DNA from: Paracoccus sp. S-4012
Lineage (GTDB): Bacteria; Pseudomonadota; Alphaproteobacteria; Rhodobacterales; Rhodobacteraceae
DNA length: 64,000 bases
Direction: 5' to 3'
NCBI RefSeq assembly: GCF_009674885.1
Contig: NZ_WKKA01000008.1
Coordinates: 62,001-126,000, forward strand
Below the pieces are notes generated by a model that saw nothing but the letters and a program-made list of their open reading frames with translations, made no database searches and was not told the origin of the DNA. Positions 1-64,000 of this stretch are shown here, in pieces. The stretch's first letter is position 1. Every line of letters starts with the position of its first letter. A program made the position numbers and the translations under genes.

Positions 1-746
1 ACCGGTTCCCGGACCATGTCGCCCCCGCCGCGCCGCGGCTCTGCGCCCCCCGTCCCGAAGGCGGCGAGGCGCTGCATGAGGCGCTGCGCCACACCGCCCG
101 GCGGGCGCTGAGCAGCGGCGCGACCATCGCCTCCGGCCGCATCGAGGGCCGCGTCGAAGGCGTGGCCGAGCCCTGCCATGTCAGCGGCTGGGTCATGGAC
201 GCCGATCATCCCGGCCGTCCGGTCATGCTCGAACTCGTTCTCGGCGACGAGGTGATCGCCACGACGCTCGCCTGCGCGCCGCGCCGGGCGGCCGGCGATC
301 AGGGCCGCATGGGCTTCATCTTCGCCGGCGACCCGCGCCTCTCGACCCGGCAACTGCTGCGCGCCACCGTCCGGCGGGCGCAGGACGGCCAGGCCATCAC
401 CCCCCTGCCGAGCGCCGCCCTCGGGACGCTGCAGGGGCATCTCGACCTCGTCACCGATTCGTGCCGCCTCGAAGGCTGGGCGCGGGACGAGACGTTCCCG
501 CAGCAGCCGGTTATGCTGGAGGTCGTCCTCGGCGACGAGATCATCGGCACCGTCCTCGCCAGCCGCGCGCGCGAGGATCTGCGGAAGGCGGGGCTCGGCG
601 ATACGGCATTCGTCTTCGAGGCGAGCCGGGCGCTCTCGCCGGCCGAGATGGAAGCGATCCAGCTGCGGCGGATCAGCGACCGTGCGGTGCTGCGGCGGAC
701 GGCGGAGACGAGGATCGTGAGAACCGGCGAAACTCGCGCCGCCTGA
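1..746 (+). CDS. Hint-domain family protein, C-terminal part (5' end outside window)
   Basis: The frame is open from base 3, so the gene starts upstream of the window. The visible part is the C-terminal tail of a Hint-type protein. It begins with the RFPDHVAP segment that follows the Hint domain in the neighbouring paralogue at 1371-2786. Two repeats of about 95 residues follow, each with a CHVSGW- or CRLEGW-type opening, a PVMLE strand, a GDE(V/I)I(A/G)T strand and an LRR ending. The repeats look like small beta-rich modules of unknown ligand. The paralogue 3' to it is very similar in protein and DNA, so the pair arose by tandem duplication. Such proteins are common in Rhodobacterales and often exported, but no secretion signal can be judged here because the N-terminus is missing. 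Function is unknown. Confidence 0.8.
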   Translation, partial: RFPDHVAPAAPRLCAPRPEGGEALHEALRHTARRALSSGATIASGRIEGRVEGVAEPCHVSGWVMDADHPGRPVMLELVLGDEVIATTLACAPRRAAGDQGRMGFIFAGDPRLSTRQLLRATVRRAQDGQAITPLPSAALGTLQGHLDLVTDSCRLEGWARDETFPQQPVMLEVVLGDEIIGTVLASRAREDLRKAGLGDTAFVFEASRALSPAEMEAIQLRRISDRAVLRRTAETRIVRTGETRAA

Positions 747-1038
747 CGGGTATTTCGCTGGATCCGGCGGAATCCCCGAGGGCTCGACCCTGCGGCATTG
801 CGTCACCGTGGCGGCGAAACCATGGCGTTGTGTGACCCTAGGTAAGTACTCGAGAAAATCGTTGACGGGTGGGCTGTCGAGGCCCCATTGGCTGCGCCGT
901 GCGGGGAAAGACGCGCACGGCCTATCACAGTCTAAATCAACAAAGATTTCTCACGTGCACGCTCACGTGCACGCTCACGGGCGACGGCATGCGACTGGTT
1001 GCGTGACCCAGAACACCATCTATGAAAGTGCCCAGACG
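747..1038. other. Intergenic region between tandem Hint genes
   Basis: About 290 bases without a supported gene. It is less GC-rich than its surroundings around 880-1030 and contains a short 12-bp tandem repeat at 950-973. No convincing terminator follows the first Hint gene. A promoter for the second Hint gene is expected here, but I cannot place one. Confidence 0.4.
950..980. repeat. Short 12-bp tandem repeat (about 2.5 units)
   Basis: The unit ctcacgtgcacg occurs twice in direct tandem (950-961, 962-973) and is followed by a partial third copy. Each unit holds the palindromes cacgtg and gtgcac. It lies about 60 bases upstream of the start of the disrupted Hint gene. It could be a regulator site or simple replication slippage; nothing in the sequence decides between them. 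Confidence 0.6.
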
Positions 1039-2786
1039 ATGTCCTACATCATCCACGTAGTTCCTCTCGATGCGTTCAACTTCGGGTCATTGCCCTATAA
1101 TCCGTCGATCCCCAAGTATCCTTGGAACTGGTGGGGCGGCAGCGACCCTCAGTTAAATCCGGATGGGGGGAATTGGAACGTCAACCACCCCGACAGGGGA
1201 CCTTGGAACAAGTTCACGATCGACACGTCGCGGGCTTTCGAGATCCAGGTTCAGGACATCGATAGCAGGCCGGATGTGCTGGACACTGATACCTTCCATC
1301 GGGAACCCGCGGAACCGGACTGCAGACGCTCCAGACGGCTGTTAAGGGTGTTTAGATTGGCGGCAACATCGTGAACGAATACGAGGTTACCCTGACCGGC
1401 TCTGACGGGCAGACGTACACGCTCGTCGCGTTGAACGTACTGCCTGCTCACCTTCGATGGCAGGGGCAGGAGAACGATGGAAAACTCATCGGCTTCACCT
1501 TCGACGGTGCATGGCCCCCGGAAGGGGTGACGCTGGACTACGTGCCCAACAGCAACGTCGATAAGCCGAGCCTTCACGAGTCCAACATGCTCCCCGTCTG
1601 CTACCTGCAGGGCACGAAGATCCAGACGGCCTCGGGCGAGGTCGCGGTCGAGGACCTGCGCGAGGGCGACCTGGTCGTCTGCCGCTTCGGCGGCATCCGC
1701 CCGATCCGCTGGATCGGCCGGCAGCGCTTCGCCGGGGCGCGCGCGGCCGGGAAGGAGGCGATCCGCTTCGCCGAGGGCTCGCTGGGCGAAAACATGCCGC
1801 GCGAGGCGCTGTTCGTCTCGCCCGGCCACTCGATGCTGGTCGAGGGCCGGCTGGTCCTCGCCGACGACCTCGTGAACGGCATCACGATCACGCTCGAGGA
1901 GCCGCGCGAGGTCTGGTCCTACTTCCAGATCGACTTCGGCGTGCATGACCTCGTCCTCGCCAACGGCGCCTGGTCCGAGAGCTTCGCCGACGCCGGCGAT
2001 ATCCGCGGCCGGTTCGACAACGCCGCCGACTTCCGCCTGCGGTTCCCCGATCATGTCGCCCCCGAGGCCCCGATCCTCTGCGCCGAGCGTCCGCAGGGCG
2101 GCGAGGCGCTGCATGCCGCGCTTCGCCACACCGCCAGCCTCGCGCTGAGCGGCAGCGCGCCGGTCGCCCGCGGCCGGCTGGAAGGCCGCATCGAAGGCGT
2201 GGCCGCGCCGTGCCATGTCAGCGGCTGGGCCACGGACGCCGGCCATCCCGGCCGCCCGGTGATGCTCGAGATGGTCCTCGACGGCGAGGTTATCGGCACC
2301 ACGCTCGCCTGCGCACCGCGCCGGGACGGCGGCCGGGGACGCATGGACTTCGTCTTCGACGGTGCCCGGCCCCTCTCGACGCACGAGTTGCTGCGGATCA
2401 CCGTGCGGCGGGTGCAGGACGGCCAGCCCCTTGCCGCGCTGCCGAGCGCGGCTGTCGGCCCGCTGCAGGGGCATCTCGACCTCGTCACCGCAGGCTGCCG
2501 CATCGAGGGCTGGGCGAGGGACAAGGCCTTTTCGGACCAGCCGGTGATGCTGGAGGCGGTTCTGGGCGATGAGGTGCTCGGCACGGTCCTCGCCTGCCGT
2601 TCCCGGCACGACCTGACGAAGGCGGGCTTCGGAGACGTGGCCTTCACCTTCGAGGCGAACCGGACGCTCACGCCGGCCGAGATGGACACGATCCAGCTGC
2701 GCCGCATCAACGACCGCGCGGTGCTGCGCCGGTCGGGGAAGACGAAGCTCGTCGGCACCGGTGCGGTTCCCGCCAAGGTGGCCTGA
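1039..2786 (+). pseudogene. Hint-domain protein gene disrupted by a frameshift and an in-frame stop
   Basis: The N-terminal part starts at ATG 1039 (MSYIIHVVPLDAFNFGSLP) and runs in one frame to about 1300. The rest of the protein continues in another frame, best seen from GTG 1371 (VNEYEVTLTGSDGQTY). Joining them needs a frame change at roughly 1290-1320 and readthrough of a TAG at 1353-1355. The downstream part holds a Hint domain (CYLQGTKI with the nucleophilic Cys and Gly-Thr; VSPGHSM with the conserved His; HDLVLANG) and then two beta-rich repeats of about 95 residues shared with the upstream paralogue. GTG 1371 has no good ribosome binding site, so an independently translated 471-residue C-terminal product is possible but doubtful. 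Two separate lesions favour a true pseudogene over sequencing error. Confidence 0.7.
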
Positions 2787-2802
2787 CGCATGCATGACGA
2801 AG

Positions 2803-2838
2803 CGCCGCGGCGGAGCCCTGCCGCCGCGGCGTCGTTTT
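2803..2838 (+). terminator. Rho-independent terminator after the Hint gene
   Basis: A perfect 11-bp GC-rich stem (2803-2813 with 2821-2831) with a 7-base loop is followed by tcgtttt. It lies 17 bases past the Hint stop codon and fits termination of that transcript. Confidence 0.8.
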
Positions 2839-3151
2839 CCGGGGGCGGCAGGATGCCCGGCAATCGGTGACAGCCCGGTCTGACCGACAGCATCGCAGGC
2901 AGGGTGATCGTGATCGCCGGCGCGGCTGGCGGCATGGCGAAGCGGCTGCTGGCCACCCTCCGCGGGCCGGATCGCGGCGGCGGCAAGGTCACGGCCGCCC
3001 TGAGCGACGTGACCCGACGCGGCTATCCCCAGCCGCCGGTGAAAACCGCGGTCGCTACCTGTGACCGGATCGACCCTTCCTCCATGCGGCTCGCGCCCCC
3101 TTCCACTCGCGGCGGGCGACGCACAAGCGGGGACCCCGACGGTCCGCCACG
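2839..3151. other. Intergenic region between the Hint gene terminator and cinA
   Basis: About 310 bases between two converging transcription units. A short open frame exists on the plus strand (from about 2904) but has no recognisable motif or ribosome binding site and runs into the cinA coding region. I see no RNA gene or repeat here. Confidence 0.4.
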
Positions 3152-3646
3152 TCACTCCGCCGTGGGCGGGACCGCCATGCGGGCCAGCTCCGCCGTGATG
3201 AGGCCGAGCGCGTGGACCACGCTCGACGCGCGCACCGCGTCGCGGCCGATGGCGCCGAACTCGACCGTCTCGGTCGAGACCCCGGCCGGGGTGGCGAGGG
3301 CGAAGCACACGCGGCCTTCGGGCTTGTGCTCGGACCCGCCCGGCCCGGCGATGCCGGTGATCGAGAGGGCGAGGCCCGCCGGGCTGCGGCTCAGCGCGCC
3401 CTGCGCCATCTCGGCCGCGACCTCCTCGCTGACCGCGCCATGGGCGGCGATGGAGGCCGGGCGGACGCCCAGCATCTCCTCCTTGGCGCTGTTGGAATAG
3501 GTGACCCAGCCCCGTTCCAGCACCGCGGAGGAGCCGGGCACTCCGGTCAGCGCCGCCGCCAGCAGCCCGCCGGTGCAACTCTCCGCGAGGGCGATCTTCA
3601 CCTTCCGCTCGCGCGCGGCGCTGAGGATGTCCTCGACCGATTTCAT
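3152..3646 (-). CDS. pncC: CinA C-terminal domain protein (nicotinamide-nucleotide amidohydrolase, PncC type)
   Basis: A 164-residue stand-alone CinA C-terminal domain. This family deamidates nicotinamide mononucleotide to nicotinic acid mononucleotide in pyridine nucleotide salvage. Seen here: the ALAESCTGGLLAAALT motif with the catalytic Ser/Cys region near the N-terminus, a YSNSAKEEMLGV segment, and the SITGIAGPGG glycine-rich loop followed by GRVCFALA. The length fits the short form lacking the N-terminal molybdopterin-binding-like domain. The start ATG at 3646 overlaps the pgpA stop by four bases (ATGA), indicating translational coupling in an ispDF-pgpA-cinA operon. Family assignment is firm; the exact substrate is inferred from the family. 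Confidence 0.9.
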   Translation of the reverse strand: MKSVEDILSAARERKVKIALAESCTGGLLAAALTGVPGSSAVLERGWVTYSNSAKEEMLGVRPASIAAHGAVSEEVAAEMAQGALSRSPAGLALSITGIAGPGGSEHKPEGRVCFALATPAGVSTETVEFGAIGRDAVRASSVVHALGLITAELARMAVPPTAE

Positions 3647-4134
3647 CGTCCCATGATCCCGTGTGAGAGGCCCGCGGCCAGGATCGTCGCCACCGCCGCG
3701 AAAACCCCCGCCCAGACGTCGTCGAGCAGCACCCCCGCAGTATCCCGGCGACGGTCGGCGCGGCCGACGAGCCAGGGTTTCCAGATGTCGAAGAGGCGGA
3801 AGAACAGAAACGCCGCGACCCAGCCGGGCCAGGGGAAGCGGTCGGATGCGAGGCCCATGAGCCAGAAACCGGCGGAGGGGGCGCAGAGCGCGATCCACTG
3901 GCCGACCAGCTCGTCGATCACGATCTCGGGCCGGTCGGGGTCGGCCATGCCCGCGGTGAAGCGGCCGACGGACCAGAGGCAGAGCGGGATCGCCGCGAGC
4001 GTCGCCACCGCGAGCAGCGGGAAATGCCCGATGCGGTGGAGCAGCAGGCCCAGCAGCAGCGCCGCGATCGAGGCCCAGGTGCCGGGCGCGGGGCGCAGGG
4101 AGCCGATCCCGCCCAAGGTGACGATCCAGCGCAT
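3643..4134 (-). CDS. pgpA: Phosphatidylglycerophosphatase A
   Basis: An integral inner-membrane enzyme that dephosphorylates phosphatidylglycerophosphate to phosphatidylglycerol. The 163-residue protein has the family features: GGIGSLRPAPGTWAS at the N-terminus, several hydrophobic helices, the acidic IVIDELVGQWIAL motif that carries the metal/phosphate-binding residues, and FRLFDIWKPW followed by LLDDVWAGV near the end. Size is typical. It starts 3 bases after the ispDF stop and overlaps cinA by four bases, so the three genes are almost certainly one transcript. The same neighbourhood is usual in alphaproteobacteria. Confidence 0.93.
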   Translation of the reverse strand: MRWIVTLGGIGSLRPAPGTWASIAALLLGLLLHRIGHFPLLAVATLAAIPLCLWSVGRFTAGMADPDRPEIVIDELVGQWIALCAPSAGFWLMGLASDRFPWPGWVAAFLFFRLFDIWKPWLVGRADRRRDTAGVLLDDVWAGVFAAVATILAAGLSHGIMGR

Positions 4135-4137
4135 CCC

Positions 4138-5283
4138 TCAACCCCCGACCAGCACCGCCGAGGCCATGGCCGCGATCCCCTCTTCGCGGCCGGTGAAGCC
4201 CAGCCGCTCGGAGGTGGTGGCCTTGACGCTGATGCGCCCCGGCTCGCAGCCGAGGATTTCCGCCAGCCGTGCCTGCATCGCCGCCGCGTGCGGCCCGATC
4301 TTTGGCCGCTCGCAGATCAGCGTCACATCGGCGTTGCCGAGCCGGTAGCCCCGCGCCGCCGCAATCTCCGCCGCGCGGGCGAGGAAGATGGCGCTGTCGG
4401 CGCCTTTCCATTGCGGGTCCGAGGGTGGGAAATGGCGGCCGATATCGCCCTCGGCCAGCGCCCCGAGGATCGCATCGGTCAGCGCGTGCATGCCCACATC
4501 GGCGTCGGAATGGCCTGAAAGGCCGCGGTCATGGGGCAGGGTGACGCCGCAGAGAACCAGCTGATCCCCCGGCCCGAAGGCGTGGACATCGAAGCCCTGG
4601 CCCATCCGCACTTCCACAGCAGCCCTCCGCAGGATCGCCGCGGCGCGGTCGAGGTCGCCCGGCCAGGTGATCTTCAGATTTTCCTCATGCCCCGGCGTGA
4701 CGGCGACCGCCACCCCCTCGCGGCGCACCAGTTCCACGTCGTCGGCCGCCCCCTCGGGATGGGCGCGGTGCGCGGCGAGGATGGTGGCGATGCGGAAGCC
4801 CTGCGGGGTCTGCGCGCGAGCCAGACCGTCGCGGTCGGCGGCGCCCTCCACGGTCCCGTCCGCCACGCGCCAGAGGGCATCGCTGACCGGCAGCCCCGGC
4901 GCGGCCGCCTCGGCGCCGGAAGCAAGCGCGGCGACGACGGCCTCGATCACAGGGCGGGGAACCAGGGGGCGGGCGCCGTCATGGATCAGGACGTGAGTGA
5001 CCCCGCCGCCGTCCAGCGTCTCGAGCGCCGCCCGCACGCTCGCCGAGCGGGTCTCTCCGCCCGCGACCAGCGTGACGGTGCCGCCGAACTCGACCACCGC
5101 GCGCGCCATGTCGTCGGGATGCACCGCCACGATCACCCGGCCGAACGGCCGCATCGCGTCCACCGCCCGCGCCAGCACGCTGCGGCCGGCGAGGTCACGC
5201 CATTGCTTCGGCTCGCCGCCGCCCGCGCGCAGGCCGCGGCCGGCGGCAGTCACGATGCAGGCGAGAACGGGCGCGGCGGTCAT
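4138..5283 (-). CDS. ispDF: Bifunctional IspDF (MEP cytidylyltransferase / MECDP synthase)
   Basis: A fusion enzyme of the non-mevalonate isoprenoid pathway catalysing the third and fifth steps. The 381-residue protein has IspD at about 1-225: [16 protein letters not shown] nucleotide-binding loop, [12 protein letters not shown] and AQTPQGFR. IspF occupies about 227-381: DVHAF metal ligands, [21 protein letters not shown] and [16 protein letters not shown]. The fused arrangement is characteristic of alphaproteobacteria. The start ATG 5283 was chosen because the IspD domain begins right after it; longer upstream in-frame sequence has no homology. It is first gene of the ispDF-pgpA-cinA operon and diverges from rpiA across about 100 bases. 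Confidence 0.95.
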
Positions 5284-5386
5284 GCGTCCCGGATAGGATA
5301 CCGCCCGCGCCGCGTCCATCCGCCCCTCGCACCCGGCCGCGATGTCGCCTATACCGCCGGCGATCCCCGCGAGAGGAGTGCCGCCG

Positions 5387-6130
5387 ATGCTTGACCCCGC
5401 CGCCGCCAGCGACGCCGCCAAGGACGCCGCTGCCCGCGCCGCCGTGGCCATGGTGGAGGACGGCATGCGCCTCGGCCTCGGCACCGGCTCGACCGCCGCG
5501 GTCATGGTCCGCCACCTCGCGCACCGGGTGAAGGCGGAGGGTCTGACGCTGCGCTGCGCCGCGACCTCCGAGGCGACGGCGACGCTCGCGGCCTCGCTCG
5601 GCCTCACCGTCGAGCCGCTCGACGCGATCGGCTGGCTCGATCTGACGATCGACGGCGCCGACGAGATCGACCCAGACCTCGCGCTCATCAAGGGCGGGGG
5701 CGGGGCGCTGCTGCGCGAGAAGATCGTCGCTGCCGCCTCGGACCGGATGGTGGTGATCGCCGACCCTGCCAAGGTGGTCGAGCGTCTCGGCGCGTTCCAT
5801 CTGCCGGTCGAGGTCGTCCCCTTCGGCTGGGAGACGACGCGTGCCCACATCACCCGCCTGCTGGAGAAGCACGGCCTCACGCACCGGCCTGTCCTCCTGC
5901 GCCAACGCGAGGCTGGACCGTTCCGCACCGACGAGGGCAACCTGATCCTCGATCTGGCCCTCGAGGCGATCCCCGATGCCTGCGAGCTGTCGCGCGGGCT
6001 GAACATGATCCCCGGCGTGGTCGAGTCGGGCCTCTTCGTGGACATGGCCGACCTTGCGCTGATCGGGCAGCCGGACGGCACTGCGATCGAACTGATCGCG
6101 GACCAGACGCCCGAGGAGGACCGGGCATGA
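5387..6130 (+). CDS. rpiA: Ribose-5-phosphate isomerase A
   Basis: Interconverts ribose 5-phosphate and ribulose 5-phosphate in the pentose phosphate pathway. The 247-residue cytosolic protein shows the RpiA motifs: GLGTGSTAA phosphate-binding loop, [14 protein letters not shown], and [16 protein letters not shown] with the catalytic Glu and Lys. The C-terminal [13 protein letters not shown] and VVESGLF segments also fit the family. The start ATG 5387 is preceded by a good ribosome binding site (gagaggag, 5371-5378); an in-frame ATG at 5342 lacks one. The stop overlaps the gor start by four bases, so rpiA and gor are translationally coupled. Confidence 0.95.
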
Positions 6131-7539
6131 GCGATCCCTTCGACTTTGACCTCTTCGTGATCGGCGGCGGCTCGGGCGGGGTGCGCGCGGGCCGGATCGC
6201 AGTGTCCGAGCATGGCGCGAAGGTGGCGCTGGCCGAGGAATCGCGCATGGGTGGCACCTGCGTCATCCGCGGCTGCGTGCCGAAGAAGCTGATGATCTAC
6301 GCCGCCTCCCACCCGGCTGCCGCCGCCGAGGCACGCGGCTATGGCTGGCCGGAGGCCCAGGTCGGCCGCTTCGACTGGCCGGCGTTCCGCGGCAAGCTCC
6401 ATGCCGAACTCGACCGCCTCGAGGAAATCTACGAGCGCGGCTTCCTCGTCGCGGGCGGCACGCTCTTCAAGCAGCGCGCCCGCATCGTCGATCCGCACAT
6501 GGTCGAGCTGGCCGACGGCCGCCGCGTGAGCGCGCGCCAGATCCTCGTGGCCACCGGCGGCCGCCCGGCGCTGCCCGACATTCCGGGGGCCGAGTTCGGG
6601 CTGATCTCGGATGATCTCTTCGATCTCGAGACGCTGCCCCGGCGCGTGCTGGTCGTCGGCGGCGGCTTCATCGCCTGCGAATTCGCCACGATCTTCCACG
6701 GCCTCGGTTGCGAGACGGTGATGATCCACCGCGGCGACAAGGTGCTGCGCGGCTTCGACGACGAGATGCGGGTCCGGGTCGGCTACCAGCTCGAGGGGAT
6801 CGGCATCGACCTGCGCCTGGGCGTGAACGCCACGCGGCTGGAACGCAGGGGCGAGGGCGTGCGGGTCCGGTTCGACGACGGCCGGACCGAGGATTTCGAT
6901 GCGGTGATGTTCGCGACCGGACGGAACCCGAACACGGAGGGCCTCGGCCTCGAGGAGGCCGGGGTCAAGCTCGGTCGCCGGGGCGAGGTGATCGTGGACC
7001 GCTGGTCGCAGACGCAGATCCCCTCGATCTACGCCGTGGGCGATGTCACCGATCGCGTGAACCTGACGCCGGTCGCGATCCGCGAGGGGCACGCCTTCGC
7101 CGACACGGTCTTCGGCGCGCAGCCGCGATTCCTCGACCACGCCGTCGTGGCCTCGGCGGTCTATACCCGGCCCAACGAGCTTGGCACCGTGGGGCTGACC
7201 GAGGAACAGGCGGCGGAGCGCGGGCCGGTCGAGGTCTATGCGGCGCATTTCAGCGGCATGCGCGACAAGTTCGCGGGCAGCACCTCCCGCGTCGCCATGA
7301 AGCTGATTGTCTGCCAGACGACGCTGCGCGTTCTGGGCGTCCACATCTTCGCGCCGGAGGCGGGAGAGATGATCCAGTTGGCGGCGATTGCCATCGGAAT
7401 GGGGGCGACCAAGGCCGATTTCGACCGGACGGTGGCCGTCCACCCGACGCTGGCCGAGGAAATCGTCACCCTGCGCCATCCGGAGCGGCGCCACGCGGGG
7501 CCGCAGGCAGACACGGTGGCCCAGGCGGCGCAGGCTTGA
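6127..7539 (+). CDS. gor: Glutathione-disulfide reductase
   Basis: An FAD-dependent disulfide reductase that uses NADPH to reduce oxidised glutathione in the cytosol. The 470-residue protein has the N-terminal FAD loop [15 protein letters not shown], the redox-active disulfide [13 protein letters not shown], and a second Rossmann loop [12 protein letters not shown]. The FAD-binding [14 protein letters not shown] and the C-terminal [11 protein letters not shown] with the active-site His-Glu pair are also present. Length and motifs are normal. The four-base overlap with rpiA places an NADPH consumer beside a pentose phosphate gene, a common alphaproteobacterial arrangement. Dihydrolipoamide or mercuric reductase are less likely because the [10 protein letters not shown] context is the glutathione-reductase type. 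Confidence 0.93.
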
Positions 7540-7627
7540 TTCTAAAGCCTGCGGCCCCACTTTCAGCGTAAACGCGCGGAAGCCGGTCCGGTTTCAGCGC
7601 CCGACACGAGACAGACGAAGAGGAACG

Positions 7628-8962
7628 ATGCGGATGGCACAAGGACCCTGGGGGGGCGGCAGCGGCGGCGGCAATGAGGGTGGAGGCGAACCACCACGCG
7701 GGCCGCAGAGACCGGAGCGGCCCTGGGGCGCGCCGCCGCCGAATGGCGGCCAGCGGCCGGAGCCGCCGCCCGAGCGTCCGGGCGGCCCCCGGCGGCCCGG
7801 CCAGCCCGGTGATCTCGATGACCTGATGCGCAAGGGCCAGGACCGGCTGCGCGTCCTGATGGGCGGACGCACCGGCGGCGGCGGGGGCGGGCGCGGTCCC
7901 GGTGGCGGCGGCATGCCGCGCATGCCGCTCAACCGCAACACGGTAGGCATCGTCGCGCTTGCCGCGGTGGCCCTCTGGGCCTTCGCATCCTTCTACACCG
8001 TCACCACTGGCGAGAAATCGGTCGAGCTGCTCTTCGGCCGCCCGATCGCCGTCGGGGACGAGGGCCTGAACTTCGCGCCCTTCCCCTTCGTGACCCGCGA
8101 AGTCGTGAACGTCACCGGCGAACGCTCGGTCGAGATCGGGGCCGGTCGGGCGGGCGACATGGACAGCGGGCTGATGCTGACCCGCGACCAGAACATCGTC
8201 GACATGACCTACCAGGTGGTCTGGAACATCTCCGACCCGGAACGCTACCTCTTCAACCTCGCCGACCCCGAGGGAACGATCCGCGCCGTGTCGGAAAGCG
8301 CCATGCGCGACATCGTGGCCCGGACGCAGCTCGCGCCGATCCTCAACCGCGACCGCGGCGTGATCGCCCGCGACCTCGAGGTGGCGGTCCAGCAGACGCT
8401 CGACAGCTACGAGGCGGGGATCAACGTGGCGCGGGTGAACCTCGGCCGCGCCGATCCGCCGGACGAGGTCGTGGATGCCTTCCGCGACGTCCAGGCCGCC
8501 CAGCAGGAGCGTGACCGGCTGGAGATGGAGGCCGACGCCTATGCCAACCGCGTGCTGGCCCAGGCCCGAGGCGAGGCCGCGCAGCTGGTCGAGCAGGCCG
8601 AGGCCTACCGCGCCCAGGCCGTCAACGCGGCCTCCGGTGAGGCGTCGCGCTTCAGCGCGGTCTACGAGGAATACGCAAAGGCGCCCGAAGTGACGCGGCG
8701 CAGGATGTATCTGGAGACGATGGAAAAGGTTCTTGGGGACGTGAACAAGGTGCTGATCGACGACGGCGGTAACGGGTCCGGCGTGGTGCCATACCTGCCG
8801 CTCGACCAGCTGCAGCGCGGTCAGACCGGGCGTCCGGCGGGGACCTCTGCCGGTTCGACCGGCACCACGGCGGCGCCGCTGCCCGGCGGGGTCTCGCCGG
8901 GGATCACGGCGCCCGCCGCGGCCGCCGCGCTGACGCCCGGTCTCGGCGGGGGGAGCAACTGA
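7628..8962 (+). CDS. hflK: HflK, subunit of the HflKC membrane protease regulator
   Basis: An SPFH/prohibitin-family inner-membrane protein that, with HflC, surrounds and modulates the FtsH protease. The 444-residue protein has a long Gly/Pro/Arg-rich cytoplasmic N-terminus (about 1-100), one transmembrane helix at about 104-123, and then the periplasmic SPFH domain starting TTGEKSVELLFGRP. The SPFH part is followed by an Ala/Glu/Arg helical region typical of the family. The start ATG 7628 follows a gaagagga ribosome binding site; upstream open sequence overlaps the end of gor and is not homologous. The Gly-rich tail is unusually long but is common in Rhodobacterales. The stop overlaps the hflC start by one base. 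Confidence 0.93.
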   Translation: MRMAQGPWGGGSGGGNEGGGEPPRGPQRPERPWGAPPPNGGQRPEPPPERPGGPRRPGQPGDLDDLMRKGQDRLRVLMGGRTGGGGGGRGPGGGGMPRMPLNRNTVGIVALAAVALWAFASFYTVTTGEKSVELLFGRPIAVGDEGLNFAPFPFVTREVVNVTGERSVEIGAGRAGDMDSGLMLTRDQNIVDMTYQVVWNISDPERYLFNLADPEGTIRAVSESAMRDIVARTQLAPILNRDRGVIARDLEVAVQQTLDSYEAGINVARVNLGRADPPDEVVDAFRDVQAAQQERDRLEMEADAYANRVLAQARGEAAQLVEQAEAYRAQAVNAASGEASRFSAVYEEYAKAPEVTRRRMYLETMEKVLGDVNKVLIDDGGNGSGVVPYLPLDQLQRGQTGRPAGTSAGSTGTTAAPLPGGVSPGITAPAAAAALTPGLGGGSN

Positions 8963-10188
8963 TGCGCCGCACGCTTTCCGCCCTCGCGCTGCCCCTGGTG
9001 ATCGTGGTCGCGGGCCTCGTGCTCGCCGCGATCTACATCGTCGACATCCGCCAGACCGCGATCGTGCTGCGCTTCGGCGAGGTGGTCGCGGTCCGCAACG
9101 AGCCGGGCCTCGGCTTCAAGCTGCCGCTGATCGACCGCGTGGTGAAATACGACGCCCGCATCCTCGGCCTGCCGACCGAGCCGATGGAGGTCACGCCCGC
9201 CGACGACCGCCGCCTGGTGGTCGATGCCTTCGCCCGCTGGCGGATCACCGATGCGGTGCGCTTCCGCCGCGCGGTCGGCAATGGCGGCATCACTTTCGCC
9301 GAGCAGCGGCTCTCGGGCATCATGACCAACGCCATCCGCGGCGTGCTGGGCTCGGTGCCCTCGACCGCGGTGCTGAGCCAGGACCGCACGGCGCTGATGA
9401 ACCAGATCCGCGACGCGGCCCGCGACGAGGCGGAGGCGCTTGGCGTCACCGTGATCGACGTGCGGCTGACGCGCACCGACCTGCCGCAGCAGAACCTCGA
9501 GGCGACCTATGCCCGGATGCGGGCCGAGCGCGAGCGCGAGGCCGCCGACGAGCGGGCGCGCGGCGGCGAGGCGGCGCAGCGGGTGCGCGCGACGGCCGAC
9601 CGGACGGTGGTCGAGGTCACCTCCGACGCCCGCCGCCGGGCCGAGGTGGTCCGCGGCGAGGCCGACGCGCAGCGCAACGCCATCTATGCCGAGGCCTTTG
9701 GCCAGGACCCGGAGTTCTTCAACTTCACGCGCTCGATGACCGCCTATGAGCGGGCACTGCAGGGCGGGACCAGCTCGCTGGTGATGCAGCCCGACGGCGA
9801 GTTCTTCAGCTATCTGCGTGACGACAGCCCGGCCAGCACGATGCCGGCCGGCACCGGGCCGCGCCCGATGCCGCTCGTCGAGGAGGCCAGCGCCGAGGCC
9901 GAGGCGACGGCCGAGGCCGCGGCCCCGCCAGTCGCGGCGGAGGTGACGGCGAAGCCGGTCGAGGAAACGGCGGGCTCGGACGCCGCCTCGCAACCGCCGC
10001 CCGCGCCGACCGGCGCCGCGACCGACCCCGTCGCCCCGGCGCTGGGCGGCGAGGGCACGACGGTGCCGCTGCCGTCCGAACAGTCGCTCATCCCCGAGGA
10101 AACGGCGCCGGCCGTGGCCGAGCCGGTGGCGACGGAGACCGTCACGACCGCCGTGCCGGTCAACCCGCCGGCGGCAGCAGCCGACTGA
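8962..10188 (+). CDS. hflC: HflC, subunit of the HflKC membrane protease regulator
   Basis: The partner of HflK. The 408-residue protein starts with a transmembrane helix (about 5-27), followed by an SPFH domain (TAIVLRFGEVV, EPGLGFKLPLIDRVVKYDARI) and a charged coiled-coil region (about 180-240). A YGLD-like family tail is replaced by FTRSMTAYERAL. The last roughly 110 residues are a low-complexity Ala/Pro/Glu tail absent from the E. coli protein, so it is longer than the usual 330 or so residues. Translation is coupled to hflK (TGATG). A possible terminator lies about 80 bases after the stop, before the Do-like protease gene. Confidence 0.92.
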   Translation: MRRTLSALALPLVIVVAGLVLAAIYIVDIRQTAIVLRFGEVVAVRNEPGLGFKLPLIDRVVKYDARILGLPTEPMEVTPADDRRLVVDAFARWRITDAVRFRRAVGNGGITFAEQRLSGIMTNAIRGVLGSVPSTAVLSQDRTALMNQIRDAARDEAEALGVTVIDVRLTRTDLPQQNLEATYARMRAEREREAADERARGGEAAQRVRATADRTVVEVTSDARRRAEVVRGEADAQRNAIYAEAFGQDPEFFNFTRSMTAYERALQGGTSSLVMQPDGEFFSYLRDDSPASTMPAGTGPRPMPLVEEASAEAEATAEAAAPPVAAEVTAKPVEETAGSDAASQPPPAPTGAATDPVAPALGGEGTTVPLPSEQSLIPEETAPAVAEPVATETVTTAVPVNPPAAAAD

Positions 10189-10270
10189 TGTCACTCGCCT
10201 TTCACGCCCCCGTCACGATCTGTTCAGTCGCGGCGGGCGTGACTTTTTTGCCGCAGCTTCCTAGATTCTG

Positions 10271-10301
10271 GCCCGGTCCGACGTGGTGGGGCCGGGCTTT
10301 T
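10271..10301 (+). terminator. Probable terminator or leader hairpin between hflC and the Do-like protease
   Basis: A 9-bp stem (10271-10279 with 10289-10297, one G-T pair) and a 9-base loop are followed by tttt. It lies about 80 bases after hflC but only about 40 bases before the next start codon. It therefore either ends the hflKC transcript or acts as an attenuator in the protease leader. Confidence 0.55.
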
Positions 10302-10341
10302 CGCTTTCAGGCCGCCACGTCTCCCATGGAGTAGTGAAGTC

Positions 10342-12397
<2,056 letters not shown>

Positions 12398-12495
12398 GCC
12401 GCGGCGGTTTTTGCCCCATCCCGGTCGCATCCGGGCGGGCCGCCGCGGCCCGTCCCGGCCAGCGTGCCGCCTGAACCCCGAACGCCGAGCACCCG

Positions 12496-13380
12496 ATGAC
12501 CAACCACGTCCTCACCGTAGCCTGTCCCTCGCGCCGCGGCATCGTCGCCGCCGTCGCGACCTTCCTCGCCAGGCACGAGTGCAACATCACCGATTCCAAC
12601 CAGTTCGACGATATGGAGGGCGGGCGCTTCTTCATGCGGGTGCGCTTCCGCTCCGAGGGCGGGGTCGATGCGGCGACGCTGCGCGAGGACTTCGGCGCGA
12701 TCGCGGATGAGTTCGGCATGGATTGGGCGATCCACGACCCCGGCCACCGCATGCGGGTGCTGCTGATGGTGTCGAATTTCGGCCATTGCCTGAACGACCT
12801 GCTCTACCGCTGGCGGATCGGGGCGTTGCCAGTCGATATCGTGGGCGTGGTCAGCAATCACATGACCTATCAGAAGGTCGTGGTGAACCACGACATCCCC
12901 TTCCACCACATCCGCGTCACCGCCGCGAACAAGCCCGAGGCCGAGGCGCAGCTGATGGCGGTGGTGGAGGAGAGCGGGGCGGAACTGGTGGTGCTGGCGC
13001 GCTACATGCAGGTGCTGTCGGACCGCCTCTGCCGCGAGATGGCGGGGCGGATCATCAACATCCACCACAGCTTCCTGCCGAGCTTCAAGGGCGCCAACCC
13101 CTACCGCCAGGCGCATGAGCGCGGCGTGAAGCTGATCGGCGCGACCGCGCATTACGTCACCGCCGACCTCGACGAGGGGCCGATCATCGAGCAGGACACG
13201 GTGCGCGTCACGCACGCCCAGTCCCCCGCCGACTACGTCAGCCTCGGCCGCGATGTCGAGGCGCAGGTTCTGGCGCGCGCGATCCACGCGCATATCCATC
13301 ACCGGGTGTTCATGAACGGGGCCAGCACGGTGGTGTTCCCGGCCAGCCCCGGCGATCACGCCTCCGAGCGGATGGGCTGA
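12496..13380 (+). CDS. purU: Formyltetrahydrofolate deformylase
   Basis: Hydrolyses 10-formyl-THF to THF and formate, balancing one-carbon pools. The 294-residue cytosolic protein has an N-terminal ACT-like domain (about 1-85, LTVACPSRRGIVAAVA). A formyltransferase-fold hydrolase domain follows, with INIHHSFLPSFKGANPY carrying the catalytic His and GATAHYVTADLDEGPII carrying the catalytic Asp. Length and motifs are normal. It is convergent with the TetR-type gene, with only six bases between the two stop codons. PurN is excluded by the ACT domain and the HHSFLPSFKG motif. Confidence 0.95.
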   Translation: MTNHVLTVACPSRRGIVAAVATFLARHECNITDSNQFDDMEGGRFFMRVRFRSEGGVDAATLREDFGAIADEFGMDWAIHDPGHRMRVLLMVSNFGHCLNDLLYRWRIGALPVDIVGVVSNHMTYQKVVVNHDIPFHHIRVTAANKPEAEAQLMAVVEESGAELVVLARYMQVLSDRLCREMAGRIINIHHSFLPSFKGANPYRQAHERGVKLIGATAHYVTADLDEGPIIEQDTVRVTHAQSPADYVSLGRDVEAQVLARAIHAHIHHRVFMNGASTVVFPASPGDHASERMG

Positions 13381-13386
13381 GCCGCC

Positions 13387-14016
13387 TCAACCGCGCGCGG
13401 CTGCGGGGCGGAAGCGCAGGTCGACATAACCGTCCACCGCGGCGGAGAGCGCCTTGCGGGGATCGTCGCCCCCGGCCCAGACGCTCGTCTGCTCGATCGC
13501 CTCGAGCGTCGTGAGGCCGAGGACGAGGGCACGCAGCGTCAGCAGCAGTTCCTCGATATCGGTCCCGGCGTCGAGGCGGCCCTCATCCTGGGCCTTCAGC
13601 GCGAACTGCCGGGCGAGCTCGTAGACGGCGGTGTTGTAGCGCTCGACCATCGCGCTCTCGGCGAAGCGCAGCGCGGGCAGGCTCAGAAGCAGCCGCGAGG
13701 CGTCGACATTGTCGAAGGCCCAGTCCAGCACCGCATGCATCATGGCGCGGATCTGGGCCACCGGATCGCCCGCGGCGGCCCGCGCGGTGGCGACCGTCAC
13801 CGCATCGACCAGCAGCACGAGGGCGTGCTCCATCACCGCGATGGTGAGGTGCTCGGCCGAGGGGAACAGCGCCTTCGCGACGTGGCCGGGCACGCCGGCC
13901 GCAGCGGCGGCGGCCTCGACATCGGGCAGCGGCGCCTTGCCGGCCATCTGCGCCGCCGCCGCGACGACGATGGCCTCGTATTGGGTGCTCGACGGGGGCC
14001 GGGGGGCGCGTGCCAT
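13387..14016 (-). CDS. TetR-family-like transcriptional regulator
   Basis: A 209-residue, mostly helical protein. The N-terminal region (about 10-55) has the layout of a TetR helix-turn-helix: IVVAAAAQMAGKAPLPDVEAAAAAAGV, then a KALFPSAEHL segment matching the usual LY.HF.sKe.L end. The conserved aromatic residues are weak. The remainder resembles a ligand-binding/dimerisation domain. I chose ATG 14016; a TTG 36 bases upstream would add 12 residues without family support. Its target is unknown. The 28-bp inverted repeat at 14102-14164, some 90 bases upstream, is a possible regulatory site or an extragenic palindrome. Confidence 0.65.
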   Translation of the reverse strand: MARAPRPPSSTQYEAIVVAAAAQMAGKAPLPDVEAAAAAAGVPGHVAKALFPSAEHLTIAVMEHALVLLVDAVTVATARAAAGDPVAQIRAMMHAVLDWAFDNVDASRLLLSLPALRFAESAMVERYNTAVYELARQFALKAQDEGRLDAGTDIEELLLTLRALVLGLTTLEAIEQTSVWAGGDDPRKALSAAVDGYVDLRFRPAAARG

Positions 14017-14101
14017 GCGGCGCAAGGTGCCGAACGGAGGCAGGGGGCGCAAGCCTTATCGCAACCTGTGCGCGAAACGTGGCAGATTAAACCCCCCGAC
14101 G

Positions 14102-14164
14102 CGCAGGGTGCGTGCTCCGCACGCACCGGAACGCGGCCGGTGCGTGCAGAGCACGCACCCTGCG
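14102..14164. repeat. Large compound inverted repeat (possible extragenic palindrome)
   Basis: Two 28-base arms (14102-14129 and 14137-14164) are inverted copies with one mismatch, separated by 7 bases. Each arm is itself a hairpin with stem gtgcgtgc/gcacgcac and a 3-base loop (tcc or aga). The DNA can therefore form one long hairpin or two small ones. It lies between the divergent side of the TetR-type gene and the 3' end of typA. No T tract follows, so it is not a standard terminator. Confidence 0.85.
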
Positions 14165-14216
14165 GGTCACAGGCCGAGGCGCCACGTCCGTCGCGATCAC
14201 CCGCGGGCGGTGCGCT

Positions 14217-16034
14217 TCACTCCGCCCGCGACTGCCGCTTGCGCTCGTGCGGGTCGAGATGCCGCTTGCGCAGCCGGATGATCTTCGGCGTCACCTCGAC
14301 CAGTTCGTCGTCCTCGACATAGGCTATCGCCTCCTCGAGGCTCATCCGCACCGGCGGCGTCAGGCGCACCGCCTCGTCGGTGCCGGAGGCGCGCACGTTG
14401 GTCAGCTTCTTGCCCTTGAGCGGGTTCACCTCAAGGTCGTTGTCGCGGCTGTGCTCGCCGATGATCATGCCCTCGTAGACCTGCTCCTGGGCGCCGATGA
14501 ACAGCCGTCCGCGCTCCTCCAGGTTCCAGAGCGCGTAGGCGACCGAAACGCCGTTCTCCATCGAGATCAGCACCCCCTGTCGGCGGCCTTGGATCGGGCC
14601 CTTGTGCGGGGTCCAGCCATGGAAGATGCGGTTCAGCACGCCGTTGCCGCGCGTGTCGGTCATGAACTCGCCCTGGTAGCCGATCAGCCCGCGCGAGGGG
14701 ACATGGGCCACGATCCGGGTCTTGCCGGTGCCGGCGGGCTTCATCTCGACCAGTTCGCCCTTGCGGTCGCCGGTCAGCTTCTCGATCACGACGCCGGTAT
14801 AGTCGTCATCCACGTCGACGATGACTTCCTCGACCGGCTCGAGCCTGTCGCCGCCTTCCTCGCGGAAGATCACCCGCGGGCGGCTGACGGACAGCTCGAA
14901 TCCCTCGCGGCGCATGTTCTCGATCAGGACGCCCATCTGCAATTCGCCACGCCCCGAGACGACGAAGGCGTCGCCGCCGGGCGTGTCGTCGACCTTGATG
15001 GCGACGTTCACCTCCGCCTCGCGCATCAGCCGCTCGCGGATCACGCGGGACTGGACCTTGCTGCCGTCGCGCCCGGCCAAGGGCGAGTCGTTGATGCCGA
15101 AGGTCACGGAGATGGTCGGCGGGTCGATGGGTTGGGAGGGGAGCGCGCCCTCCACCTCGGGCGCGCAGATGGTGTCGGCGACGGTCGCCTTCGACATGCC
15201 GGCGAGGGTGACGATGTCACCCGCCACGGCCTCGTCGATGCCGGTCTGCGTCAGCCCGCGGAAGGCGAGGACCTTCGAGATGCGGAACTGCTCGATCCGC
15301 TCGCCATCGCGGTTCAGCGCCTTGACGGTGTCGCCCGCCCGCGCCCGCCCGCTCTCGACGCGGCCGGTGAGGATGCGGCCGATGAAGGGGTCGGCGCCGA
15401 GGGTCGTTGCCAGCATGCGGAACGGCTCGTCGCGCCGGGCCATCTGCGCGGGCGCGGGGACGTGGCGCAGGATCAACTCGAACAGGGCTGACATGTCCTT
15501 GCGCGGCCCGTCGAGTTCCAGGTCCGCCCAGCCGTTGATGCCCGAGGCATAGACATGCGGGAAGTCGAGTTGCTCGTCCGTGGCGCCCAGATTGGCGAAG
15601 AGGTCGAAAACCTCGTTCAGCGCCCGGTCGGGCTCGGCCGCCGGCTTGTCGACCTTGTTCAGCACCACGATCGGCCTGAGACCGAGGGCAAGCGCCTTCG
15701 AGGTCACGAACTTCGTCTGCGGCATCGGCCCCTCGGCTGCATCGACGAGCAAGCAGACCCCGTCCACCATGCTGAGGATGCGCTCGACCTCGCCGCCGAA
15801 ATCAGCGTGGCCGGGGGTGTCGACGATGTTGACGCGCGTGCCATGCCACTCGACCGAGGTTGCCTTGGCGAGGATGGTGATGCCGCGCTCGCGCTCGATG
15901 TCGCCCGAGTCCATGACGCGCTCGGCCACGGCCTGGTTGTCGCGGAAGCTGCCGGACTGCTTGAGCAGCTGGTCGACGAGGGTGGTCTTGCCGTGATCGA
16001 CATGCGCGATGATCGCGATGTTGCGGATGTCCAT
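14217..16034 (-). CDS. typA: Ribosome-binding GTPase TypA/BipA
   Basis: A translational GTPase of the EF-G/LepA group involved in 50S assembly and stress adaptation. The 605-residue protein shows G1 [15 protein letters not shown], the switch [12 protein letters not shown]3 [16 protein letters not shown]4 NKVDKP, and EF-G-like domains II, III and V. A BipA-specific C-terminal domain follows ([23 protein letters not shown]). The start ATG 16034 (MDIRNIAII) was chosen because the GTPase core begins immediately; ten extra upstream residues are not conserved. The Lys/Arg-rich C-terminus is typical. It is divergent from rne across about 500 bases. Confidence 0.95.
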
Positions 16035-16542
16035 GGGGTCTCCGGGTGCCGGGGTTGCGGGCATGTAGCGCGAAGGCCCCCCGAGGAAAAGCCGCGATTG
16101 CAGCGGGCCATGGCCGCCGGGCAGGGGTCAGGGACGATTGAGCATTGTGCCCGGCGCATGAACGGCGTTAATGTCGGCGTCGCGCGCGGCCCCTATCCTG
16201 CAATCGCAGGTTGTGTCGCGCCAATGATTTCGCAGTTCGGCCCCTGGCGCTGCCTCCGCATGGCGGCAGGTCGGGACCGCACGGAAAAACAGGCGCGCCC
16301 GTGGCCGATTGCCGGCCCGGCCGCCATTCGCGCCCCAGGCCCGCCCTCGCGGCGAGCGGGGGCAGACAGGACAACGGACGCGATGGATCGCGCAGGAACA
16401 GCATCGGCAGCGCAAGGGGCGGGCAACCGCGCCCGGCCGCCGACGCATCGCCTCGCAGCAGTCGCGCCCTCCCGCACAGAACGCCGATCCCAGCCCCTCG
16501 CGCCGCGTGCGCCGGGGCCGGGCGGCGTCGGAAAAGAGCTAA
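16035..16542. other. Long divergent region between typA and rne (probable rne leader)
   Basis: About 510 bases with no supported gene. Promoters for typA (minus) and rne (plus) must lie here. RNase E genes in other bacteria have long, structured leaders used for autoregulation, and this region is large enough for one. I could not identify a specific conserved leader structure. A 12-base palindrome ctgcaatcgcag is visible at 16198-16209. Confidence 0.45.
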
Positions 16543-19260
16543 ATGGCCAAGAAAATGCTGATCGACGCCACGCATCCCGAGGAGACTCGGGTGGTCGTGG
16601 TGGACGGAACCCAGGTTGACGAGTTCGACTTCGAGACCGTCAACAAGCGGCAACTCGCCGGGAACATCTATCTCGCCAAGGTGACGCGCGTGGAGCCCTC
16701 GCTCCAGGCCGCCTTCGTGGACTATGGCGGCAACCGCCACGGCTTCCTCGCCTTCGCCGAGATCCACCCGGACTACTACCAGATCCCCGCCGAGGACCGC
16801 CGGGCGCTCATCGAGGAAGAGCGCGCGGCCGCCGCCGACGAGGAGGCGGAGGAAGAGGCGCGCGAGAACCGCCGCTCTCGCCGCGGCGGCTCGCGGGCCG
16901 AGCGCGCCGGGACGGGCGACCGCACCGCCGCCGCGCCCGCAGAGGCCGAGGCCGAGGCGATGGACGCGGCCCTTGCCTCCGAGGCGATCCCCGGCATGGA
17001 GCTGACCGACGGCATCGCCGACGAGGATCAGGGCGACGACGCCGAGGCGGAGGCCCCGGCCGAAGACAGCCACGACGACCACGATCATCACGATCACGAC
17101 CACGAGGCCCCCGCGCAGGGCGACCTCGAGCCGCGGGCCGCGACCGCCAACGAGCGCGACGAGACCATCGAGTCCGTGGCCGACGAGGACGTGGCCGAGG
17201 AAATCCCCGCCAAGCCCCGCCGCCCCCGCGCGCGCCGCTACAAGATCCAGGAGGTCATCAAGGTCCGGCAGATCATGCTGGTCCAGGTCGTCAAGGAGGA
17301 GCGCGGCAACAAGGGCGCGGCGCTGACCACGTATCTGTCGCTGGCCGGCCGCTACTGCGTCCTGATGCCCAACACCGCCCGCGGCGGCGGCATCAGCCGC
17401 AAGATCACCGTCGCCGCCGACCGCAAGAAGCTGAAGGAGATCGCCTCCGAGCTGGAGGTGCCGCAGGGCGCCGGCCTCATCATCCGCACCGCCGGCAGCC
17501 AGCGGACCCGGACCGAGATCCGGCGCGATTACGAATACCTGATGCGCCTGTGGGAGCAGATCAGGGAACTGACCTTCCGCTCCACGGCTCCCGCGCCGAT
17601 CTACGAGGAAGGCGACCTCATCAAGCGCCAGATCCGCGACCTCTACTCCAAGGAGATCGACGAGGTTCTGGTCGAGGGCGAGCGCGGCTACCGCGCCGCG
17701 CGGGACTTCATGGCGATGATCATGCCGTCCCATGCCCGCAACGTGAAGCACTACACCGACCCGGTGCCGCTGTTCTCGCGCTACCAGGTCGAGACCTACC
17801 TCGCCGGCATGTTCAACCCGGTCGTGCAGCTAAAATCGGGCGGCTACATCGTCATCGGCCAGACCGAGGCGCTCGTCGCGATCGACGTGAACTCGGGCCG
17901 TGCGACCAAGGAAGGCTCGATCGAGGAGACCGCCTACAAGACCAACTGCGAGGCCGCGGACGAGATCGCGCGGCAGCTGCGCCTGCGCGACCTGGCCGGG
18001 CTGATCGTCATCGACTTCATCGACATGGACGAGCGCAAGCACAACGCCGCCGTCGAGAAGCGCTTCAAAGATCGGCTGAAGGACGACCGCGCCCGCATCC
18101 AGGTGGGCCGCATCTCGGGCTTCGGCCTGATGGAGATGAGCCGCCAGCGGCTGCGTCCGGGGATGCTGGAAAGCACGACCCAGCCCTGCGCGCATTGCCA
18201 CGGCACTGGCCTGATCCGCAGCGACGACAGCATGGCGCTGACGATCCTGCGCGCCATCGAGGAGGAGGGCACCCGCAAACGCTCGCGCGAGGTGCTGGTC
18301 AAGGCACCGGTGAAGGTGGCGAACTTCCTCATCAACCAGAAGCGCGAGCATATCGCCGCCATCGAGGCCCGCGCCGGCATGTCGGTGATGATCGAGGCCG
18401 ATCCGGACCTGATCTCGCCTGACTGGAGCATGGAGAAGTTCAAGACCGCGACCCGCACCCTTGCAGAGCCCGAGAAGCAGGCGCTGTCGGTGGACGCGAG
18501 CCTGATGGCCGCGATCGACGACGAGACGGGCGACCTGGTCGAGGAGGAGGACGAGGACGAGGACGACCGCGACGACGAGGCCGAGGCCGAGGCGCCGGAG
18601 GATCGGGCCGAGGGCGAGAAGCACGAGGACGGCGATGGCCGCAACGGCCGCCGCCGTCGGCGCCGCCGCCGTCGCGGTGGCCGCGGGTCCGAGAACGGGG
18701 AACACGGCGAGGGCGATGAGGCCGAAACGGCTGAGGTCGCCGATGGCGCGGCGTCGGACGAGGCCGCCGCCCCGCCGGCCGAGGGCGAGGCGGCAACCGG
18801 AACCCGTGCCGAGCGCCCGTCTTCCCGCAGCCGCTCGCGCAGCCGCAGCCGCAGCCGCCGTGGTGCGGCCGAGGCCGCCGAGGCGGAAACGTCAGAGGTC
18901 GCGGCGGAGCCGGTGAGCGAGACCGAAGCCGAGATTGCGCCCGAGGCCGAAAGCCCCGCACCGGAGCAGGAAGCGCGCGACGAAGCCGCGGCGGAGCCGG
19001 CGCCGGTCGAAACCGCGCCTGAGGCCGCACAGGAGGCCGAGGCCGCGCCGGAACCGCCGCAGGAAGCGGAAGCCGCGGCCGAAGAACCGGCTGAGGAGCC
19101 TTCGCCGGAACTCGCCCCGGTACCCGCGGCCGAGCCTCCGGCGGAGGAGACGCCCGAGCCCGCGCGCGTGCCGGAACTGGTCAGCGATCAAGCCAACGCC
19201 TCCGAGGGGCCCGCGGCGGCCCCGCCGCCCAAGCGCCGCGGCTGGTGGTCGTTCGGCTGA
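16543..19260 (+). CDS. rne: Ribonuclease E
   Basis: The core endoribonuclease of the RNA degradosome. The 905-residue protein has an S1 RNA-binding domain split by an acidic insert: S1 strands at about 35-80 and 232-275, insert at 82-231. Insert residues 176-187 alternate His and Asp. The DNase I-like catalytic part carries Asp448 (VAIDVNSGR) and Asp491/Asp494 (VIDFIDMDERKHN). The zinc-link is Cys549/Cys552 (PCAHCHGTG). The C-terminal third is disordered: Arg-rich blocks ([22 protein letters not shown]) followed by Glu/Pro/Ala repeats, ending KRRGWWSFG, likely the degradosome scaffold. An inserted S1 domain is known in alphaproteobacterial RNase E. The ribosome binding site is weak (aagagct). 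A strong terminator follows. Confidence 0.95.
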   Translation: MAKKMLIDATHPEETRVVVVDGTQVDEFDFETVNKRQLAGNIYLAKVTRVEPSLQAAFVDYGGNRHGFLAFAEIHPDYYQIPAEDRRALIEEERAAAADEEAEEEARENRRSRRGGSRAERAGTGDRTAAAPAEAEAEAMDAALASEAIPGMELTDGIADEDQGDDAEAEAPAEDSHDDHDHHDHDHEAPAQGDLEPRAATANERDETIESVADEDVAEEIPAKPRRPRARRYKIQEVIKVRQIMLVQVVKEERGNKGAALTTYLSLAGRYCVLMPNTARGGGISRKITVAADRKKLKEIASELEVPQGAGLIIRTAGSQRTRTEIRRDYEYLMRLWEQIRELTFRSTAPAPIYEEGDLIKRQIRDLYSKEIDEVLVEGERGYRAARDFMAMIMPSHARNVKHYTDPVPLFSRYQVETYLAGMFNPVVQLKSGGYIVIGQTEALVAIDVNSGRATKEGSIEETAYKTNCEAADEIARQLRLRDLAGLIVIDFIDMDERKHNAAVEKRFKDRLKDDRARIQVGRISGFGLMEMSRQRLRPGMLESTTQPCAHCHGTGLIRSDDSMALTILRAIEEEGTRKRSREVLVKAPVKVANFLINQKREHIAAIEARAGMSVMIEADPDLISPDWSMEKFKTATRTLAEPEKQALSVDASLMAAIDDETGDLVEEEDEDEDDRDDEAEAEAPEDRAEGEKHEDGDGRNGRRRRRRRRRGGRGSENGEHGEGDEAETAEVADGAASDEAAAPPAEGEAATGTRAERPSSRSRSRSRSRSRRGAAEAAEAETSEVAAEPVSETEAEIAPEAESPAPEQEARDEAAAEPAPVETAPEAAQEAEAAPEPPQEAEAAAEEPAEEPSPELAPVPAAEPPAEETPEPARVPELVSDQANASEGPAAAPPPKRRGWWSFG

Positions 19261-19284
19261 CGCGGGCCGTCACTCGCGCATGAA

Positions 19285-19312
19285 AAAGGCCGCCGGTCAC
19301 CCGGCGGCCTTT
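19285..19312 (+). terminator. Rho-independent terminator after rne
   Basis: A perfect 12-bp stem (19285-19296 with 19301-19312), a tcac loop, with A run on the left and ttt on the right side. It closes the housekeeping block immediately before the contractile injection cluster. Confidence 0.9.
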
Positions 19313-19561
19313 GTCGTTCAGGGGTCCGGCGCCCGACGAGATTTACCTAGAACGACCCGAGCCGATCCGGGAACCACGGGCTAAGCAGCCGCCAGGCCGC
19401 CCCGCACAACCGCGGCGATCAATCTGATAGGCGAATCGCCTCTCATTTGCTACCGTCGTGACGACTGATCTGCGCGCTTTCCGGCTTCCCGCGACCTGTT
19501 GGGGGAACCTGTGCCGTGCCTTTGCTTCTGACGCATTATCAGGTTGCCGAGGGGGCATGAC
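19313..19561. other. Region upstream of the contractile injection cluster
   Basis: About 250 bases without a gene, less GC-rich than the flanking coding sequence. It should hold the promoter for the long plus-strand cluster that follows, but I see no clear -35/-10 pair. No attachment-site repeat or tRNA remnant is visible at this boundary. Confidence 0.4.
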
Positions 19562-20644
19562 ATGCTTCCCCCGCTCGGTGACGCGATCGATGCCCTGAAC
19601 AGCGAGATTGCCGGCGTTCTCTCGGCCCCCGTCCCGCCGCTGCCCGCGCCCGAGGTCGTGGTCCATGCCGTCCGCGCCGGTCTGCCGGGCGTCGGCGGCT
19701 TCGTCGGCCTGAGCGCCGAACCGCAGGCCGAGATCCATGCCCGCGTCCTCGACGCCGAGGTGACGATCCGCGTCATGGCCGCTTCGCGCGCCGGGCTGCT
19801 GGCGGCCGAGGCGCGGGCGGCGCGCGACATCATCGCCGCCGATCCGGTCCTTATGCGCCGCCGCGGCGTCCTCAGGATCGCCCGCATCAGCGACCCCGAC
19901 GCGCCGGTGCTGGAGGCCGGAGACGGCATCGCCGCCCCATTCGGCCGCGACCTGCGCTTCGCGGTCCGCTACGAGCACCGGCCGCAGCCCGTCACCGGCG
20001 AGGGCGTCATCGCGGCGGTGCCGCAGGACGTGGCGCTGGCCGGGATCGGCGAGGACACGCGGCTCCTCTACGCGACCGAGTTCCTGACCGACCCGCTCGC
20101 GGATTTCGACGCTGTTTCCGGTCCCGGCACCGGCACCGAAGGCGCCTGGGCCTGGGACGCGGCGGCGCGGGAGCTGGTCCAGACCGGCACCCGGCGCGGC
20201 GGCGCGGACGGCCCCGGTGGCGACAAGACCGGCACCTGGCTCGTCCTGCGGCCGTCCGTCGCCGGCGGGCCGCTCACCGACTTCGTCCTCCGGGCCGAGA
20301 TGCGCTCGGATGGGCCCGGCGGCATCGGCTTCGTCCACGGCTTCCGCGACCCGCAGAACTTCGGCTTCGCGCTGCTGGAGGAGCCCGATGGCCACCGCCT
20401 CCTCGGCCGCCGCGAGGGCGGCGCCGGTAGCCTTCTCGCCGCCGACACCGCGGCGGGCTTCCCCACCGGCGAATGGCTGCGGCTGCGGCTGCTGGCGACG
20501 GGCGGCACCTGTGAGCTCACCCTGAACGAGCGCGTCGTCCTGACCGGGCGGGACGATGCCGATGCCCCTCCCGGCGCGGTCGGCCTCTTCTGCCGGGGGG
20601 CCGGTCAGGCGCGGTTCCGGCATTTCAGGCTTACGGGCCTATGA
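19562..20644 (+). CDS. CIS tail-terminator-like protein with a C-terminal lectin-like domain
   Basis: First gene of the contractile cluster, 360 residues. The N-terminal half (about 1-180: an LPPLGDAIDALNSEI start and a VRYEHRPQPVTGEGVI strand) resembles tail terminator/cap proteins of contractile systems, the Pvc16/DUF4255 type, which sit first in many such clusters. The C-terminal half (about 185-360) looks like a concanavalin-type jelly roll: WLVLRPSVAGGPLTDFVLRAEMR, GGIGFVHGFRDPQNFGFALLE, EWLRLRLLATGG, GAVGLFCRG. Such a domain would suggest carbohydrate or surface binding. ATG 19562 has a gaggggg ribosome binding site; a TTG 18 bases upstream is the alternative. The cap role is inferred from position and weak resemblance; the lectin-like fold is clearer. 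Confidence 0.6.
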   Translation: MLPPLGDAIDALNSEIAGVLSAPVPPLPAPEVVVHAVRAGLPGVGGFVGLSAEPQAEIHARVLDAEVTIRVMAASRAGLLAAEARAARDIIAADPVLMRRRGVLRIARISDPDAPVLEAGDGIAAPFGRDLRFAVRYEHRPQPVTGEGVIAAVPQDVALAGIGEDTRLLYATEFLTDPLADFDAVSGPGTGTEGAWAWDAAARELVQTGTRRGGADGPGGDKTGTWLVLRPSVAGGPLTDFVLRAEMRSDGPGGIGFVHGFRDPQNFGFALLEEPDGHRLLGRREGGAGSLLAADTAAGFPTGEWLRLRLLATGGTCELTLNERVVLTGRDDADAPPGAVGLFCRGAGQARFRHFRLTGL

Positions 20645-20662
20645 ACTGAGGAGAAGGCTGCG

Positions 20663-21742
20663 ATGGCAGAGAGCTTCGTCACCGGCGAGCTGATCCTTCC
20701 GGGCACCTATATCCGCGTCAGCGCCGAGGGGCTGATCGGCGTGCGCGGCATCTCGGCCGGCAACATCGGCATCGTCGGCGCCACCGACGCCGCCAATGCG
20801 GGCGTCACCCGCACACTGTCCACGGCGGCCGAGGCGCAGGCTTTCTTCGGCCCGCCGGTCGTGGATGCCGCAGACGGGCAGCTGAACCTCACGGCACAGA
20901 TCGGCGAGCTCTATCTCAACGGCGCCCGCACGGTCTTCGCCCGCGGGGTGTCGGACGCGGCCGACCAGACCCTCTACACCGCCGCCTTCAACGAACTCAT
21001 CAAGGAGGACGTGCAGATCCTCGTCGCGCCCGAGCTGACGACCGCGGCGGCCCTCGCCGTGCTGCCGCCGGTGGTCGAGACGGCCGAGAACAGCCAGAAG
21101 GACGTGATCGCCGTCATCGGCGCGGACGGTGCCGACCCCGACGCAATCGAGGCGCAGGCGCAGACGAACGACCGCCTGATCCTCGCAGCACCTGGCTATT
21201 TCACCTTCAACCCCGCCGCGCCGGACACGCCGCTGGCGCTGCCTGGCAGCTACATCGCCGGGCCGGTGGCGGCGCTGGTCTCGTCGCTCGCGCCGCAGAC
21301 CAGCCCGACGAACAAGGTGCTGCTGGGCGTCGGCGCGCTGACGCAGCGCTTCAGCTATGCCGAGCGGATCGGGCTGGTGCAGAACCGCATCCTCGCGCTC
21401 GAGGCGCGGAACGGCATCCGCGTGGTGCGCGGGCTGACGACCGACGACGGCGGCTTCACGCAAGTGACCACCCGGCGGATCGTGGACTTCGCCAAGGCGG
21501 GCATCCGCCAGGTCTCGAACGCCTTCATCGGCCGGCTGAACAACGAGCGCGTCCGCGCCGCGCTGCAAAGCGCCATCGACGGCTTCCTGACCACGATGCG
21601 GGTGGACGAGCAGCTGACCGACTACCGCCTCGAGGTCACGGCCACCCGCCGCGACGAGATCGAGGGCCGGGCGATCGTCAACGTGCTGCTGCAGCCGACG
21701 TTCAGCATCGACTTCGTCGCCGTCACCATCGTCCTGCAGTGA
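20663..21742 (+). CDS. Contractile tail sheath protein
   Basis: The sheath subunit that polymerises around the inner tube and contracts to drive it through a target membrane. The 359-residue protein has the family start (GELILPGTYIRVSAEGLIGVRG, then GNIGIVGATDAANAG) and a C-terminal region typical of sheaths: NGIRVVRGLTTDDGGFTQVTTRRIVDF, FIGRLNNERVRAALQSAIDGFL and EGRAIVNVLLQPTFSIDFV. Only one sheath gene is present, as in phages and simple CIS; eCIS loci such as Afp/PVC usually carry several. It is followed after 13 bases by the tube gene. Confidence 0.9.
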   Translation: MAESFVTGELILPGTYIRVSAEGLIGVRGISAGNIGIVGATDAANAGVTRTLSTAAEAQAFFGPPVVDAADGQLNLTAQIGELYLNGARTVFARGVSDAADQTLYTAAFNELIKEDVQILVAPELTTAAALAVLPPVVETAENSQKDVIAVIGADGADPDAIEAQAQTNDRLILAAPGYFTFNPAAPDTPLALPGSYIAGPVAALVSSLAPQTSPTNKVLLGVGALTQRFSYAERIGLVQNRILALEARNGIRVVRGLTTDDGGFTQVTTRRIVDFAKAGIRQVSNAFIGRLNNERVRAALQSAIDGFLTTMRVDEQLTDYRLEVTATRRDEIEGRAIVNVLLQPTFSIDFVAVTIVLQ

Positions 21743-21755
21743 GAGGGGGTGAGCC

Positions 21756-22241
21756 ATGAGTTCCGACATCTACACCGGTGCCGACGGCGCCATCGTCCTC
21801 TCGGCCCCGCAGAGCACCGAGGGCACGGCCGCGCAGGGCGTGCTGGAGCAATACGAGCTGGCGACCGTGGGCCGGGTGCAGGACGTGCGGGTCGAGGTCA
21901 CAACCGCCGTGCGCGCCTATCACGAGATCGGCCAGCGTTACGCGACCCAGCTGCGCCCCGGCAACGTGACGATCCGCGGCACCCTCGGCCGCGCCTATGT
22001 CAACGGCGCGATGATCGGGCTGATGCTGGGCGAGGCGCGCGGCGGCCGCCCGGCGCAGAGCTGGGTGCATCCGGCCTTCAACATCACGGTGCGGCTGGCG
22101 AATCCCGCGAGCGGGCTGGCCAACACCATGACGCTGCATGACGTGAAGCTCGACTCCTGGGTCTACACGCTGCCCGAGGACGAGTTCGTGATGGAGCAGG
22201 TGGGCTTTCAGGCCCTCTACATGACCGTCGCGGAGGAATGA
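21756..22241 (+). CDS. Tail tube protein
   Basis: A 161-residue inner tube subunit. Evidence is the position directly after the sheath, a size normal for Hcp-fold tube proteins, and a beta-rich sequence. The strands are VEVTTAVRAYHEIGQRYATQLRPGNVTIRGTLGRAYVNGAMIGL in outline, then a C-terminal HDVKLDSWVYTLPEDEFVMEQVGFQAL typical of tube monomers. It stacks inside the sheath and forms the channel for cargo. One copy only. Ribosome binding site gagagggggtgag. Confidence 0.82.
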   Translation: MSSDIYTGADGAIVLSAPQSTEGTAAQGVLEQYELATVGRVQDVRVEVTTAVRAYHEIGQRYATQLRPGNVTIRGTLGRAYVNGAMIGLMLGEARGGRPAQSWVHPAFNITVRLANPASGLANTMTLHDVKLDSWVYTLPEDEFVMEQVGFQALYMTVAEE

Positions 22242-22242
22242 G

Positions 22243-22689
22243 ATGCTGACGGCCGAGGACCTGCTGGCGGGCGCCGGGACCGAGCATCTGGTCGAGATCC
22301 CCGAACGCCTCCTGCCCGAGGCGGACGACCGCCGGGTGCGCCTGCGGCCCCTCACGGTGCGCGACCTGCGCCTGATCGCCCGCGCCGCCCGCGACAACGA
22401 GGACCTCAGCGGCGCGCTCATGGTCCGCCAGTCGCTGGTCGAGCCGCCGCTTTCAGCCGAGCAGATCGGCGCGCTGCCTGCCGGCCTGCTGCAGTTCCTG
22501 CTGCGCGAGGTGAACCGGATTTCCGGCATCACCGCCACCGAGGACGAGGTGCTGGCCGCGCTCGAGGACCCGCTGGTCCGCGCGTCGCTGATGCTCTCGC
22601 GCGAGTTCGGCTGGACGTCGGAGGAGGTCGGGCGGCTGACGCTCGGCGAGACGATGCTGCATGTGGCGGCCCTCAGGGGCCGGGGCTGA
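22243..22689 (+). CDS. Putative tail assembly chaperone
   Basis: A 148-residue soluble protein whose start codon lies one base after the tube stop. The region VRLRPLTVRDLRLIARAARDN, followed by helices ending in EVNRISGIT and a final LTLGETMLHV, recalls small assembly chaperones found between tube and tape-measure genes of contractile phages. I see no slippery sequence or overlapping frame that would give the frameshifted longer product known in several phages. The role is inferred from position and helical composition. Confidence 0.5.
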   Translation: MLTAEDLLAGAGTEHLVEIPERLLPEADDRRVRLRPLTVRDLRLIARAARDNEDLSGALMVRQSLVEPPLSAEQIGALPAGLLQFLLREVNRISGITATEDEVLAALEDPLVRASLMLSREFGWTSEEVGRLTLGETMLHVAALRGRG

Positions 22690-22698
22690 CGGTGGCGG

Positions 22699-23640
22699 AT
22701 GGAACAGGCGAACCCGGAGGTGAAGCTGGCCCTCGCCGTCGAGCGGGCGATGCGGCGCGCGGCGGGGCCGCTGCGGACGGCGCTGGCCGCGGCGACGCGG
22801 GTCGTCGCGGAGGAACCCGCGACGGCGGCGTTGCTGGCCGGACCTGACCCGCTGAGCCTGCTCAACGCGCTGCTGGAGGCTCCGGCCGAGGCCGCTGCCC
22901 GCGAGCGGGCGCGGCGCTCCGGCCGTTCCCTCGCGCCAGCGGGGACGACGACGCCGGGCCGCCCGCGCCTCCGCAGCGTCGGCGGCGGCGACGGGACCGC
23001 GGCCAGCCCCCGGCCCCCGGAGGCAAGGGCGGAGCCGCGCAGCCCTTCGCTCGCCGGGACACGTCCGCTCGACCCCTTGCTGCGCCCCGCCATCGCCGAG
23101 CGCCGGGCCGAGCTTCGCCGCTCCGTCACGGCGCCCATGGTCCCTGCCGCATCGGAACCGCCGCCGTCGCGGCAACAGGCGCCGACGCTGCCGACCGGCG
23201 CGGCACCGCCGCAGCGGCACGGGACCGCCGCGGCATCCGAGGCGCTGGCCGCAGCGCCCCACGCCCTCGCGACCCTCGCCGCGCGCGCCGCCACCGCCGC
23301 CGCCGCAGCCCTCGCGCGGGCCGCGGAGGCCGCCGCAGCCACCGCGCAAGACGCGTCGAGCCCCCTCGCGCGCGCCGGAGCGGAAGGGACGGCCTTGACT
23401 GGGGGAGGAAGTCTCGGCCCGGTGACGCAGCTGCCTGCCTCCCCGTCAGCGGCCTCGCCGCTCGCGCCGATCCTGACGCCTCCCGCCGGGATGCCCCGCC
23501 CCGTGACCGCGCTCGCGAGCGCCCCGGTCGCCGCGGCCCCCATCGCGCCCGCCCGCGCCCGCCCGGCCACGCTCACCCTCACGGACGACCCCCTGACCGA
23601 AGCCGCCTGGCGCAACGGGGTGGACCTGTCATGGCCGTGA
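22699..23640 (+). CDS. Ala/Pro-rich cluster protein of unknown function
   Basis: A 313-residue protein with a helical N-terminus (about 1-75, MEQANPEVKLALAVERAMRR). A long low-complexity Ala/Pro/Arg stretch follows, probably disordered, and the protein ends with a short ordered tail, EAAWRNGVDLSWP. The stop overlaps the next gene by about ten bases. It lies between the putative chaperone and the GpU-like gene, where phage clusters often carry small assembly factors. I recognise no family. It could be a scaffold, chaperone or linker. Confidence 0.6.
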   Translation: MEQANPEVKLALAVERAMRRAAGPLRTALAAATRVVAEEPATAALLAGPDPLSLLNALLEAPAEAAARERARRSGRSLAPAGTTTPGRPRLRSVGGGDGTAASPRPPEARAEPRSPSLAGTRPLDPLLRPAIAERRAELRRSVTAPMVPAASEPPPSRQQAPTLPTGAAPPQRHGTAAASEALAAAPHALATLAARAATAAAAALARAAEAAAATAQDASSPLARAGAEGTALTGGGSLGPVTQLPASPSAASPLAPILTPPAGMPRPVTALASAPVAAAPIAPARARPATLTLTDDPLTEAAWRNGVDLSWP

Positions 23641-24227
23641 TCCCCATGCTCGGCGACTGGGAGATCCCGCGCGTGGCGATGCTGCGGACCGAGGAGGCGC
23701 GGAAGCTGGCCGAATATCGCACCGCGGGCGGCAGCGGCAGCATCTGGATGGACCTCGGCGCCGAGGCGGTCACGATCGAGCTCGCCGGCGCGGTCTTCTC
23801 GGAACCCGAGCGCCACGGCTTCCTCGACGAGGCCCGCGCCCGCCTCGCCGCGGCCGAGCCGCTGAGCTTCGTGGCCGACATCATCCGCGCCACCGACGTG
23901 CAATACGTCCTGATCGAGAGCCTCGTGGTCGAGGAATCTGCCACCCACCCCGACGAGATCGCCTGGCGCATGGTCCTGCGCGAGAGCCCGCCTCCGCCAC
24001 CGCCGCCCGACCCGTTCGGCGGCATCGACACCGGGTTGCTCGAGGATGCCGCCGGCTTCGTGGACGGCGTGACCGCGGCGCTCGACGCCGTGGCGGCGCT
24101 CGGGAACGTGCCAGACTTCTCCGACCCCTCGGCGCTGGTGGGCGGGGTCACGGACGAGGTGGTGGAACTGTTGGACGGCCTCGGCGGTGTCGCGCCTGCC
24201 ATCAATGCGCTGTTCGGGGGACCGTAG
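23631..24227 (+). CDS. GpU-like tail completion / tube-tip protein
   Basis: A 198-residue protein. The N-terminal 130 residues resemble P2 GpU-type proteins: MAVIPMLGDWEIPRVAML, then GSIWMDLGAEAVTIELAGAVFSE, and a strand-rich core ending DEIAWRMVLRE. A PPPPPPDPFGG linker leads to a helical Ala/Val/Leu tail that is not part of that family. In P2, GpU acts with the tube end and tape measure, and here the gene sits directly before the tape-measure gene. The assignment rests on the opening motif and neighbourhood. Confidence 0.55.
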   Translation: MAVIPMLGDWEIPRVAMLRTEEARKLAEYRTAGGSGSIWMDLGAEAVTIELAGAVFSEPERHGFLDEARARLAAAEPLSFVADIIRATDVQYVLIESLVVEESATHPDEIAWRMVLRESPPPPPPPDPFGGIDTGLLEDAAGFVDGVTAALDAVAALGNVPDFSDPSALVGGVTDEVVELLDGLGGVAPAINALFGGP

Positions 24228-27200
24228 ATGGCGACGCTGCTGCTGCGCCTCGACGCGAGCCTCGACGGCGCCAGCTTCGACGCGGCGCTCTCGGGTGAGG
24301 TGGGGCGGCTGGCGGACATCGCCCGAATGGCCGCCCAGTTGCGCGACAACCCCGCCGGAGTGGCCGATTTCGCCGCCGCCCTGGCGGGGCTGGTGGTCCC
24401 GGCGCTGGGCGACGGGGCCGGGGTCACGGCAGCGCTGGGGCAGGCGCGGGCGGCGATTCCGGCGGTCACGGCCGGCGCGGCGCCCGCGGCGCTGGAGGAA
24501 CTTGCGCGCTTCGGCATGCTGGTCGCCGACCGCCTCGGGCCGATCCTCGGCCGCACCGTCGAGGCCGCGCGGGCGATCGAGGCCGTGAGCCGCGCCAGTT
24601 TCCGCTGCCCGCCCGAGCCACCGCCGCCCGGCCTGCCGACCCCGCCGCCCGCGCCCGCGCCGGCCAGCGGCGCCGGCCGCGCGGCCGAAGCCGAGGCACG
24701 GGCGGCGGAGATCTCGACCCGCCTCGACCAGCTCCCCGATCCGCTCACCCCGGCGGCGCTGATCGACTTTCTCGCCGGCCTCGCGGCGGGTGGCGGCCGG
24801 GCCGAGTTCTTCCCGATGCCGCTGCCCGTCATCGACGACGTGCTGCAACCCTTGGGGACCCTTGCCGGCTGGTCGCTCGCGACCCCAGCCGAGGTCGGCG
24901 CGGAGGTCGAGGCGACGCTCACCCGGCTGCGCGACCGCCTCGCCGCCGCGTCGACGGCGCGCCTCGACGCGGCCACGGCGGCGGCGGCGGCGCTGCAGGC
25001 GCCGTTGCGCCGGGCCGAGCTGGAGGGGTTTGCCACGGCATGGATCACCGCGGCGCAGGCGATGGCGGCGGCGCTGGACGGGGGCGACGCGGCCGCCGCC
25101 GCCGCGCGGGCGGCCGAGATCGAGACCGCGCTCGACGGCTTCGATGCGCTCAGGCTGGCGCAGGCTGCGGATTTCACCCCCGCCGCGACCGTCGCGGCCA
25201 TGCGCCTGCGGACGGTGCCCCTGGAGGTTCACGAGCACCTGCTGCACCTCGCCATCCAACTCGAGCCGGTCGATCTCGGCGCGCTGATGGCCGGCCTGCC
25301 GCGCCCGGAGCGCGCCGATGCCGCCGCCCAAGCGGCGCTGCGCGAGGCGCTGGCGCCGATCACCGACTTCTTCGAGAGCCTCGCCCAGACCCTCGACCTC
25401 TCGGTCATCGAGGGCGAGGTCGCCACCATCGCCGCCGAGGCGCAGGAGATCGCCGAGACGATCACCGGCACCCTCGCCTCGGTCGCGCAGGAGACGCGCG
25501 CGGCCTTTGCCGAGGTCGGGGCGGCGGTGGCGGCGGTGCCGCTGGATGATCTGGCGGCGGAGGTGCGGGAGGGGATCGGGGCGGCGGGCGACCAGCTCGA
25601 ACGCGCGATCCGCGACGCCTTCGCCCCGGCCCGCGAGGCGCTCGCGGCGGCCATCGGCGCGATTGCCCAGGCCGTCGATGCGCTCGACCCCGAGGCCGTG
25701 GGCGCGGCACTGGCGGACGCCGTCGCGGCGGTCGCGGGCGTCCTCGAGGACCCGGAGGTGCTGGGCGCGCTGGCCGAGATCCGGGGCGCCATCGACCAGG
25801 CCGCGGACGCCGCGGGCAGCCTCAGCTTCGCGCCGCTCACCGACGAGGTGATCGCGCTGATCGAGGCAATGACCGAGGGGCTGCGGGCGCTCGGCGATAC
25901 CGAGCTGAATGCCGCGATCCAGGGCGTCCTCGCCACGGCGCTGTCGGTGCTGCCGCCCGACCTGCGGCCCGTGACCTCGCCGCTGATCGCCGATCTCGGC
26001 ATCCGCATCGACCAGGGGCCGGTCGTGCTGCTGGAGGCCGTGCGGGCGAAGCCGCAGGAGGCGCTCGATCGCATCCGCGCCTTCGATCCCGCGGCGCTCG
26101 CGGGCGAGACGCTGGGCCAGCCCTTCGCCGGCGCGGTCGCCGCCGTCGAGGCGCTGCGCCCGAGCCAGCTTCTGGCGCCGCTCGGGGCCGAACTCGCGCG
26201 CGAGCGCGGCCGGTTGCGCGCCACGGCCGCGCCCTCGCGCGTGCTCGCGCCGGTGGCGGAGGCCTTTGCCGGGCTGATGACGGAGTTCGAGGCGCTGTCG
26301 CCCGGCAGTGTTCTCGCCCCGATCGAGGCGGCGATCGAGGCGGCTGTCGCGGCTGTCGTGGAAGCCTCCCCGGTGGACGAGGTGCTGGCCGAGGTCGAGC
26401 GGGTCTTTGCCACCGTCGAAGGGGTTCTCGGTGCCGTGCAGCGTATCGGCGGGACGCTGGACAAGGCCGCGACGATGCTTTCCGCGCTGGACCAGCCCGA
26501 CGCGGCCATCGACGCCTGGCGCGATGCGGCGCTGGCGAAGCTCGAGGCGGCGCCGAACGGGGCGGCGCTCGACGCGCGGCTGGCCGAGGTCCGGGTCGCG
26601 GCGGAGGCGGCGCGCGGGGCCGAGCTGCTGGCGCGGTTTGACGCCGGGCTCGGCGGCACGCGCGGCGATCTCGACACGCTCGACGCGGAAGGCGCGCTCG
26701 CCGTCATGGCAGCGACCTGGCAGCGTTTGCAGGGGCTGGCGCGCAGCCTGCCGGTGGGTGCAGAGCGGGTGGCGGTCGAGGCGTCGCTGGCGCGGTTCGA
26801 CCCCCTCGACCCGGCTCAGGCCGGGGGCTTGCGGGCGGCCTCGCTGTTGCGCCGCGCGATCGTGGACGCGCGAGCCGATCTTGCCGCGCAGGGGGCGAGC
26901 TTCGAGGCCACGCTGCACGGGCCGGAGGGGTCGCTGACGATTCTCGGCAGCGACGCCCCGCTGCGCGGCGTGGTGGCGGCCGAGATCGAAGGCGCGCTGG
27001 CCCCGGTGCGCTTCCTCATCGCCCAGCTTGGCGGCGCCGCCCTGCCGCTCGCAGGCGTCGCCGGCGCTTTCGCCGACCTGCACACGCGTTTGACGGGCGC
27101 ACTCGGCAACATCCTGACCGGCCCGGCCTCGCTGCAATCCATCGCCGAAGCGGTGCAGGCGGTCGTGGACGCGCTGCGCCATATCGACCTCGGCTTCCTG

Positions 27201-27629
27201 CGCGAGTCGCTCGACGCCGTCTTCGCCGAGGTCCGGGGCGAGATCGCCGCGCTCGAACCGGCGCCGCTCCTCGCCGCGCTCGACCGCGAGTTCGGCGAGG
27301 TGCTGGACGCGCTCGACCTCGACCTGCTGCTGCCGCAGGACCAGATTGCGGGTCTCGAGGCCGATGCGGCCGCGCTGGCTGACAGCCTGCGCGCGTTCGA
27401 CCCGGCGGCGCTGATCGGCGCGACGGTCGGGCCGGCCTTCGAGGCCCGCATCCTGCCGCTGATCGAGACGCTGGACATCACCCCGGTCTTCGACGTGCTG
27501 ATCGAGGCCCTGCGCGGGCTGGAGGTGCAGCTCGAGGCCGAGATGGGCCGGATCAACACCGCCTACCAGCAGCTTCTGGCCGCCCGCCCGCCGGGGATCA
27601 GCGTCAGCGTCGGCGTGAGCGTGGGGTGA
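24228..27629 (+). CDS. Putative tape measure protein
   Basis: The second-longest CDS in the cluster is rivalled only by it at 1133 residues. It is almost entirely alpha-helical and Ala/Leu/Glu-rich with many short heptad-like blocks (LAEVERVFATVEGVLGAVQRI and similar). There are no transmembrane segments and no enzymatic motif. Position after the GpU-like gene and before the hub genes fits a tape measure, which sets tail length. At about 0.15 nm per helical residue it would span roughly 170 nm; this is an estimate from length only. Many half-repeats of 100 or so residues (LAP…AFDPAALAG / AFDPAALIG motifs) suggest internal duplication. Its start codon directly follows the previous stop. Confidence 0.65.
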   Translation: MATLLLRLDASLDGASFDAALSGEVGRLADIARMAAQLRDNPAGVADFAAALAGLVVPALGDGAGVTAALGQARAAIPAVTAGAAPAALEELARFGMLVADRLGPILGRTVEAARAIEAVSRASFRCPPEPPPPGLPTPPPAPAPASGAGRAAEAEARAAEISTRLDQLPDPLTPAALIDFLAGLAAGGGRAEFFPMPLPVIDDVLQPLGTLAGWSLATPAEVGAEVEATLTRLRDRLAAASTARLDAATAAAAALQAPLRRAELEGFATAWITAAQAMAAALDGGDAAAAAARAAEIETALDGFDALRLAQAADFTPAATVAAMRLRTVPLEVHEHLLHLAIQLEPVDLGALMAGLPRPERADAAAQAALREALAPITDFFESLAQTLDLSVIEGEVATIAAEAQEIAETITGTLASVAQETRAAFAEVGAAVAAVPLDDLAAEVREGIGAAGDQLERAIRDAFAPAREALAAAIGAIAQAVDALDPEAVGAALADAVAAVAGVLEDPEVLGALAEIRGAIDQAADAAGSLSFAPLTDEVIALIEAMTEGLRALGDTELNAAIQGVLATALSVLPPDLRPVTSPLIADLGIRIDQGPVVLLEAVRAKPQEALDRIRAFDPAALAGETLGQPFAGAVAAVEALRPSQLLAPLGAELARERGRLRATAAPSRVLAPVAEAFAGLMTEFEALSPGSVLAPIEAAIEAAVAAVVEASPVDEVLAEVERVFATVEGVLGAVQRIGGTLDKAATMLSALDQPDAAIDAWRDAALAKLEAAPNGAALDARLAEVRVAAEAARGAELLARFDAGLGGTRGDLDTLDAEGALAVMAATWQRLQGLARSLPVGAERVAVEASLARFDPLDPAQAGGLRAASLLRRAIVDARADLAAQGASFEATLHGPEGSLTILGSDAPLRGVVAAEIEGALAPVRFLIAQLGGAALPLAGVAGAFADLHTRLTGALGNILTGPASLQSIAEAVQAVVDALRHIDLGFLRESLDAVFAEVRGEIAALEPAPLLAALDREFGEVLDALDLDLLLPQDQIAGLEADAAALADSLRAFDPAALIGATVGPAFEARILPLIETLDITPVFDVLIEALRGLEVQLEAEMGRINTAYQQLLAARPPGISVSVGVSVG

Positions 27630-27633
27630 GGTC

Positions 27634-30498
27634 ATGTCGCTCGGCGCCGCCATCCTCCAGCCGCAGCTCCTGATCCGCGAGCCGCCCGATCCGGTCCTGG
27701 CGCTGGCCGAGGACCTTGCCCGGCTGGTCGCGCTGATCGCCGAGGACGCGGCGGCAGGGGGGCCGGTCACGCGCACGGCCGAGGCGGCGGTGACGGCCAC
27801 GGGCACCACGCTCGCCGTCTCGATCCAGCCCCGCAGGGCGGCGGCGGAGGCGCGGCTCCGGGCGCGGTTCCCGGTGGTGCTCGGGTTCTTCGACGGGCTG
27901 AAGGCCGACGCCGAGGCGGCGATCGACGATCCGGAGCGCATCCTGGCCCTGGTCCGGAAGATCCTCGGCCTTGCGCGCGGCGCGGCGCGGGCCACGACCT
28001 TGCCGGTGCTGCGCCGCGAGCTGGAGTTCCTGCGGGCGCTGGTCGAGGACGATCTCGGCCTCACGCCCGCGATGCTGGGCGACACCATCGCGGCCTTTCT
28101 GGCGGAGTGGCGCGCGCGCCTCGACGCCGCGGTCGAGCCCGCCGACGCTGCCGGGCGCCGCCGCCTGCGGCTCGCCCGCGCCCTCCTCGGCCGGTTGCAG
28201 CTGCGCGCGGCGCTGCTGCGCCCGCCGGCCATCGACATGGAGCCGCTGGCGCGGCTGCTGTTCGACCTGCTCACCCGCGGCGGCATCGCCGCTGCGCTGC
28301 GCGAGGTCGATTGCGCCCTCAAGGGGATCGAGGCCTCGCTCGACGCCGCCCTTGCCGCCGGGCGCGCGGTCGCTGTCACCACCGAGGAGCGGGGCGCGGT
28401 CAAGCTTAAGAACGCGGCCGAATACTCCTATTATGCAAGCTGGCTGCTGTCGGACGAGAACCTGCCGCTGATCGGCCTCTCGGACCTCAAGGACGCGCCC
28501 GGCTTCGTGACGCAGCTCCGCAACGGCGCGAAATCCGTCGAGCGCTATTTCCGCGAGGAGGTGTTCACCGAGGCCGAGCGCGAGGCCCTCTATGACGCCG
28601 CCGGGCCCGAGCCCGAGCGCGCGGCGCTGCTGCCGATCCTCGCCGCCGTGAACCGCGGCATGCAGGCGCGCGAGATTCTCGCCTTCAGCATCGAGGACAC
28701 GTTCCGCAGCGAATACGGCATGCCCGACGAGCTGCTGAAGCTGCGCGACAGCTTCGCCAAGGACCAGGAGCTGTTCCTGTTCAACCGCCGCCTGCTGGAG
28801 CATGTCTTCGCCGGCAAGCTCGAGACGTTCTCGGACGGCTTCGGCAACTGGCTCTGGTGGGACGTCATCAACCCCGGCCTCGTCGCCTATCCGCGCAATC
28901 AGGTCTTCGTCACCGGCGACCGGCGCCTCGTGATGTGCGACGACATCCCGCTGTTCTCGGGCACCGACCTGCGCTGGTTCGATGCGCCGATGTTCACCGG
29001 CACGCCGATCGAGAACGGCTGGTGGTTCAACTACGAGCGCGCCTCGCCCGAGTTCTGCGAGGTCTGGGCGCAGGTCTGGACCATCTGCGGCGAATGCGCC
29101 AAGGCCATCTGGCATCTCGTCAAGGTGCAGCCCGGCCACGAGGCGCAGGCGGCGACGGTCGGCACCATCGAGCTGATCGAGACGATCCAGCAGATCCTCT
29201 TCGGCAAGCCCCTCAGCGCCTATTTCCTCGAACGCGGCCCGGGTCTGCGCCGCTGGGGCAAGACGCTCGACAGCTCGGTCGGGCCGCGCGGCATCGCCGC
29301 CTTCTTCTCCTCTTTCCAAGGCATCCAGACCGAGGCCCTCAACGAGAAGTTCAAGTTCTGGCTGACGGTGTTTCTCGGCGATCTCATCCGCACCAGCGGG
29401 CCGATCAAGGTCGTGAACAATGTCCGCGACATCTTCATCGGCTTCGTGGCGCTGCTGACCTTCCGCGGCCCTGAGGACGGCCCCAGTACGCTGCCGCGCA
29501 ATCCGGCGCGCAACCGCCTCAAGCAGGGCGCCTGGGTGAGCCTGTCGGACTCGCTCTACGCGATGCTGCTGACCTCGCTCTACCCGCGCGACAGCTATTC
29601 GATCTTCATCTGGACCGGCGACGCGAGCGGCCGCCACGCCGAGGCGATGGCGGGGCACTGGCTCGGCGGCAGCGCCGGCCTCGGGCTGGCGGCGGGGCTG
29701 TCGGGGGCGCTGGTCGCGCAGATCAACGCCTGGGCTGAGGACGTGCCGCGCTTCTTCAAGACCGGCGGCATCTCGGCTGCGAAGATGTTCCTGCTCTACT
29801 GGTTCTACAACTACGGCTTCAAGGAAAACGCGACCGACGAGGGGCGCTACCGCCCCGGCGGCGGCGGCAGCTTCCGCGGCTATCCCGACAAGGGGCGCGC
29901 GGCCTCGCCCTATCTGCTGCCGTTCCGCGGCGGGACGGCGGAATACATGGGGCAGGGCAACCTCGGCCTCTTCAGCCACAACTTCATTCGCAACAACGCC
30001 GATGGCGCGGTGCTGCAGGCCTATGCCTACGACTTCGGCCATGACTTCCGCACGCCCATCGCCTGCTCCCGGGCCGGGGTGGTCTGGTCCTTCACGGAGA
30101 ACCTGGCCGACAGCTCGACCGGCAACTGGAACGTCCTCACCATCCGCCACGCGACCATCGACCCGGTGCATGACGATTTCGGCACCGGCCCGGTGCAGAC
30201 CTACAGCGTCTATGGCCACCTGGCGCAGAACGGCGTGCGGAACGCGCCGCTGTTCGGGGGCACGCCTCCGGGGCAGGAGCTGCTGGGGGCCGGGACCGGG
30301 ACCGCGGTGGCGCAGGGCGACCTGATCGCGCTGGCGGGGGACACGGGGATGAGCTTCCACAACCACCTGCACATGCATGTGGTGCCGGACGTGGGCGGAC
30401 AGCCGGGCACGGCCTTCGCGATCCCCTTCGTCTTCCAGGACGCCCCGGGCGACGGGGTGCTGAAGAGCACCACCTGGTACAGATCGGGGAACCGGTGA
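27634..30498 (+). CDS. Large CIS-associated protein with a C-terminal M23 metallopeptidase domain
   Basis: A 954-residue protein. About 1-740 is helical with no recognised domain. The last 200 residues form an M23 (LytM-type) endopeptidase fold that cleaves peptidoglycan cross-links. Zinc-site candidates are visible: SHNF about 17 residues before AYDFGHDF, and the diagnostic HNHLHMHV (HxHxH). YSVYGHLAQNG and a GTAVAQGDLIALAGDTG strand also match the family. No signal peptide is present, so export through the tail is plausible. Its place between the tape measure and the hub suggests a structural tail protein that digests the wall during penetration. The stop overlaps the hub start by one base. 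Confidence 0.8.
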   Translation: MSLGAAILQPQLLIREPPDPVLALAEDLARLVALIAEDAAAGGPVTRTAEAAVTATGTTLAVSIQPRRAAAEARLRARFPVVLGFFDGLKADAEAAIDDPERILALVRKILGLARGAARATTLPVLRRELEFLRALVEDDLGLTPAMLGDTIAAFLAEWRARLDAAVEPADAAGRRRLRLARALLGRLQLRAALLRPPAIDMEPLARLLFDLLTRGGIAAALREVDCALKGIEASLDAALAAGRAVAVTTEERGAVKLKNAAEYSYYASWLLSDENLPLIGLSDLKDAPGFVTQLRNGAKSVERYFREEVFTEAEREALYDAAGPEPERAALLPILAAVNRGMQAREILAFSIEDTFRSEYGMPDELLKLRDSFAKDQELFLFNRRLLEHVFAGKLETFSDGFGNWLWWDVINPGLVAYPRNQVFVTGDRRLVMCDDIPLFSGTDLRWFDAPMFTGTPIENGWWFNYERASPEFCEVWAQVWTICGECAKAIWHLVKVQPGHEAQAATVGTIELIETIQQILFGKPLSAYFLERGPGLRRWGKTLDSSVGPRGIAAFFSSFQGIQTEALNEKFKFWLTVFLGDLIRTSGPIKVVNNVRDIFIGFVALLTFRGPEDGPSTLPRNPARNRLKQGAWVSLSDSLYAMLLTSLYPRDSYSIFIWTGDASGRHAEAMAGHWLGGSAGLGLAAGLSGALVAQINAWAEDVPRFFKTGGISAAKMFLLYWFYNYGFKENATDEGRYRPGGGGSFRGYPDKGRAASPYLLPFRGGTAEYMGQGNLGLFSHNFIRNNADGAVLQAYAYDFGHDFRTPIACSRAGVVWSFTENLADSSTGNWNVLTIRHATIDPVHDDFGTGPVQTYSVYGHLAQNGVRNAPLFGGTPPGQELLGAGTGTAVAQGDLIALAGDTGMSFHNHLHMHVVPDVGGQPGTAFAIPFVFQDAPGDGVLKSTTWYRSGNR

Positions 30499-31604
30499 TG
30501 GTGCTCGGGCTCCTTGATGACCTCGTCGCGGGCCAACCCGCCCTCACCGTGCCGAAGGTGACGATCACCTTCGGCGCGGCGGGAGGCGGTGCGGGCGGGC
30601 TGCTGGGCGGTCTGGCGGCGGTGGTGGGCCTCGCCGGGGTGGGGCCGGGGCTGGCCGACGGGCTGGCGGCGATGCGCCTGCATCGCGGCGTGGCGCCGGA
30701 CGTGGACTGGGCCGAGATGCTGCTGGCGCCGGTGCCGGGCGGCCCCGACCTGCCCGCGCCCGGCGACACGGGAAGCGTCGAGATCGGGGCGGGTCCCTCG
30801 AAGGCGGGCTTCGCCTGCACCGTGGACCTTGCCGAGCCGCGCCCCGACGGCAGCCTGCGCCTGACCGCGACCAACGGCGGCCGCCTGCTGGCCCGCGCGC
30901 GCCGCGAGATTGCCTTTGCCGAGCGCAAGCCGGGCGAGATCGTGGACGCGCTCTGCGCCGAGGCCGGCGTGGAGAGCGACGGCGGCTCGGCCGGCGAGGC
31001 CCTGCCGCGGTTCGTCGTGGACGAGGGTCGCTCGCTCCTCGACCACATCGCCCGGCTGGCCGAGACCGCCGGGCGGCTGGCGCTGTTCGACGATGCGGGA
31101 AAACTGGTGCTGGTGGACGACACCGCGAAGGCCGAGCCCGTGGCGACACTCGCCCTCGGGGCGGCGCTGCTCGACGCCCGACTAGCGCGGCGGGAGGCGG
31201 TGGGCCGCGTGGTGATCGACGGCGCCGGCGCGGGCGAGCGCGGCGGCAACGCCTGGGCCTGGCTGCGCAAGGAGGCCGGCCCCCACCGGGCCGAGGCGGG
31301 CAGCGGCGAGCCGGGGCGCCGCCACGCGGCGCCCTGGGTGCGCTCGCCCGACGCCTCCGCGGCTCTGGCCGAAGCGCAGGGCCGGTCGGTCGCACGCGCC
31401 GCCGCACAGGGCCGGTTCCTCGCCGCCGGCGTTCCTGCCATCACCCCCGGCGCGCTTTTCGATGTCACGGGCACGGCGCAGGACGGGCTTTGGCGCGCGC
31501 TGACCGTCGACCTGCGCTTCGACCTCGCCGCCGGCCTCGTCAGCGAGATCCGCGCCGCGCCCTTCGTCGGAGGCGGCGGCGGGCTGCTCGGGGGGCTGCT
31601 GTGA
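30498..31604 (+). CDS. GpD-like baseplate hub protein
   Basis: A 368-residue protein resembling the phage late control D / VgrG-N hub that caps the inner tube and holds the spike. Supporting features are a DTGSVEIGAGPSKAGFACTVD strand region, an EIVDALCAEAGVES helix and a VDEGRSLLDHIARLAETAGRLALFDDAGKLVL block, which is the typical RSDWDFL-like hub core, and a GLVSEIRA ending. Gly-rich ends flank it. ATG 30498 overlaps the previous stop; GTG 30495 is the alternative. The next gene, a GpV-like spike, overlaps by four bases, which is the normal hub-spike order. Confidence 0.72.
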   Translation: MVLGLLDDLVAGQPALTVPKVTITFGAAGGGAGGLLGGLAAVVGLAGVGPGLADGLAAMRLHRGVAPDVDWAEMLLAPVPGGPDLPAPGDTGSVEIGAGPSKAGFACTVDLAEPRPDGSLRLTATNGGRLLARARREIAFAERKPGEIVDALCAEAGVESDGGSAGEALPRFVVDEGRSLLDHIARLAETAGRLALFDDAGKLVLVDDTAKAEPVATLALGAALLDARLARREAVGRVVIDGAGAGERGGNAWAWLRKEAGPHRAEAGSGEPGRRHAAPWVRSPDASAALAEAQGRSVARAAAQGRFLAAGVPAITPGALFDVTGTAQDGLWRALTVDLRFDLAAGLVSEIRAAPFVGGGGGLLGGLL

Positions 31605-32248
31605 ACGCCGACGCCTACCAGACGCTCCGCCAGATCATCCGCGAGGAACTCCGCGCGCTGCGCCTGCCCGAGCTTGCCGTGGTGCAGGAGATCCATCCCC
31701 ATGCCGATGAGGGCGACGACGACAACCACGCCTGCACGGTGCGGCTGCGCGACACCGGCCTCGTGATGGCGCGGGTGCCGGTCATGGTCCACCGCAAGGG
31801 CGCGGCGGCGATCCCGGACGTGGGCGACCTCGTGCTGGTGCAGTTCCTCGGCGGCGAGGCGAACGCGCCGGTGATCGTGGGCAGCCTCTACAACGACGAG
31901 GACCGCCCGCCCGTGAACGCGGCGGGCGATGCGGTGCTGCGGCTGCCGGTGAACGCGGGCGAGTGCGAGGGGGTCGAGCTGCGCGTCAGCTCGGCCGACG
32001 CGGCCACGGCGCTGCTGGCGCTCGGCCCCTCGCTGAAGATCGCGCTGAAGGACGACGATCCGGTGGTGGTGATTGAGGTCGGCGGCGGCAAGGCGACGCT
32101 GAAGATCGAGAGCGACGGGACCGTGACGCTGACCTCCGACAAGGCCGTGGCGATCGAGGGCGGCGAAGTCTCGGTCAAGGGCAGCGCCGTCACGATCGAG
32201 GCGCAGGGCGGGCTGAAGCTGAAGGGCGCGACGATCGACCTGAACTGA
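31601..32248 (+). CDS. GpV-like baseplate spike protein
   Basis: A 215-residue protein with an N-terminal OB-type domain: ELAVVQEIHPHADEGDDDNHACTVRL in outline, then GDLVLVQFLGGEANAPVIVGSLYNDEDRPP, a strong family signature. The C-terminal beta-helix (GGKATLKIESDGTVTLTSDK and further strands) ends KLKGATIDLN. The trimer forms the membrane-piercing needle tipped by the PAAR protein encoded next. Translation starts at GTG 31601, overlapping the hub stop by four bases; the earlier open frame lies inside the hub gene. Confidence 0.88.
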   Translation: MNADAYQTLRQIIREELRALRLPELAVVQEIHPHADEGDDDNHACTVRLRDTGLVMARVPVMVHRKGAAAIPDVGDLVLVQFLGGEANAPVIVGSLYNDEDRPPVNAAGDAVLRLPVNAGECEGVELRVSSADAATALLALGPSLKIALKDDDPVVVIEVGGGKATLKIESDGTVTLTSDKAVAIEGGEVSVKGSAVTIEAQGGLKLKGATIDLN

Positions 32249-32258
32249 GGAGGCGGGA

Positions 32259-32651
32259 ATGGGACAGCCGGCGGCGAAACAGGGAGACCAGGTGGTGGGC
32301 ACCGACATCCACATCGTGATGATCCCCAGCCCCGGCGGGCCGATCCCGACGCCGCTGCCGCACCCCTTCGCCGGGCAGCTCGACGGCCAGCTGTCGGCGG
32401 ATGTGAAGATCGAGGGCAAACCGGCGGCGGTGCAGGACAGCACGGCCACGAACGCACCCGCGCATGTCCCGCAGGGCGGCCCCTTCCAGTCGCCGCCCAA
32501 GAACCGGGGCGAGGTGCTCATCGGCAGCGCCACGGTCAGGATCAACGGCAAGCCCGCGGCGCGGAACGGCGACCTGGCGATGACCTGCAACGACCCCGCC
32601 GACCTTCCCGCGGGCACGGTGGTGGCGGTGGCCACGGTGATGGTGGGGTGA
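32259..32651 (+). CDS. PAAR-domain spike tip protein
   Basis: A 130-residue PAAR-like protein: MGQPAAKQGDQVVGTDIHIV, PLPHPFAGQLDG, VKIEGKPAAVQDS, GEVLIGSATVRINGKPAARNGD and TCND. His and Cys residues are placed as metal ligands in the cone. PAAR tips sharpen the GpV/VgrG spike in T6SS, eCIS and many phages and can carry effectors. Here no extension domain is attached, so this is a plain tip. It follows the spike gene by ten bases with a gaggagg-type ribosome binding site. Confidence 0.88.
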   Translation: MGQPAAKQGDQVVGTDIHIVMIPSPGGPIPTPLPHPFAGQLDGQLSADVKIEGKPAAVQDSTATNAPAHVPQGGPFQSPPKNRGEVLIGSATVRINGKPAARNGDLAMTCNDPADLPAGTVVAVATVMVG

Positions 32652-32652
32652 G

Positions 32653-33111
32653 ATGGCGGCGCAGGCGAACCTCGGGACCGACATCGCGATCACGCTGATC
32701 GACAGCCGCGCGCTCTCGATCTACCGCGTGACCGAAGCCGAGCGCCGCACCCGCGAGGGCGGCCGCCTGCGCCGCATCGGCGATTTCGGCCTGGTCGAAG
32801 GGCGCGACAATCTCGGCCAGGCGCTGATCCGGCGGCTGCTGACGCCGAAGGGCGAACTCGCGCCGCTGGGCCACCCGTCCTACGGCGCCCGGCTGCATGA
32901 GATCATCGGCGCGCCGAACACCGAGACGACGCGCAATCTCGCCAAGCTCTTCGTGCTGGAGGCGCTGAAGGCCGAGCGGCGGGTGGCCAAGATCATCGCC
33001 GTTGCGGTCACTCCGCATCCCAAGGAGCGCTTCCTGATTCTGATCGCCATCGAGGTGCAGCCGGTCGGCGCGGACGCGGTGCTCGCGCTGTCGTTCGGGC
33101 TGGAACTCTAG
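32653..33111 (+). CDS. gp25-like baseplate wedge protein
   Basis: A 152-residue member of the gp25/GpW baseplate wedge family, which links hub and sheath. Seen: GDFGLVEGRDNLGQALIRRLLTPKGELAPLGHPSYGARL, the hallmark, with the GhPsYG motif, and then helices before a final beta strand LILIAIEVQPVG. The length is close to the family average. It begins one base after the PAAR stop. Confidence 0.88.
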   Translation: MAAQANLGTDIAITLIDSRALSIYRVTEAERRTREGGRLRRIGDFGLVEGRDNLGQALIRRLLTPKGELAPLGHPSYGARLHEIIGAPNTETTRNLAKLFVLEALKAERRVAKIIAVAVTPHPKERFLILIAIEVQPVGADAVLALSFGLEL

Positions 33112-33122
33112 GGGAGGGTGCC

Positions 33123-34787
33123 ATGAGCTTTCGCAGGCGCGACTACCCGGAGGTGCTGGAGACGATGCTGACCTCGCTCGTCGGCGGGGTGGCTGCCGAG
33201 GCGCATCCCTGGCCGCCCGCGGGCGAGGCCGAGCGCACCGTGCTCGAGGCCCCGCCGGCGCGGCTGCTGGTCTCGGTCCACGGGGCGAGGAACGGCCTCT
33301 CGCACCGCTTCCAGCTGGGCGCGGATGTGGAGCTGGCGGGTTCGGGAACGGAGCTCGTCTGGCGGCCCGGCGGCGCGCGGCCTGACGACGGCAGCCTCAT
33401 CGAGGTGAACTACCTGCGCCGCGAATCCCCGGCGCTGCTGACCGATTTCGAGGTCGGCGGCGTCGCCCGGACGCTGGTCGAGGCCATGGCGCACGAGGCG
33501 GCGCGGGTCCATGCCGCGTTGGAGGGGGTCTACAACGCCGCCTTCATCGAGACCGCGAGCGGCCGGGCGCTCGATCATGTCGTGGCGCTCGTGGGCGTCG
33601 AGCGGGTTCCGGCGGGGCGGGCGCGGGCGAGCCTGCGCTTCACCCGGGACGCGGCGAGCACCGGGGCGATCACCATTCCGGCCGGCACGCGGGTCATCGA
33701 CCCGGAGGTGGAGGTGGAATACGAGACCGTCGAGACGGTGACGATGTCCCCCGCCCAGACCCGCGTCAGCGTGGAGGCGCAGGACGTGGAGCCGGGCAAT
33801 CCGCCGGTCGCGGACGACCTGCTGACCATCCTGCCGGTCCCCATCGCCGGCATCGCCGCGGTGACGAACCCGGCCCCAGGCCGGCGCGCCGACACCGCGG
33901 AGAGCGATGCCGAGCTGCGGACCCGCGCCCGCAGCTTCCTGCAGGGCTCCGAGCGCGGGACGGTCGGGGCGCTGCAGGCCGCGCTCGCGCGGCAGGGGGT
34001 GCGCGGCGAGATCAGCGAGCCGGCCGACCGCCCCGGCGTGGTCGTCATCACCCCCGTGACCGAGGCGCTGACGCCCGAGCGGCGCGAGCAGCTGCTGAAG
34101 GCGATCGAGGACGCCCGGCCCGCCGGGGTGCGGGTCGAACTCGCCGGTGCCGCGGCCCCCGTGGGGCTGACGCTGTCGCTGACCGTCGCCACCGCGCCCG
34201 GACTCGACGACAAGGCCCGCCGCGCCGCGCATGAGGCGGTCCGCGCGGCGGTTGCCGAGATTTTCGCCGCCTTGCCGACCCGCGAGGACGCCCGCATCAA
34301 CCAGATCGTCGGCGCGGTGCTCGCCGTGCAGGGGGTCGAGGACGTGACGCTGCTCTCGGCCAGGCTGCTGCTGGAGGCTGGGCCCGAGGAGCGGCTCGAC
34401 GCCGCCGCGGGCGTGATCGCGCTGCAGGGCGTGGCGGTGACGCTGGCCGAGCTGTCGCTGGCCGACCCCGGCCTGCCGACGCGTGCCGACCTGAGGGTGC
34501 GCTTCCCGGCCGCCGAGGCGGCGCCGGACCAGAACGGGGTGACGGCGGCGCTCGAGGCGGCCTTCGCGCATCTCTCGGCGGCGGGCGACGCGGAGGGCCG
34601 GACCCTCTCCTATGGCAAGCTGCTGCTGGTTCTTCCGCCGCCGGTCGGTGCCGGCGGAACGCTCGCCCTCTTCATCGCGCAGGCGAACGGCCTGACGCGG
34701 GTGCTAGCCAATCCCGGCGACAGCTACGCGCTCAGCCCCGGCGAGCGGCTGGCGCTGCAATCCGTCACCATCGAGGCGGAGGGGTGA
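33123..34787 (+). CDS. Baseplate J-like protein
   Basis: A 554-residue baseplate J/gp6-type wedge protein. Family features are a GRALDHVVALVGVERVPAGRA segment and ASLRFTRDAASTGAITIPAGTRVIDPEVE. Next come ADTAESDAELRTRARSFLQGSERGTVGALQAAL and a VVVITPVTEALTPERREQLLKAIEDARPAGVRVELA block. This protein forms wedges around the hub that trigger sheath contraction. The end of the gene abuts the next start with no spacing. Confidence 0.87.
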   Translation: MSFRRRDYPEVLETMLTSLVGGVAAEAHPWPPAGEAERTVLEAPPARLLVSVHGARNGLSHRFQLGADVELAGSGTELVWRPGGARPDDGSLIEVNYLRRESPALLTDFEVGGVARTLVEAMAHEAARVHAALEGVYNAAFIETASGRALDHVVALVGVERVPAGRARASLRFTRDAASTGAITIPAGTRVIDPEVEVEYETVETVTMSPAQTRVSVEAQDVEPGNPPVADDLLTILPVPIAGIAAVTNPAPGRRADTAESDAELRTRARSFLQGSERGTVGALQAALARQGVRGEISEPADRPGVVVITPVTEALTPERREQLLKAIEDARPAGVRVELAGAAAPVGLTLSLTVATAPGLDDKARRAAHEAVRAAVAEIFAALPTREDARINQIVGAVLAVQGVEDVTLLSARLLLEAGPEERLDAAAGVIALQGVAVTLAELSLADPGLPTRADLRVRFPAAEAAPDQNGVTAALEAAFAHLSAAGDAEGRTLSYGKLLLVLPPPVGAGGTLALFIAQANGLTRVLANPGDSYALSPGERLALQSVTIEAEG

Positions 34788-37148
34788 ATGGTCAGCGCCG
34801 CGCGCATCCGCGACCTCCTCCCCTCGCTCTGGCGGCCCGAGGACGAGGCCAGCCTGATGGCCCGGCTGATCGCGGCGGGCGGGCAACAGCTCGACCGCGC
34901 CCGGATCGAGGCGGGCGACACGATGCAGGCGCATTGGCTTGCCTTTGCCGACGGCGCGCTGACCTCGCCCTTCGTCGCCGCCCGGCGCCGGGCTGGGGGC
35001 CTGGCGCCGCTCCTCCCCGGCGATCCCGCGGTCGCCGCGCATCCGTTCCTCGACGACCTGCCCCGCCTCGCGGGGCTGCTGGGCCTGCGCCCCCATGACG
35101 AGCCCGCGGGCGGGCGCGAGACGGTCGAGGCGTTCCGCGCCCGCGTCGTGGCAACTGTCGTGCTGTGGAAGGAAGGGCTGGCCACCCGCGAGGCGCTGCT
35201 TCAGGCGGCGCGACTGGCGCTCTCGGGCATGGCCGAGCGGGCGGTGTCGGTGGAGGAGTTCGCGCCCGGTGCCGCCACCCTGCGCTCGGTCTCGGCCGGG
35301 CCGCCCGAGGGGCTGGTCGGGCCACTGATACGCTGGACGCTGACCGACCCTGGCGTGAGCGGCAGCCCGGTCGAGGCCTATATCGAGGGCGTGACCCCGG
35401 TCCCCGGCGAGGTGGACGCCACCGAAACCCCGCTGATCGAGCGCTTCGATCCGGCGACCGGGACCGGCATCGGGCTGGTCTATGACGGCACGCTCGCGCC
35501 GGGGCAGGTGCTGGCGCTGCTGCCGGGGTTCGCGTCGTGGCTCGGCGGGCCGGAGGGGCTGCGCTCGGCGGTGTCGGTGCCGGGCGCCGACCCGGCCGAT
35601 CCGACCGCCGCCGGGCCTTGGGTGGAAGCCGAGGGCGCCCCCGCGCTGCCGGTCCGCGCGCTCGCCATCGGCGCGGACGGGGGATTGTGGGCGGCGGTGG
35701 AGGATGGCGGGACGGGGGCGCTGTGGCGGCTCGGGGCCGGGGGGTGGGCGCAGGTGCTGGCCGGGTTGCCGGAGGTGCATTGCCTGCTGGCGCCGGGCCG
35801 CGAGCTGCTGGTCGGGCATGCGAGCGGCGTCTCGCGGCTCGACCCGTTCGCCGCGCCCGCCCTCGTTCCCGATCCGGCGACCGGCACCGGACCCGCCGTC
35901 CGGGCGCTCGTCCGCGCGCCCGACGGCACGGTCTGGGCCGCGACCGACACCGGCGCGGCGCGGCTCGGACCGGGAGACGCGGCTGCGCCCGCGGGACCGG
36001 CAACACCCCTCACCGCGGTTCAGGCCGACCCGGACGGCATCCTCCATTTCGGCGGTGCCGCGGGCCTCTTCCGCCACGATCCCGCCACCGACGCTTGGCA
36101 CGCCTATCTCGGCGCCGCGCTCGAGGACACGGTGCCCGACTGGGCGCCGTTCGACCCTGCTGGCCCGCTCCCCGACGAAGCCACCGTCTTCCTCCCCGCC
36201 GTCACCGCCATCCTCCGCGGTCCCGACGCCTCCCTTTGGCTCGGCACCGACGCTGGGCTGGCCCGCTACGGCGCGCGCCGGTTCCGCGGCACCTATGCCA
36301 CCCGCCTCACGGCCTATCCCGCCCTCGGCACCGCCCCGGTCCGCGCCCTCGCGATGGACGAGCGGCAGCGTCTCTGGGCCGGGACGGACCGCGGGCTGCT
36401 GGTCTTCGACGGGCGCGACTGGTTCGAGGCTGCGCCCAGCCTCACGCGCCTGCCGCGCCCCGCGGCCGACGATCCCGGCACCGGCTCGCGCTTCGACCGT
36501 GCCGCCGCCGTCTGGCAATCGGCCACCGCAGGCGCAGCCGCCGGTTTCACCGACCAGACCCCGCCCGTCATCACCGCCGAGCGCGCGGCCGTCCGCGCGA
36601 TCCACTGGACCGACCACGCGATCGCCCGCCTCGGCACCTTCGAGGGCGGCGCCTTCGTCCCCGATCCTGACGCCGCACCCGCGCCCCTGCGCCTGCGCGT
36701 CAAGCCCGAGCCCACGCGCATCGTCGAGGGCGGCATCCCGGCGCTGCCGCGCACGACGCCCGGCACCTCCCACTGGCGCTACCTCGCGCTCGAGGAGGCC
36801 GCGCCGCCCGCGCCCCGGACCTTCCCGGCATGGACCCGCGAGGGCCGGCTGCTGACGCCCCCCGACGAGGCCCCCGCCCCCGAGGAGGGCCGCTTCCTTG
36901 CCGCCCGCGCCCTCGCCGAGCTGGACCGGGTCTACGCCTTCAATCCCGCCGCGCGCGTCCGCTTCCGCCTGCGGCTCCGCGCGCCCCTCTCGATCACGGT
37001 CCGGATCGAGCGGCTGGACGCGGACGAAACCCTGCCCGCCGTGGTCCTCGACCGGGTCTTCGCGGCGGTCAACATGGTGCGCCCCGCCGGCGCCCGCATC
37101 CGCCTCGCGCATGGCGAAACGGTGGTCAGAGGAGGTGACGATGGGTGA
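34788..37148 (+). CDS. gpI-like baseplate protein fused to a beta-propeller
   Basis: A 786-residue protein. The first about 170 residues (RIRDLLPSLWRPEDEASLM and a following helical region) occupy the position and roughly the form of gpI-type baseplate proteins, which bridge wedges and tail fibres. Residues about 290-560 hold at least four blades of a two-component-regulator-like propeller: LWAAVEDGG, VWAATDTGAARLG, LWLGTDAGLARYG and LWAGTDRGLLVFDG. The C-terminal 200 residues are unassigned and beta-rich. A propeller in the baseplate is unusual and could serve in target recognition or assembly. The stop overlaps the next start by eight bases. Confidence 0.65.
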   Translation: MVSAARIRDLLPSLWRPEDEASLMARLIAAGGQQLDRARIEAGDTMQAHWLAFADGALTSPFVAARRRAGGLAPLLPGDPAVAAHPFLDDLPRLAGLLGLRPHDEPAGGRETVEAFRARVVATVVLWKEGLATREALLQAARLALSGMAERAVSVEEFAPGAATLRSVSAGPPEGLVGPLIRWTLTDPGVSGSPVEAYIEGVTPVPGEVDATETPLIERFDPATGTGIGLVYDGTLAPGQVLALLPGFASWLGGPEGLRSAVSVPGADPADPTAAGPWVEAEGAPALPVRALAIGADGGLWAAVEDGGTGALWRLGAGGWAQVLAGLPEVHCLLAPGRELLVGHASGVSRLDPFAAPALVPDPATGTGPAVRALVRAPDGTVWAATDTGAARLGPGDAAAPAGPATPLTAVQADPDGILHFGGAAGLFRHDPATDAWHAYLGAALEDTVPDWAPFDPAGPLPDEATVFLPAVTAILRGPDASLWLGTDAGLARYGARRFRGTYATRLTAYPALGTAPVRALAMDERQRLWAGTDRGLLVFDGRDWFEAAPSLTRLPRPAADDPGTGSRFDRAAAVWQSATAGAAAGFTDQTPPVITAERAAVRAIHWTDHAIARLGTFEGGAFVPDPDAAPAPLRLRVKPEPTRIVEGGIPALPRTTPGTSHWRYLALEEAAPPAPRTFPAWTREGRLLTPPDEAPAPEEGRFLAARALAELDRVYAFNPAARVRFRLRLRAPLSITVRIERLDADETLPAVVLDRVFAAVNMVRPAGARIRLAHGETVVRGGDDG

Positions 37149-38640
37149 GCTTGCAGACCGCTTCGGCGGCAAGGTCAACGGCGAGCTGATCCGTGCCGCC
37201 GACTGGAACGGGCTGATCGACGGCATCGAGGCGCAGCTTGCCGCGCTTGGCGGAAGGGTGACCGAGGAAGTCGGCGGCCTCGCCACGCGCCTCGCGGCGG
37301 CCGAGGCCACAGCCGCCGACCTCGCCGCGCGCCTCGACCCGCTCGAAGCGCTGAACACCGTTCTGACCGAGCGCCAAAGGCGGCTCGACCTCAGCAGCAC
37401 CCGCGCCGCCTTCGCCGTGGGCGAGCGGGCCGAGATCGTCGCCCGCGTGACCGACCTGCACGGCCAGCCCCTCGACCTGACCGACGCAGGCGCCCGCCCC
37501 TGGGTCGATTTCGTCTGCGTCTGGGGCAGCCTCAAGCCCGCGCCGGGCTTTACCAGCCGCGCGGGGACCGGCGGGCGCTCGGTCACGGTGCAGGTCAACG
37601 ACGCGGGCGAGGCGCGGGTTCTGCTGCGCGAGGAGGCGGGCGAGACCTTCGCCGAGGAGCAGGAGCTCGAGATCGACGCGGTCCTGCAGACCACCGTCGC
37701 GGGCGTCAGCGTGGCGCAGAGCTTCCTCAACGCCAGCACGCCGGGCGCCAGCGAGATCGCGCCGGCCTTCTCGGCCGTGACCGCCGCCTATGAGCGCGCC
37801 GACACCGGCGTCATGCGGAACTATCTCGACGCGGTCTATCTCGAACGCCCGTCCCGCGCCTTCAGCCCGATCACCCCCGCCTTCGTGCTCAACTGGCGCG
37901 ACGAGTTCGCCACCGTCATGGCCTTCGTCAAGCCCGACGACAGCCCCGGCACGGGCGATGCAGCGATGGCGGCGGGTTCGATCCGCGTCACCTTCCGCGA
38001 CTGGGTCTATCCCTGGCTCGTCACCCACTACCTGCCGGTCTCGCCGCCGATCCTCGACCGCTACCGGGCCGAGTTCACGCCGCTGATCCTGCGCGGCTTC
38101 GAGCCTGCCGTGAGCGGAATCTTCGAGACCATCCAGTCGCGCACCCGCGACCGCGGCATCCTCGGCACGCAGCGCGAGATGATCGCCGCGCGCGAGGCGA
38201 TGCGGACGCTGCCGCTGACGACGCGGCCGGCCTATCTCGACAGCGTCGTGGGCGCGGTGAACGGCGGGCTGACGGTGCAGCAGGGCTTGCTGTTCAGCCA
38301 GGCGATGGCGCCGCTGATGGAGGAGAACACCGCGCCCGCCCGCGCCATCGGCATCGGCGCGGCGCGCGGCGAGGCGGCGGCGGGGGCGGTGGCCGAGGCG
38401 ATCCGGGGCGAGACCGAGGCCACGGTGAACGCGGCCGAGGGGCGTCTGCTGGACACCGTGAAGGCCGAGAACCTGCGGCTGAGCAGCGAGCTGCTGAGCG
38501 ATGACGGCCCGGTGCGGCGGGCCGAGAACATCGCGCTGAAGGCGGCGGGCGAGGTCGATACGATCAACGCGCAGCTGGGGCAGAAGGCCGGGCTGGACCT
38601 CGTCGGGCAGCTTCTGAACGTGCGCGGCGGGAACGGCTGA
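37141..38640 (+). CDS. Coiled-coil CIS-associated protein of unknown function
   Basis: A 499-residue protein. It starts with LADRFGGKVNGELIRAADWNGLIDGI, then a coiled coil (about 25-85). A beta-rich Ig-like stretch follows (about 95-190, AFAVGERAEIVARVTDLHGQPLDL). The remainder is helical with a DWVYPWLVTHYLPVSPPIL segment and a final coiled coil. The opening recalls trimeric fibre-attachment segments, so a fibre or whisker-like role is possible. No enzymatic motif and no family that I recognise. The ribosome binding site (gaggaggtgacg) is strong and the start overlaps the previous gene. Confidence 0.6.
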   Translation: MGELADRFGGKVNGELIRAADWNGLIDGIEAQLAALGGRVTEEVGGLATRLAAAEATAADLAARLDPLEALNTVLTERQRRLDLSSTRAAFAVGERAEIVARVTDLHGQPLDLTDAGARPWVDFVCVWGSLKPAPGFTSRAGTGGRSVTVQVNDAGEARVLLREEAGETFAEEQELEIDAVLQTTVAGVSVAQSFLNASTPGASEIAPAFSAVTAAYERADTGVMRNYLDAVYLERPSRAFSPITPAFVLNWRDEFATVMAFVKPDDSPGTGDAAMAAGSIRVTFRDWVYPWLVTHYLPVSPPILDRYRAEFTPLILRGFEPAVSGIFETIQSRTRDRGILGTQREMIAAREAMRTLPLTTRPAYLDSVVGAVNGGLTVQQGLLFSQAMAPLMEENTAPARAIGIGAARGEAAAGAVAEAIRGETEATVNAAEGRLLDTVKAENLRLSSELLSDDGPVRRAENIALKAAGEVDTINAQLGQKAGLDLVGQLLNVRGGNG

Positions 38641-38641
38641 G

Positions 38642-40285
38642 ATGCCGGGGCCGGTCCTCACCCCCGAGGAGGTCGGCCCGCTGGATGCGGCGCGGGTGCT
38701 GACCTTCCTCAACCGCGTCGGCAGCGCCGAGGAGCTGGCCGACACGATCGGCCTCTCGGAAGGCGCGGGCGTCGGCCGGCGCGTGGCGGCGGCCATACTG
38801 GCCCGGCGCGCGGAGGGGCCGCTGGTCTCGCTCGACGCGGTGCTGGCGGTGACGGGGGTGACCCCGGCCCGATTCACCGAGATCGTGACCGCGCTCTCTG
38901 GCGCGCGGCCCGCGCCGGCGGGTGGCACGCTGCGGCTGACGCCCACGAGCGAGGCGCCGTGGCTGGGGCAGGGGGTCGGGATCGTCGGGCAGCTTCTGGA
39001 CGCGTCGGGTCGCGGTGTGCCGAACGTGGCGATCGCCTGCATCGCGAGCGCAGGGTTTCTGTCGGCGCAGGCCGGGATCGAGCGGCAGCAGGGCGCGGCG
39101 GTGAGCCTCGTGACTGGCCCCGGCGGGCTCATCCAGTTCCGGCTCGGTCCGCCGCTCGCCCCGCCGCTCGACCCCGCTTCGGCGGCGGCCTTGCAGGCGG
39201 AGCTGGCGCGGCTGCCGCGGGAGGCCGCGACCCCCGAGGCGGCGCGCGAGGCGCTTGCGGGGCTTGCCGCGCGATACCGGGCCGAGGGGGCGGGGCTGCT
39301 GCGGGCGGCGATGGACCGTCTCGCGCGCAGCTTTCCGGCCGAGGCCGACCGGCCCGAGGCTCCCTGGCCGGTCATGCCGGTGACGCTCATCGCCGTCGCC
39401 TCCGGGGCCGGCGGCCGGGCCGAGCAGGTCACGGTGCTGACGCTGCGCGTCCGCAACTGGCTGGGCGGCTGGCTGCGTTTCCTGCGCGCGGCGGTGGAGG
39501 GCGACGCGCGCCTCGACGCCGCGCTGAAGAACCTCGACCGCGCGGCGCATTCCGGGGCGGATCTCTCGGAGGCGCTGATCCGCGCGACCCAGGCCTTCGC
39601 CGGCCTCGAGCGCGGCGAGATCGGCGCCCGCCTCCGCGATGAAGCGGCCGGCGCACCGATCGCCCGCTATGTCGAGCAGGTCGCCCCGCGCCTCCGGGAC
39701 AGCGCCATCGTCAACACCGTCCGCGCCGCCGGCGCCTCCAGGGCGGCGATCAGCGCCGGAGGCTTTGCGGTGTTCGAGGCGATCCGCGCCACGCAGGACG
39801 TGCAGGACACGATCGAGCCGAAACGCCCCGGCCGCAGCACGGTCGATCCGCGCCTCGACCTGTTCGACCACCGCCTCGGCACTCTCGAGGCGAAGGCGGT
39901 GGACCGCGCCGCGCTCGACGGGCTGCGCGACGAGCTGCTCTCCGGGACCGGCGCGCGGTTCGACCGGATGCAGGGCCGCGTCGATGCGCTCGAGTCGCGG
40001 CCTCAGCCCGACCTCGATGCCTTCGAGGCGCGGCTGACCCGCAGCCTCGACGCGCGCTTTGCCGAGCGGCTGGCGGAGACCGAGACCCGCCTCGGCCGCC
40101 AGGTCGCGGACACCCGGCGCGAGCTTGGCGGCGAGATCACGCAGACCCGGAGCGATCTGGTCACGCGGATCGACGCCAAGGCCGATGCGACGGCGGTGCG
40201 CGGGCTCGAGCGGTCGGTGACGGACCTGCGCACGACCAATGCGGCGCTCTCGGACCGGCTGAACGTCACCCGGCCCGACCGATGA
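38642..40285 (+). CDS. CIS-associated protein with HhH-like N-terminus and C-terminal coiled coil
   Basis: A 547-residue protein of unknown function. Residues about 10-90 resemble a double helix-hairpin-helix like that of ComEA/GspK proteins (VLTFLNRVGSAEELADTIGL, VAAAILARRAEGPLVSLDAVLAVTGVTPARF). A beta-rich domain follows (about 100-165, GQGVGIVGQLLDASGRGVPNVAIAC), then helices, and a long coiled coil at about 420-540. An HhH fold usually contacts DNA or proteins, which is odd within a tail cluster. The start lies one base after the previous stop and the end overlaps the next gene by four bases. Confidence 0.6.
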   Translation: MPGPVLTPEEVGPLDAARVLTFLNRVGSAEELADTIGLSEGAGVGRRVAAAILARRAEGPLVSLDAVLAVTGVTPARFTEIVTALSGARPAPAGGTLRLTPTSEAPWLGQGVGIVGQLLDASGRGVPNVAIACIASAGFLSAQAGIERQQGAAVSLVTGPGGLIQFRLGPPLAPPLDPASAAALQAELARLPREAATPEAAREALAGLAARYRAEGAGLLRAAMDRLARSFPAEADRPEAPWPVMPVTLIAVASGAGGRAEQVTVLTLRVRNWLGGWLRFLRAAVEGDARLDAALKNLDRAAHSGADLSEALIRATQAFAGLERGEIGARLRDEAAGAPIARYVEQVAPRLRDSAIVNTVRAAGASRAAISAGGFAVFEAIRATQDVQDTIEPKRPGRSTVDPRLDLFDHRLGTLEAKAVDRAALDGLRDELLSGTGARFDRMQGRVDALESRPQPDLDAFEARLTRSLDARFAERLAETETRLGRQVADTRRELGGEITQTRSDLVTRIDAKADATAVRGLERSVTDLRTTNAALSDRLNVTRPDR

Positions 40286-41802
40286 GCCGGGTGACGACAG
40301 CGGCGCTCGTCGGACAGCTGGCGGGCGGCCTCGACATCGCGCGGGCGGGGCGGTTCCGCCGGGTCGTGCGGCTGACGCTGCCGACCGGCGGGGCGGATGG
40401 CGCCGTGGTCGCGGCGGCGCCGGTGCTGGACGTGACGTTTCTCGCGCGCGAGGTCGAGGCCACCGCGGCGAGCGCGCCGGAGCCTGCAAGTCTGGCGCCC
40501 GGGGGGGGCGGTCTTGTCCTGACGCTGCCGGTCGCGCGCGAAATTGCGCGGGTGCGGCTGACGGCGCCGCAGCCGGGCGACCAGGTGGCGGCGTTCCGCT
40601 TCGACGGGGCGGCGGTCTCGGACGATCCGGTGGCGGTCGCCGCGCATGGCGGCAGCGGGGCGGCGCTCGAGGTGACCGACCAGGCGCTGATCCTGCGGCG
40701 CCGCAACGCAGGCGATCATGCGCTGAGTGCAGGGGCGATCGCCGGGGTGGTGCTGCGCTATCCGCCGGTCAATCCGCGCCTCGCGCTGATGCTCGTCGGC
40801 GATCCCGCGGGGGAGCAGGGGTTCCCGCCGGCGGCAGGCCCGGGCGGCGTGCCGGTCTTTCCGGGGGTGATCCAGGCCGGGGCGCAGCTGGCCGCGAGGC
40901 TGGACCCGGCACTCGCCCGTCTCGCCGAGGCCGGGCCATTGCCCGAGGCGCTCGCGCTCGACCTGATCCTCGAGGCCGACCAGCCCTGCGCGGCGCGAAT
41001 CGACGCGCTCGACCTCGGGCTGAGGCTCGAGCGCGTCGGCTTCGCGGGTGAAGCTGGCAAGCGGGTGCTGCGGTTCGGCGGGCAGGGGACCCAGGCGGTC
41101 GAACTGGCGCTGCCCCCGGCCGCGGCGGCGGTCGAGGGCCGGATGGGCGTCAGCCTCTCGGCCCCGCCCTCAGCCGGCGTCCCCGCCGTCTCGACCGCCT
41201 CCGGGCCGGCGGCGGGGGCCGACGGCGTGGCCCTCGGCCCGGGCAATCTCGTAGCCGGCCGGATCGATCTCCCGGCGGCGGCGGTGATCGTTGGCGCCGA
41301 GGCCGTGCTGGCCGCCGCCGAGCCGCAGACGCTGATCGCGGCCCGGCTCATGGCCGAGCGGAACGGTCGGCCCGATGTCGTCATTGCCGTGAGCGACGAA
41401 GTGGGCCTCGGCCGCGCCCGTCCCGCGCCGGTCAGCTTCGCCTTTCCTCCGACGGTGGCGCCGGCCGGGCCGCTGTGGCTGGCCGTCGAGGCGCGACGCG
41501 GGGCGGCGGTCGCCATGCTGGGCGGCGGCGGCGCGGTGGTGAAGGGCGGCGCTCTCGTGACGGAGGCGGGGCTCGCCGTCGCGCTGCGCTTCGCCGCGCT
41601 CGCGGGCGAGCCTGAGGCCACCGGCATCGTGCTGCGCCTGAACGGGCTGGCGCTGCCCTTGGATGGCGGCACCGTCGATCTCACCCCGGCGCTCGCCGCG
41701 CTGCCCGAGCCGCACCCGGCCGCCGTCACGCTCAGCGTCCGCGCCGCCGGGCGCGCGGTGGTGACGCTCGACCCGCCGCGCATCCGCTATTCGCTGCCAT
41801 GA
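40282..41802 (+). CDS. Beta-rich CIS-associated protein of unknown function
   Basis: A 506-residue protein that is mostly strand and loop, Gly/Ala/Pro-rich, with no signal peptide or transmembrane segment. Repeated patterns (LDLILEADQPCAARIDALDLGL, ALPPAAAAVEGRMGVSLSAP, VIVGAEAVLAAAEPQ, PLWLAVEARRGAAVAML) suggest several similar beta domains. It is the last structural-looking gene before a protease, so an external fibre or shell protein is possible. I do not recognise a family. Confidence 0.6.
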   Translation: MSRVTTAALVGQLAGGLDIARAGRFRRVVRLTLPTGGADGAVVAAAPVLDVTFLAREVEATAASAPEPASLAPGGGGLVLTLPVAREIARVRLTAPQPGDQVAAFRFDGAAVSDDPVAVAAHGGSGAALEVTDQALILRRRNAGDHALSAGAIAGVVLRYPPVNPRLALMLVGDPAGEQGFPPAAGPGGVPVFPGVIQAGAQLAARLDPALARLAEAGPLPEALALDLILEADQPCAARIDALDLGLRLERVGFAGEAGKRVLRFGGQGTQAVELALPPAAAAVEGRMGVSLSAPPSAGVPAVSTASGPAAGADGVALGPGNLVAGRIDLPAAAVIVGAEAVLAAAEPQTLIAARLMAERNGRPDVVIAVSDEVGLGRARPAPVSFAFPPTVAPAGPLWLAVEARRGAAVAMLGGGGAVVKGGALVTEAGLAVALRFAALAGEPEATGIVLRLNGLALPLDGGTVDLTPALAALPEPHPAAVTLSVRAAGRAVVTLDPPRIRYSLP

Positions 41803-41814
41803 GGGAGACAGACC

Positions 41815-43014
41815 ATGAGCGACGCAACGACCGCCCGCCTGCGCGACTACCTCGCCAAGGTACTGCCCGGCGGCGGGCTGGAGGAACTGGCCGATACCGG
41901 CGCGGCGGCCGAATCCATGCTGGAGGCCGCCTGGATCGACGCCACCGCCCCCGCGGCGGCCCCGCCGGCCCGGCCCGAGGCAATCCGCAGCGCCGCCGAG
42001 AAGCTGGCGCAGGGGGCCGAGCTCGACCGCGAGGAGCAGTTCGTCACCGAGGCCATCATCATCCCCGACAAGCGCCCGGCGGTGCTGGTGCAGGACGGCG
42101 ACTACCGGGTCGCCCATGCGCTCTGGACGCATTACGATCAGGACCCCGGCATCCGGCAGCGGCTGCGGACCGCCATCGCCTCCATCGGCCGGGTCGAGTT
42201 GCCCGACCACCCCTCGCTGCCCTATGGCGGCACCGGATTCGTGGTCGGGCCGGACCTGCTGATGACCAACCGCCATGTCGCGGAGATCTTCGCCTCGGGG
42301 CTCGGGCTGCGCGACCTGCGTTTCCGGCCGGGGCTCTCGGCCGGGGTGGATTTCCTGCGCGAGCATGAGCGGGACGGCTCGATCGGGGTCAAGGTCCGCG
42401 AGGTGGCGATGATCCATCCACATTGGGACATGGCGCTGCTGCGGGTCGAGGGGCTCGGCAACGGCCAGCCGCCGCTGGAACTGGCGCTCGAGGAGCCGGA
42501 GGCGCTCGAGGGCGAGGAGATCGCGGTGATCGGCTATCCGGCGTTCGACCCGCGCAACGACGCGGGCGTTCAGGGCATGGTCTTCGGCGGCATCTACAAC
42601 GTGAAGCGGTTGCAGCCGGGGGTGGTCGGCCCGCGCCGCCGGACGGCGAGCTTCGGGCGCAGCGTCGATGCGGCGACGCATGACAGCTCGACGCTGGGCG
42701 GCAACTCCGGCTCGGCGGTGATTTCGGCCCGGACCGGGCGGGTGGTCGCGCTGCATTTCGGGGGGCGCTACCTCGACGCCAATTTCGGCGTGCCCACGGG
42801 CGAGTTGGCGCTTGATGCGCGCGTGGTGGACGCGGGGGTGCGTTTTGCCGGCAAGCCGGCACCGCGCCCGGATGCCTTCGCCGATGCGTGGCGTGACGTG
42901 TCGGGGCAGGAGGCGGCGGTGGCGATCCGGCCGGAGGCGCGGGACGGGAGCGTCACCGTGACGGTGCCGGTGACGATCACGCTCAGTCTCGGGGGGCCGG
43001 TTCAGGGCGCCTGA
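41815..43014 (+). CDS. Trypsin-like serine protease without signal peptide
   Basis: A 399-residue protein. The N-terminal 125 residues are helical (RLRDYLAKVLPGGGLEELAD). The S1-family domain shows a full triad: His154 (TNRHVAEIF), Asp205 (HPHWDMALLRV) and Ser298 (LGGNSGSAV). No signal peptide or transmembrane helix is visible, so it acts in the cytoplasm or is carried by the tail. It closes the plus-strand CIS unit and overlaps the 3' end of the opposite-strand NUC1-like gene by 32 bases. The TNRHVA and GGNSGS motifs are shared with the protease encoded at 47897-49108, so the two are homologous. Possible roles are CIS maturation, a payload, or a sensor-effector of a conflict module. Confidence 0.85.
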   Translation: MSDATTARLRDYLAKVLPGGGLEELADTGAAAESMLEAAWIDATAPAAAPPARPEAIRSAAEKLAQGAELDREEQFVTEAIIIPDKRPAVLVQDGDYRVAHALWTHYDQDPGIRQRLRTAIASIGRVELPDHPSLPYGGTGFVVGPDLLMTNRHVAEIFASGLGLRDLRFRPGLSAGVDFLREHERDGSIGVKVREVAMIHPHWDMALLRVEGLGNGQPPLELALEEPEALEGEEIAVIGYPAFDPRNDAGVQGMVFGGIYNVKRLQPGVVGPRRRTASFGRSVDAATHDSSTLGGNSGSAVISARTGRVVALHFGGRYLDANFGVPTGELALDARVVDAGVRFAGKPAPRPDAFADAWRDVSGQEAAVAIRPEARDGSVTVTVPVTITLSLGGPVQGA

Positions 43015-45496
43015 CCTCAACGCCGGCTGCCGCCCCCGCGGGCGGGCTGATCCAGACCTCGAGGATGCCGTTGCGGATGATCTCCATGCCCACGGCAGTC
43101 ACCTCCGAGTGCCCGGCGGCGCGCAGGTCGGCGGCCAGCAGTCGGGCCGCGGCCGCGTCCGCCTCACTGCCCTCGTGATAGCGGACCTGGTTTAGCCCCT
43201 GCGCCGCGTCGATCTGCTCCTCGCGCGGCATGTCCCAGCCGAGCGCCTGCAGCTCCTTCCTGAGCACGACCGCCTGATCGTGGGTGTAGCCGGCGAATTG
43301 CAGGTAGACGGTCTGGTCCGGTCCATCCTCGAGGCCGAGCCCGTCGCGCAGGGCGGCGAGCAGCTGCTGCGCCTGCGGGCCGAGCACCGCATCGGCGGCG
43401 GCGAGCCGCCGCGCGCGGGCGGTCAGCGGCAGCCATGCCTCCCGCATCCAGTTCTCCGCGGGAACCTGCACCAGCACGAAGAGCAGGTTCACCCGCGTCT
43501 GGGGCGAGAGATAGGCAAGCCGCCCGCCTTCGCTTGCGGCCAGCAATGCCTCGACCACCTGCAGCTTGTCGTCCTCCTTCGCCTCGGGGTCCCGCAGCAG
43601 ATCGGCGAGGTCCTGAACCGCGGCCCGGCGGGTGGCCTCGTCGGCGGCCTCGAGTTCGGGCACCCGCGCGGCGAGGCGGGCGCCATGGCTGCCGGCGGCG
43701 ATCAGCGCCTCCGGGAAGCCGAGGCCCGTCAGCAACGCGATCTCCTCGACGCTGGTGCGATAGGCCTCCGGGTCCGGCGCGGAGGCCGGGGTGTTCGGCA
43801 CGAGGAAGGCGTCCACCGTCGGCAATCCCTCCGGTCCGGCGGAGACGGCGATCTTCCAGTAGGCCTCGGGCAGGCCGCCACGCTCCCCGAAGACCGGGCC
43901 GGAGAGGATCGTCACGCGCGAGGCGGCGGGATTGTGGTGCAGGCGCACCCAGTCCTCGATCGCCGGCCACGACTGCTGGTTCACGGCCGCGAACTGCGGC
44001 ACGAGGTTCGGATAGTGGCTGGTCATCTGCGCGACGAAGGCCGCCGCCTCGGCGGTGTCCGAAGGAAGCGCCGGCCCCCAGGAAATGTCGGCCCGGCCCA
44101 CGAGGCGGCCGCGTTCGATCCCGCGCTCATCGAAGATGCCTGGGTCGGGCTGCTGAGCCGGGTCGAGGCGGGGGTCGGGCCGGAAAACGTCGCCGGCGCG
44201 GGGCAGGGCGCGGCTCTGCAGCCGGTCGAGATTGGCCGCCGACAGGATCGCCATCCGCCGGCCGGTGTCGAGGATGATGCTGTAGTAGAAATAGGGCAGC
44301 GGCTCGCCGCCGTTCCACGCCATGGCGGCCTGCGCCTCGGTCACTGCGGGCAGGGGCAGGTCCATGCCGAGGAAGCCGGGATCGTAGCCGGGGAAGGTCA
44401 GCGCCGGCTCGGCGGCAGGCGTTGCAAGGTCGGCGGTTTGAACGTGGGGTTCGCCTTCGTCGACGCCGATGGTGGCCTCCGGCTGCGCGCCCGATGCGCC
44501 CGCGGGCATGGCCTCCGTTGCCCTCGGCAGGGCGTAGGGAAGCAGCGGGTCCGGGGTGTCGGCGGGCGTGAGGCGGGTGATGAGGATGGACCGCAGTCTG
44601 GCATCGGGGATGCTCGTGGGGTCCAGCAGCCCCGAGTGCACCTGGCGGGCGAGCACGTCGAGGGCGGCGTCGAGTTCGACGTTGCGGCTGTTCTGCCCGC
44701 GCCATTGCTGGGTCGCCTGCCTTGCGCTCTCCTCGGCGCGCAACCGCTCGGTGTTGGCCCTGGTGGCCTGCATCCTCGCCTGCGCCTCCGCCGTCCGGGC
44801 GGCCAGGCGATCGGCTTCCGCCGCCAGCCGAGCCGCCGCCTCCCGTTCCGATGCCCCTTCCGCTGCCTGCCGCGCCACTTCCGCCTCTTGCCGGGCCAGG
44901 CTCGTCTGCCAGTTCATCCAGCCCAGCAAGGCGATGACCGCGACGAGGACGGCCAGCGCCACGTTCTTGATCCGCTGCCGTCGCCGCAGCGTCCGGCCCT
45001 GCGCCCCGCGGCTGGCGGCGATCAGGGCGGCGATGTCGGGGTCGCGGGCGAAGCGTTCGGCCTCATCGAGGGCCTCTCCGCCGAGCAGATAGCCTGCCGC
45101 GCCGCTGTCGCGCCATTGGCGCGCGAGGGCGCTGAGGCGGATGTATTGCCGCGCCTCCTCGGGGTTGCGGATCGCGCCCTCGGGCTCCGGTTTGGGCGCG
45201 GCGGCGGCATAGGGCGCCAGCTGCACCGGCCGCACCTCCACCCGCTCGCGGCGAGACGCGGCGATGAGGTCGGCCGACCAGTAGTCAAGGATGCGCTGCA
45301 CCGCACGGCGGTCCTCGGGGTCGGCGAGAAGCGCGCCGGTGGCGCCCGCCCGGCCGAGGAACGCCGCGATCTCGCCGGCGGGGATGGTCTGCAGCGGCGC
45401 CGTGTCGCTGCCGGCCTGCCGCTCCAGCATCTGCTGGTGCAGGCGGCGCAGGACATCGAGGGACGCGAACGGCTCGCCGGCCGGGGGAGTGCTCAT
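42983..45496 (-). CDS. Membrane-anchored NUC1-fold protein with altered catalytic motif
   Basis: An 837-residue protein. Residues 1-170 are helical and end in a LIAASRGAQGR segment like linkers of STAND-type conflict proteins. One transmembrane helix lies at about 177-193, followed by a coiled coil to about 265. Residues about 365-560 match the DNA/RNA non-specific endonuclease (NUC1) fold: AILSAANLD, ERGRLVGRADISWG, and NLVPQ…N506 with W510. The catalytic DRGH motif reads ERGR, Arg464 replacing His. The C-terminus (about 725-810) resembles a small LytR-C/SPOR-like domain. The protein may be a catalytically dead scaffold. ATG 45496 overlaps the upstream gene by four bases in the four-gene minus-strand operon. 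Confidence 0.75.
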   Translation of the reverse strand: MSTPPAGEPFASLDVLRRLHQQMLERQAGSDTAPLQTIPAGEIAAFLGRAGATGALLADPEDRRAVQRILDYWSADLIAASRRERVEVRPVQLAPYAAAAPKPEPEGAIRNPEEARQYIRLSALARQWRDSGAAGYLLGGEALDEAERFARDPDIAALIAASRGAQGRTLRRRQRIKNVALAVLVAVIALLGWMNWQTSLARQEAEVARQAAEGASEREAAARLAAEADRLAARTAEAQARMQATRANTERLRAEESARQATQQWRGQNSRNVELDAALDVLARQVHSGLLDPTSIPDARLRSILITRLTPADTPDPLLPYALPRATEAMPAGASGAQPEATIGVDEGEPHVQTADLATPAAEPALTFPGYDPGFLGMDLPLPAVTEAQAAMAWNGGEPLPYFYYSIILDTGRRMAILSAANLDRLQSRALPRAGDVFRPDPRLDPAQQPDPGIFDERGIERGRLVGRADISWGPALPSDTAEAAAFVAQMTSHYPNLVPQFAAVNQQSWPAIEDWVRLHHNPAASRVTILSGPVFGERGGLPEAYWKIAVSAGPEGLPTVDAFLVPNTPASAPDPEAYRTSVEEIALLTGLGFPEALIAAGSHGARLAARVPELEAADEATRRAAVQDLADLLRDPEAKEDDKLQVVEALLAASEGGRLAYLSPQTRVNLLFVLVQVPAENWMREAWLPLTARARRLAAADAVLGPQAQQLLAALRDGLGLEDGPDQTVYLQFAGYTHDQAVVLRKELQALGWDMPREEQIDAAQGLNQVRYHEGSEADAAAARLLAADLRAAGHSEVTAVGMEIIRNGILEVWISPPAGAAAGVEVRRPEPAPRD

Positions 45497-46779
45497 GCGC
45501 CAAGCTCCGACAGGATGCGGTTCAGCGGCTCGCCGATCTTCACCAGCTCGCTGCAATCCGCCTTGAGACGCGAATCCACGATGAGGAAATGATACTGCGC
45601 GTCGCCGCGGAACACCGCAAAGGCGTCGAGGAAGCGGGCGTCGGCGACCTCGGCCGCGAGGCGGTCGTCCACGTCGCGGACGTAACCCTGCAAGTCCTCG
45701 GCCCACTCGGCGCCGGCGTCGCGGGCGGCAAGCTCCAGCACCTTGGCCTTCAGCTCCAGCCAGTCGGCCGCGAATTCCTCGATCAGCCGCGGCGAGCCCA
45801 GTTCGACCAGCCGGTCGAGGTCGGCGATGACGTTGTCGGCGTCCTGCCAGTCCTTGTGCTCGACCACCCTTGCCCGGATCGCCGGGATGATGAGCCGCAG
45901 CGCCTGCAACGCGCCCTGCGTCGGGCCGCCGACCACGGGCACGATCACGTCCTGAAGCGCGCCGGCGAGCTTCTCCAGCGGCAGCTCGGTCGCCATCGCG
46001 AAGATCTGCGTGTTCAGCCGCGGCGGTGTGTTGCGCATGATCCGCGCGATGCGGTTCAGCGCGCGGCGGGCGGCATCGGGGTCGCGGGCCTGGATGGCGT
46101 CGTGGAACTCGTCCCCCGCCGCCTCCAGTTCGCCGATCCACAGAAGCTCGGTGCGGCGCACCACGGGCGTGTCGGGCAGCTTCAGCACTGCCTGGTTGGC
46201 GAACAGGCAGGCGTTGCGGAGCTGGTTGCGGAACACCCGCAACTCGGCCGCCTGCGCCGGGTCGCCCCCGAGGTTGCGGGCCGCCTCGCGCAGAGTGGCG
46301 AACTGCTTGGCCTGCAACTGGTGCAGGCATTCGTGCAGCGCCTTGTAGGCGTCGAGGCTGTCGATGGTCGAGGAAATCAGCAGCAGCTCCGTCTTCGAGC
46401 TGGTGAGCGCGCCCTTGACCGCCGGATCCTCCAGCTTGGCCCGCACCGCGTCGAGGCCCTGCACGAGCGAACTGACATTCGCCTCGGTGCTGCGCGGCAC
46501 GTTCTGCGCCCCCGGGGCCGCCTCGGCTACGAGCGCCGCGAACTCGGCGTCATCGGGCCGCTGGGCCAGCATCTCGCCCAGCACCGCCAGTTCCATGCTC
46601 CGTGCGCTGATGCGGTCCACTAGCTCCGAGACGGTCGCGGGGTCGGGCTTGTCGCGCGGCACGAGGTCGTAGAGCCGCTCGCCCGAGGTCTTGAGCAGGA
46701 TCAGGTTCAGCTCGGCCAGCGTGAAGATGCGCGCGATCTTGCGGCTGAGCGGCTCGATCAGAGCGGCGGCGATGGTCAT
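45493..46779 (-). CDS. EAD1-like adaptor protein with helical C-terminal region
   Basis: A 428-residue protein. The first 85 or so residues (LIEPLSRKIARIFTLAELNL, LYDLVPRDKPD, then LAVLGEMLAQRPDDAEFAALV) form a small helical domain of the type described as effector-associated domain 1 (EAD1), a homotypic adaptor in bacterial conflict systems. The same domain is present at the N-terminus of the protease encoded immediately upstream, so the two products are predicted to bind each other. The remaining 340 residues are helical with no motif that I recognise. It overlaps both neighbours by four bases (ATGA), a tightly coupled operon. Confidence 0.7.
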   Translation of the reverse strand: MTIAAALIEPLSRKIARIFTLAELNLILLKTSGERLYDLVPRDKPDPATVSELVDRISARSMELAVLGEMLAQRPDDAEFAALVAEAAPGAQNVPRSTEANVSSLVQGLDAVRAKLEDPAVKGALTSSKTELLLISSTIDSLDAYKALHECLHQLQAKQFATLREAARNLGGDPAQAAELRVFRNQLRNACLFANQAVLKLPDTPVVRRTELLWIGELEAAGDEFHDAIQARDPDAARRALNRIARIMRNTPPRLNTQIFAMATELPLEKLAGALQDVIVPVVGGPTQGALQALRLIIPAIRARVVEHKDWQDADNVIADLDRLVELGSPRLIEEFAADWLELKAKVLELAARDAGAEWAEDLQGYVRDVDDRLAAEVADARFLDAFAVFRGDAQYHFLIVDSRLKADCSELVKIGEPLNRILSELGA

Positions 46780-47897
46780 GGCCCGAGCAGCCCGCTTTGC
46801 CCCCCGGCCTCGATCCGCGCGCGGACGAGGTGCAGCGGGACGCCCTGGTTGAACTTCGGCGCCTGCCATGCCGGGTCGCCATAGTGGTGCAGCACCACCG
46901 GGTCCCAGTCCATGCTGAAGCCGGGCGAGCCGGAGGAGCCGCTGTCGGTGTTGGTGCGGTAGCGCAGGCGGGTGCCGTTGGCGTTCGGCCCGATCACCGC
47001 CTGCGTGTCCATCGCCAGCTTCATCGGCGCGCCGTCCGGGTGCTGGACGATCAGCAGCGGGTCGTCGGGGGCCAGCGCGGGCGCGGCGGCGGGGAGGGGG
47101 ATCCAGCGGCGGGCGACGCCCTCGATCTCGTGCTCGCCCGCGGCTTCCCCGAGGTGCAGCAGCGCGAAGTCTAGCTCGTCGGGCGTGGGAGGCGGTTCGG
47201 CCGGGTGGTCGGTCAGTTCGGCCGGGCTGAACGGGCTGTGGCAGGCGAGGGCCTTGTCGCCCAGCGGCAGCACCACGCCCGGCTGCCGCGCACCGTCCTC
47301 GCGCATGAGATAGTCGAAGCGGCAGCGCAGGTCGGCCACCCGCCCGGCGGTGGCGGCCTTCTCCACCACATGCCAGTTGGTCAGCACCGCCTGAGGCCCG
47401 ACGAGGAAGCCGGTTCCGGCGGCGCGGGTGCCGATCTCGATCCGGCAGACGCGGTTGCGGATGCGGAGCAGCTTGTCCACCCACACCATCAGGTCGAGCT
47501 TCTGGAGATTCGGGCGGACATTGCGTTGCAGGCCCGGCGCGAAGCCGTTGGGCGGCGCGTCGGCCACCGCCGCCCCGGCGACCTGCAGCGACAGCGGCAT
47601 CTCCGCTTGCGGCGGCGAGGCGGCGGCTTCCGGGCTGGCGCGGGCGACGAGGTCACGGAACTCGGGATCGTTCGGGCGCCGCGCCAGCATCTCGGAGAGC
47701 AGCTTCGCCTCGATGTTGCTGGCGCTCACCGCGTCGAGCAGCGCCGAGAACGTCGCCCGGTCGGGCAGGCCGCGGGGCACGACCTCGTAGAGCATGTCGC
47801 CCGTCACCTTGCGCAGCATCCAGTCGCCTTCCTGCAGCGTGAAGATGCGCGCGCTCTTCCGGCTGAGGGGTTCGATGAGCTCGACCGGGATCGCCAT
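46776..47897 (-). CDS. EAD1-like domain fused to a trypsin-like protease
   Basis: A 373-residue protein. Residues 1-88 form the EAD1-like adaptor (ELIEPLSRKSARIFTLQEGD, MLYEVVPRGLPDRATF, LSEMLARRPNDPEFRDLV). A Pro/Ala linker leads to an S1-like protease domain with His176 (LTNWHVVEK), Asp243 (DELDFALLHL) and Ser322 (SGSSGSPGF). There is no signal peptide. EAD-protease fusions are known from predicted bacterial conflict systems, where the adaptor recruits the protease to a partner carrying the same domain, here the product of the next gene. ATG 47897 was chosen because the EAD begins there; the longer open frame upstream lies in the preceding gene. The start overlaps the upstream stop by one base. 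Confidence 0.82.
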   Translation of the reverse strand: MAIPVELIEPLSRKSARIFTLQEGDWMLRKVTGDMLYEVVPRGLPDRATFSALLDAVSASNIEAKLLSEMLARRPNDPEFRDLVARASPEAAASPPQAEMPLSLQVAGAAVADAPPNGFAPGLQRNVRPNLQKLDLMVWVDKLLRIRNRVCRIEIGTRAAGTGFLVGPQAVLTNWHVVEKAATAGRVADLRCRFDYLMREDGARQPGVVLPLGDKALACHSPFSPAELTDHPAEPPPTPDELDFALLHLGEAAGEHEIEGVARRWIPLPAAAPALAPDDPLLIVQHPDGAPMKLAMDTQAVIGPNANGTRLRYRTNTDSGSSGSPGFSMDWDPVVLHHYGDPAWQAPKFNQGVPLHLVRARIEAGGQSGLLGP

Positions 47898-49108
47898 CAG
47901 GGGAACTCCACCAGGTCGATGCCCTCGGCCCGGCAGAGGTCGCCGAGGCTCGCGTGGCGCAACCCGCGCAGGCCCTCCTCGTCGAGGATCGCCGAGAGCG
48001 GATGCGCCCAGTTCGCCCGCGCCGCGCCCCAACTGCCGCCGTAGTGGATCCCGGTCACGGCCGGGCAACTGTCGAGCCCCATGACCAGCGAGCCCGAATT
48101 GCCGCCGAGGGTCGTGGCGTCGTGCAGCATCGTCCGGCCCGCGGGCGCAGGCATCACCGCGCCGGGCGCGAGGCGCTTGAAGCCCCAGAGGCGGCCAAAG
48201 AGGAGGCGCAGCACCCGATCGGTCTCGGTCACGTCGCCGAGGATGTCCTCGCGCGCGGGGGCGGCGGGATAGCCGGCGAGGAAGATTTCGGTGCCCGGGC
48301 GGGTGAGGGCGCCGCCGCCGCCGATGCAGAGCGGCGCGAGGTGGCGCTCGCTGCCGGAGGGCGCGGCGCGGAAGATCGCGAGGTCGAGGACGGCATGGTC
48401 GATCCCGCGCGCGGGCACCGGGCGGGCGCCGCAGAAGACCAGCTCGGTCAGCGGTCGAGGGTCGACGGAGTCGCGGCCGCCGAACTCATGGCCGAAGTCG
48501 ATCCGCGGCCCCCGGGCGGGATCGATCCGCGGCCCGCCGGGGGCGCCGAAGTCCACGAAGATCTGCGCGACGTGGCGGTTGGTGGCGACGAGGTCGGGCG
48601 CGATCAGCCAGCCGGTGCCCGCGAACGGGGCGGCCGGATGGGTGATGTCGATGCGTCCGACGGCGCGGATGACGGCGCGCAGGGTATCCTCGAGCGCCAC
48701 GTCGGTCAGCCGGCCGGTCCATTCGCCGGGCGGGCTCGACCCCGGCACGATGGCGTCGTCGCGGATCAGGAACACCGGGCGCGAGCCGTCCGTCTCGACG
48801 ATGACCTCGAGCCCCGCCTCGAGCCGCGCGCGGGGCGCCGCCGTGCGGTCGCGCGACCCCTCGATCAGCTTCAGCCCCTCGCGCCCGTCGGCCAGCACCC
48901 GTTCGGCGAGCGCGGTCAGGTCGGCGTCACCGCCGAGTTCGTCGCGGATGAAGCGCAGCAGGAACTCGCGCGAGCGTGCCCAGCGTTCGGCCACTGCGGC
49001 CTCGGGGCTGCCGCCGCCGATGGATTCGAGCCGGCCGTGCCCGCTCGACATGCGCGGCAGGAACTTCCTCGTCAGGGCCTCGACTGCCACCGGATCGTGC
49101 CTGTGCAT
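47897..49108 (-). CDS. Trypsin-like serine protease, first gene of the minus-strand operon
   Basis: A 403-residue protein with a helical N-terminus (about 1-100, including SPEAAVAERWARSREFLLRF) and an S1-type domain with His179 (ATNRHVAQIF), Asp242 (HAVLDLAIFR) and Ser338 (LGGNSGSLVM). No signal peptide. It is homologous to the protease encoded at 41815-43014, sharing TNRHVA, an RLAPG/RLQPG loop, GGNSGS and a following HFGG/HYGGS segment. It has a good ribosome binding site (gggggag) and is transcribed divergently from the lysozyme-like gene. It is the third protease within 7 kb. Targets are unknown. Confidence 0.83.
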   Translation of the reverse strand: MHRHDPVAVEALTRKFLPRMSSGHGRLESIGGGSPEAAVAERWARSREFLLRFIRDELGGDADLTALAERVLADGREGLKLIEGSRDRTAAPRARLEAGLEVIVETDGSRPVFLIRDDAIVPGSSPPGEWTGRLTDVALEDTLRAVIRAVGRIDITHPAAPFAGTGWLIAPDLVATNRHVAQIFVDFGAPGGPRIDPARGPRIDFGHEFGGRDSVDPRPLTELVFCGARPVPARGIDHAVLDLAIFRAAPSGSERHLAPLCIGGGGALTRPGTEIFLAGYPAAPAREDILGDVTETDRVLRLLFGRLWGFKRLAPGAVMPAPAGRTMLHDATTLGGNSGSLVMGLDSCPAVTGIHYGGSWGAARANWAHPLSAILDEEGLRGLRHASLGDLCRAEGIDLVEFP

Positions 49109-49371
49109 GGCCCGTCTCCCCCTGGGAGAACAGAATCTGAAGAAATCGGTAATTGCCCGAAACGGGCGCCTTCCAGTGAAATCCGCCGGCGCTTCCAGGC
49201 CGGTGCGGTCAGCAAGGATATTCTACTTCAGCGCGAGGCACTTGAACAGTCAGCGGGATAGCACATCGCGATTGACGCAATCCTGGCCGAGGCGCATCAT
49301 CGCCACACGGATAACGGCAGTTTCGTCCCTCGTTTCAGCGCTCATCCCGGGCGGCTGTGGAGGCTATCTGG
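49109..49371. promoter_or_regulatory. Divergent control region between the protease operon and the lysozyme-like gene
   Basis: About 260 bases without a gene. A possible plus-strand promoter is ttgacg (49272-49277), a 17-base spacer and catcat (49295-49300), about 70 bases before ATG 49372; the -10 match is weak. A short hairpin, gcccg-aaa-cgggc at 49155-49167, lies near the minus-strand start. Both transcription units must start in this region, so shared control is plausible. Confidence 0.35.
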
Positions 49372-51324
49372 ATGAACGATCCGCTGCATTCCTCCGCTAT
49401 CGAGGCCCCGAACGCCGTCGATCTGGCCGAAATGCTGGGCTGGCGCGAGGCAGCCGAGGAATGGGGTGGCGACGAGGAGGCGACGCCGCTCGACATCCCG
49501 TGGCAGGACGCGATCTCGACCCGCGCCTATGACTTCATCGTCACCTGGGAGACGGGCGGCCGCGCCTATTACGAGCAGGTGATCCGCGCCCGCCCGGTCT
49601 GGCCCGCCTTCGCCTCCGGCATCACCATCGGCTGCGGCTACGACCTCGGCTACCACACGCGGGCCGAGTTCGAGGCCGACTGGGGCACCCGCCTCCCGCG
49701 CGCGGCGATCGAGCGGCTCTCGCGCGTCATCGGCTTTCGCACCGACGACCCGGGCCGCGCCGCCAAGGTCACGCGCGCGAAGGCCCTCGTGCGGTCGCTG
49801 TCGGACATCGTGGTGCCGTGGGACGTGGCGATCGCGCAGTTCGACGCCGCGAAGATGCCGAAGCTGGTGGGACAGCTCTACGGCGCGCTCGACAATCTCG
49901 ACCGGCTGCATCCGCATGCCCGCGGGGCGCTGCTGAGCCTCGTGTTCAACCGCGGCGGGGGCGGCTTCACGTCCACGAAGGACCGCTTCCGCGAGATGCG
50001 CGATACCCGGCGGATGATGGCGGATGGCGATTTCGATGCCATCCCCGGCTGCTTGCGCGCCATGATCCGCATCTGGGGCGCGGAGTCGAGCCTCGCCAAG
50101 CGGCGCAGGCAGGAGGCGGATCTGTTCGAGGCCGGGCTGGCCGAGATGGCGCTGACCGAGGGGCTGGCGGCCCTCGGCGCCCTGGAGACCCTCGAAGCCC
50201 CCGCGTCGCCCGCAGCCGAAGACCACGAGGACGTGGCCGAGCAGACCGACGACCACCTCGAGGCCCTCGACGCGCCGGAGCTGGAATCCGTGACCGAGGC
50301 CCCCGGCCAGTCGCTTGCCGATGTCCGCTGGAACCCCAACGATGACGAGCAGCCCGACTACCGCCACCTGCCGAAGCTGCCGCAGGGGACCGAGTTCGAC
50401 CTGACCGCCGAGGATCTCGAGGCGTTGATCCGGGCCAATGCCTTCCAGGTGCTGCCCGGCCGGGTGCTCTTCGCGCTGCGCGGCGCGCGGCTTTCGGGGG
50501 CCGAGAAGCGCGAGGACGTGGCCGCGATCACCCTCGTGGACCAGCGGCCCGACCACCACGACTTCCGCTGCGTGATCGGCGTCCTGGACCGTGGCAGCGG
50601 CCGCCTCTGGGCGTTCCGCGCCTCGACCGTGCCGGAGGCGAAGGCGCTCGTGAACGGCGTCGCCAAGGCGCGGAGCGGCCAGTTCGAGGGCAACGTGCTG
50701 CCGACGGGGTGCTACACCTACACGGTGGGCACCCACCGCGCCGGGACCTCGGGGGAGATCCGCGGCGTGCTGCGGCTCTCGAAGTCCCGCGACGGGGCGT
50801 CGCGCGTGATCGCGCTGAGGACGCTGGACGACGTGGTCTATGACCGGCGCGACTTCTGGCACGACTGCGCGCCCGCCGACAATATCCATCCCGGCCGGCG
50901 GCGGCAGGGGTTTTCGTCCCTCGGCTGCATGACGCTGCCGGGCGACTACGACCGCGGGCGGCGGCTGCATACCGGCCTCTGGGCCGACCTGCGCGAGGCC
51001 CTCGGCATGGGGCGGACCTTTGCCGCCTCGGACGATGGCCAGCAGTTCAGCGCCATGCTGCTGACCGGTCTCGATGCGGCGCTTGCCTCGCGGCAGCGGA
51101 CCTCGGGCGAGGCCGCGTCGCTGCAACGGCTGCGCTTCGGCTCGCAGGGGGACGCCGTGGACCGGCTGCAGCGGCAACTTGGCCTCGCCCCGGACGCCAG
51201 CCAGCTTGTCGGGCCGGTCACACGCGCGGCGCTCATCCAGCATCAGCAACGCAAGCTCGGCTGGGCCGACGGCATCCTCTCGCCCGAGGCCGAGGCCGAG
51301 CTGGGACTGACAGTGTTCAACTGA
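49372..51324 (+). CDS. Lysozyme-like / L,D-transpeptidase-like / peptidoglycan-binding protein
   Basis: A 650-residue multidomain protein without a signal peptide. Residues about 50-250 resemble phage/pesticin-type lysozymes: TWETGGRAYYE with probable catalytic Glu60, then SGITIGCGYDLGY. An acidic linker (280-330) follows. Residues about 395-525 resemble an L,D-transpeptidase: LWAFRAS, GCYTYTVGTHRAGTSG, His506 (NIHPG) and Cys519 in FSSLGCMTLPG. Residues about 585-640 are a peptidoglycan-binding domain 1 (LQRLRFGSQGDAVDRLQRQLGL). It should act on cell wall, so delivery by the CIS or release after host lysis is likely. ATG 49372 has a ggagg ribosome binding site; GTG 49357 is the alternative. 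Confidence 0.78.
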   Translation: MNDPLHSSAIEAPNAVDLAEMLGWREAAEEWGGDEEATPLDIPWQDAISTRAYDFIVTWETGGRAYYEQVIRARPVWPAFASGITIGCGYDLGYHTRAEFEADWGTRLPRAAIERLSRVIGFRTDDPGRAAKVTRAKALVRSLSDIVVPWDVAIAQFDAAKMPKLVGQLYGALDNLDRLHPHARGALLSLVFNRGGGGFTSTKDRFREMRDTRRMMADGDFDAIPGCLRAMIRIWGAESSLAKRRRQEADLFEAGLAEMALTEGLAALGALETLEAPASPAAEDHEDVAEQTDDHLEALDAPELESVTEAPGQSLADVRWNPNDDEQPDYRHLPKLPQGTEFDLTAEDLEALIRANAFQVLPGRVLFALRGARLSGAEKREDVAAITLVDQRPDHHDFRCVIGVLDRGSGRLWAFRASTVPEAKALVNGVAKARSGQFEGNVLPTGCYTYTVGTHRAGTSGEIRGVLRLSKSRDGASRVIALRTLDDVVYDRRDFWHDCAPADNIHPGRRRQGFSSLGCMTLPGDYDRGRRLHTGLWADLREALGMGRTFAASDDGQQFSAMLLTGLDAALASRQRTSGEAASLQRLRFGSQGDAVDRLQRQLGLAPDASQLVGPVTRAALIQHQQRKLGWADGILSPEAEAELGLTVFN

Positions 51325-51335
51325 CGGGGACCATC

Positions 51336-52796
51336 ATGCAGAAGATCGACCGCGCGACGCTTGAATCGATGCTGATGGACCCGGAGGTGCCCGACAGCGC
51401 CATCCGCCCCTTCCTGCGCCTCGACCCGCTCGACAGCCAGTCCTTCCGCCCGAGCGTCATCGCCAACCCGGCGCTCGTGGCGTTCGACGAGACCGAGTCG
51501 GCGATGGCCCTCGCCTCGCTGAACGGCGTCGCCCGCTGGCGGCGGCAGCGGCGCTATGCGGCCAAGATCCGCGGCTGGACGGGCCTGAAGGTCGTGGCCG
51601 AGGGCGACTCGTGGTTCCAGTATCCGTTCCTGATCGACGACGTGATCGACCACCTGTTCGACGCATGGGCGATCTACTGCGTCGGCGCCGCCGGCGACCT
51701 CTTGCAGGACATGGTCCGGCAGGACGAGGTGACGGCCGCGGTGCTGTCCGAGAAGCCCGACCTGCTGCTGCTCAGCGGCGGCGGCAACGACCTGCTGGGC
51801 GGCGGCCAGCTCGCGCGCTACCTCAAGCCGCCGCGCCCCGGCATGGCGCCCGAGGATCACATCTCGGACGAGTTCGACCAACTCCTCGCCCGCATCCTCG
51901 CGATCTACGCCGATCTGGTCGAAAGGGCGCTGACGGCGGGGGCGAAGCGCGTGGTCTGCCACGGCTACGACTACGCCATCCCGAACGGCGGCCCGTGGCT
52001 CGGCCGGCCGATGCTGAAGCTCGGCATCAGCGACCGCCGGCTGCAGCGCGACATCATCCGGGTGCTGATCGACAGGCTGCATGACGGGCTAGAGTCGATG
52101 GCCGGCAACTTCGGCGGCCGGGTCGCAGCCGCCGACTGCCGCGGCCGCACGCCCGACGACGCGTGGTATGACGAGCTGCACCCGACCAGCAGCGGCTTCG
52201 TCCCGGCGGCGCGGATGATCCGCGAAACGGCCGAGGGCGGCAGCCTCGAGGCGATTGCCATGGAAATGCCCGCGCCGCCCGAGTCGCGCCCGCTGCCGGT
52301 CGCCGACGAGGAGGCCGTCCTTGGTGTGATGGCGATGGACGAGGAGACGCTGCTCGCCGAGATGGGCCGTCGTCAGGCGCTTCTGGAACTGACCCCGGAC
52401 ATCGCGGAGAGCATGACCCTCGCCATGCCGCCCGAAGGGACGGAGTCGGTGCAGGGCGCCTTCCTCGACCTCGGCCGCCGCGTGGCCGAGCGGCTCAACC
52501 GCGAACTCTACCATCTCCTCTGCGGCGACGATGACACGGCGAAAGTCGAGCGCGAGAAGCTGAGGCAGACCCTGAAGCTCTCCGACGCCGCCCTGATCGG
52601 CGGCATCGCGACGACCCTCATGGCGATCGGCACGCCGCCCTTCCTCGCGCCGCTGGCCGCGACGGTGATCGTCCGCTCGGGGATCAAGCCGGCATGGGAG
52701 GAGACCTGCCGCTTCTGGGGCGAACGCTTCGGCCCCCTGGACCCCGCGCCACTGCCGGCAACGCCGCCCGGCGGAACGGCACAGCCCGGGGCCTGA
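51336..52796 (+). CDS. SGNH/GDSL-family hydrolase
   Basis: A 486-residue protein with an SGNH esterase/lipase core at about 80-300. Ser92 is in VVAEGDSWFQYP (block I), Gly/Asn151 in LLSGGGNDLLGGG (block III), and Asp279 and His282 in YDELHPTSSGF (block V). No signal peptide is seen. The C-terminal 190 residues are helical, with a hydrophobic stretch near 420-450 (LIGGIATTLMAIGTPPFLAPLAATVIV) that could insert into membrane. Substrates of this family include lipids and acetylated polysaccharides. It lies 11 bases after the lysozyme-like gene and is probably co-transcribed, consistent with a second payload or envelope-active enzyme. Confidence 0.82.
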   Translation: MQKIDRATLESMLMDPEVPDSAIRPFLRLDPLDSQSFRPSVIANPALVAFDETESAMALASLNGVARWRRQRRYAAKIRGWTGLKVVAEGDSWFQYPFLIDDVIDHLFDAWAIYCVGAAGDLLQDMVRQDEVTAAVLSEKPDLLLLSGGGNDLLGGGQLARYLKPPRPGMAPEDHISDEFDQLLARILAIYADLVERALTAGAKRVVCHGYDYAIPNGGPWLGRPMLKLGISDRRLQRDIIRVLIDRLHDGLESMAGNFGGRVAAADCRGRTPDDAWYDELHPTSSGFVPAARMIRETAEGGSLEAIAMEMPAPPESRPLPVADEEAVLGVMAMDEETLLAEMGRRQALLELTPDIAESMTLAMPPEGTESVQGAFLDLGRRVAERLNRELYHLLCGDDDTAKVEREKLRQTLKLSDAALIGGIATTLMAIGTPPFLAPLAATVIVRSGIKPAWEETCRFWGERFGPLDPAPLPATPPGGTAQPGA

Positions 52797-52798
52797 GT

Positions 52799-54391
52799 TC
52801 AGGGCGCGACAAGTGCTGCTGACGAAAAGCGAACCCGCTCGAACGCGGAGATGAGAGCGATCACATCGATCTGCCACTCGCCGGGCAGCGAGATGTCGGA
52901 GGTCCGCAGCACAAAGGCGTCGCCTTCCGGCTGCATCCTGCGCTTGATCGCCTCAAGCCCGAGCGCCGGCGACGAAACTGCAAGCTCGACCTCCTGCGGA
53001 GCGATCGGACTGCCGGCGGCGTTTGCGAACCGCGCCGCAATGTCGTGGCCGCCGGCGGCTCGTGCCGTCATCTGAGCTTGGAGATGGTATCCCTGCGCTT
53101 CGGCCTCCCACTTCATGGCGACGCTGCTCTGCTGATGGCCGCCGTGAAGCGCGTGCGGGCTGGTGTCGTGCTGGGCGGCAAGCGCGCGCGGCGGCGGCAG
53201 ATGGCCCAGCACGGCAACGCTCGCGACCACGAACAGCGCCGCGACGATTTCCAGCCCGATGCTGATCCGCAGGCGGCGCACCGCTGCAAACCCGCCCAGG
53301 CTCAGGCGGGGCGTGAGGCGGCTGCGGTTCCAGTTTGCGAGAACCAGCATCAGGACGACGCCCGCCATCTTCAAGGCGAGCACCGTTCCGTAAGGGGTAG
53401 CGAAGCCTGCAAGTCCTCTGACCTGAATGAGCGTGAGCACGCCTCCGGCGAGCAACAGCGGGGCGACGGCCGGAACCGCCATTCGGGAAAAGGCCCGCAG
53501 CATTGATGCCGCCTCGGGCGCGGGCAAGCGGGCCACACAACTGCGCAGGGGCAGGAGCGCGCCCGCCCACAGGCCGGCCAGCAAGGCGTGGACGCTGAGG
53601 ACTGGGGCCGCGAGCCACTGCGGGTCGGCCGTTGCCGCATGTCCAGAGAAGCCAAGCGTTGCCGTCGCGCCAGCGGCAGCGAGCGCGGCCATCCCCGGTG
53701 CGCGGGTGAGCAGGATTGCGGCGGCGCCGAGCAGGAGGGCGCTCGCCAGGCCACCTTTTGCGATCGGGCTGCCGCTGCCGGCCGCGAGCAGATCGCCAAT
53801 TGGCGCCGCCCCGAGGGGCATTCCGAGGAGCAAAGCCCCCTGCATCGGAACCAGGCTCAACGCGAGCAGCGCCGCGCCCAGGAGGAGCAGTCTGTTCCTG
53901 CGCACCATGCCTGTCGCCCTCTGGCGAAAGGCGGCGAGGAACGCGGCGCCCCCGGCTCCCAGAAGCAGAAGCGATAGGTAGATGCCCCGGTGAATGGCTG
54001 AAACCACGGTCCAGTCGGAACGCGGGGGGTCCGGGGCGGCGACGGCGGCCGGGGTGTCGCCGACGGCGAACCTGAACGCGCCTCCAATCGGGTGCGAGTC
54101 GGTCGAGACCACGCGCCAGGACAGCAGGTAATTTCCGTCCGGCAGCGGCGGGAGCGCGAGGACCACCGACGCATCCCGCGCAACCGGGTCCGCGACCACC
54201 GTGGCCCCAGCGGCGTCGAGCAGGCGGACCGCAACCGGCGACACCGGCTCGCTGAACCGCAGGAGCACCTCTGCGGGTGTTTCGTCCAGTACGGCGTCGG
54301 CCGCGGGCGTGGTGTCGAGGAGCATCGCGTGGGCGGTGGCAGCCTGCGCGGCTGCGAGCCACACCACAATGACAAGGAGGAGTCGGGACAT
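52799..54391 (-). CDS. CopC-CopD-YtkA-like copper protein fusion
   Basis: A 530-residue membrane protein. A signal peptide (1-20) is followed by a CopC domain whose mature N-terminus His21 (THAMLLD after processing) is a classic copper ligand. YLLSWRVVSTDSHPIGGAFRFAVG contains the second His motif. Then come about eight transmembrane helices of a CopD permease (about 135-405). The C-terminal 110 residues, periplasmic and beta-rich, follow a His-rich HDTSPHALHGGHQQ linker and resemble YtkA/FixH domains. CopC binds periplasmic copper and CopD is thought to import it. The YcnI-like gene lies upstream on the same strand. It is convergent with the SGNH gene, two bases apart. Confidence 0.88.
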   Translation of the reverse strand: MSRLLLVIVVWLAAAQAATAHAMLLDTTPAADAVLDETPAEVLLRFSEPVSPVAVRLLDAAGATVVADPVARDASVVLALPPLPDGNYLLSWRVVSTDSHPIGGAFRFAVGDTPAAVAAPDPPRSDWTVVSAIHRGIYLSLLLLGAGGAAFLAAFRQRATGMVRRNRLLLLGAALLALSLVPMQGALLLGMPLGAAPIGDLLAAGSGSPIAKGGLASALLLGAAAILLTRAPGMAALAAAGATATLGFSGHAATADPQWLAAPVLSVHALLAGLWAGALLPLRSCVARLPAPEAASMLRAFSRMAVPAVAPLLLAGGVLTLIQVRGLAGFATPYGTVLALKMAGVVLMLVLANWNRSRLTPRLSLGGFAAVRRLRISIGLEIVAALFVVASVAVLGHLPPPRALAAQHDTSPHALHGGHQQSSVAMKWEAEAQGYHLQAQMTARAAGGHDIAARFANAAGSPIAPQEVELAVSSPALGLEAIKRRMQPEGDAFVLRTSDISLPGEWQIDVIALISAFERVRFSSAALVAP

Positions 54392-54432
54392 CGCGCACCG
54401 GGGCGCGCTGAAAGCGCGCCCCGCTCCCGGGA

Positions 54433-54945
54433 TCAGTTGGTCAGCATGACGGCGGGGGCGGGCTCGGACAATTCGTCCGCGTTCTGCCCCTCCGCGGGGA
54501 TCTCGATCCAGCGATGCACCTTTTCCTCACATTCCTGCACGACGGGGAAGTAGAGCGTGGCGCCGGGCGTGTCGGGCAGGCGCGTCCGAAAGACGAACTC
54601 GTCATAGTACTCCTCCGGCAGCTTCCCTCCCAACCAGTGGATCTCGCTGATCCGCTCGGTAATCTCGCGGTCGCCATCGACGAGGGGCGGGTCGAGCGGC
54701 GCATGCACGATCTCGATCTCCCACCCATGCTTCGGCATCGGCTGGGCGGCCGTGATGCCGTCGGGGATCTGCACCCGAATCGTCGTCGTCGGCGATCCGC
54801 TGCAACCATGGCCGACCCGCAGGACCGCCTTGTAGCGTTCGCCGGGTGCGGCTTCGCTGTCCTCGAGAGTGATGTGCGCCGCGGCGGGCGCAACGAAAGC
54901 GGCCAGAGTGACGGCCGAAAGAAGGGCTCGGAAAATCATCTGCAT
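54433..54945 (-). CDS. YcnI-like copper-binding protein (DUF1775)
   Basis: A 170-residue secreted protein. A signal peptide ends at AAA, leaving mature His24 (HITLEDSEAAPGERY). The DUF1775 fold is marked by VGHGCSGSPTTTIRVQIPDGI, then HGWEIEI, EIHWLGGKLPEEYYDEFVF and LYFPVVQECEE. The YcnI family binds copper through the N-terminal His and a conserved Trp, both present. It is co-oriented with the CopC-CopD fusion 40 bases downstream, so the two probably form one copper uptake unit. Confidence 0.9.
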   Translation of the reverse strand: MQMIFRALLSAVTLAAFVAPAAAHITLEDSEAAPGERYKAVLRVGHGCSGSPTTTIRVQIPDGITAAQPMPKHGWEIEIVHAPLDPPLVDGDREITERISEIHWLGGKLPEEYYDEFVFRTRLPDTPGATLYFPVVQECEEKVHRWIEIPAEGQNADELSEPAPAVMLTN

Positions 54946-55007
54946 ACCTCTGCTGTCACGGGCCAGTCATCCGGCGCCTGCGAAGGACGATCATGGGAGT
55001 GGTGTTC

Positions 55008-55376
55008 TCAGCCGAGACGCGGAGGGGCGCGGGCCTGCTGCGGCAGTCGCGCAGGGGTCACTCCCGGCGGCGGCGGCGGCCGAACCTCGGCCTCCAGGGA
55101 GCGCCTGACGGGCAGGGGCAGTGCGGCCGCGGGCGGGAGCAGAAAGAGCTTGCTGAGGGTGCAGAGCGGGCAGTGCGGATGGACCTCGTGCTGCCGTGAC
55201 TGCTGCGGTTCCGAAACGACTTGATGCCCGGCGACATGGGAGTGCTCAGAACTCATCGCCGCTTGGCTGCGATGATCCAGAGGCATGGGAGTGAGAGCCA
55301 GCAGCAGGAGCGCGCCGGCAGTCAGCACGCCAAAGACGTGGCGCCACGATGCCTCGCATGTTCTCCGGCCCCTCAT
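55008..55376 (-). CDS. DUF2946-like small secreted or membrane protein
   Basis: A 122-residue protein with an N-terminal hydrophobic segment (about 15-30), a His-rich middle (SSEHSHVAGHQVV), and HPHCPLCTLSKLFLLPP. The CPLC motif with nearby His is typical of DUF2946 proteins found in copper-related clusters. The Pro/Arg-rich tail is not conserved. It lies between soxD and the YcnI-like gene and probably belongs to the copper unit. Metal binding is inferred from the His/Cys pattern. Confidence 0.6.
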   Translation of the reverse strand: MRGRRTCEASWRHVFGVLTAGALLLLALTPMPLDHRSQAAMSSEHSHVAGHQVVSEPQQSRQHEVHPHCPLCTLSKLFLLPPAAALPLPVRRSLEAEVRPPPPPGVTPARLPQQARAPPRLG

Positions 55377-55379
55377 CAG

Positions 55380-55411
55380 AAAAGACCGTAGCGCGGCTGG
55401 AGATCACGGTC
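55380..55411 (-). terminator. Possible terminator after soxD
   Basis: On the minus strand a 6-bp stem gaccgt/acggtc with a 16-base loop is followed by tttt. It lies about 40 bases after the soxD stop and directly before the DUF2946-like start codon. The stem is short, so confidence is low. Confidence 0.35.
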
Positions 55412-55451
55412 GAGCCGGGGCCGTGGTGGCGCGGGCCGCCACGGCACTGCC

Positions 55452-56165
55452 CTACATGCCCTCGGCGCCCTCCGGCGCATCGCTGCCGTCTTCCGGGGTG
55501 ACGTCGAGAACGGAGGCGTGCTTCGTGATCTCGACGGCGTCCTTGCAGTTCTCCATGCAAGGCTCCCCGGCGAATATCGGGTACTCGGTCTCTGCCCGGT
55601 CGTCCTCCACGAACCCGCCGGCATTGGGCAGTTCCACCTCGCCGAAGTTCGTGTGGGACAGGGTGAAGTCGTCCTCGACGAGATAGTTGGAATAGAGAAT
55701 GTAGGCGGTGATCGCGTAGGTTTCGTCGGCGGTCAGCGACTGAGCGTTCCCGAACGGCATCGAGCGATGGACGTAGTCCCAGACGGTCGAGAGATAGGGC
55801 CAGTAGCTGCCGATCGTCTTCTCGGGATCGTCGTGATCGAGCGTGCCTTCGCCGCCGGCCAGGGCGGGCCAGTTGTCGAGGCCCTCGGCGAAATCTCCGT
55901 GGCAGGAGGCGCAGTAGTCGGTGAACAGCGCCTCGCCGGAAGCCACGTCGCCGGAGCCTTCGGGCAGGCCGAGGCCGTCGGGGCTGATGTCCTTGTCCCA
56001 GGCCGCGATCTCCTCGGGGAGTGCGGTCCGGCCGATGCCCAGCGGCGCGGAGGCCTTTGCTTCGGCCGAAGGAGCGGCCGGGACCGGGCTGCCGTCCGAC
56101 TGTGCCGCGGCGGGCGAGGCCGCCAGAAGGACCAGCAGCGAAACGGCGTTACGAAACTTCGACAT
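55452..56165 (-). CDS. soxD: SoxD-like cytochrome c subunit, single visible heme site
   Basis: A 237-residue periplasmic protein: signal peptide 1-21, then an IGRTALPEEIAAWDKDISPDGLGLPEGSGD region characteristic of SoxD. One c-type heme site is Cys85-x-x-Cys88-His89 (CASCH), and MPFGNAQSLTADETYAITAYIL supplies the likely Met ligand. The C-terminus has CMENCKD (Cys203, Cys207) instead of a second heme motif. Paracoccus-type SoxD is diheme and longer, so this is a short form. It pairs with SoxC as sulfane dehydrogenase Sox(CD)2. The start is either ATG 56165 or ATG 56180; both overlap the soxC end. Confidence 0.8.
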   Translation of the reverse strand: MSKFRNAVSLLVLLAASPAAAQSDGSPVPAAPSAEAKASAPLGIGRTALPEEIAAWDKDISPDGLGLPEGSGDVASGEALFTDYCASCHGDFAEGLDNWPALAGGEGTLDHDDPEKTIGSYWPYLSTVWDYVHRSMPFGNAQSLTADETYAITAYILYSNYLVEDDFTLSHTNFGEVELPNAGGFVEDDRAETEYPIFAGEPCMENCKDAVEITKHASVLDVTPEDGSDAPEGAEGM

Positions 56166-57420
56166 TTTCACCGCTGCCATCCTTCTTGATCCACCAGGTC
56201 TGGATTCCGTTGTTGTGATAGACCGAGTTTTCGCCGCGAATCTCGCGCAGCGCGTCCTTGGTAGGCTGGACGTAGCCGGTCTCATCCATCGCGCGGGACT
56301 GCAGCAGCATCTCCTCGCCATCCCATGCGTGGTCGAGATAGAAGCGCGTCATCGCCATCGGCGTGCCCGGCTGGGCGAGCCGCGCGGGGCGCCAGTTCTT
56401 GCCGCCGTCGAGCGACACGTCAACGCGGGTGATCGCGCCGCGGCCCGACCAGGCGAGGCCGGTGATGACCAGCGGGCCGGGGCCGTGCTTGATCGTCACC
56501 TGCGGGCTCGGCGCGGTGATGACCGACTTGGCGTCCATCACCCAGGTCCATTTGCGCGAGGTGCCGTCGGCCAGCGTGTCGGTGTATTTGGAGGTCTCCT
56601 CGCGGCTCTCGACCGGGCCGGCGGTGACCTCGATGCGGCGGAGCCACTTGATCCAGAGGTTGCCTTCCCAGCCTGGCACCACCAGGCGGGCAGGATAGCC
56701 GTGTTCCTTCCGCAGCGCCTCGCCATTGGCCTTGAACGCGACCATGACGTCGTCCAGCGCCTTCTCGATCGGGATCGAGCGCCCGTTGGACGACGCGTCG
56801 GCGCCCTCGACGAAGATCCACTTGCCCTCCGGCCTGACCCCGGCTTCGGCCAGCAGCGTCTTCAGCGGCACGCCGACATATTCCATGTTGTGGATCATGC
56901 CATGGGTGAACTGCGACCCGTTCAGTTGCGCGCCCGCCCACTCCATCCCGCTGTTCGCCGCGCATTCGCAGAAATAGACCGCCTGCGTCCTCGGAAAGCG
57001 CTCGAGATCCTCGTAGGTGAAGATCAGTTCGCGATCCACGAGTCCGTGGAGCATCAGCCGATAGTCGGGCTTTGCGATCTCGATCGCGCCCGAATGGTGA
57101 CGCTCGAAGGCGCAGCCGGCGGGCGTGATCGTGCCGTCGAGCTGGTGGATCGGCGTGAAGTTGATCGAGCTGATGGTGTCGGCGGTCAGCCAGGGCACGT
57201 TGCGCCGGATGACGTCGCTTTCGAAGTGGATGGGCAGGCCATAGGGGGTCTCGTCGACGCCGTCGCCCAGAAAGCGCGCCCAGTCCTGCACCTCGGTGAT
57301 CAGCGGATCGGGTGCCGGCTGAGCGCGCGCCATGGCGGCGGCGGCGGGCAGCGCGACCCCGGCGGCGAGCCCCGCCTGCATGAAGGCGCGGCGGCTGGGG
57401 CGCCGTGGTTGTCCGGTCAT
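56149..57420 (-). CDS. soxC: SoxC, molybdenum subunit of sulfane dehydrogenase
   Basis: A sulfite-oxidase-family molybdoprotein that, with SoxD, oxidises SoxY-bound sulfane sulfur. The 423-residue protein has a Tat signal (SRRAFMQAGLAAG), a molybdopterin domain with the cofactor Cys in YFCECAANSGMEW (Cys151/Cys153), and HHSGAIEIAKPDYRLMLHG. FEGNLW-like PGWEGNLWIKWLRRIEV and a C-terminal dimerisation domain (TRVDVSLDGGKNWRPA) follow. ATG 57420 is supported by an aaggagg ribosome binding site; an upstream in-frame start lacks one. It overlaps soxD by 17 bases or more and follows soxB by 14 bases. It looks intact, although the upstream sox genes are damaged. Confidence 0.93.
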   Translation of the reverse strand: MTGQPRRPSRRAFMQAGLAAGVALPAAAAMARAQPAPDPLITEVQDWARFLGDGVDETPYGLPIHFESDVIRRNVPWLTADTISSINFTPIHQLDGTITPAGCAFERHHSGAIEIAKPDYRLMLHGLVDRELIFTYEDLERFPRTQAVYFCECAANSGMEWAGAQLNGSQFTHGMIHNMEYVGVPLKTLLAEAGVRPEGKWIFVEGADASSNGRSIPIEKALDDVMVAFKANGEALRKEHGYPARLVVPGWEGNLWIKWLRRIEVTAGPVESREETSKYTDTLADGTSRKWTWVMDAKSVITAPSPQVTIKHGPGPLVITGLAWSGRGAITRVDVSLDGGKNWRPARLAQPGTPMAMTRFYLDHAWDGEEMLLQSRAMDETGYVQPTKDALREIRGENSVYHNNGIQTWWIKKDGSGENVEVS

Positions 57421-57434
57421 GTGCTCGACCTCCT

Positions 57435-59125
57435 TCAAAGTCCCTTGATGGTGATGGGAGACGCTTCCGCGCGCGCCGTGACGGTGCCGGCGTTGCGAAT
57501 GTGGTTCTCGACCACGTCCCAGATCTGCGGTCCCTCGGTGCCCTCGTTGACCAAGGCCCAGCCGCCGACGACATAGGTGCGCGAGGGGTCGATCGGGCTG
57601 CCGTCGCCGATCAGCCGCAACTCGCTGATCCGGCTGCCCATCGCCGCGGTCGGTTCGATCGTGTAGGCGAGGCCGCCGACGCGGACCATGTCGCCCCCCT
57701 GCTGGTAATAGGGATCGGCGTTGAAGATGTTGTCGGCCACGTCCTCCATGACCGTCTTCAGCGTCTCGCCGGTCATCTCAGTGCGGTAGCACTGGCCATA
57801 GGTCATCGAAGTGACCGAGTGGATGTCCTCGCGGGTGATCGGCCCCGGCAGGACCGAGGCGCCCCAGCGGACGCCGGGCGAGAGCGCGATCTCGGCATCG
57901 CGCTCGGACAGGATCGCATCGCAGATCAGGTCGTCCCAGGAGCCGTTGAAGTTGCCGCGGCGGTAGAGGAGCTCCTCGGTCTCGCCGATCACCTCCTCCA
58001 GCTCGGCGGCGAAGGGCGCGCGCACCTCGTCGATCAGCGAGGCCATGTCGGCGTCCGGCTGGATCACGTCGGAAAAGACCGGGATCAGCTTGTGGCGGAA
58101 GCCCATCATCCGGCCGTCGTGCACGTCCAGGTCGACCCGGCTGACGAACTTTCCGTGCGAGCCGGAGGCGACGATGATCGTCTCGCCCACAAGGACCGGC
58201 TCGGGGATCGCGTCATGGGTGTGGCCCGACAGGATCACGTCGATGCCCCGGACCCGCCCGGCCATCTTGTGATCGACGTCGAAGCCGTTATGCGACAGGC
58301 AGACCACCAGATCGACACTCTGGCCGCGCAGGTCGTCCACGACCGCCTGCATGCGCTCCTCGCGGATGCCGAAGCTGTATTCGGGGAACATCCAGTGGGG
58401 TTGGCGATGGGCAGGTAGGGGAAGGCCTGTCCGATGACCCCGATGGAGAGGCCGCCCTTGTCGAAAATCCGGTAGGGCTCGAAAGCGGGCTCGTCCCATT
58501 CGACGTCGAAGATGTTGGCCCCGAGGAACGGGAACTGGCACATCTCGATCAGCTCCTGCACCCGCTCGGTGCCGAAGGTGAACTCCCAATGGCTGGTCAT
58601 CGCATCGACGCCCAGCAGGTTCTGGACCCGCACCATGTCCTCGCCACGGGTTTGGAGGCTGGTATAGCTGCCATGCCAGGTGTCGCCGCCGTCGAGCAGC
58701 AGGGCATCGGGCCGCGCCGCCCGGATCGAGCGGACGACCGTCGCAATCCGGTCGAAGCCGCCCATCCGGCCATAGGTCCGGGCAAGGGCCTCGAAGTCCG
58801 GATAGGTCAGCGCGTAGGCCTCGGGGCTGCCGGGGGCGATGCCGAACATCTTCTGGAAGGCTTCGCCGACGACATGGGGAACCCGCCCTGCGGCCTCGCC
58901 GACGCCGATATTGGTGTCCGGCTCGCGGAAGAAGACAGGCTTCAGATGCGCATGCGCGTCGGTGATGTGGATCAGGGTCAGGTTGCCGAAGTCGTCGAAC
59001 TGCAACAGCTGGTCCTGGGTCAGCGCTTGTTGCGCCATCGCCCTGGACCAGCCGGTCATCCCGAGGCCGGTCATGATCGCCGAGGTCGCAAGACTCGCCT
59101 GTAGGAATTCCCTGCGCGACACCAT
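57435..59125 (-). pseudogene. soxB: soxB with a single-base frameshift
   Basis: SoxB is the dimanganese sulfate thiohydrolase that releases sulfate from SoxYZ. The N-terminal part starts at ATG 59125 with a Tat signal (SRREFLQAS) and contains HITDAHAHLKP and LLLDGGDTWHGS; it reads in frame to LPIANPTG. The C-terminal part continues in another frame from WMFPEYSFGIREERMQ and includes SHNGFDVDHK, SGHTHDAIPEP and GSWDDLICDAIL. Adding one C to the four-C run at 58397-58400 (minus strand) restores NPHWMFPEYS and a full-length protein. Either a sequencing error in a C run or a recent inactivating deletion explains this. The rest of the reading frame is well conserved. Confidence 0.85.
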
Positions 59126-59198
59126 GTAAACACCTGTCAATATTCAGGTATTGCCATCTTATAGGCGGAAGCCGCCGCGTTCTCGCGGCGGCTCGGGG

Positions 59199-59456
59199 TC
59201 AGTGGCGGACGGCGGGGGTCTCGACCGGCAGGCCCTCGCCGCGCGACGCGAGGTAGAGCTCGAGGTCGCGGAACTCCTGGCTGCCTTGCTCGAAGGGCAC
59301 AGCGCGGGTGTCGCGGACGCAGCCGTAGAAGCGCTCATGGATCGAGACCGACCCGGCCCCGTTGAGGCGGTAGAGCGGGAAGCCGTTGATCTGCCCCTGG
59401 CTCAGGTGGTCGGAACGGATGTTGTTGCCGAAATTGTCCTCGTGGCAATTCGCGCC
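59199..59456 (-). pseudogene. soxA: 3' remnant of soxA
   Basis: Only the last 85 or so residues of the SoxA cytochrome remain: ANCHEDNFGNNIRSDHLSQ, INGFPLYRLNGAGSVSIHERF, GCVRDTRAVPF and ELYLASRGEGLPVETPAVR. Homology stops at the heme motif. CxxCH should precede HEDN, but the first Cys is Gly (RGANCH). No SoxA-like sequence precedes it in any frame, so the gene is physically truncated near 59456. An open frame continues to 59510 but encodes unrelated sequence. The product cannot bind the heme normally. soxX, soxY and soxZ, usually next to soxA, are absent. Confidence 0.85.
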
Positions 59457-59664
59457 TCGCCGGGCAGTTCTCCCTGGTGCCCACTCTACGGGCTGCGAAC
59501 TCAAAGACAAGCATAATATTACGATCTTCGAATGCGTCTCGCGCGAAGCTCCAGCTTACAGCGGCACGGGGCAGGAGCGGTGATCGCTGGAATCGTCCCG
59601 AAAGTCCGCCTCGCGCCGCGGCCGGCCCCGGCGCGGGATCGCCGCATTCCCGGCGGGGCCGCGG

Positions 59665-60138
59665 CTACTCGATGGCGGTATCGACGATGCGCGTGAGCAT
59701 CTCGTTCACGGGCGCCATCGCCTCGCCGGGATGGACGCGGTGGCCGACGACGATCGTTCCGGGCGCCTCGGCCGCCTCGTAGACGAAGATGCCGTAGGGG
59801 CAGAACTGGAGGGCGGAGAGATCGACCTCCATCGCCGCGCGCGAGACCGCGGCCGAGCAGAAGCTGAAGACGCTGGCATGGGTGAACAGGTCTTTTTCGC
59901 CACCCACGTCAGCCTTGGTCCGCGCCAGCATGTCACCCACATGGCTGGTGAAGTCGATCACGAGGCCCTCGTTGGTGATGGCCTGCTCGACGGCGAAGGC
60001 GACATCGTCAAAGCTGCCCTCGACGGTATGGGCGTAGGCCGCTTCCGGGGCGTCGGCGTTCTGGGCCAGCGCGGGTCCCTGCGCGAGCGCGCAGGTCGCA
60101 AGCGTGGTGAGGGCGGCGCGGAAGGTCATCCTGTTCAT
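59665..60138 (-). CDS. DUF302-family periplasmic protein
   Basis: A 157-residue protein with a signal peptide (LTTLATCALAQGPALAQ) and the DUF302 fold: AHTVEGSFDDVAFAVEQAITNEGLVIDFTSHVG in outline, FCSAAVSRAAMEVDLSALQFCPYGIFVYE, and GTIVVGHRVHPGEAM. Two Cys residues could bind metal or form a disulfide. DUF302 proteins are frequent next to thiosulfate oxidation genes, but their role is unknown. The start is uncertain among three clustered ATGs (60138, 60141, 60150); 60138 has the best spacing from ggag. It lies 15-30 bases after soxS, and the soxA remnant follows, so it sits where soxXYZ would be expected. Confidence 0.8.
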   Translation of the reverse strand: MNRMTFRAALTTLATCALAQGPALAQNADAPEAAYAHTVEGSFDDVAFAVEQAITNEGLVIDFTSHVGDMLARTKADVGGEKDLFTHASVFSFCSAAVSRAAMEVDLSALQFCPYGIFVYEAAEAPGTIVVGHRVHPGEAMAPVNEMLTRIVDTAIE

Positions 60139-60165
60139 CATACGCTCCATGTTTGTGCGTGATGG

Positions 60166-60591
60166 TCAATCGGTGGCGGAAACCGGCGCGGCGGTTTCGG
60201 CGGCCGCAGGGTCCGCGGACCAGCCCGCCCGGCCCAGCATCCCGTCGAGAAGCACCCAGAAGAACTCGTCCCCCGCGTAACCCTCAAGCCGGGCCACCTC
60301 GGTCCCGTCGCGGGTGAGGACGAAGGTCGGGGTGAAGGCCGGGCGCCGTCCGGTGAGGGTCACGTCGGCAGGCAGCGGCGCGGTGATGTCGAGCCGCCGC
60401 AGCGGCGCAGCCTCGCCCTGGGCCGTCTTGGGATAGATCGGCGCGATCTCCTCGTTCCACTGCTTGCAGTAGATGCAGCCCTCGCGCTCGAACATCAGCA
60501 GTTGCAGCGGATCGGCGGCCGCGATGCCTGCCGACAGCACGAGCATGGACAGGATTGCCGGAAGGCGGGTGAAAAGGGACATGCGGGGCAT
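60166..60591 (-). CDS. soxS: SoxS-like periplasmic thioredoxin
   Basis: A 141-residue exported thioredoxin-fold protein: signal peptide 1-26, redox motif Cys39-x-x-Cys42 (FEREGCIYCKQWNEE), IAPIYPKTAQGEAAPLRRLDI, and PTFVLTRDGTEVARLEGYAGDEFFW. In Paracoccus, SoxS reactivates the SoxY thiol carrier. Here SoxY is not encoded nearby. It is divergent from soxV across about 115 bases, and SoxV (CcdA type) could supply its electrons. The last 15 residues are Ala/Pro-rich. SoxW is the alternative name, but the size and motif fit SoxS better. Confidence 0.8.
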   Translation of the reverse strand: MPRMSLFTRLPAILSMLVLSAGIAAADPLQLLMFEREGCIYCKQWNEEIAPIYPKTAQGEAAPLRRLDITAPLPADVTLTGRRPAFTPTFVLTRDGTEVARLEGYAGDEFFWVLLDGMLGRAGWSADPAAAETAAPVSATD

Positions 60592-60706
60592 ATTCGTATA
60601 TTAGGTTCTTGCCAATCGTGCGCGGAAGAAGCCAGACTTGCAAGCGTCATGGACGGGGCGGGGACCGGAATGCCGGCGGGGGCCGCGGGCCGGGATGGGG
60701 TGAGAC
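60592..60706. promoter_or_regulatory. Divergent region between soxS and soxV
   Basis: A short AT-richer region containing ggcaagaacctaatatacg on the minus strand (60595-60613). A related sequence (ggcaatacctgaatattgac) lies directly upstream of soxB at 59136-59155. The similarity may mark a shared regulator site, for example for an ArsR-type SoxR; no regulator gene is in the window. Confidence 0.3.
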
Positions 60707-61444
60707 GTGCCGGAGATCTCATACGGTGGTGCGATCCTCGCGGGGCTTCTGTCCTTCCTGTCGCCCTGCATCCTGCCCATGGTGCCATTCTACCTGTGCT
60801 ACCTGGCCGGCTTGTCGATGGCCGAGCTACGCGGCAGCGGCGAGATCGAGGCGGGTGCGCAGCGCCGGCTGGTCATCGGTTCGGTGGCCTTCGCCCTCGG
60901 CGTGACGACGATCTTCGTGCTGCTCGGCCTCGGCGCGACGGCGCTCGGGGTCGCCTTCTCTCAATGGCGCACCGAACTGTCCTGGGTGGCGGCGGCGATC
61001 CTTGCCGCCTTCGGCTTCCATTTCCTCGGCGTCATCCGCATCCCGTTCCTCTACCGCGAGGCCCGGATCGAGGCCTCGGGCAACCCGGCTTCGGTCGCGG
61101 GCGCCTATCTGATGGGCCTCGCCTTCGGCTTCGGCTGGTCGCCCTGCGCGGGGCCGGCGCTCGCCGCGATCCTGTTCGTCGCCTCCGGTCAGGACGAGCT
61201 CTGGCAGGGGGCGAGCCTGCTGCTGGTCTACGGTCTCGGCATGACCTTTCCCTTCGTGCTGGCCGCCTTCTTCGCCCGGCCCTTCCTCGCCTGGGTCTCG
61301 CGTCACCGGCGGATCTTCGCATCGGTCGAGAAGGTGATGGGCGCGATGCTGATCCTGTTCGCGGTGCTGATCGCGACCGACAGCGTCTACCGCATTGCGA
61401 GTTTCATGGTCGAGAACATGGACTGGAGCGCGACGACGCTATGA
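60707..61444 (+). CDS. soxV: SoxV / CcdA-family transmembrane thiol reductant transporter
   Basis: A 245-residue inner-membrane protein that carries electrons from cytosolic thioredoxin to periplasmic thiol proteins. Six hydrophobic helices are visible. Redox cysteines lie in SPCILPMVPFYLCYLAG (Cys21) and FGFGWSPCAGPALAAIL (Cys147), the CcdA pattern. In sox loci, SoxV feeds SoxW/SoxS. Translation starts at GTG 60707 (ggggtgag ribosome binding site). A gene for a MBL-fold protein begins 32 bases after the stop. A general CcdA role in cytochrome c maturation cannot be excluded. Confidence 0.9.
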   Translation: MPEISYGGAILAGLLSFLSPCILPMVPFYLCYLAGLSMAELRGSGEIEAGAQRRLVIGSVAFALGVTTIFVLLGLGATALGVAFSQWRTELSWVAAAILAAFGFHFLGVIRIPFLYREARIEASGNPASVAGAYLMGLAFGFGWSPCAGPALAAILFVASGQDELWQGASLLLVYGLGMTFPFVLAAFFARPFLAWVSRHRRIFASVEKVMGAMLILFAVLIATDSVYRIASFMVENMDWSATTL

Positions 61445-61475
61445 GAAACCCGCGCCTCAAGAAAGGATTGTCCGC

Positions 61476-62402
61476 ATGATCGTCACCCGCCGCTTCGTCC
61501 TCGGCCGCAGCGCCGCGCTGCTCGCCGCCGCGGCCCTGCCGCTCATTCCCCGGCGGGCACGGTCGGTCACGACCATGACCCAGGGCGAGCTGCAGATCGA
61601 CAGCATATCCGACGGCCATCTCGAGTTTCCGCCGGATTTCGCCTTCGCCGCCATCCCCGAGGCCGAGCGCGCCGACCTGCTCGCCCGGTTCGGGATCGAC
61701 CCGCAGGCAACGGTGCTCAGCCCGCTGAACGTCACGCTGCTGCGGCAGGGCGACCGGGTGGTGCTGTTCGACGCCGGCTCCGGCCCCGACTTCATGCCCA
61801 CCGCCGGCCGGCTGCCCGATGCCCTCGCGGCAGTCGGCGTCGCGCCGGAAGAGGTGACGGATGTGCTCTTCACCCATGGCCACCCTGACCATCTCTGGGG
61901 ACTTCTGGACGACTTCGACGAGCCGCTCTTTCCCGAGGCGGCGCTGAAGATGGGCGCGGTCGAGTTCGACTACTGGACCGATCCGCGGACCCTCGACACC
62001 ATCGGCGAGGAGCGTCAGTCCTTCGCCGTGGGCGCCATGCGACGGCTGAGCGCGGTCGCCGACGGGATCGAGCGGTTCGAGGACGGCGCCGAGGTGATGC
62101 CCGGCATCACGGCGGTGATGACGCCGGGCCACACGCCCGGACACATGTCCTTCGCGGTCGGGACCCCCGAGCAGGGCGTCTTCGTCATCGGCGATTTCGT
62201 CACCACCCAGGTCGGCTTCGCCCGTCCCGACCTCGGGACCAGCACCGATCACGACCCGCAACTGGCCAGCGAGACGCGCGCCGCGATGCTGGCGCGGCTC
62301 GCCGACGAGGGCTGGCCGGTCATCGGCTACCATCTGCCGGATGGCGGCATCGGCCGCGTCATCCGCGACGGCGACGCGTTTCAATTCGAAGGGGAGCAAT
62401 GA
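61476..62402 (+). CDS. MBL-fold metallohydrolase, exported
   Basis: A 308-residue protein with a twin-Arg-like N-terminus (VTRRFVLGRSAALLAAAAL), likely Tat or Sec exported. The metallo-beta-lactamase motif is intact: His134, His136, Asp138, His139 in LFTHGHPDHLWG, then TPGHTPGHMSF and VIGDFVTTQ. GYHLPDGGIGRV contains the last His. It lies downstream of soxV and could be a thioesterase or sulfur-compound hydrolase; substrate unknown. The start ATG 61476 has a gaaagga ribosome binding site. The next gene overlaps by four bases. Confidence 0.87.
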   Translation: MIVTRRFVLGRSAALLAAAALPLIPRRARSVTTMTQGELQIDSISDGHLEFPPDFAFAAIPEAERADLLARFGIDPQATVLSPLNVTLLRQGDRVVLFDAGSGPDFMPTAGRLPDALAAVGVAPEEVTDVLFTHGHPDHLWGLLDDFDEPLFPEAALKMGAVEFDYWTDPRTLDTIGEERQSFAVGAMRRLSAVADGIERFEDGAEVMPGITAVMTPGHTPGHMSFAVGTPEQGVFVIGDFVTTQVGFARPDLGTSTDHDPQLASETRAAMLARLADEGWPVIGYHLPDGGIGRVIRDGDAFQFEGEQ

Positions 62403-63362
62403 GGATGCGCTTCAAGGCAGCGTCAGCGGGCCTCGCGGCGGCGCTCGCGGCCACGGCCGCGCAGGCGGACGACACGCCCGACAAGTATCCGGGATCGGTC
62501 CTCTACAGCGCGCCGGTCGAGGTCGCGCCGGGCATCTACAGCGCCATGGGTGCGACGCAGCCGCCGACCTACGAGAACGCGGGCCACAACAACAACCTCT
62601 CCTTCATCGTGACCACGGACGGGGTCGCGGTGGTCAATGCCGGGGCCTCGTGGAAGCTGGCCGAGGCGCTGCACGAGGAGATCCGCAAACTCACCGACCA
62701 ACCGGTCAGGCTCGTCATCGACGAAAACGGGCAGGGGCATGCGATGCTCGGCAACGGCTACTGGGCCGCGCAGGGCGTCCCGATCCTCGCCCATGAGGAC
62801 GCCGCGGCCGAGTTCGAGAACGTCGACGGCCCGCGCGGCCTCGAGGCGCTGAAGGGCTACGCGCGCGAGAACGCCGAAGGCACGACGATCGTGCTGCCGA
62901 CCGAGACCTTTGCCGATCGCAAGGAAATCCAGATGGGCGACACCCGGATCGAGGTGCTCCATCTCGGTCCGGCGCATTCGCCCGGCGACACCCAGGTCTG
63001 GCTGCCCGACAGCAAGGTGCTGATCGCGGGCGACATCGCCTTCTCGGAGCGGATGCCGCCGATCTTCCAGGGCACCTGCACCCTCCTGCTGGATCGAGAC
63101 CTTCGAGACGCAGCTCGAACCGCTCGGGGCCGAGATCATCGTGCCGGGCCACGGCTCGCCCACGGACCTTGCGACGGTGCGCCACGGGACCGTCGATTAC
63201 CTGAAGGACCTGCGCGAGAAGATCAGCCAGCACCTCGACGAAGGCGGCGATCTGGCGAGCGCCTACTATGTCGACCAGTCCGAATGGGCCTACATGGACA
63301 CCTTCGAGGAACTGGCGACGAGAAACGCCGGGGTGGTCTTCTCGGAGATGGAGTTTGAGTAG
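62399..63362 (+). pseudogene. Second MBL-fold protein gene (SoxH-like) with a single-base frameshift
   Basis: The first frame runs from ATG 62399 with a signal peptide (LAAALAATAAQA) to about 63083. The protein then continues in a different frame: CWIETFETQLEPLGAEIIV, VPGHGSPTDLA, and QHLDEGG to the stop at 63362. Removing one C from the ccc at 63081-63083 restores GTCTSCWIETFE. In the MBL core the usual HxHxDH motif reads ExGxGH (residues 109-114, DENGQGHAMLGN), so most of the first zinc site is lost, while AHSPGDTQVW, IAGDIAF and PGHGSP remain. It resembles SoxH-type proteins. Sequencing error and decay are both possible. Confidence 0.75.
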
Positions 63363-63365
63363 GCC

Positions 63366-64000
63366 TCAGGCGGTGGCACGGCGGACACCCTCGCGCGGCT
63401 GGTCCACCAGGTAATCCGTCGCCATGCCGCCGAGCCACATCGAGAACAGCGCCACCCAGGCGGTCAGCGCGAAGATCGAGCTGCCGGAGACGCCGTTGCC
63501 GATCGAGCAGCCCCCCGCAAGCATGCCGCCGAAGCCCATCATCACCGCGCCGAGGATCGCCCGGCGGGTCTGACCGGGGCTCTCGAAGGTCTGGAACCGC
63601 AGCGTGCCGCCGATCCATGCCGCCGCGAAAGCGCCGATGAACACGCCCGGCACCAGGCCGATGTCGAAGCTCCAGCCCTGGAACGGGGCCAGCATCGCCA
63701 TCAGGGTGTTGGCGGACGGCCCTGTAAAGGTCACCGAGGTCACCGACACCGGATCGAAGGCGACCTGCGAGAGGCTGTAGGTGAGGAAATACCCGATAGC
63801 CACGGTCACACCGACACCGGCGCCGAAGATCAGGATGCTCGGCCCGACCGCGTTTTTCCAAGCGAGGTATAGCGCCAGAACGGCGCAGACGCAGCCGAGC
63901 GCAAGCCCGGTCCACTCCGGCAGCCCCAGCCCGGCGATGAGCTCGACGTTGCGGCCGTCGGGCGTCGTCCAGATCATGGCCAGCCGGTTCCGCAACTCGG
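63366..64000 (-). CDS. SoxT / YeeE-YedE family sulfur transporter, C-terminal part (5' end outside window)
   Basis: The C-terminal 210 residues of a multi-spanning membrane protein; the frame stays open to base 64000. At least five transmembrane helices are visible. The hallmark GGMLAGGCSIGNGVSGSSIFAL contains the conserved Cys of the YeeE/YedE (TsuA) thiosulfate uptake family. FIGAFAAAWIGGTLRFQTFE is also typical. Such SoxT proteins often flank sox loci and move sulfur compounds across the inner membrane. It is convergent with the MBL gene, whose stop lies three bases away. Confidence 0.85.
   Translation of the reverse strand, partial: ELRNRLAMIWTTPDGRNVELIAGLGLPEWTGLALGCVCAVLALYLAWKNAVGPSILIFGAGVGVTVAIGYFLTYSLSQVAFDPVSVTSVTFTGPSANTLMAMLAPFQGWSFDIGLVPGVFIGAFAAAWIGGTLRFQTFESPGQTRRAILGAVMMGFGGMLAGGCSIGNGVSGSSIFALTAWVALFSMWLGGMATDYLVDQPREGVRRATA

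What the first reader, a model, noticed from the sequence alone, without database searches (positions are those of the whole stretch)
41815..49108. Protease/EAD1-like module coupled to the injection system
Three trypsin-like proteases with intact triads and no signal peptides lie within 7.3 kb. One carries an EAD1-like adaptor that matches the N-terminus of the next gene product. Together with a membrane-anchored NUC1-fold protein they form a four-gene overlapping operon facing the CIS. EAD-protease pairs are described for bacterial conflict systems. Linking such a module to a CIS suggests a proteolytic signalling or triggering circuit that I do not know from described systems.
Basis: partly seen in the sequence, partly recalled or inferred. 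Interest (0 to 1): 0.9.

Follow-up and report, generated by a model that had tools for sequence, protein, structure and literature searches.

The report
Immune-type protease module beside injection system
A set of protease genes of a kind predicted to serve bacterial immunity and self-destruction sits directly against genes for a phage-tail-like injection machine, and the same pairing occurs in another genus with a different machine, which suggests that such proteases may control when the machine is released or fired.

Summary
Protease A (41815-43014, +) follows the last conserved CIS gene by 12 bp. A four-gene overlapping minus-strand operon runs towards it: P (trypsin), B (EAD1-like + trypsin), C (EAD1-like + helical bundle), D (transmembrane, NUC1 fold). 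The three proteases keep their triad motifs. B and C share the N-terminal domain; its EAD1 identity rests mainly on relatives of B. D's nuclease motif is degenerate (ERGR for DRGH) and D is the genome's only Endonuclease_NS hit: probably a pseudo-nuclease.

The module is not unknown: it matches the predicted alphaproteobacterial 'NucA-trypsin' conflict system (Kaur 2020, System 3). New is the recurring CIS link. Among 394 family genomes surveyed C was found in two, both with a sheath gene 22-24 kb away; the CIS types differ, and a sister species keeps the second arrangement. A Paracoccus plasmid has a CIS with two other trypsins. The link is facultative: Cereibacter azotoformans and a Bradyrhizobium plasmid carry the module with no CIS found nearby; several CIS lack proteases.

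Most likely reading: an immune-type protease switch annexed to a CIS, controlling lysis/release or firing, as LypABC does for gene transfer agents. Function is inferred.

The parts
19544..41802 (+). Contractile injection system gene row (sheath 20663, tube 21756, hub 30495, spike about 31602, PAAR 32259, gp25-like 32653, baseplate J 33123, to 40282-41802)
   Evidence: Pfam/PHROG hits, some below cut-off; colinear relatives of 14 genes in G672 from 19544 to 40282
41815..43014 (+). A: trypsin-like protease, 399 aa, 12 bp after the last conserved CIS gene; its relative in L003 is fused to a NUC1 domain, and 12 of 31 plasmid records with a match name an endonuclease there
   Evidence: PF13365 70.1 bits; spacing; L003; plasmids
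42983..45496 (-). D: helical N-terminus, one TM (176-194), coiled coil, degenerate NUC1 fold, C-terminal alpha/beta part; 837 aa
45493..46779 (-). C: EAD1-like N-terminal domain + all-helical bundle, 428 aa
46776..47897 (-). B: EAD1-like domain + trypsin-like protease, 373 aa
47897..49108 (-). P: trypsin-like protease, 403 aa, related to A (32%); matches PADLOC model PDLC03010 'nacht' (89 bits)
49357..51324 (+). Muramidase-like protein with C-terminal peptidoglycan-binding-like part, 655 aa; 71% identical relative beside P-B-C-D in L004
   Evidence: no Pfam hit
51336..52796 (+). GDSL-like hydrolase (32.1 bits, cut-off 32.9), 486 aa; 59% identical relative beside the module in L004

Best explanation
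A 'NucA-trypsin/EAD1' conflict-type module has been joined to a CIS island. Shown: gene content, packing, domains, recurrence with two different CIS types. Inferred: the EAD1-like domains of B and C bring protease B onto the helical scaffold C; D, which spans the inner membrane with its NUC1-like and C-terminal domains in the periplasm, ties this complex to the envelope; a trigger starts a protease cascade (P, B, A); its outcome is lysis or envelope opening of the producer cell (with the muramidase and GDSL hydrolase as possible executors), which frees or fires the CIS. As NUC1 catalysis appears lost, the output is proteolysis and lysis, not DNA cleavage.
For: A follows the CIS row by 12 bp and overlaps D's 3' end by 32 bp. 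The same kind of module lies in one island with a different CIS in G697, and every part searched is kept in sister species G812. Rough chance for one independent C locus to lie within 25 kb of a sheath: about 0.2% (61/394 x 50 kb/3.7 Mb). A third case: Paracoccus sp. MC1862 plasmid, a CIS with two trypsin genes, one with a GH19-like part. Precedent: in Caulobacter LypABC, trypsin-type peptidases are needed for the lysis that releases GTAs, LypC being trypsin + endonuclease with dispensable nuclease residues (section read). D is the only PF01223 hit of its genome and lacks the catalytic His.
Against: No expression, interaction or phenotype data. The module occurs with no CIS found nearby in L004 and L016, and CIS occur with no such protease in the pieces read (G672, G495, G638, G716; Rhodovulum and Deinococcus by annotation). 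No ATPase or recognised sensor was found in the operon, while LypABC has an NLR ATPase. The muramidase and GDSL proteins show no hydrophobic N-terminus in a crude scan. A was not compared with LypC by sequence. Only one independent EAD1-CIS lineage besides the window was found.
Confidence: 0.45

Rival explanations
1. Neighbours only: the NucA-trypsin module is a separate anti-phage or abortive system that shares an accessory-gene site with the CIS; there is no functional link.
For: B-C-D and trypsin-NUC1 genes occur with no CIS found nearby; P and A match PADLOC model PDLC03010 'nacht' (89 and 46 bits); the window-type CIS in G672 is not followed by the module.
Against: A sits 12 bp behind a CIS gene and overlaps D; the islands in G697 and G812 show CIS and module side by side with few other genes; association with two CIS types; trypsins beside a third CIS.
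Confidence: 0.27
2. Payload: the proteases, muramidase and GDSL hydrolase are effectors that the CIS carries into other cells.
For: A lies at the end of the CIS row; no hydrophobic N-terminus in A, B or P; peptidoglycan-hydrolase-like and protease parts recur beside CIS; 46 proteins (2%) of predicted eCIS-associated toxins are annotated as proteases or peptidases in one study (passage seen).
Against: B and C share an adaptor domain and D is a membrane protein, which fits a resident complex better than cargo; trypsins beside the G697 CIS have hydrophobic N-termini, and those of MC1862 look so by eye; the same genes occur with no CIS found nearby.
Confidence: 0.2
3. Maturation: the proteases process CIS structural or fibre proteins during assembly, with no role in lysis.
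For: A is adjacent to the CIS row.
Against: The same CIS type in G672 is not followed by A, and 21 of 25 sheath loci read showed no such protease in the pieces at hand.
Confidence: 0.08

Closest known systems
NucA-trypsin system ('System 3', Kaur et al. 2020, PMC7159879; a prediction from sequence)
   Same: NucA domain + several trypsins, TM segment, EAD1 on one trypsin and on another protein of the operon, alphaproteobacterial
   Different: D's nuclease motif is degenerate and no other Endonuclease_NS was found in the genome; linked to a CIS, which that paper's main text does not mention ('injection' and 'phage tail' 0 hits)
LypABC, CARD-NLR-like system controlling GTA release (PMC13236601; abstract, sections 9 and 13, passages seen)
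   Same: Trypsin-type peptidases, one with an N-terminal helical adaptor, a trypsin + endonuclease protein with dispensable nuclease residues; tied to a domesticated phage element
   Different: No NLR ATPase found here; EAD1-like instead of CARD-like; CIS instead of GTA
Nuclease-protease pairs of Hachiman/AVAST (PMC12799240; abstract and passages seen)
   Same: Trypsin-like protease paired with a nuclease and moved between unrelated systems
   Different: There an MBL-fold pro-nuclease; here a NUC1 fold, degenerate in D
Cytoplasmic Streptomyces CIS with membrane protein CisA (PMC12237407; start of abstract seen in the listing)
   Same: CIS tied to producer cell death and a membrane protein
   Different: No protease/EAD1 module named in what was seen

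Membership tests
NucA-trypsin system (System 3) | NucA (Endonuclease_NS) domain and trypsin-like peptidase as core | tested here: met
   D 70.5 bits; A, B, P Trypsin_2 over cut-off
NucA-trypsin system (System 3) | TM segment and several trypsin copies in the operon | tested here: met
NucA-trypsin system (System 3) | One trypsin with EAD1 and another EAD1 protein in the operon (a subset of these systems) | tested here: met
   Through relatives: G697's B passes PF19955. For C by homology to B, weak direct match
NucA-trypsin system (System 3) | Catalytically competent NucA (implied by the proposed deployment of the nuclease) | tested here: not met
   ERGR for DRGH in D; only PF01223 hit of the genome. 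Hence filed as a variant
EAD1 (PF19955) | Score over the gathering cut-off | tested here: inconclusive
   No hit for B or C of the window at E<=0.1; 50% identical B of G697 25.4 vs 24.2
CARD-NLR / LypABC | NLR-type ATPase in the operon | tested here: not met
   No ATPase family in A, P, B, C, D at E<=0.1
CARD-NLR / LypABC | Trypsin with N-terminal adaptor plus trypsin-endonuclease protein | tested here: inconclusive
   B has an EAD1-like domain, not compared with CARDs; A lacks the nuclease, which is fused to its relative in L003; LypC itself was not aligned
Contractile injection system | Sheath, tube, hub, spike, PAAR, gp25-like, baseplate J | tested here: met
   over cut-off: sheath C-terminal domain, spike (Phage_base_V), PAAR, J; below or without cut-off: hub (25.0 vs 30.1), gp25-like (22.9 vs 32.9), tube (PHROG E 0.002)
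Afp/PVC-type eCIS | AAA+ ATPase (Afp15/Pvc15) in the cluster | tested here: not met
   No AAA family in the 17 CIS-side ORFs scanned from 19544 to 41802
Signal circuit | EAD1-EAD1 interaction of B and C | not testable with these tools
   Homology only

The most novel reading that the evidence does not exclude
Immune-type, EAD1-organised protease cascades have been annexed more than once by unrelated contractile injection systems and act as their release or firing switch, with a membrane-spanning pseudo-nuclease as envelope anchor or sensor: a class of CIS control that parallels immune control of gene transfer agents.
Probability: 0.38. Interest if true: 0.85.

Novelty: new variant of a known kind. 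Interest (0 to 1): 0.62.

Why it matters
How CIS leave the producer cell or are fired is, as far as I know, open in many lineages. If an immune-type protease module does it, the locus joins three fields (bacterial apoptosis-like immunity, domesticated phage particles, protease-gated lysis) and is testable with simple deletions. It would be a further case, beside GTA/LypABC, of an immune-type module serving a domesticated phage element, and it offers a natural example of a NUC1 fold kept without its catalytic motif.

Tried and rejected

Led nowhere: viral contigs with C, J and B (none); C against plasmids (none at 1e-5, although a 26% relative exists in L016, so the negative is weak); window J against plasmids (one distant archaeal hit). 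The class survey with B found one further genome, G319, with trypsin-part matches. G464 (E 9e-4, three stops inside) was dropped from the count of C genomes. One search listed only its best trypsin matches, so it was not used for counts. Only 4-5 candidates per genome were scored in most rows, so absences there are not firm.

Selection: one search listed 78 sheath rows; one search kept 70 (less the window, G697 and second sheaths of one cluster). I fetched flanks of 18 of these 70 (16 genomes), plus G812 and 4 of the 9 same-genus genomes with a sheath: 23 loci, 25 with the window and G697. I chose mainly those with CIS-sized frames; the choice was mine and not random, and several had only one 20-kb piece, so a protease further off would be missed. 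Fisher values (4 of 8 against 0 of 17: 0.006; 0.017 with G812 merged) are post hoc and not used as evidence.

Full report
What is there. Five protease-module genes lie at 41815-49108. Protease A (+) starts 12 bp after the last gene of the CIS row. On the minus strand P, B, C and D overlap by 1-4 bp and run towards A; the 3' ends of A and D overlap by 32 bp. Pfam gives Trypsin_2 for A, B and P and Endonuclease_NS for D; C has no family. The triad motifs are present in A, B and P. Two further genes, a muramidase-like protein (49357) and a GDSL hydrolase (51336), stand divergent to P; relatives of both stand there in Cereibacter (Luteovulum) azotoformans L004 at 71% and 59%, so I count them with the module. 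The next gene, CopC/CopD-like, is no part of it. Third-position GC is alike in CIS and module genes (about 0.89-0.95, the spike set aside as out of frame) and lower in the four genes measured to the right (0.71-0.81); RNase E on the left has 0.91, so composition does not settle their history.

The adaptor. The first 108 residues of B and C are 52% identical. Neither passes Pfam EAD1. The B relative in genome G697, 50% identical, does (25.4 vs 24.2 bits), and 2 of the 120 proteins listed for B carry PF19955. hhalign of B's domain against two Nostoc EAD1 proteins named by NCBI gave 61%, E 8e-5; C's gave 0.7%. Against the N-termini of a Paracoccus plasmid pair, one of them named EAD1, B gave 1.0% and C 0.2%. 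With Pfam-positive B relatives in the reference, which is partly circular, both exceed 99%, while four control segments stay below 1% (all). 'EAD1-like' is right for B and follows for C through B.

Known kind. Kaur et al. 2020 (section 32 read; passages) describe System 3: NucA plus trypsins, often fused, several copies, TM segments, EAD1 on one trypsin and on other proteins, mostly alphaproteobacteria, proposed to be a protease cascade that deploys the nuclease. The window's module fits, except for the degenerate nuclease. B is common (1178 proteins at E<=1e-20); C and D had 17 and 9 relatives among the candidates scored.

CIS link. C was found in 1 of 61 genomes of the relatives search (the window's own), 1 of 385 class genomes (again its own) and 2 of 394 family genomes, the window's and G697 (one weak broken hit dropped). 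In the same 394, 61 have a sheath C-terminal domain; both C genomes are among them. In G697 the order is D-C-B-(Amidase_2-Trypsin-NUC1), then on the other strand a trypsin with GH19-like and peptidoglycan-binding-like parts (below cut-off), a second trypsin and three more genes, then the CIS (J, gp25, PAAR, hub, tube, sheath), between genes that look chromosomal by eye. In sister species G812 every G697 part searched was found in the same order, while three other species of the genus have no C. The two CIS are 22-41% identical in sheath, spike and gp25, and no other CIS part matched by BLAST at E<=0.05 apart from a short chance-like hit. Of 61 sheath genomes, 10 have an Endonuclease_NS; only in the window genome and G697 does one lie within 25 kb of a sheath on the same contig; G537, in 680 contigs, cannot be judged.

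Third case and counter-cases. G020, same genus as the window, has a G697-type CIS followed by two trypsins, with no C or NUC1 hit. Its contig length and gene coordinates equal those of the Paracoccus sp. MC1862 plasmid NZ_CP067227.1, so the window's genus is probably Paracoccus (inference). Of 25 sheath loci read, trypsins of this kind were found beside 4 (the window, G697, G812, G020). All 4 are among the 8 whose tube gene matches one of the two CIS types; in the other 4 of these (G495, G638, G716, G672) none was found in the pieces fetched, nor in the remaining 17. G672 carries the window's CIS at 43-84% identity in 14 genes, from 19544 to 40282, and ends there: A and the module are an addition in the window's lineage or a loss in G672. 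Rhodovulum (two) and Deinococcus plasmid CIS show no annotated protease in the stretches read. Modules with no CIS found: L004 (no sheath on chromosome 1 by three searches; other replicons not searched) and L016, a Bradyrhizobium plasmid with B (52%), a 26% C and a D N-terminus that ends near an IS element (annotation from 40 to 150 kb of 184 kb read, and that gene table is incomplete; the plasmid is not among the J hits). L003 and L005 contigs are too short to tell; in L003, B-C-D is followed by a convergent A fused to a second NUC1 domain, which ties A to this system.

Mechanism. Shown: packing, domains, recurrence. Inferred: EAD1-like contact of B with C, envelope link by D, cascade of P, B and A, and an outcome at the level of lysis, release or firing. 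The strongest support is the Caulobacter precedent: LypABC is needed for GTA-mediated lysis; the peptidase of LypC, a trypsin-endonuclease protein, is essential and its nuclease residues are dispensable (abstract, sections 9 and 13 read). There, too, the system is patchy (complete in 4 of 11 GTA-bearing Caulobacter species). PADLOC model 'nacht' (PDLC03010) matches P and A over their protease part, in line with an immune origin. Rivals are a neighbouring defence system and payload; neither is excluded.

Print check. Searches for EAD/trypsin/CIS terms listed, in titles and abstract starts, no paper that joins an EAD1 or NucA-trypsin module with a CIS; all but the last listed only part of the papers found (20 of 50, 25 of 68, 10 of 29, 15 of 363, 10 of 205, 7 of 7). 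The eCIS toxin survey PMC8213781 has no 'trypsin' or 'protease' in its main text (passages seen). The library holds open-licence papers only and supplements were not read.

Noticed in passing
L013:2712-5318 (G697): One 868-aa protein joins Amidase_2, Trypsin_2 and a NUC1 domain with DRGH, between CIS and EAD1 module.
   Followed up: partly
L112 (Paracoccus sp. MC1862 plasmid, NZ_CP067227.1): Small CIS with two trypsin genes whose N-termini look hydrophobic, one carrying a GH19-like part.
   Followed up: partly
L016, L023 (Bradyrhizobium plasmid pBb1S5b): Protease-rich stretch: caspase-family, M12, S8 and trypsin genes (one 1788 aa) beside B and a C relative; a D-like N-terminus ends next to an IS256 element.
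   Followed up: partly
window 49357-51324: Muramidase-like protein with a peptidoglycan-binding-like end and a motif that looks like an L,D-transpeptidase site (recalled); no Pfam hit.
   Followed up: partly
window 27634-30498 and 24228-27629: Large CIS genes of unclear role, one with a weak M23 match near its C-terminus; both have relatives in G672 (54-56%).
   Followed up: no
window 34788-37148: CIS-side protein with propeller-like repeats (Reg_prop), relative in G672.
   Followed up: no
L017, L019, L020: Relatives of B in other set-ups: trypsin next to an EAD1 protein and an ATPase (Paracoccus plasmid), EAD1 proteins with MoxR and VWA proteins (Nostoc plasmid), a trypsin-AAA neighbourhood (Caulobacter plasmid).
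   Followed up: partly
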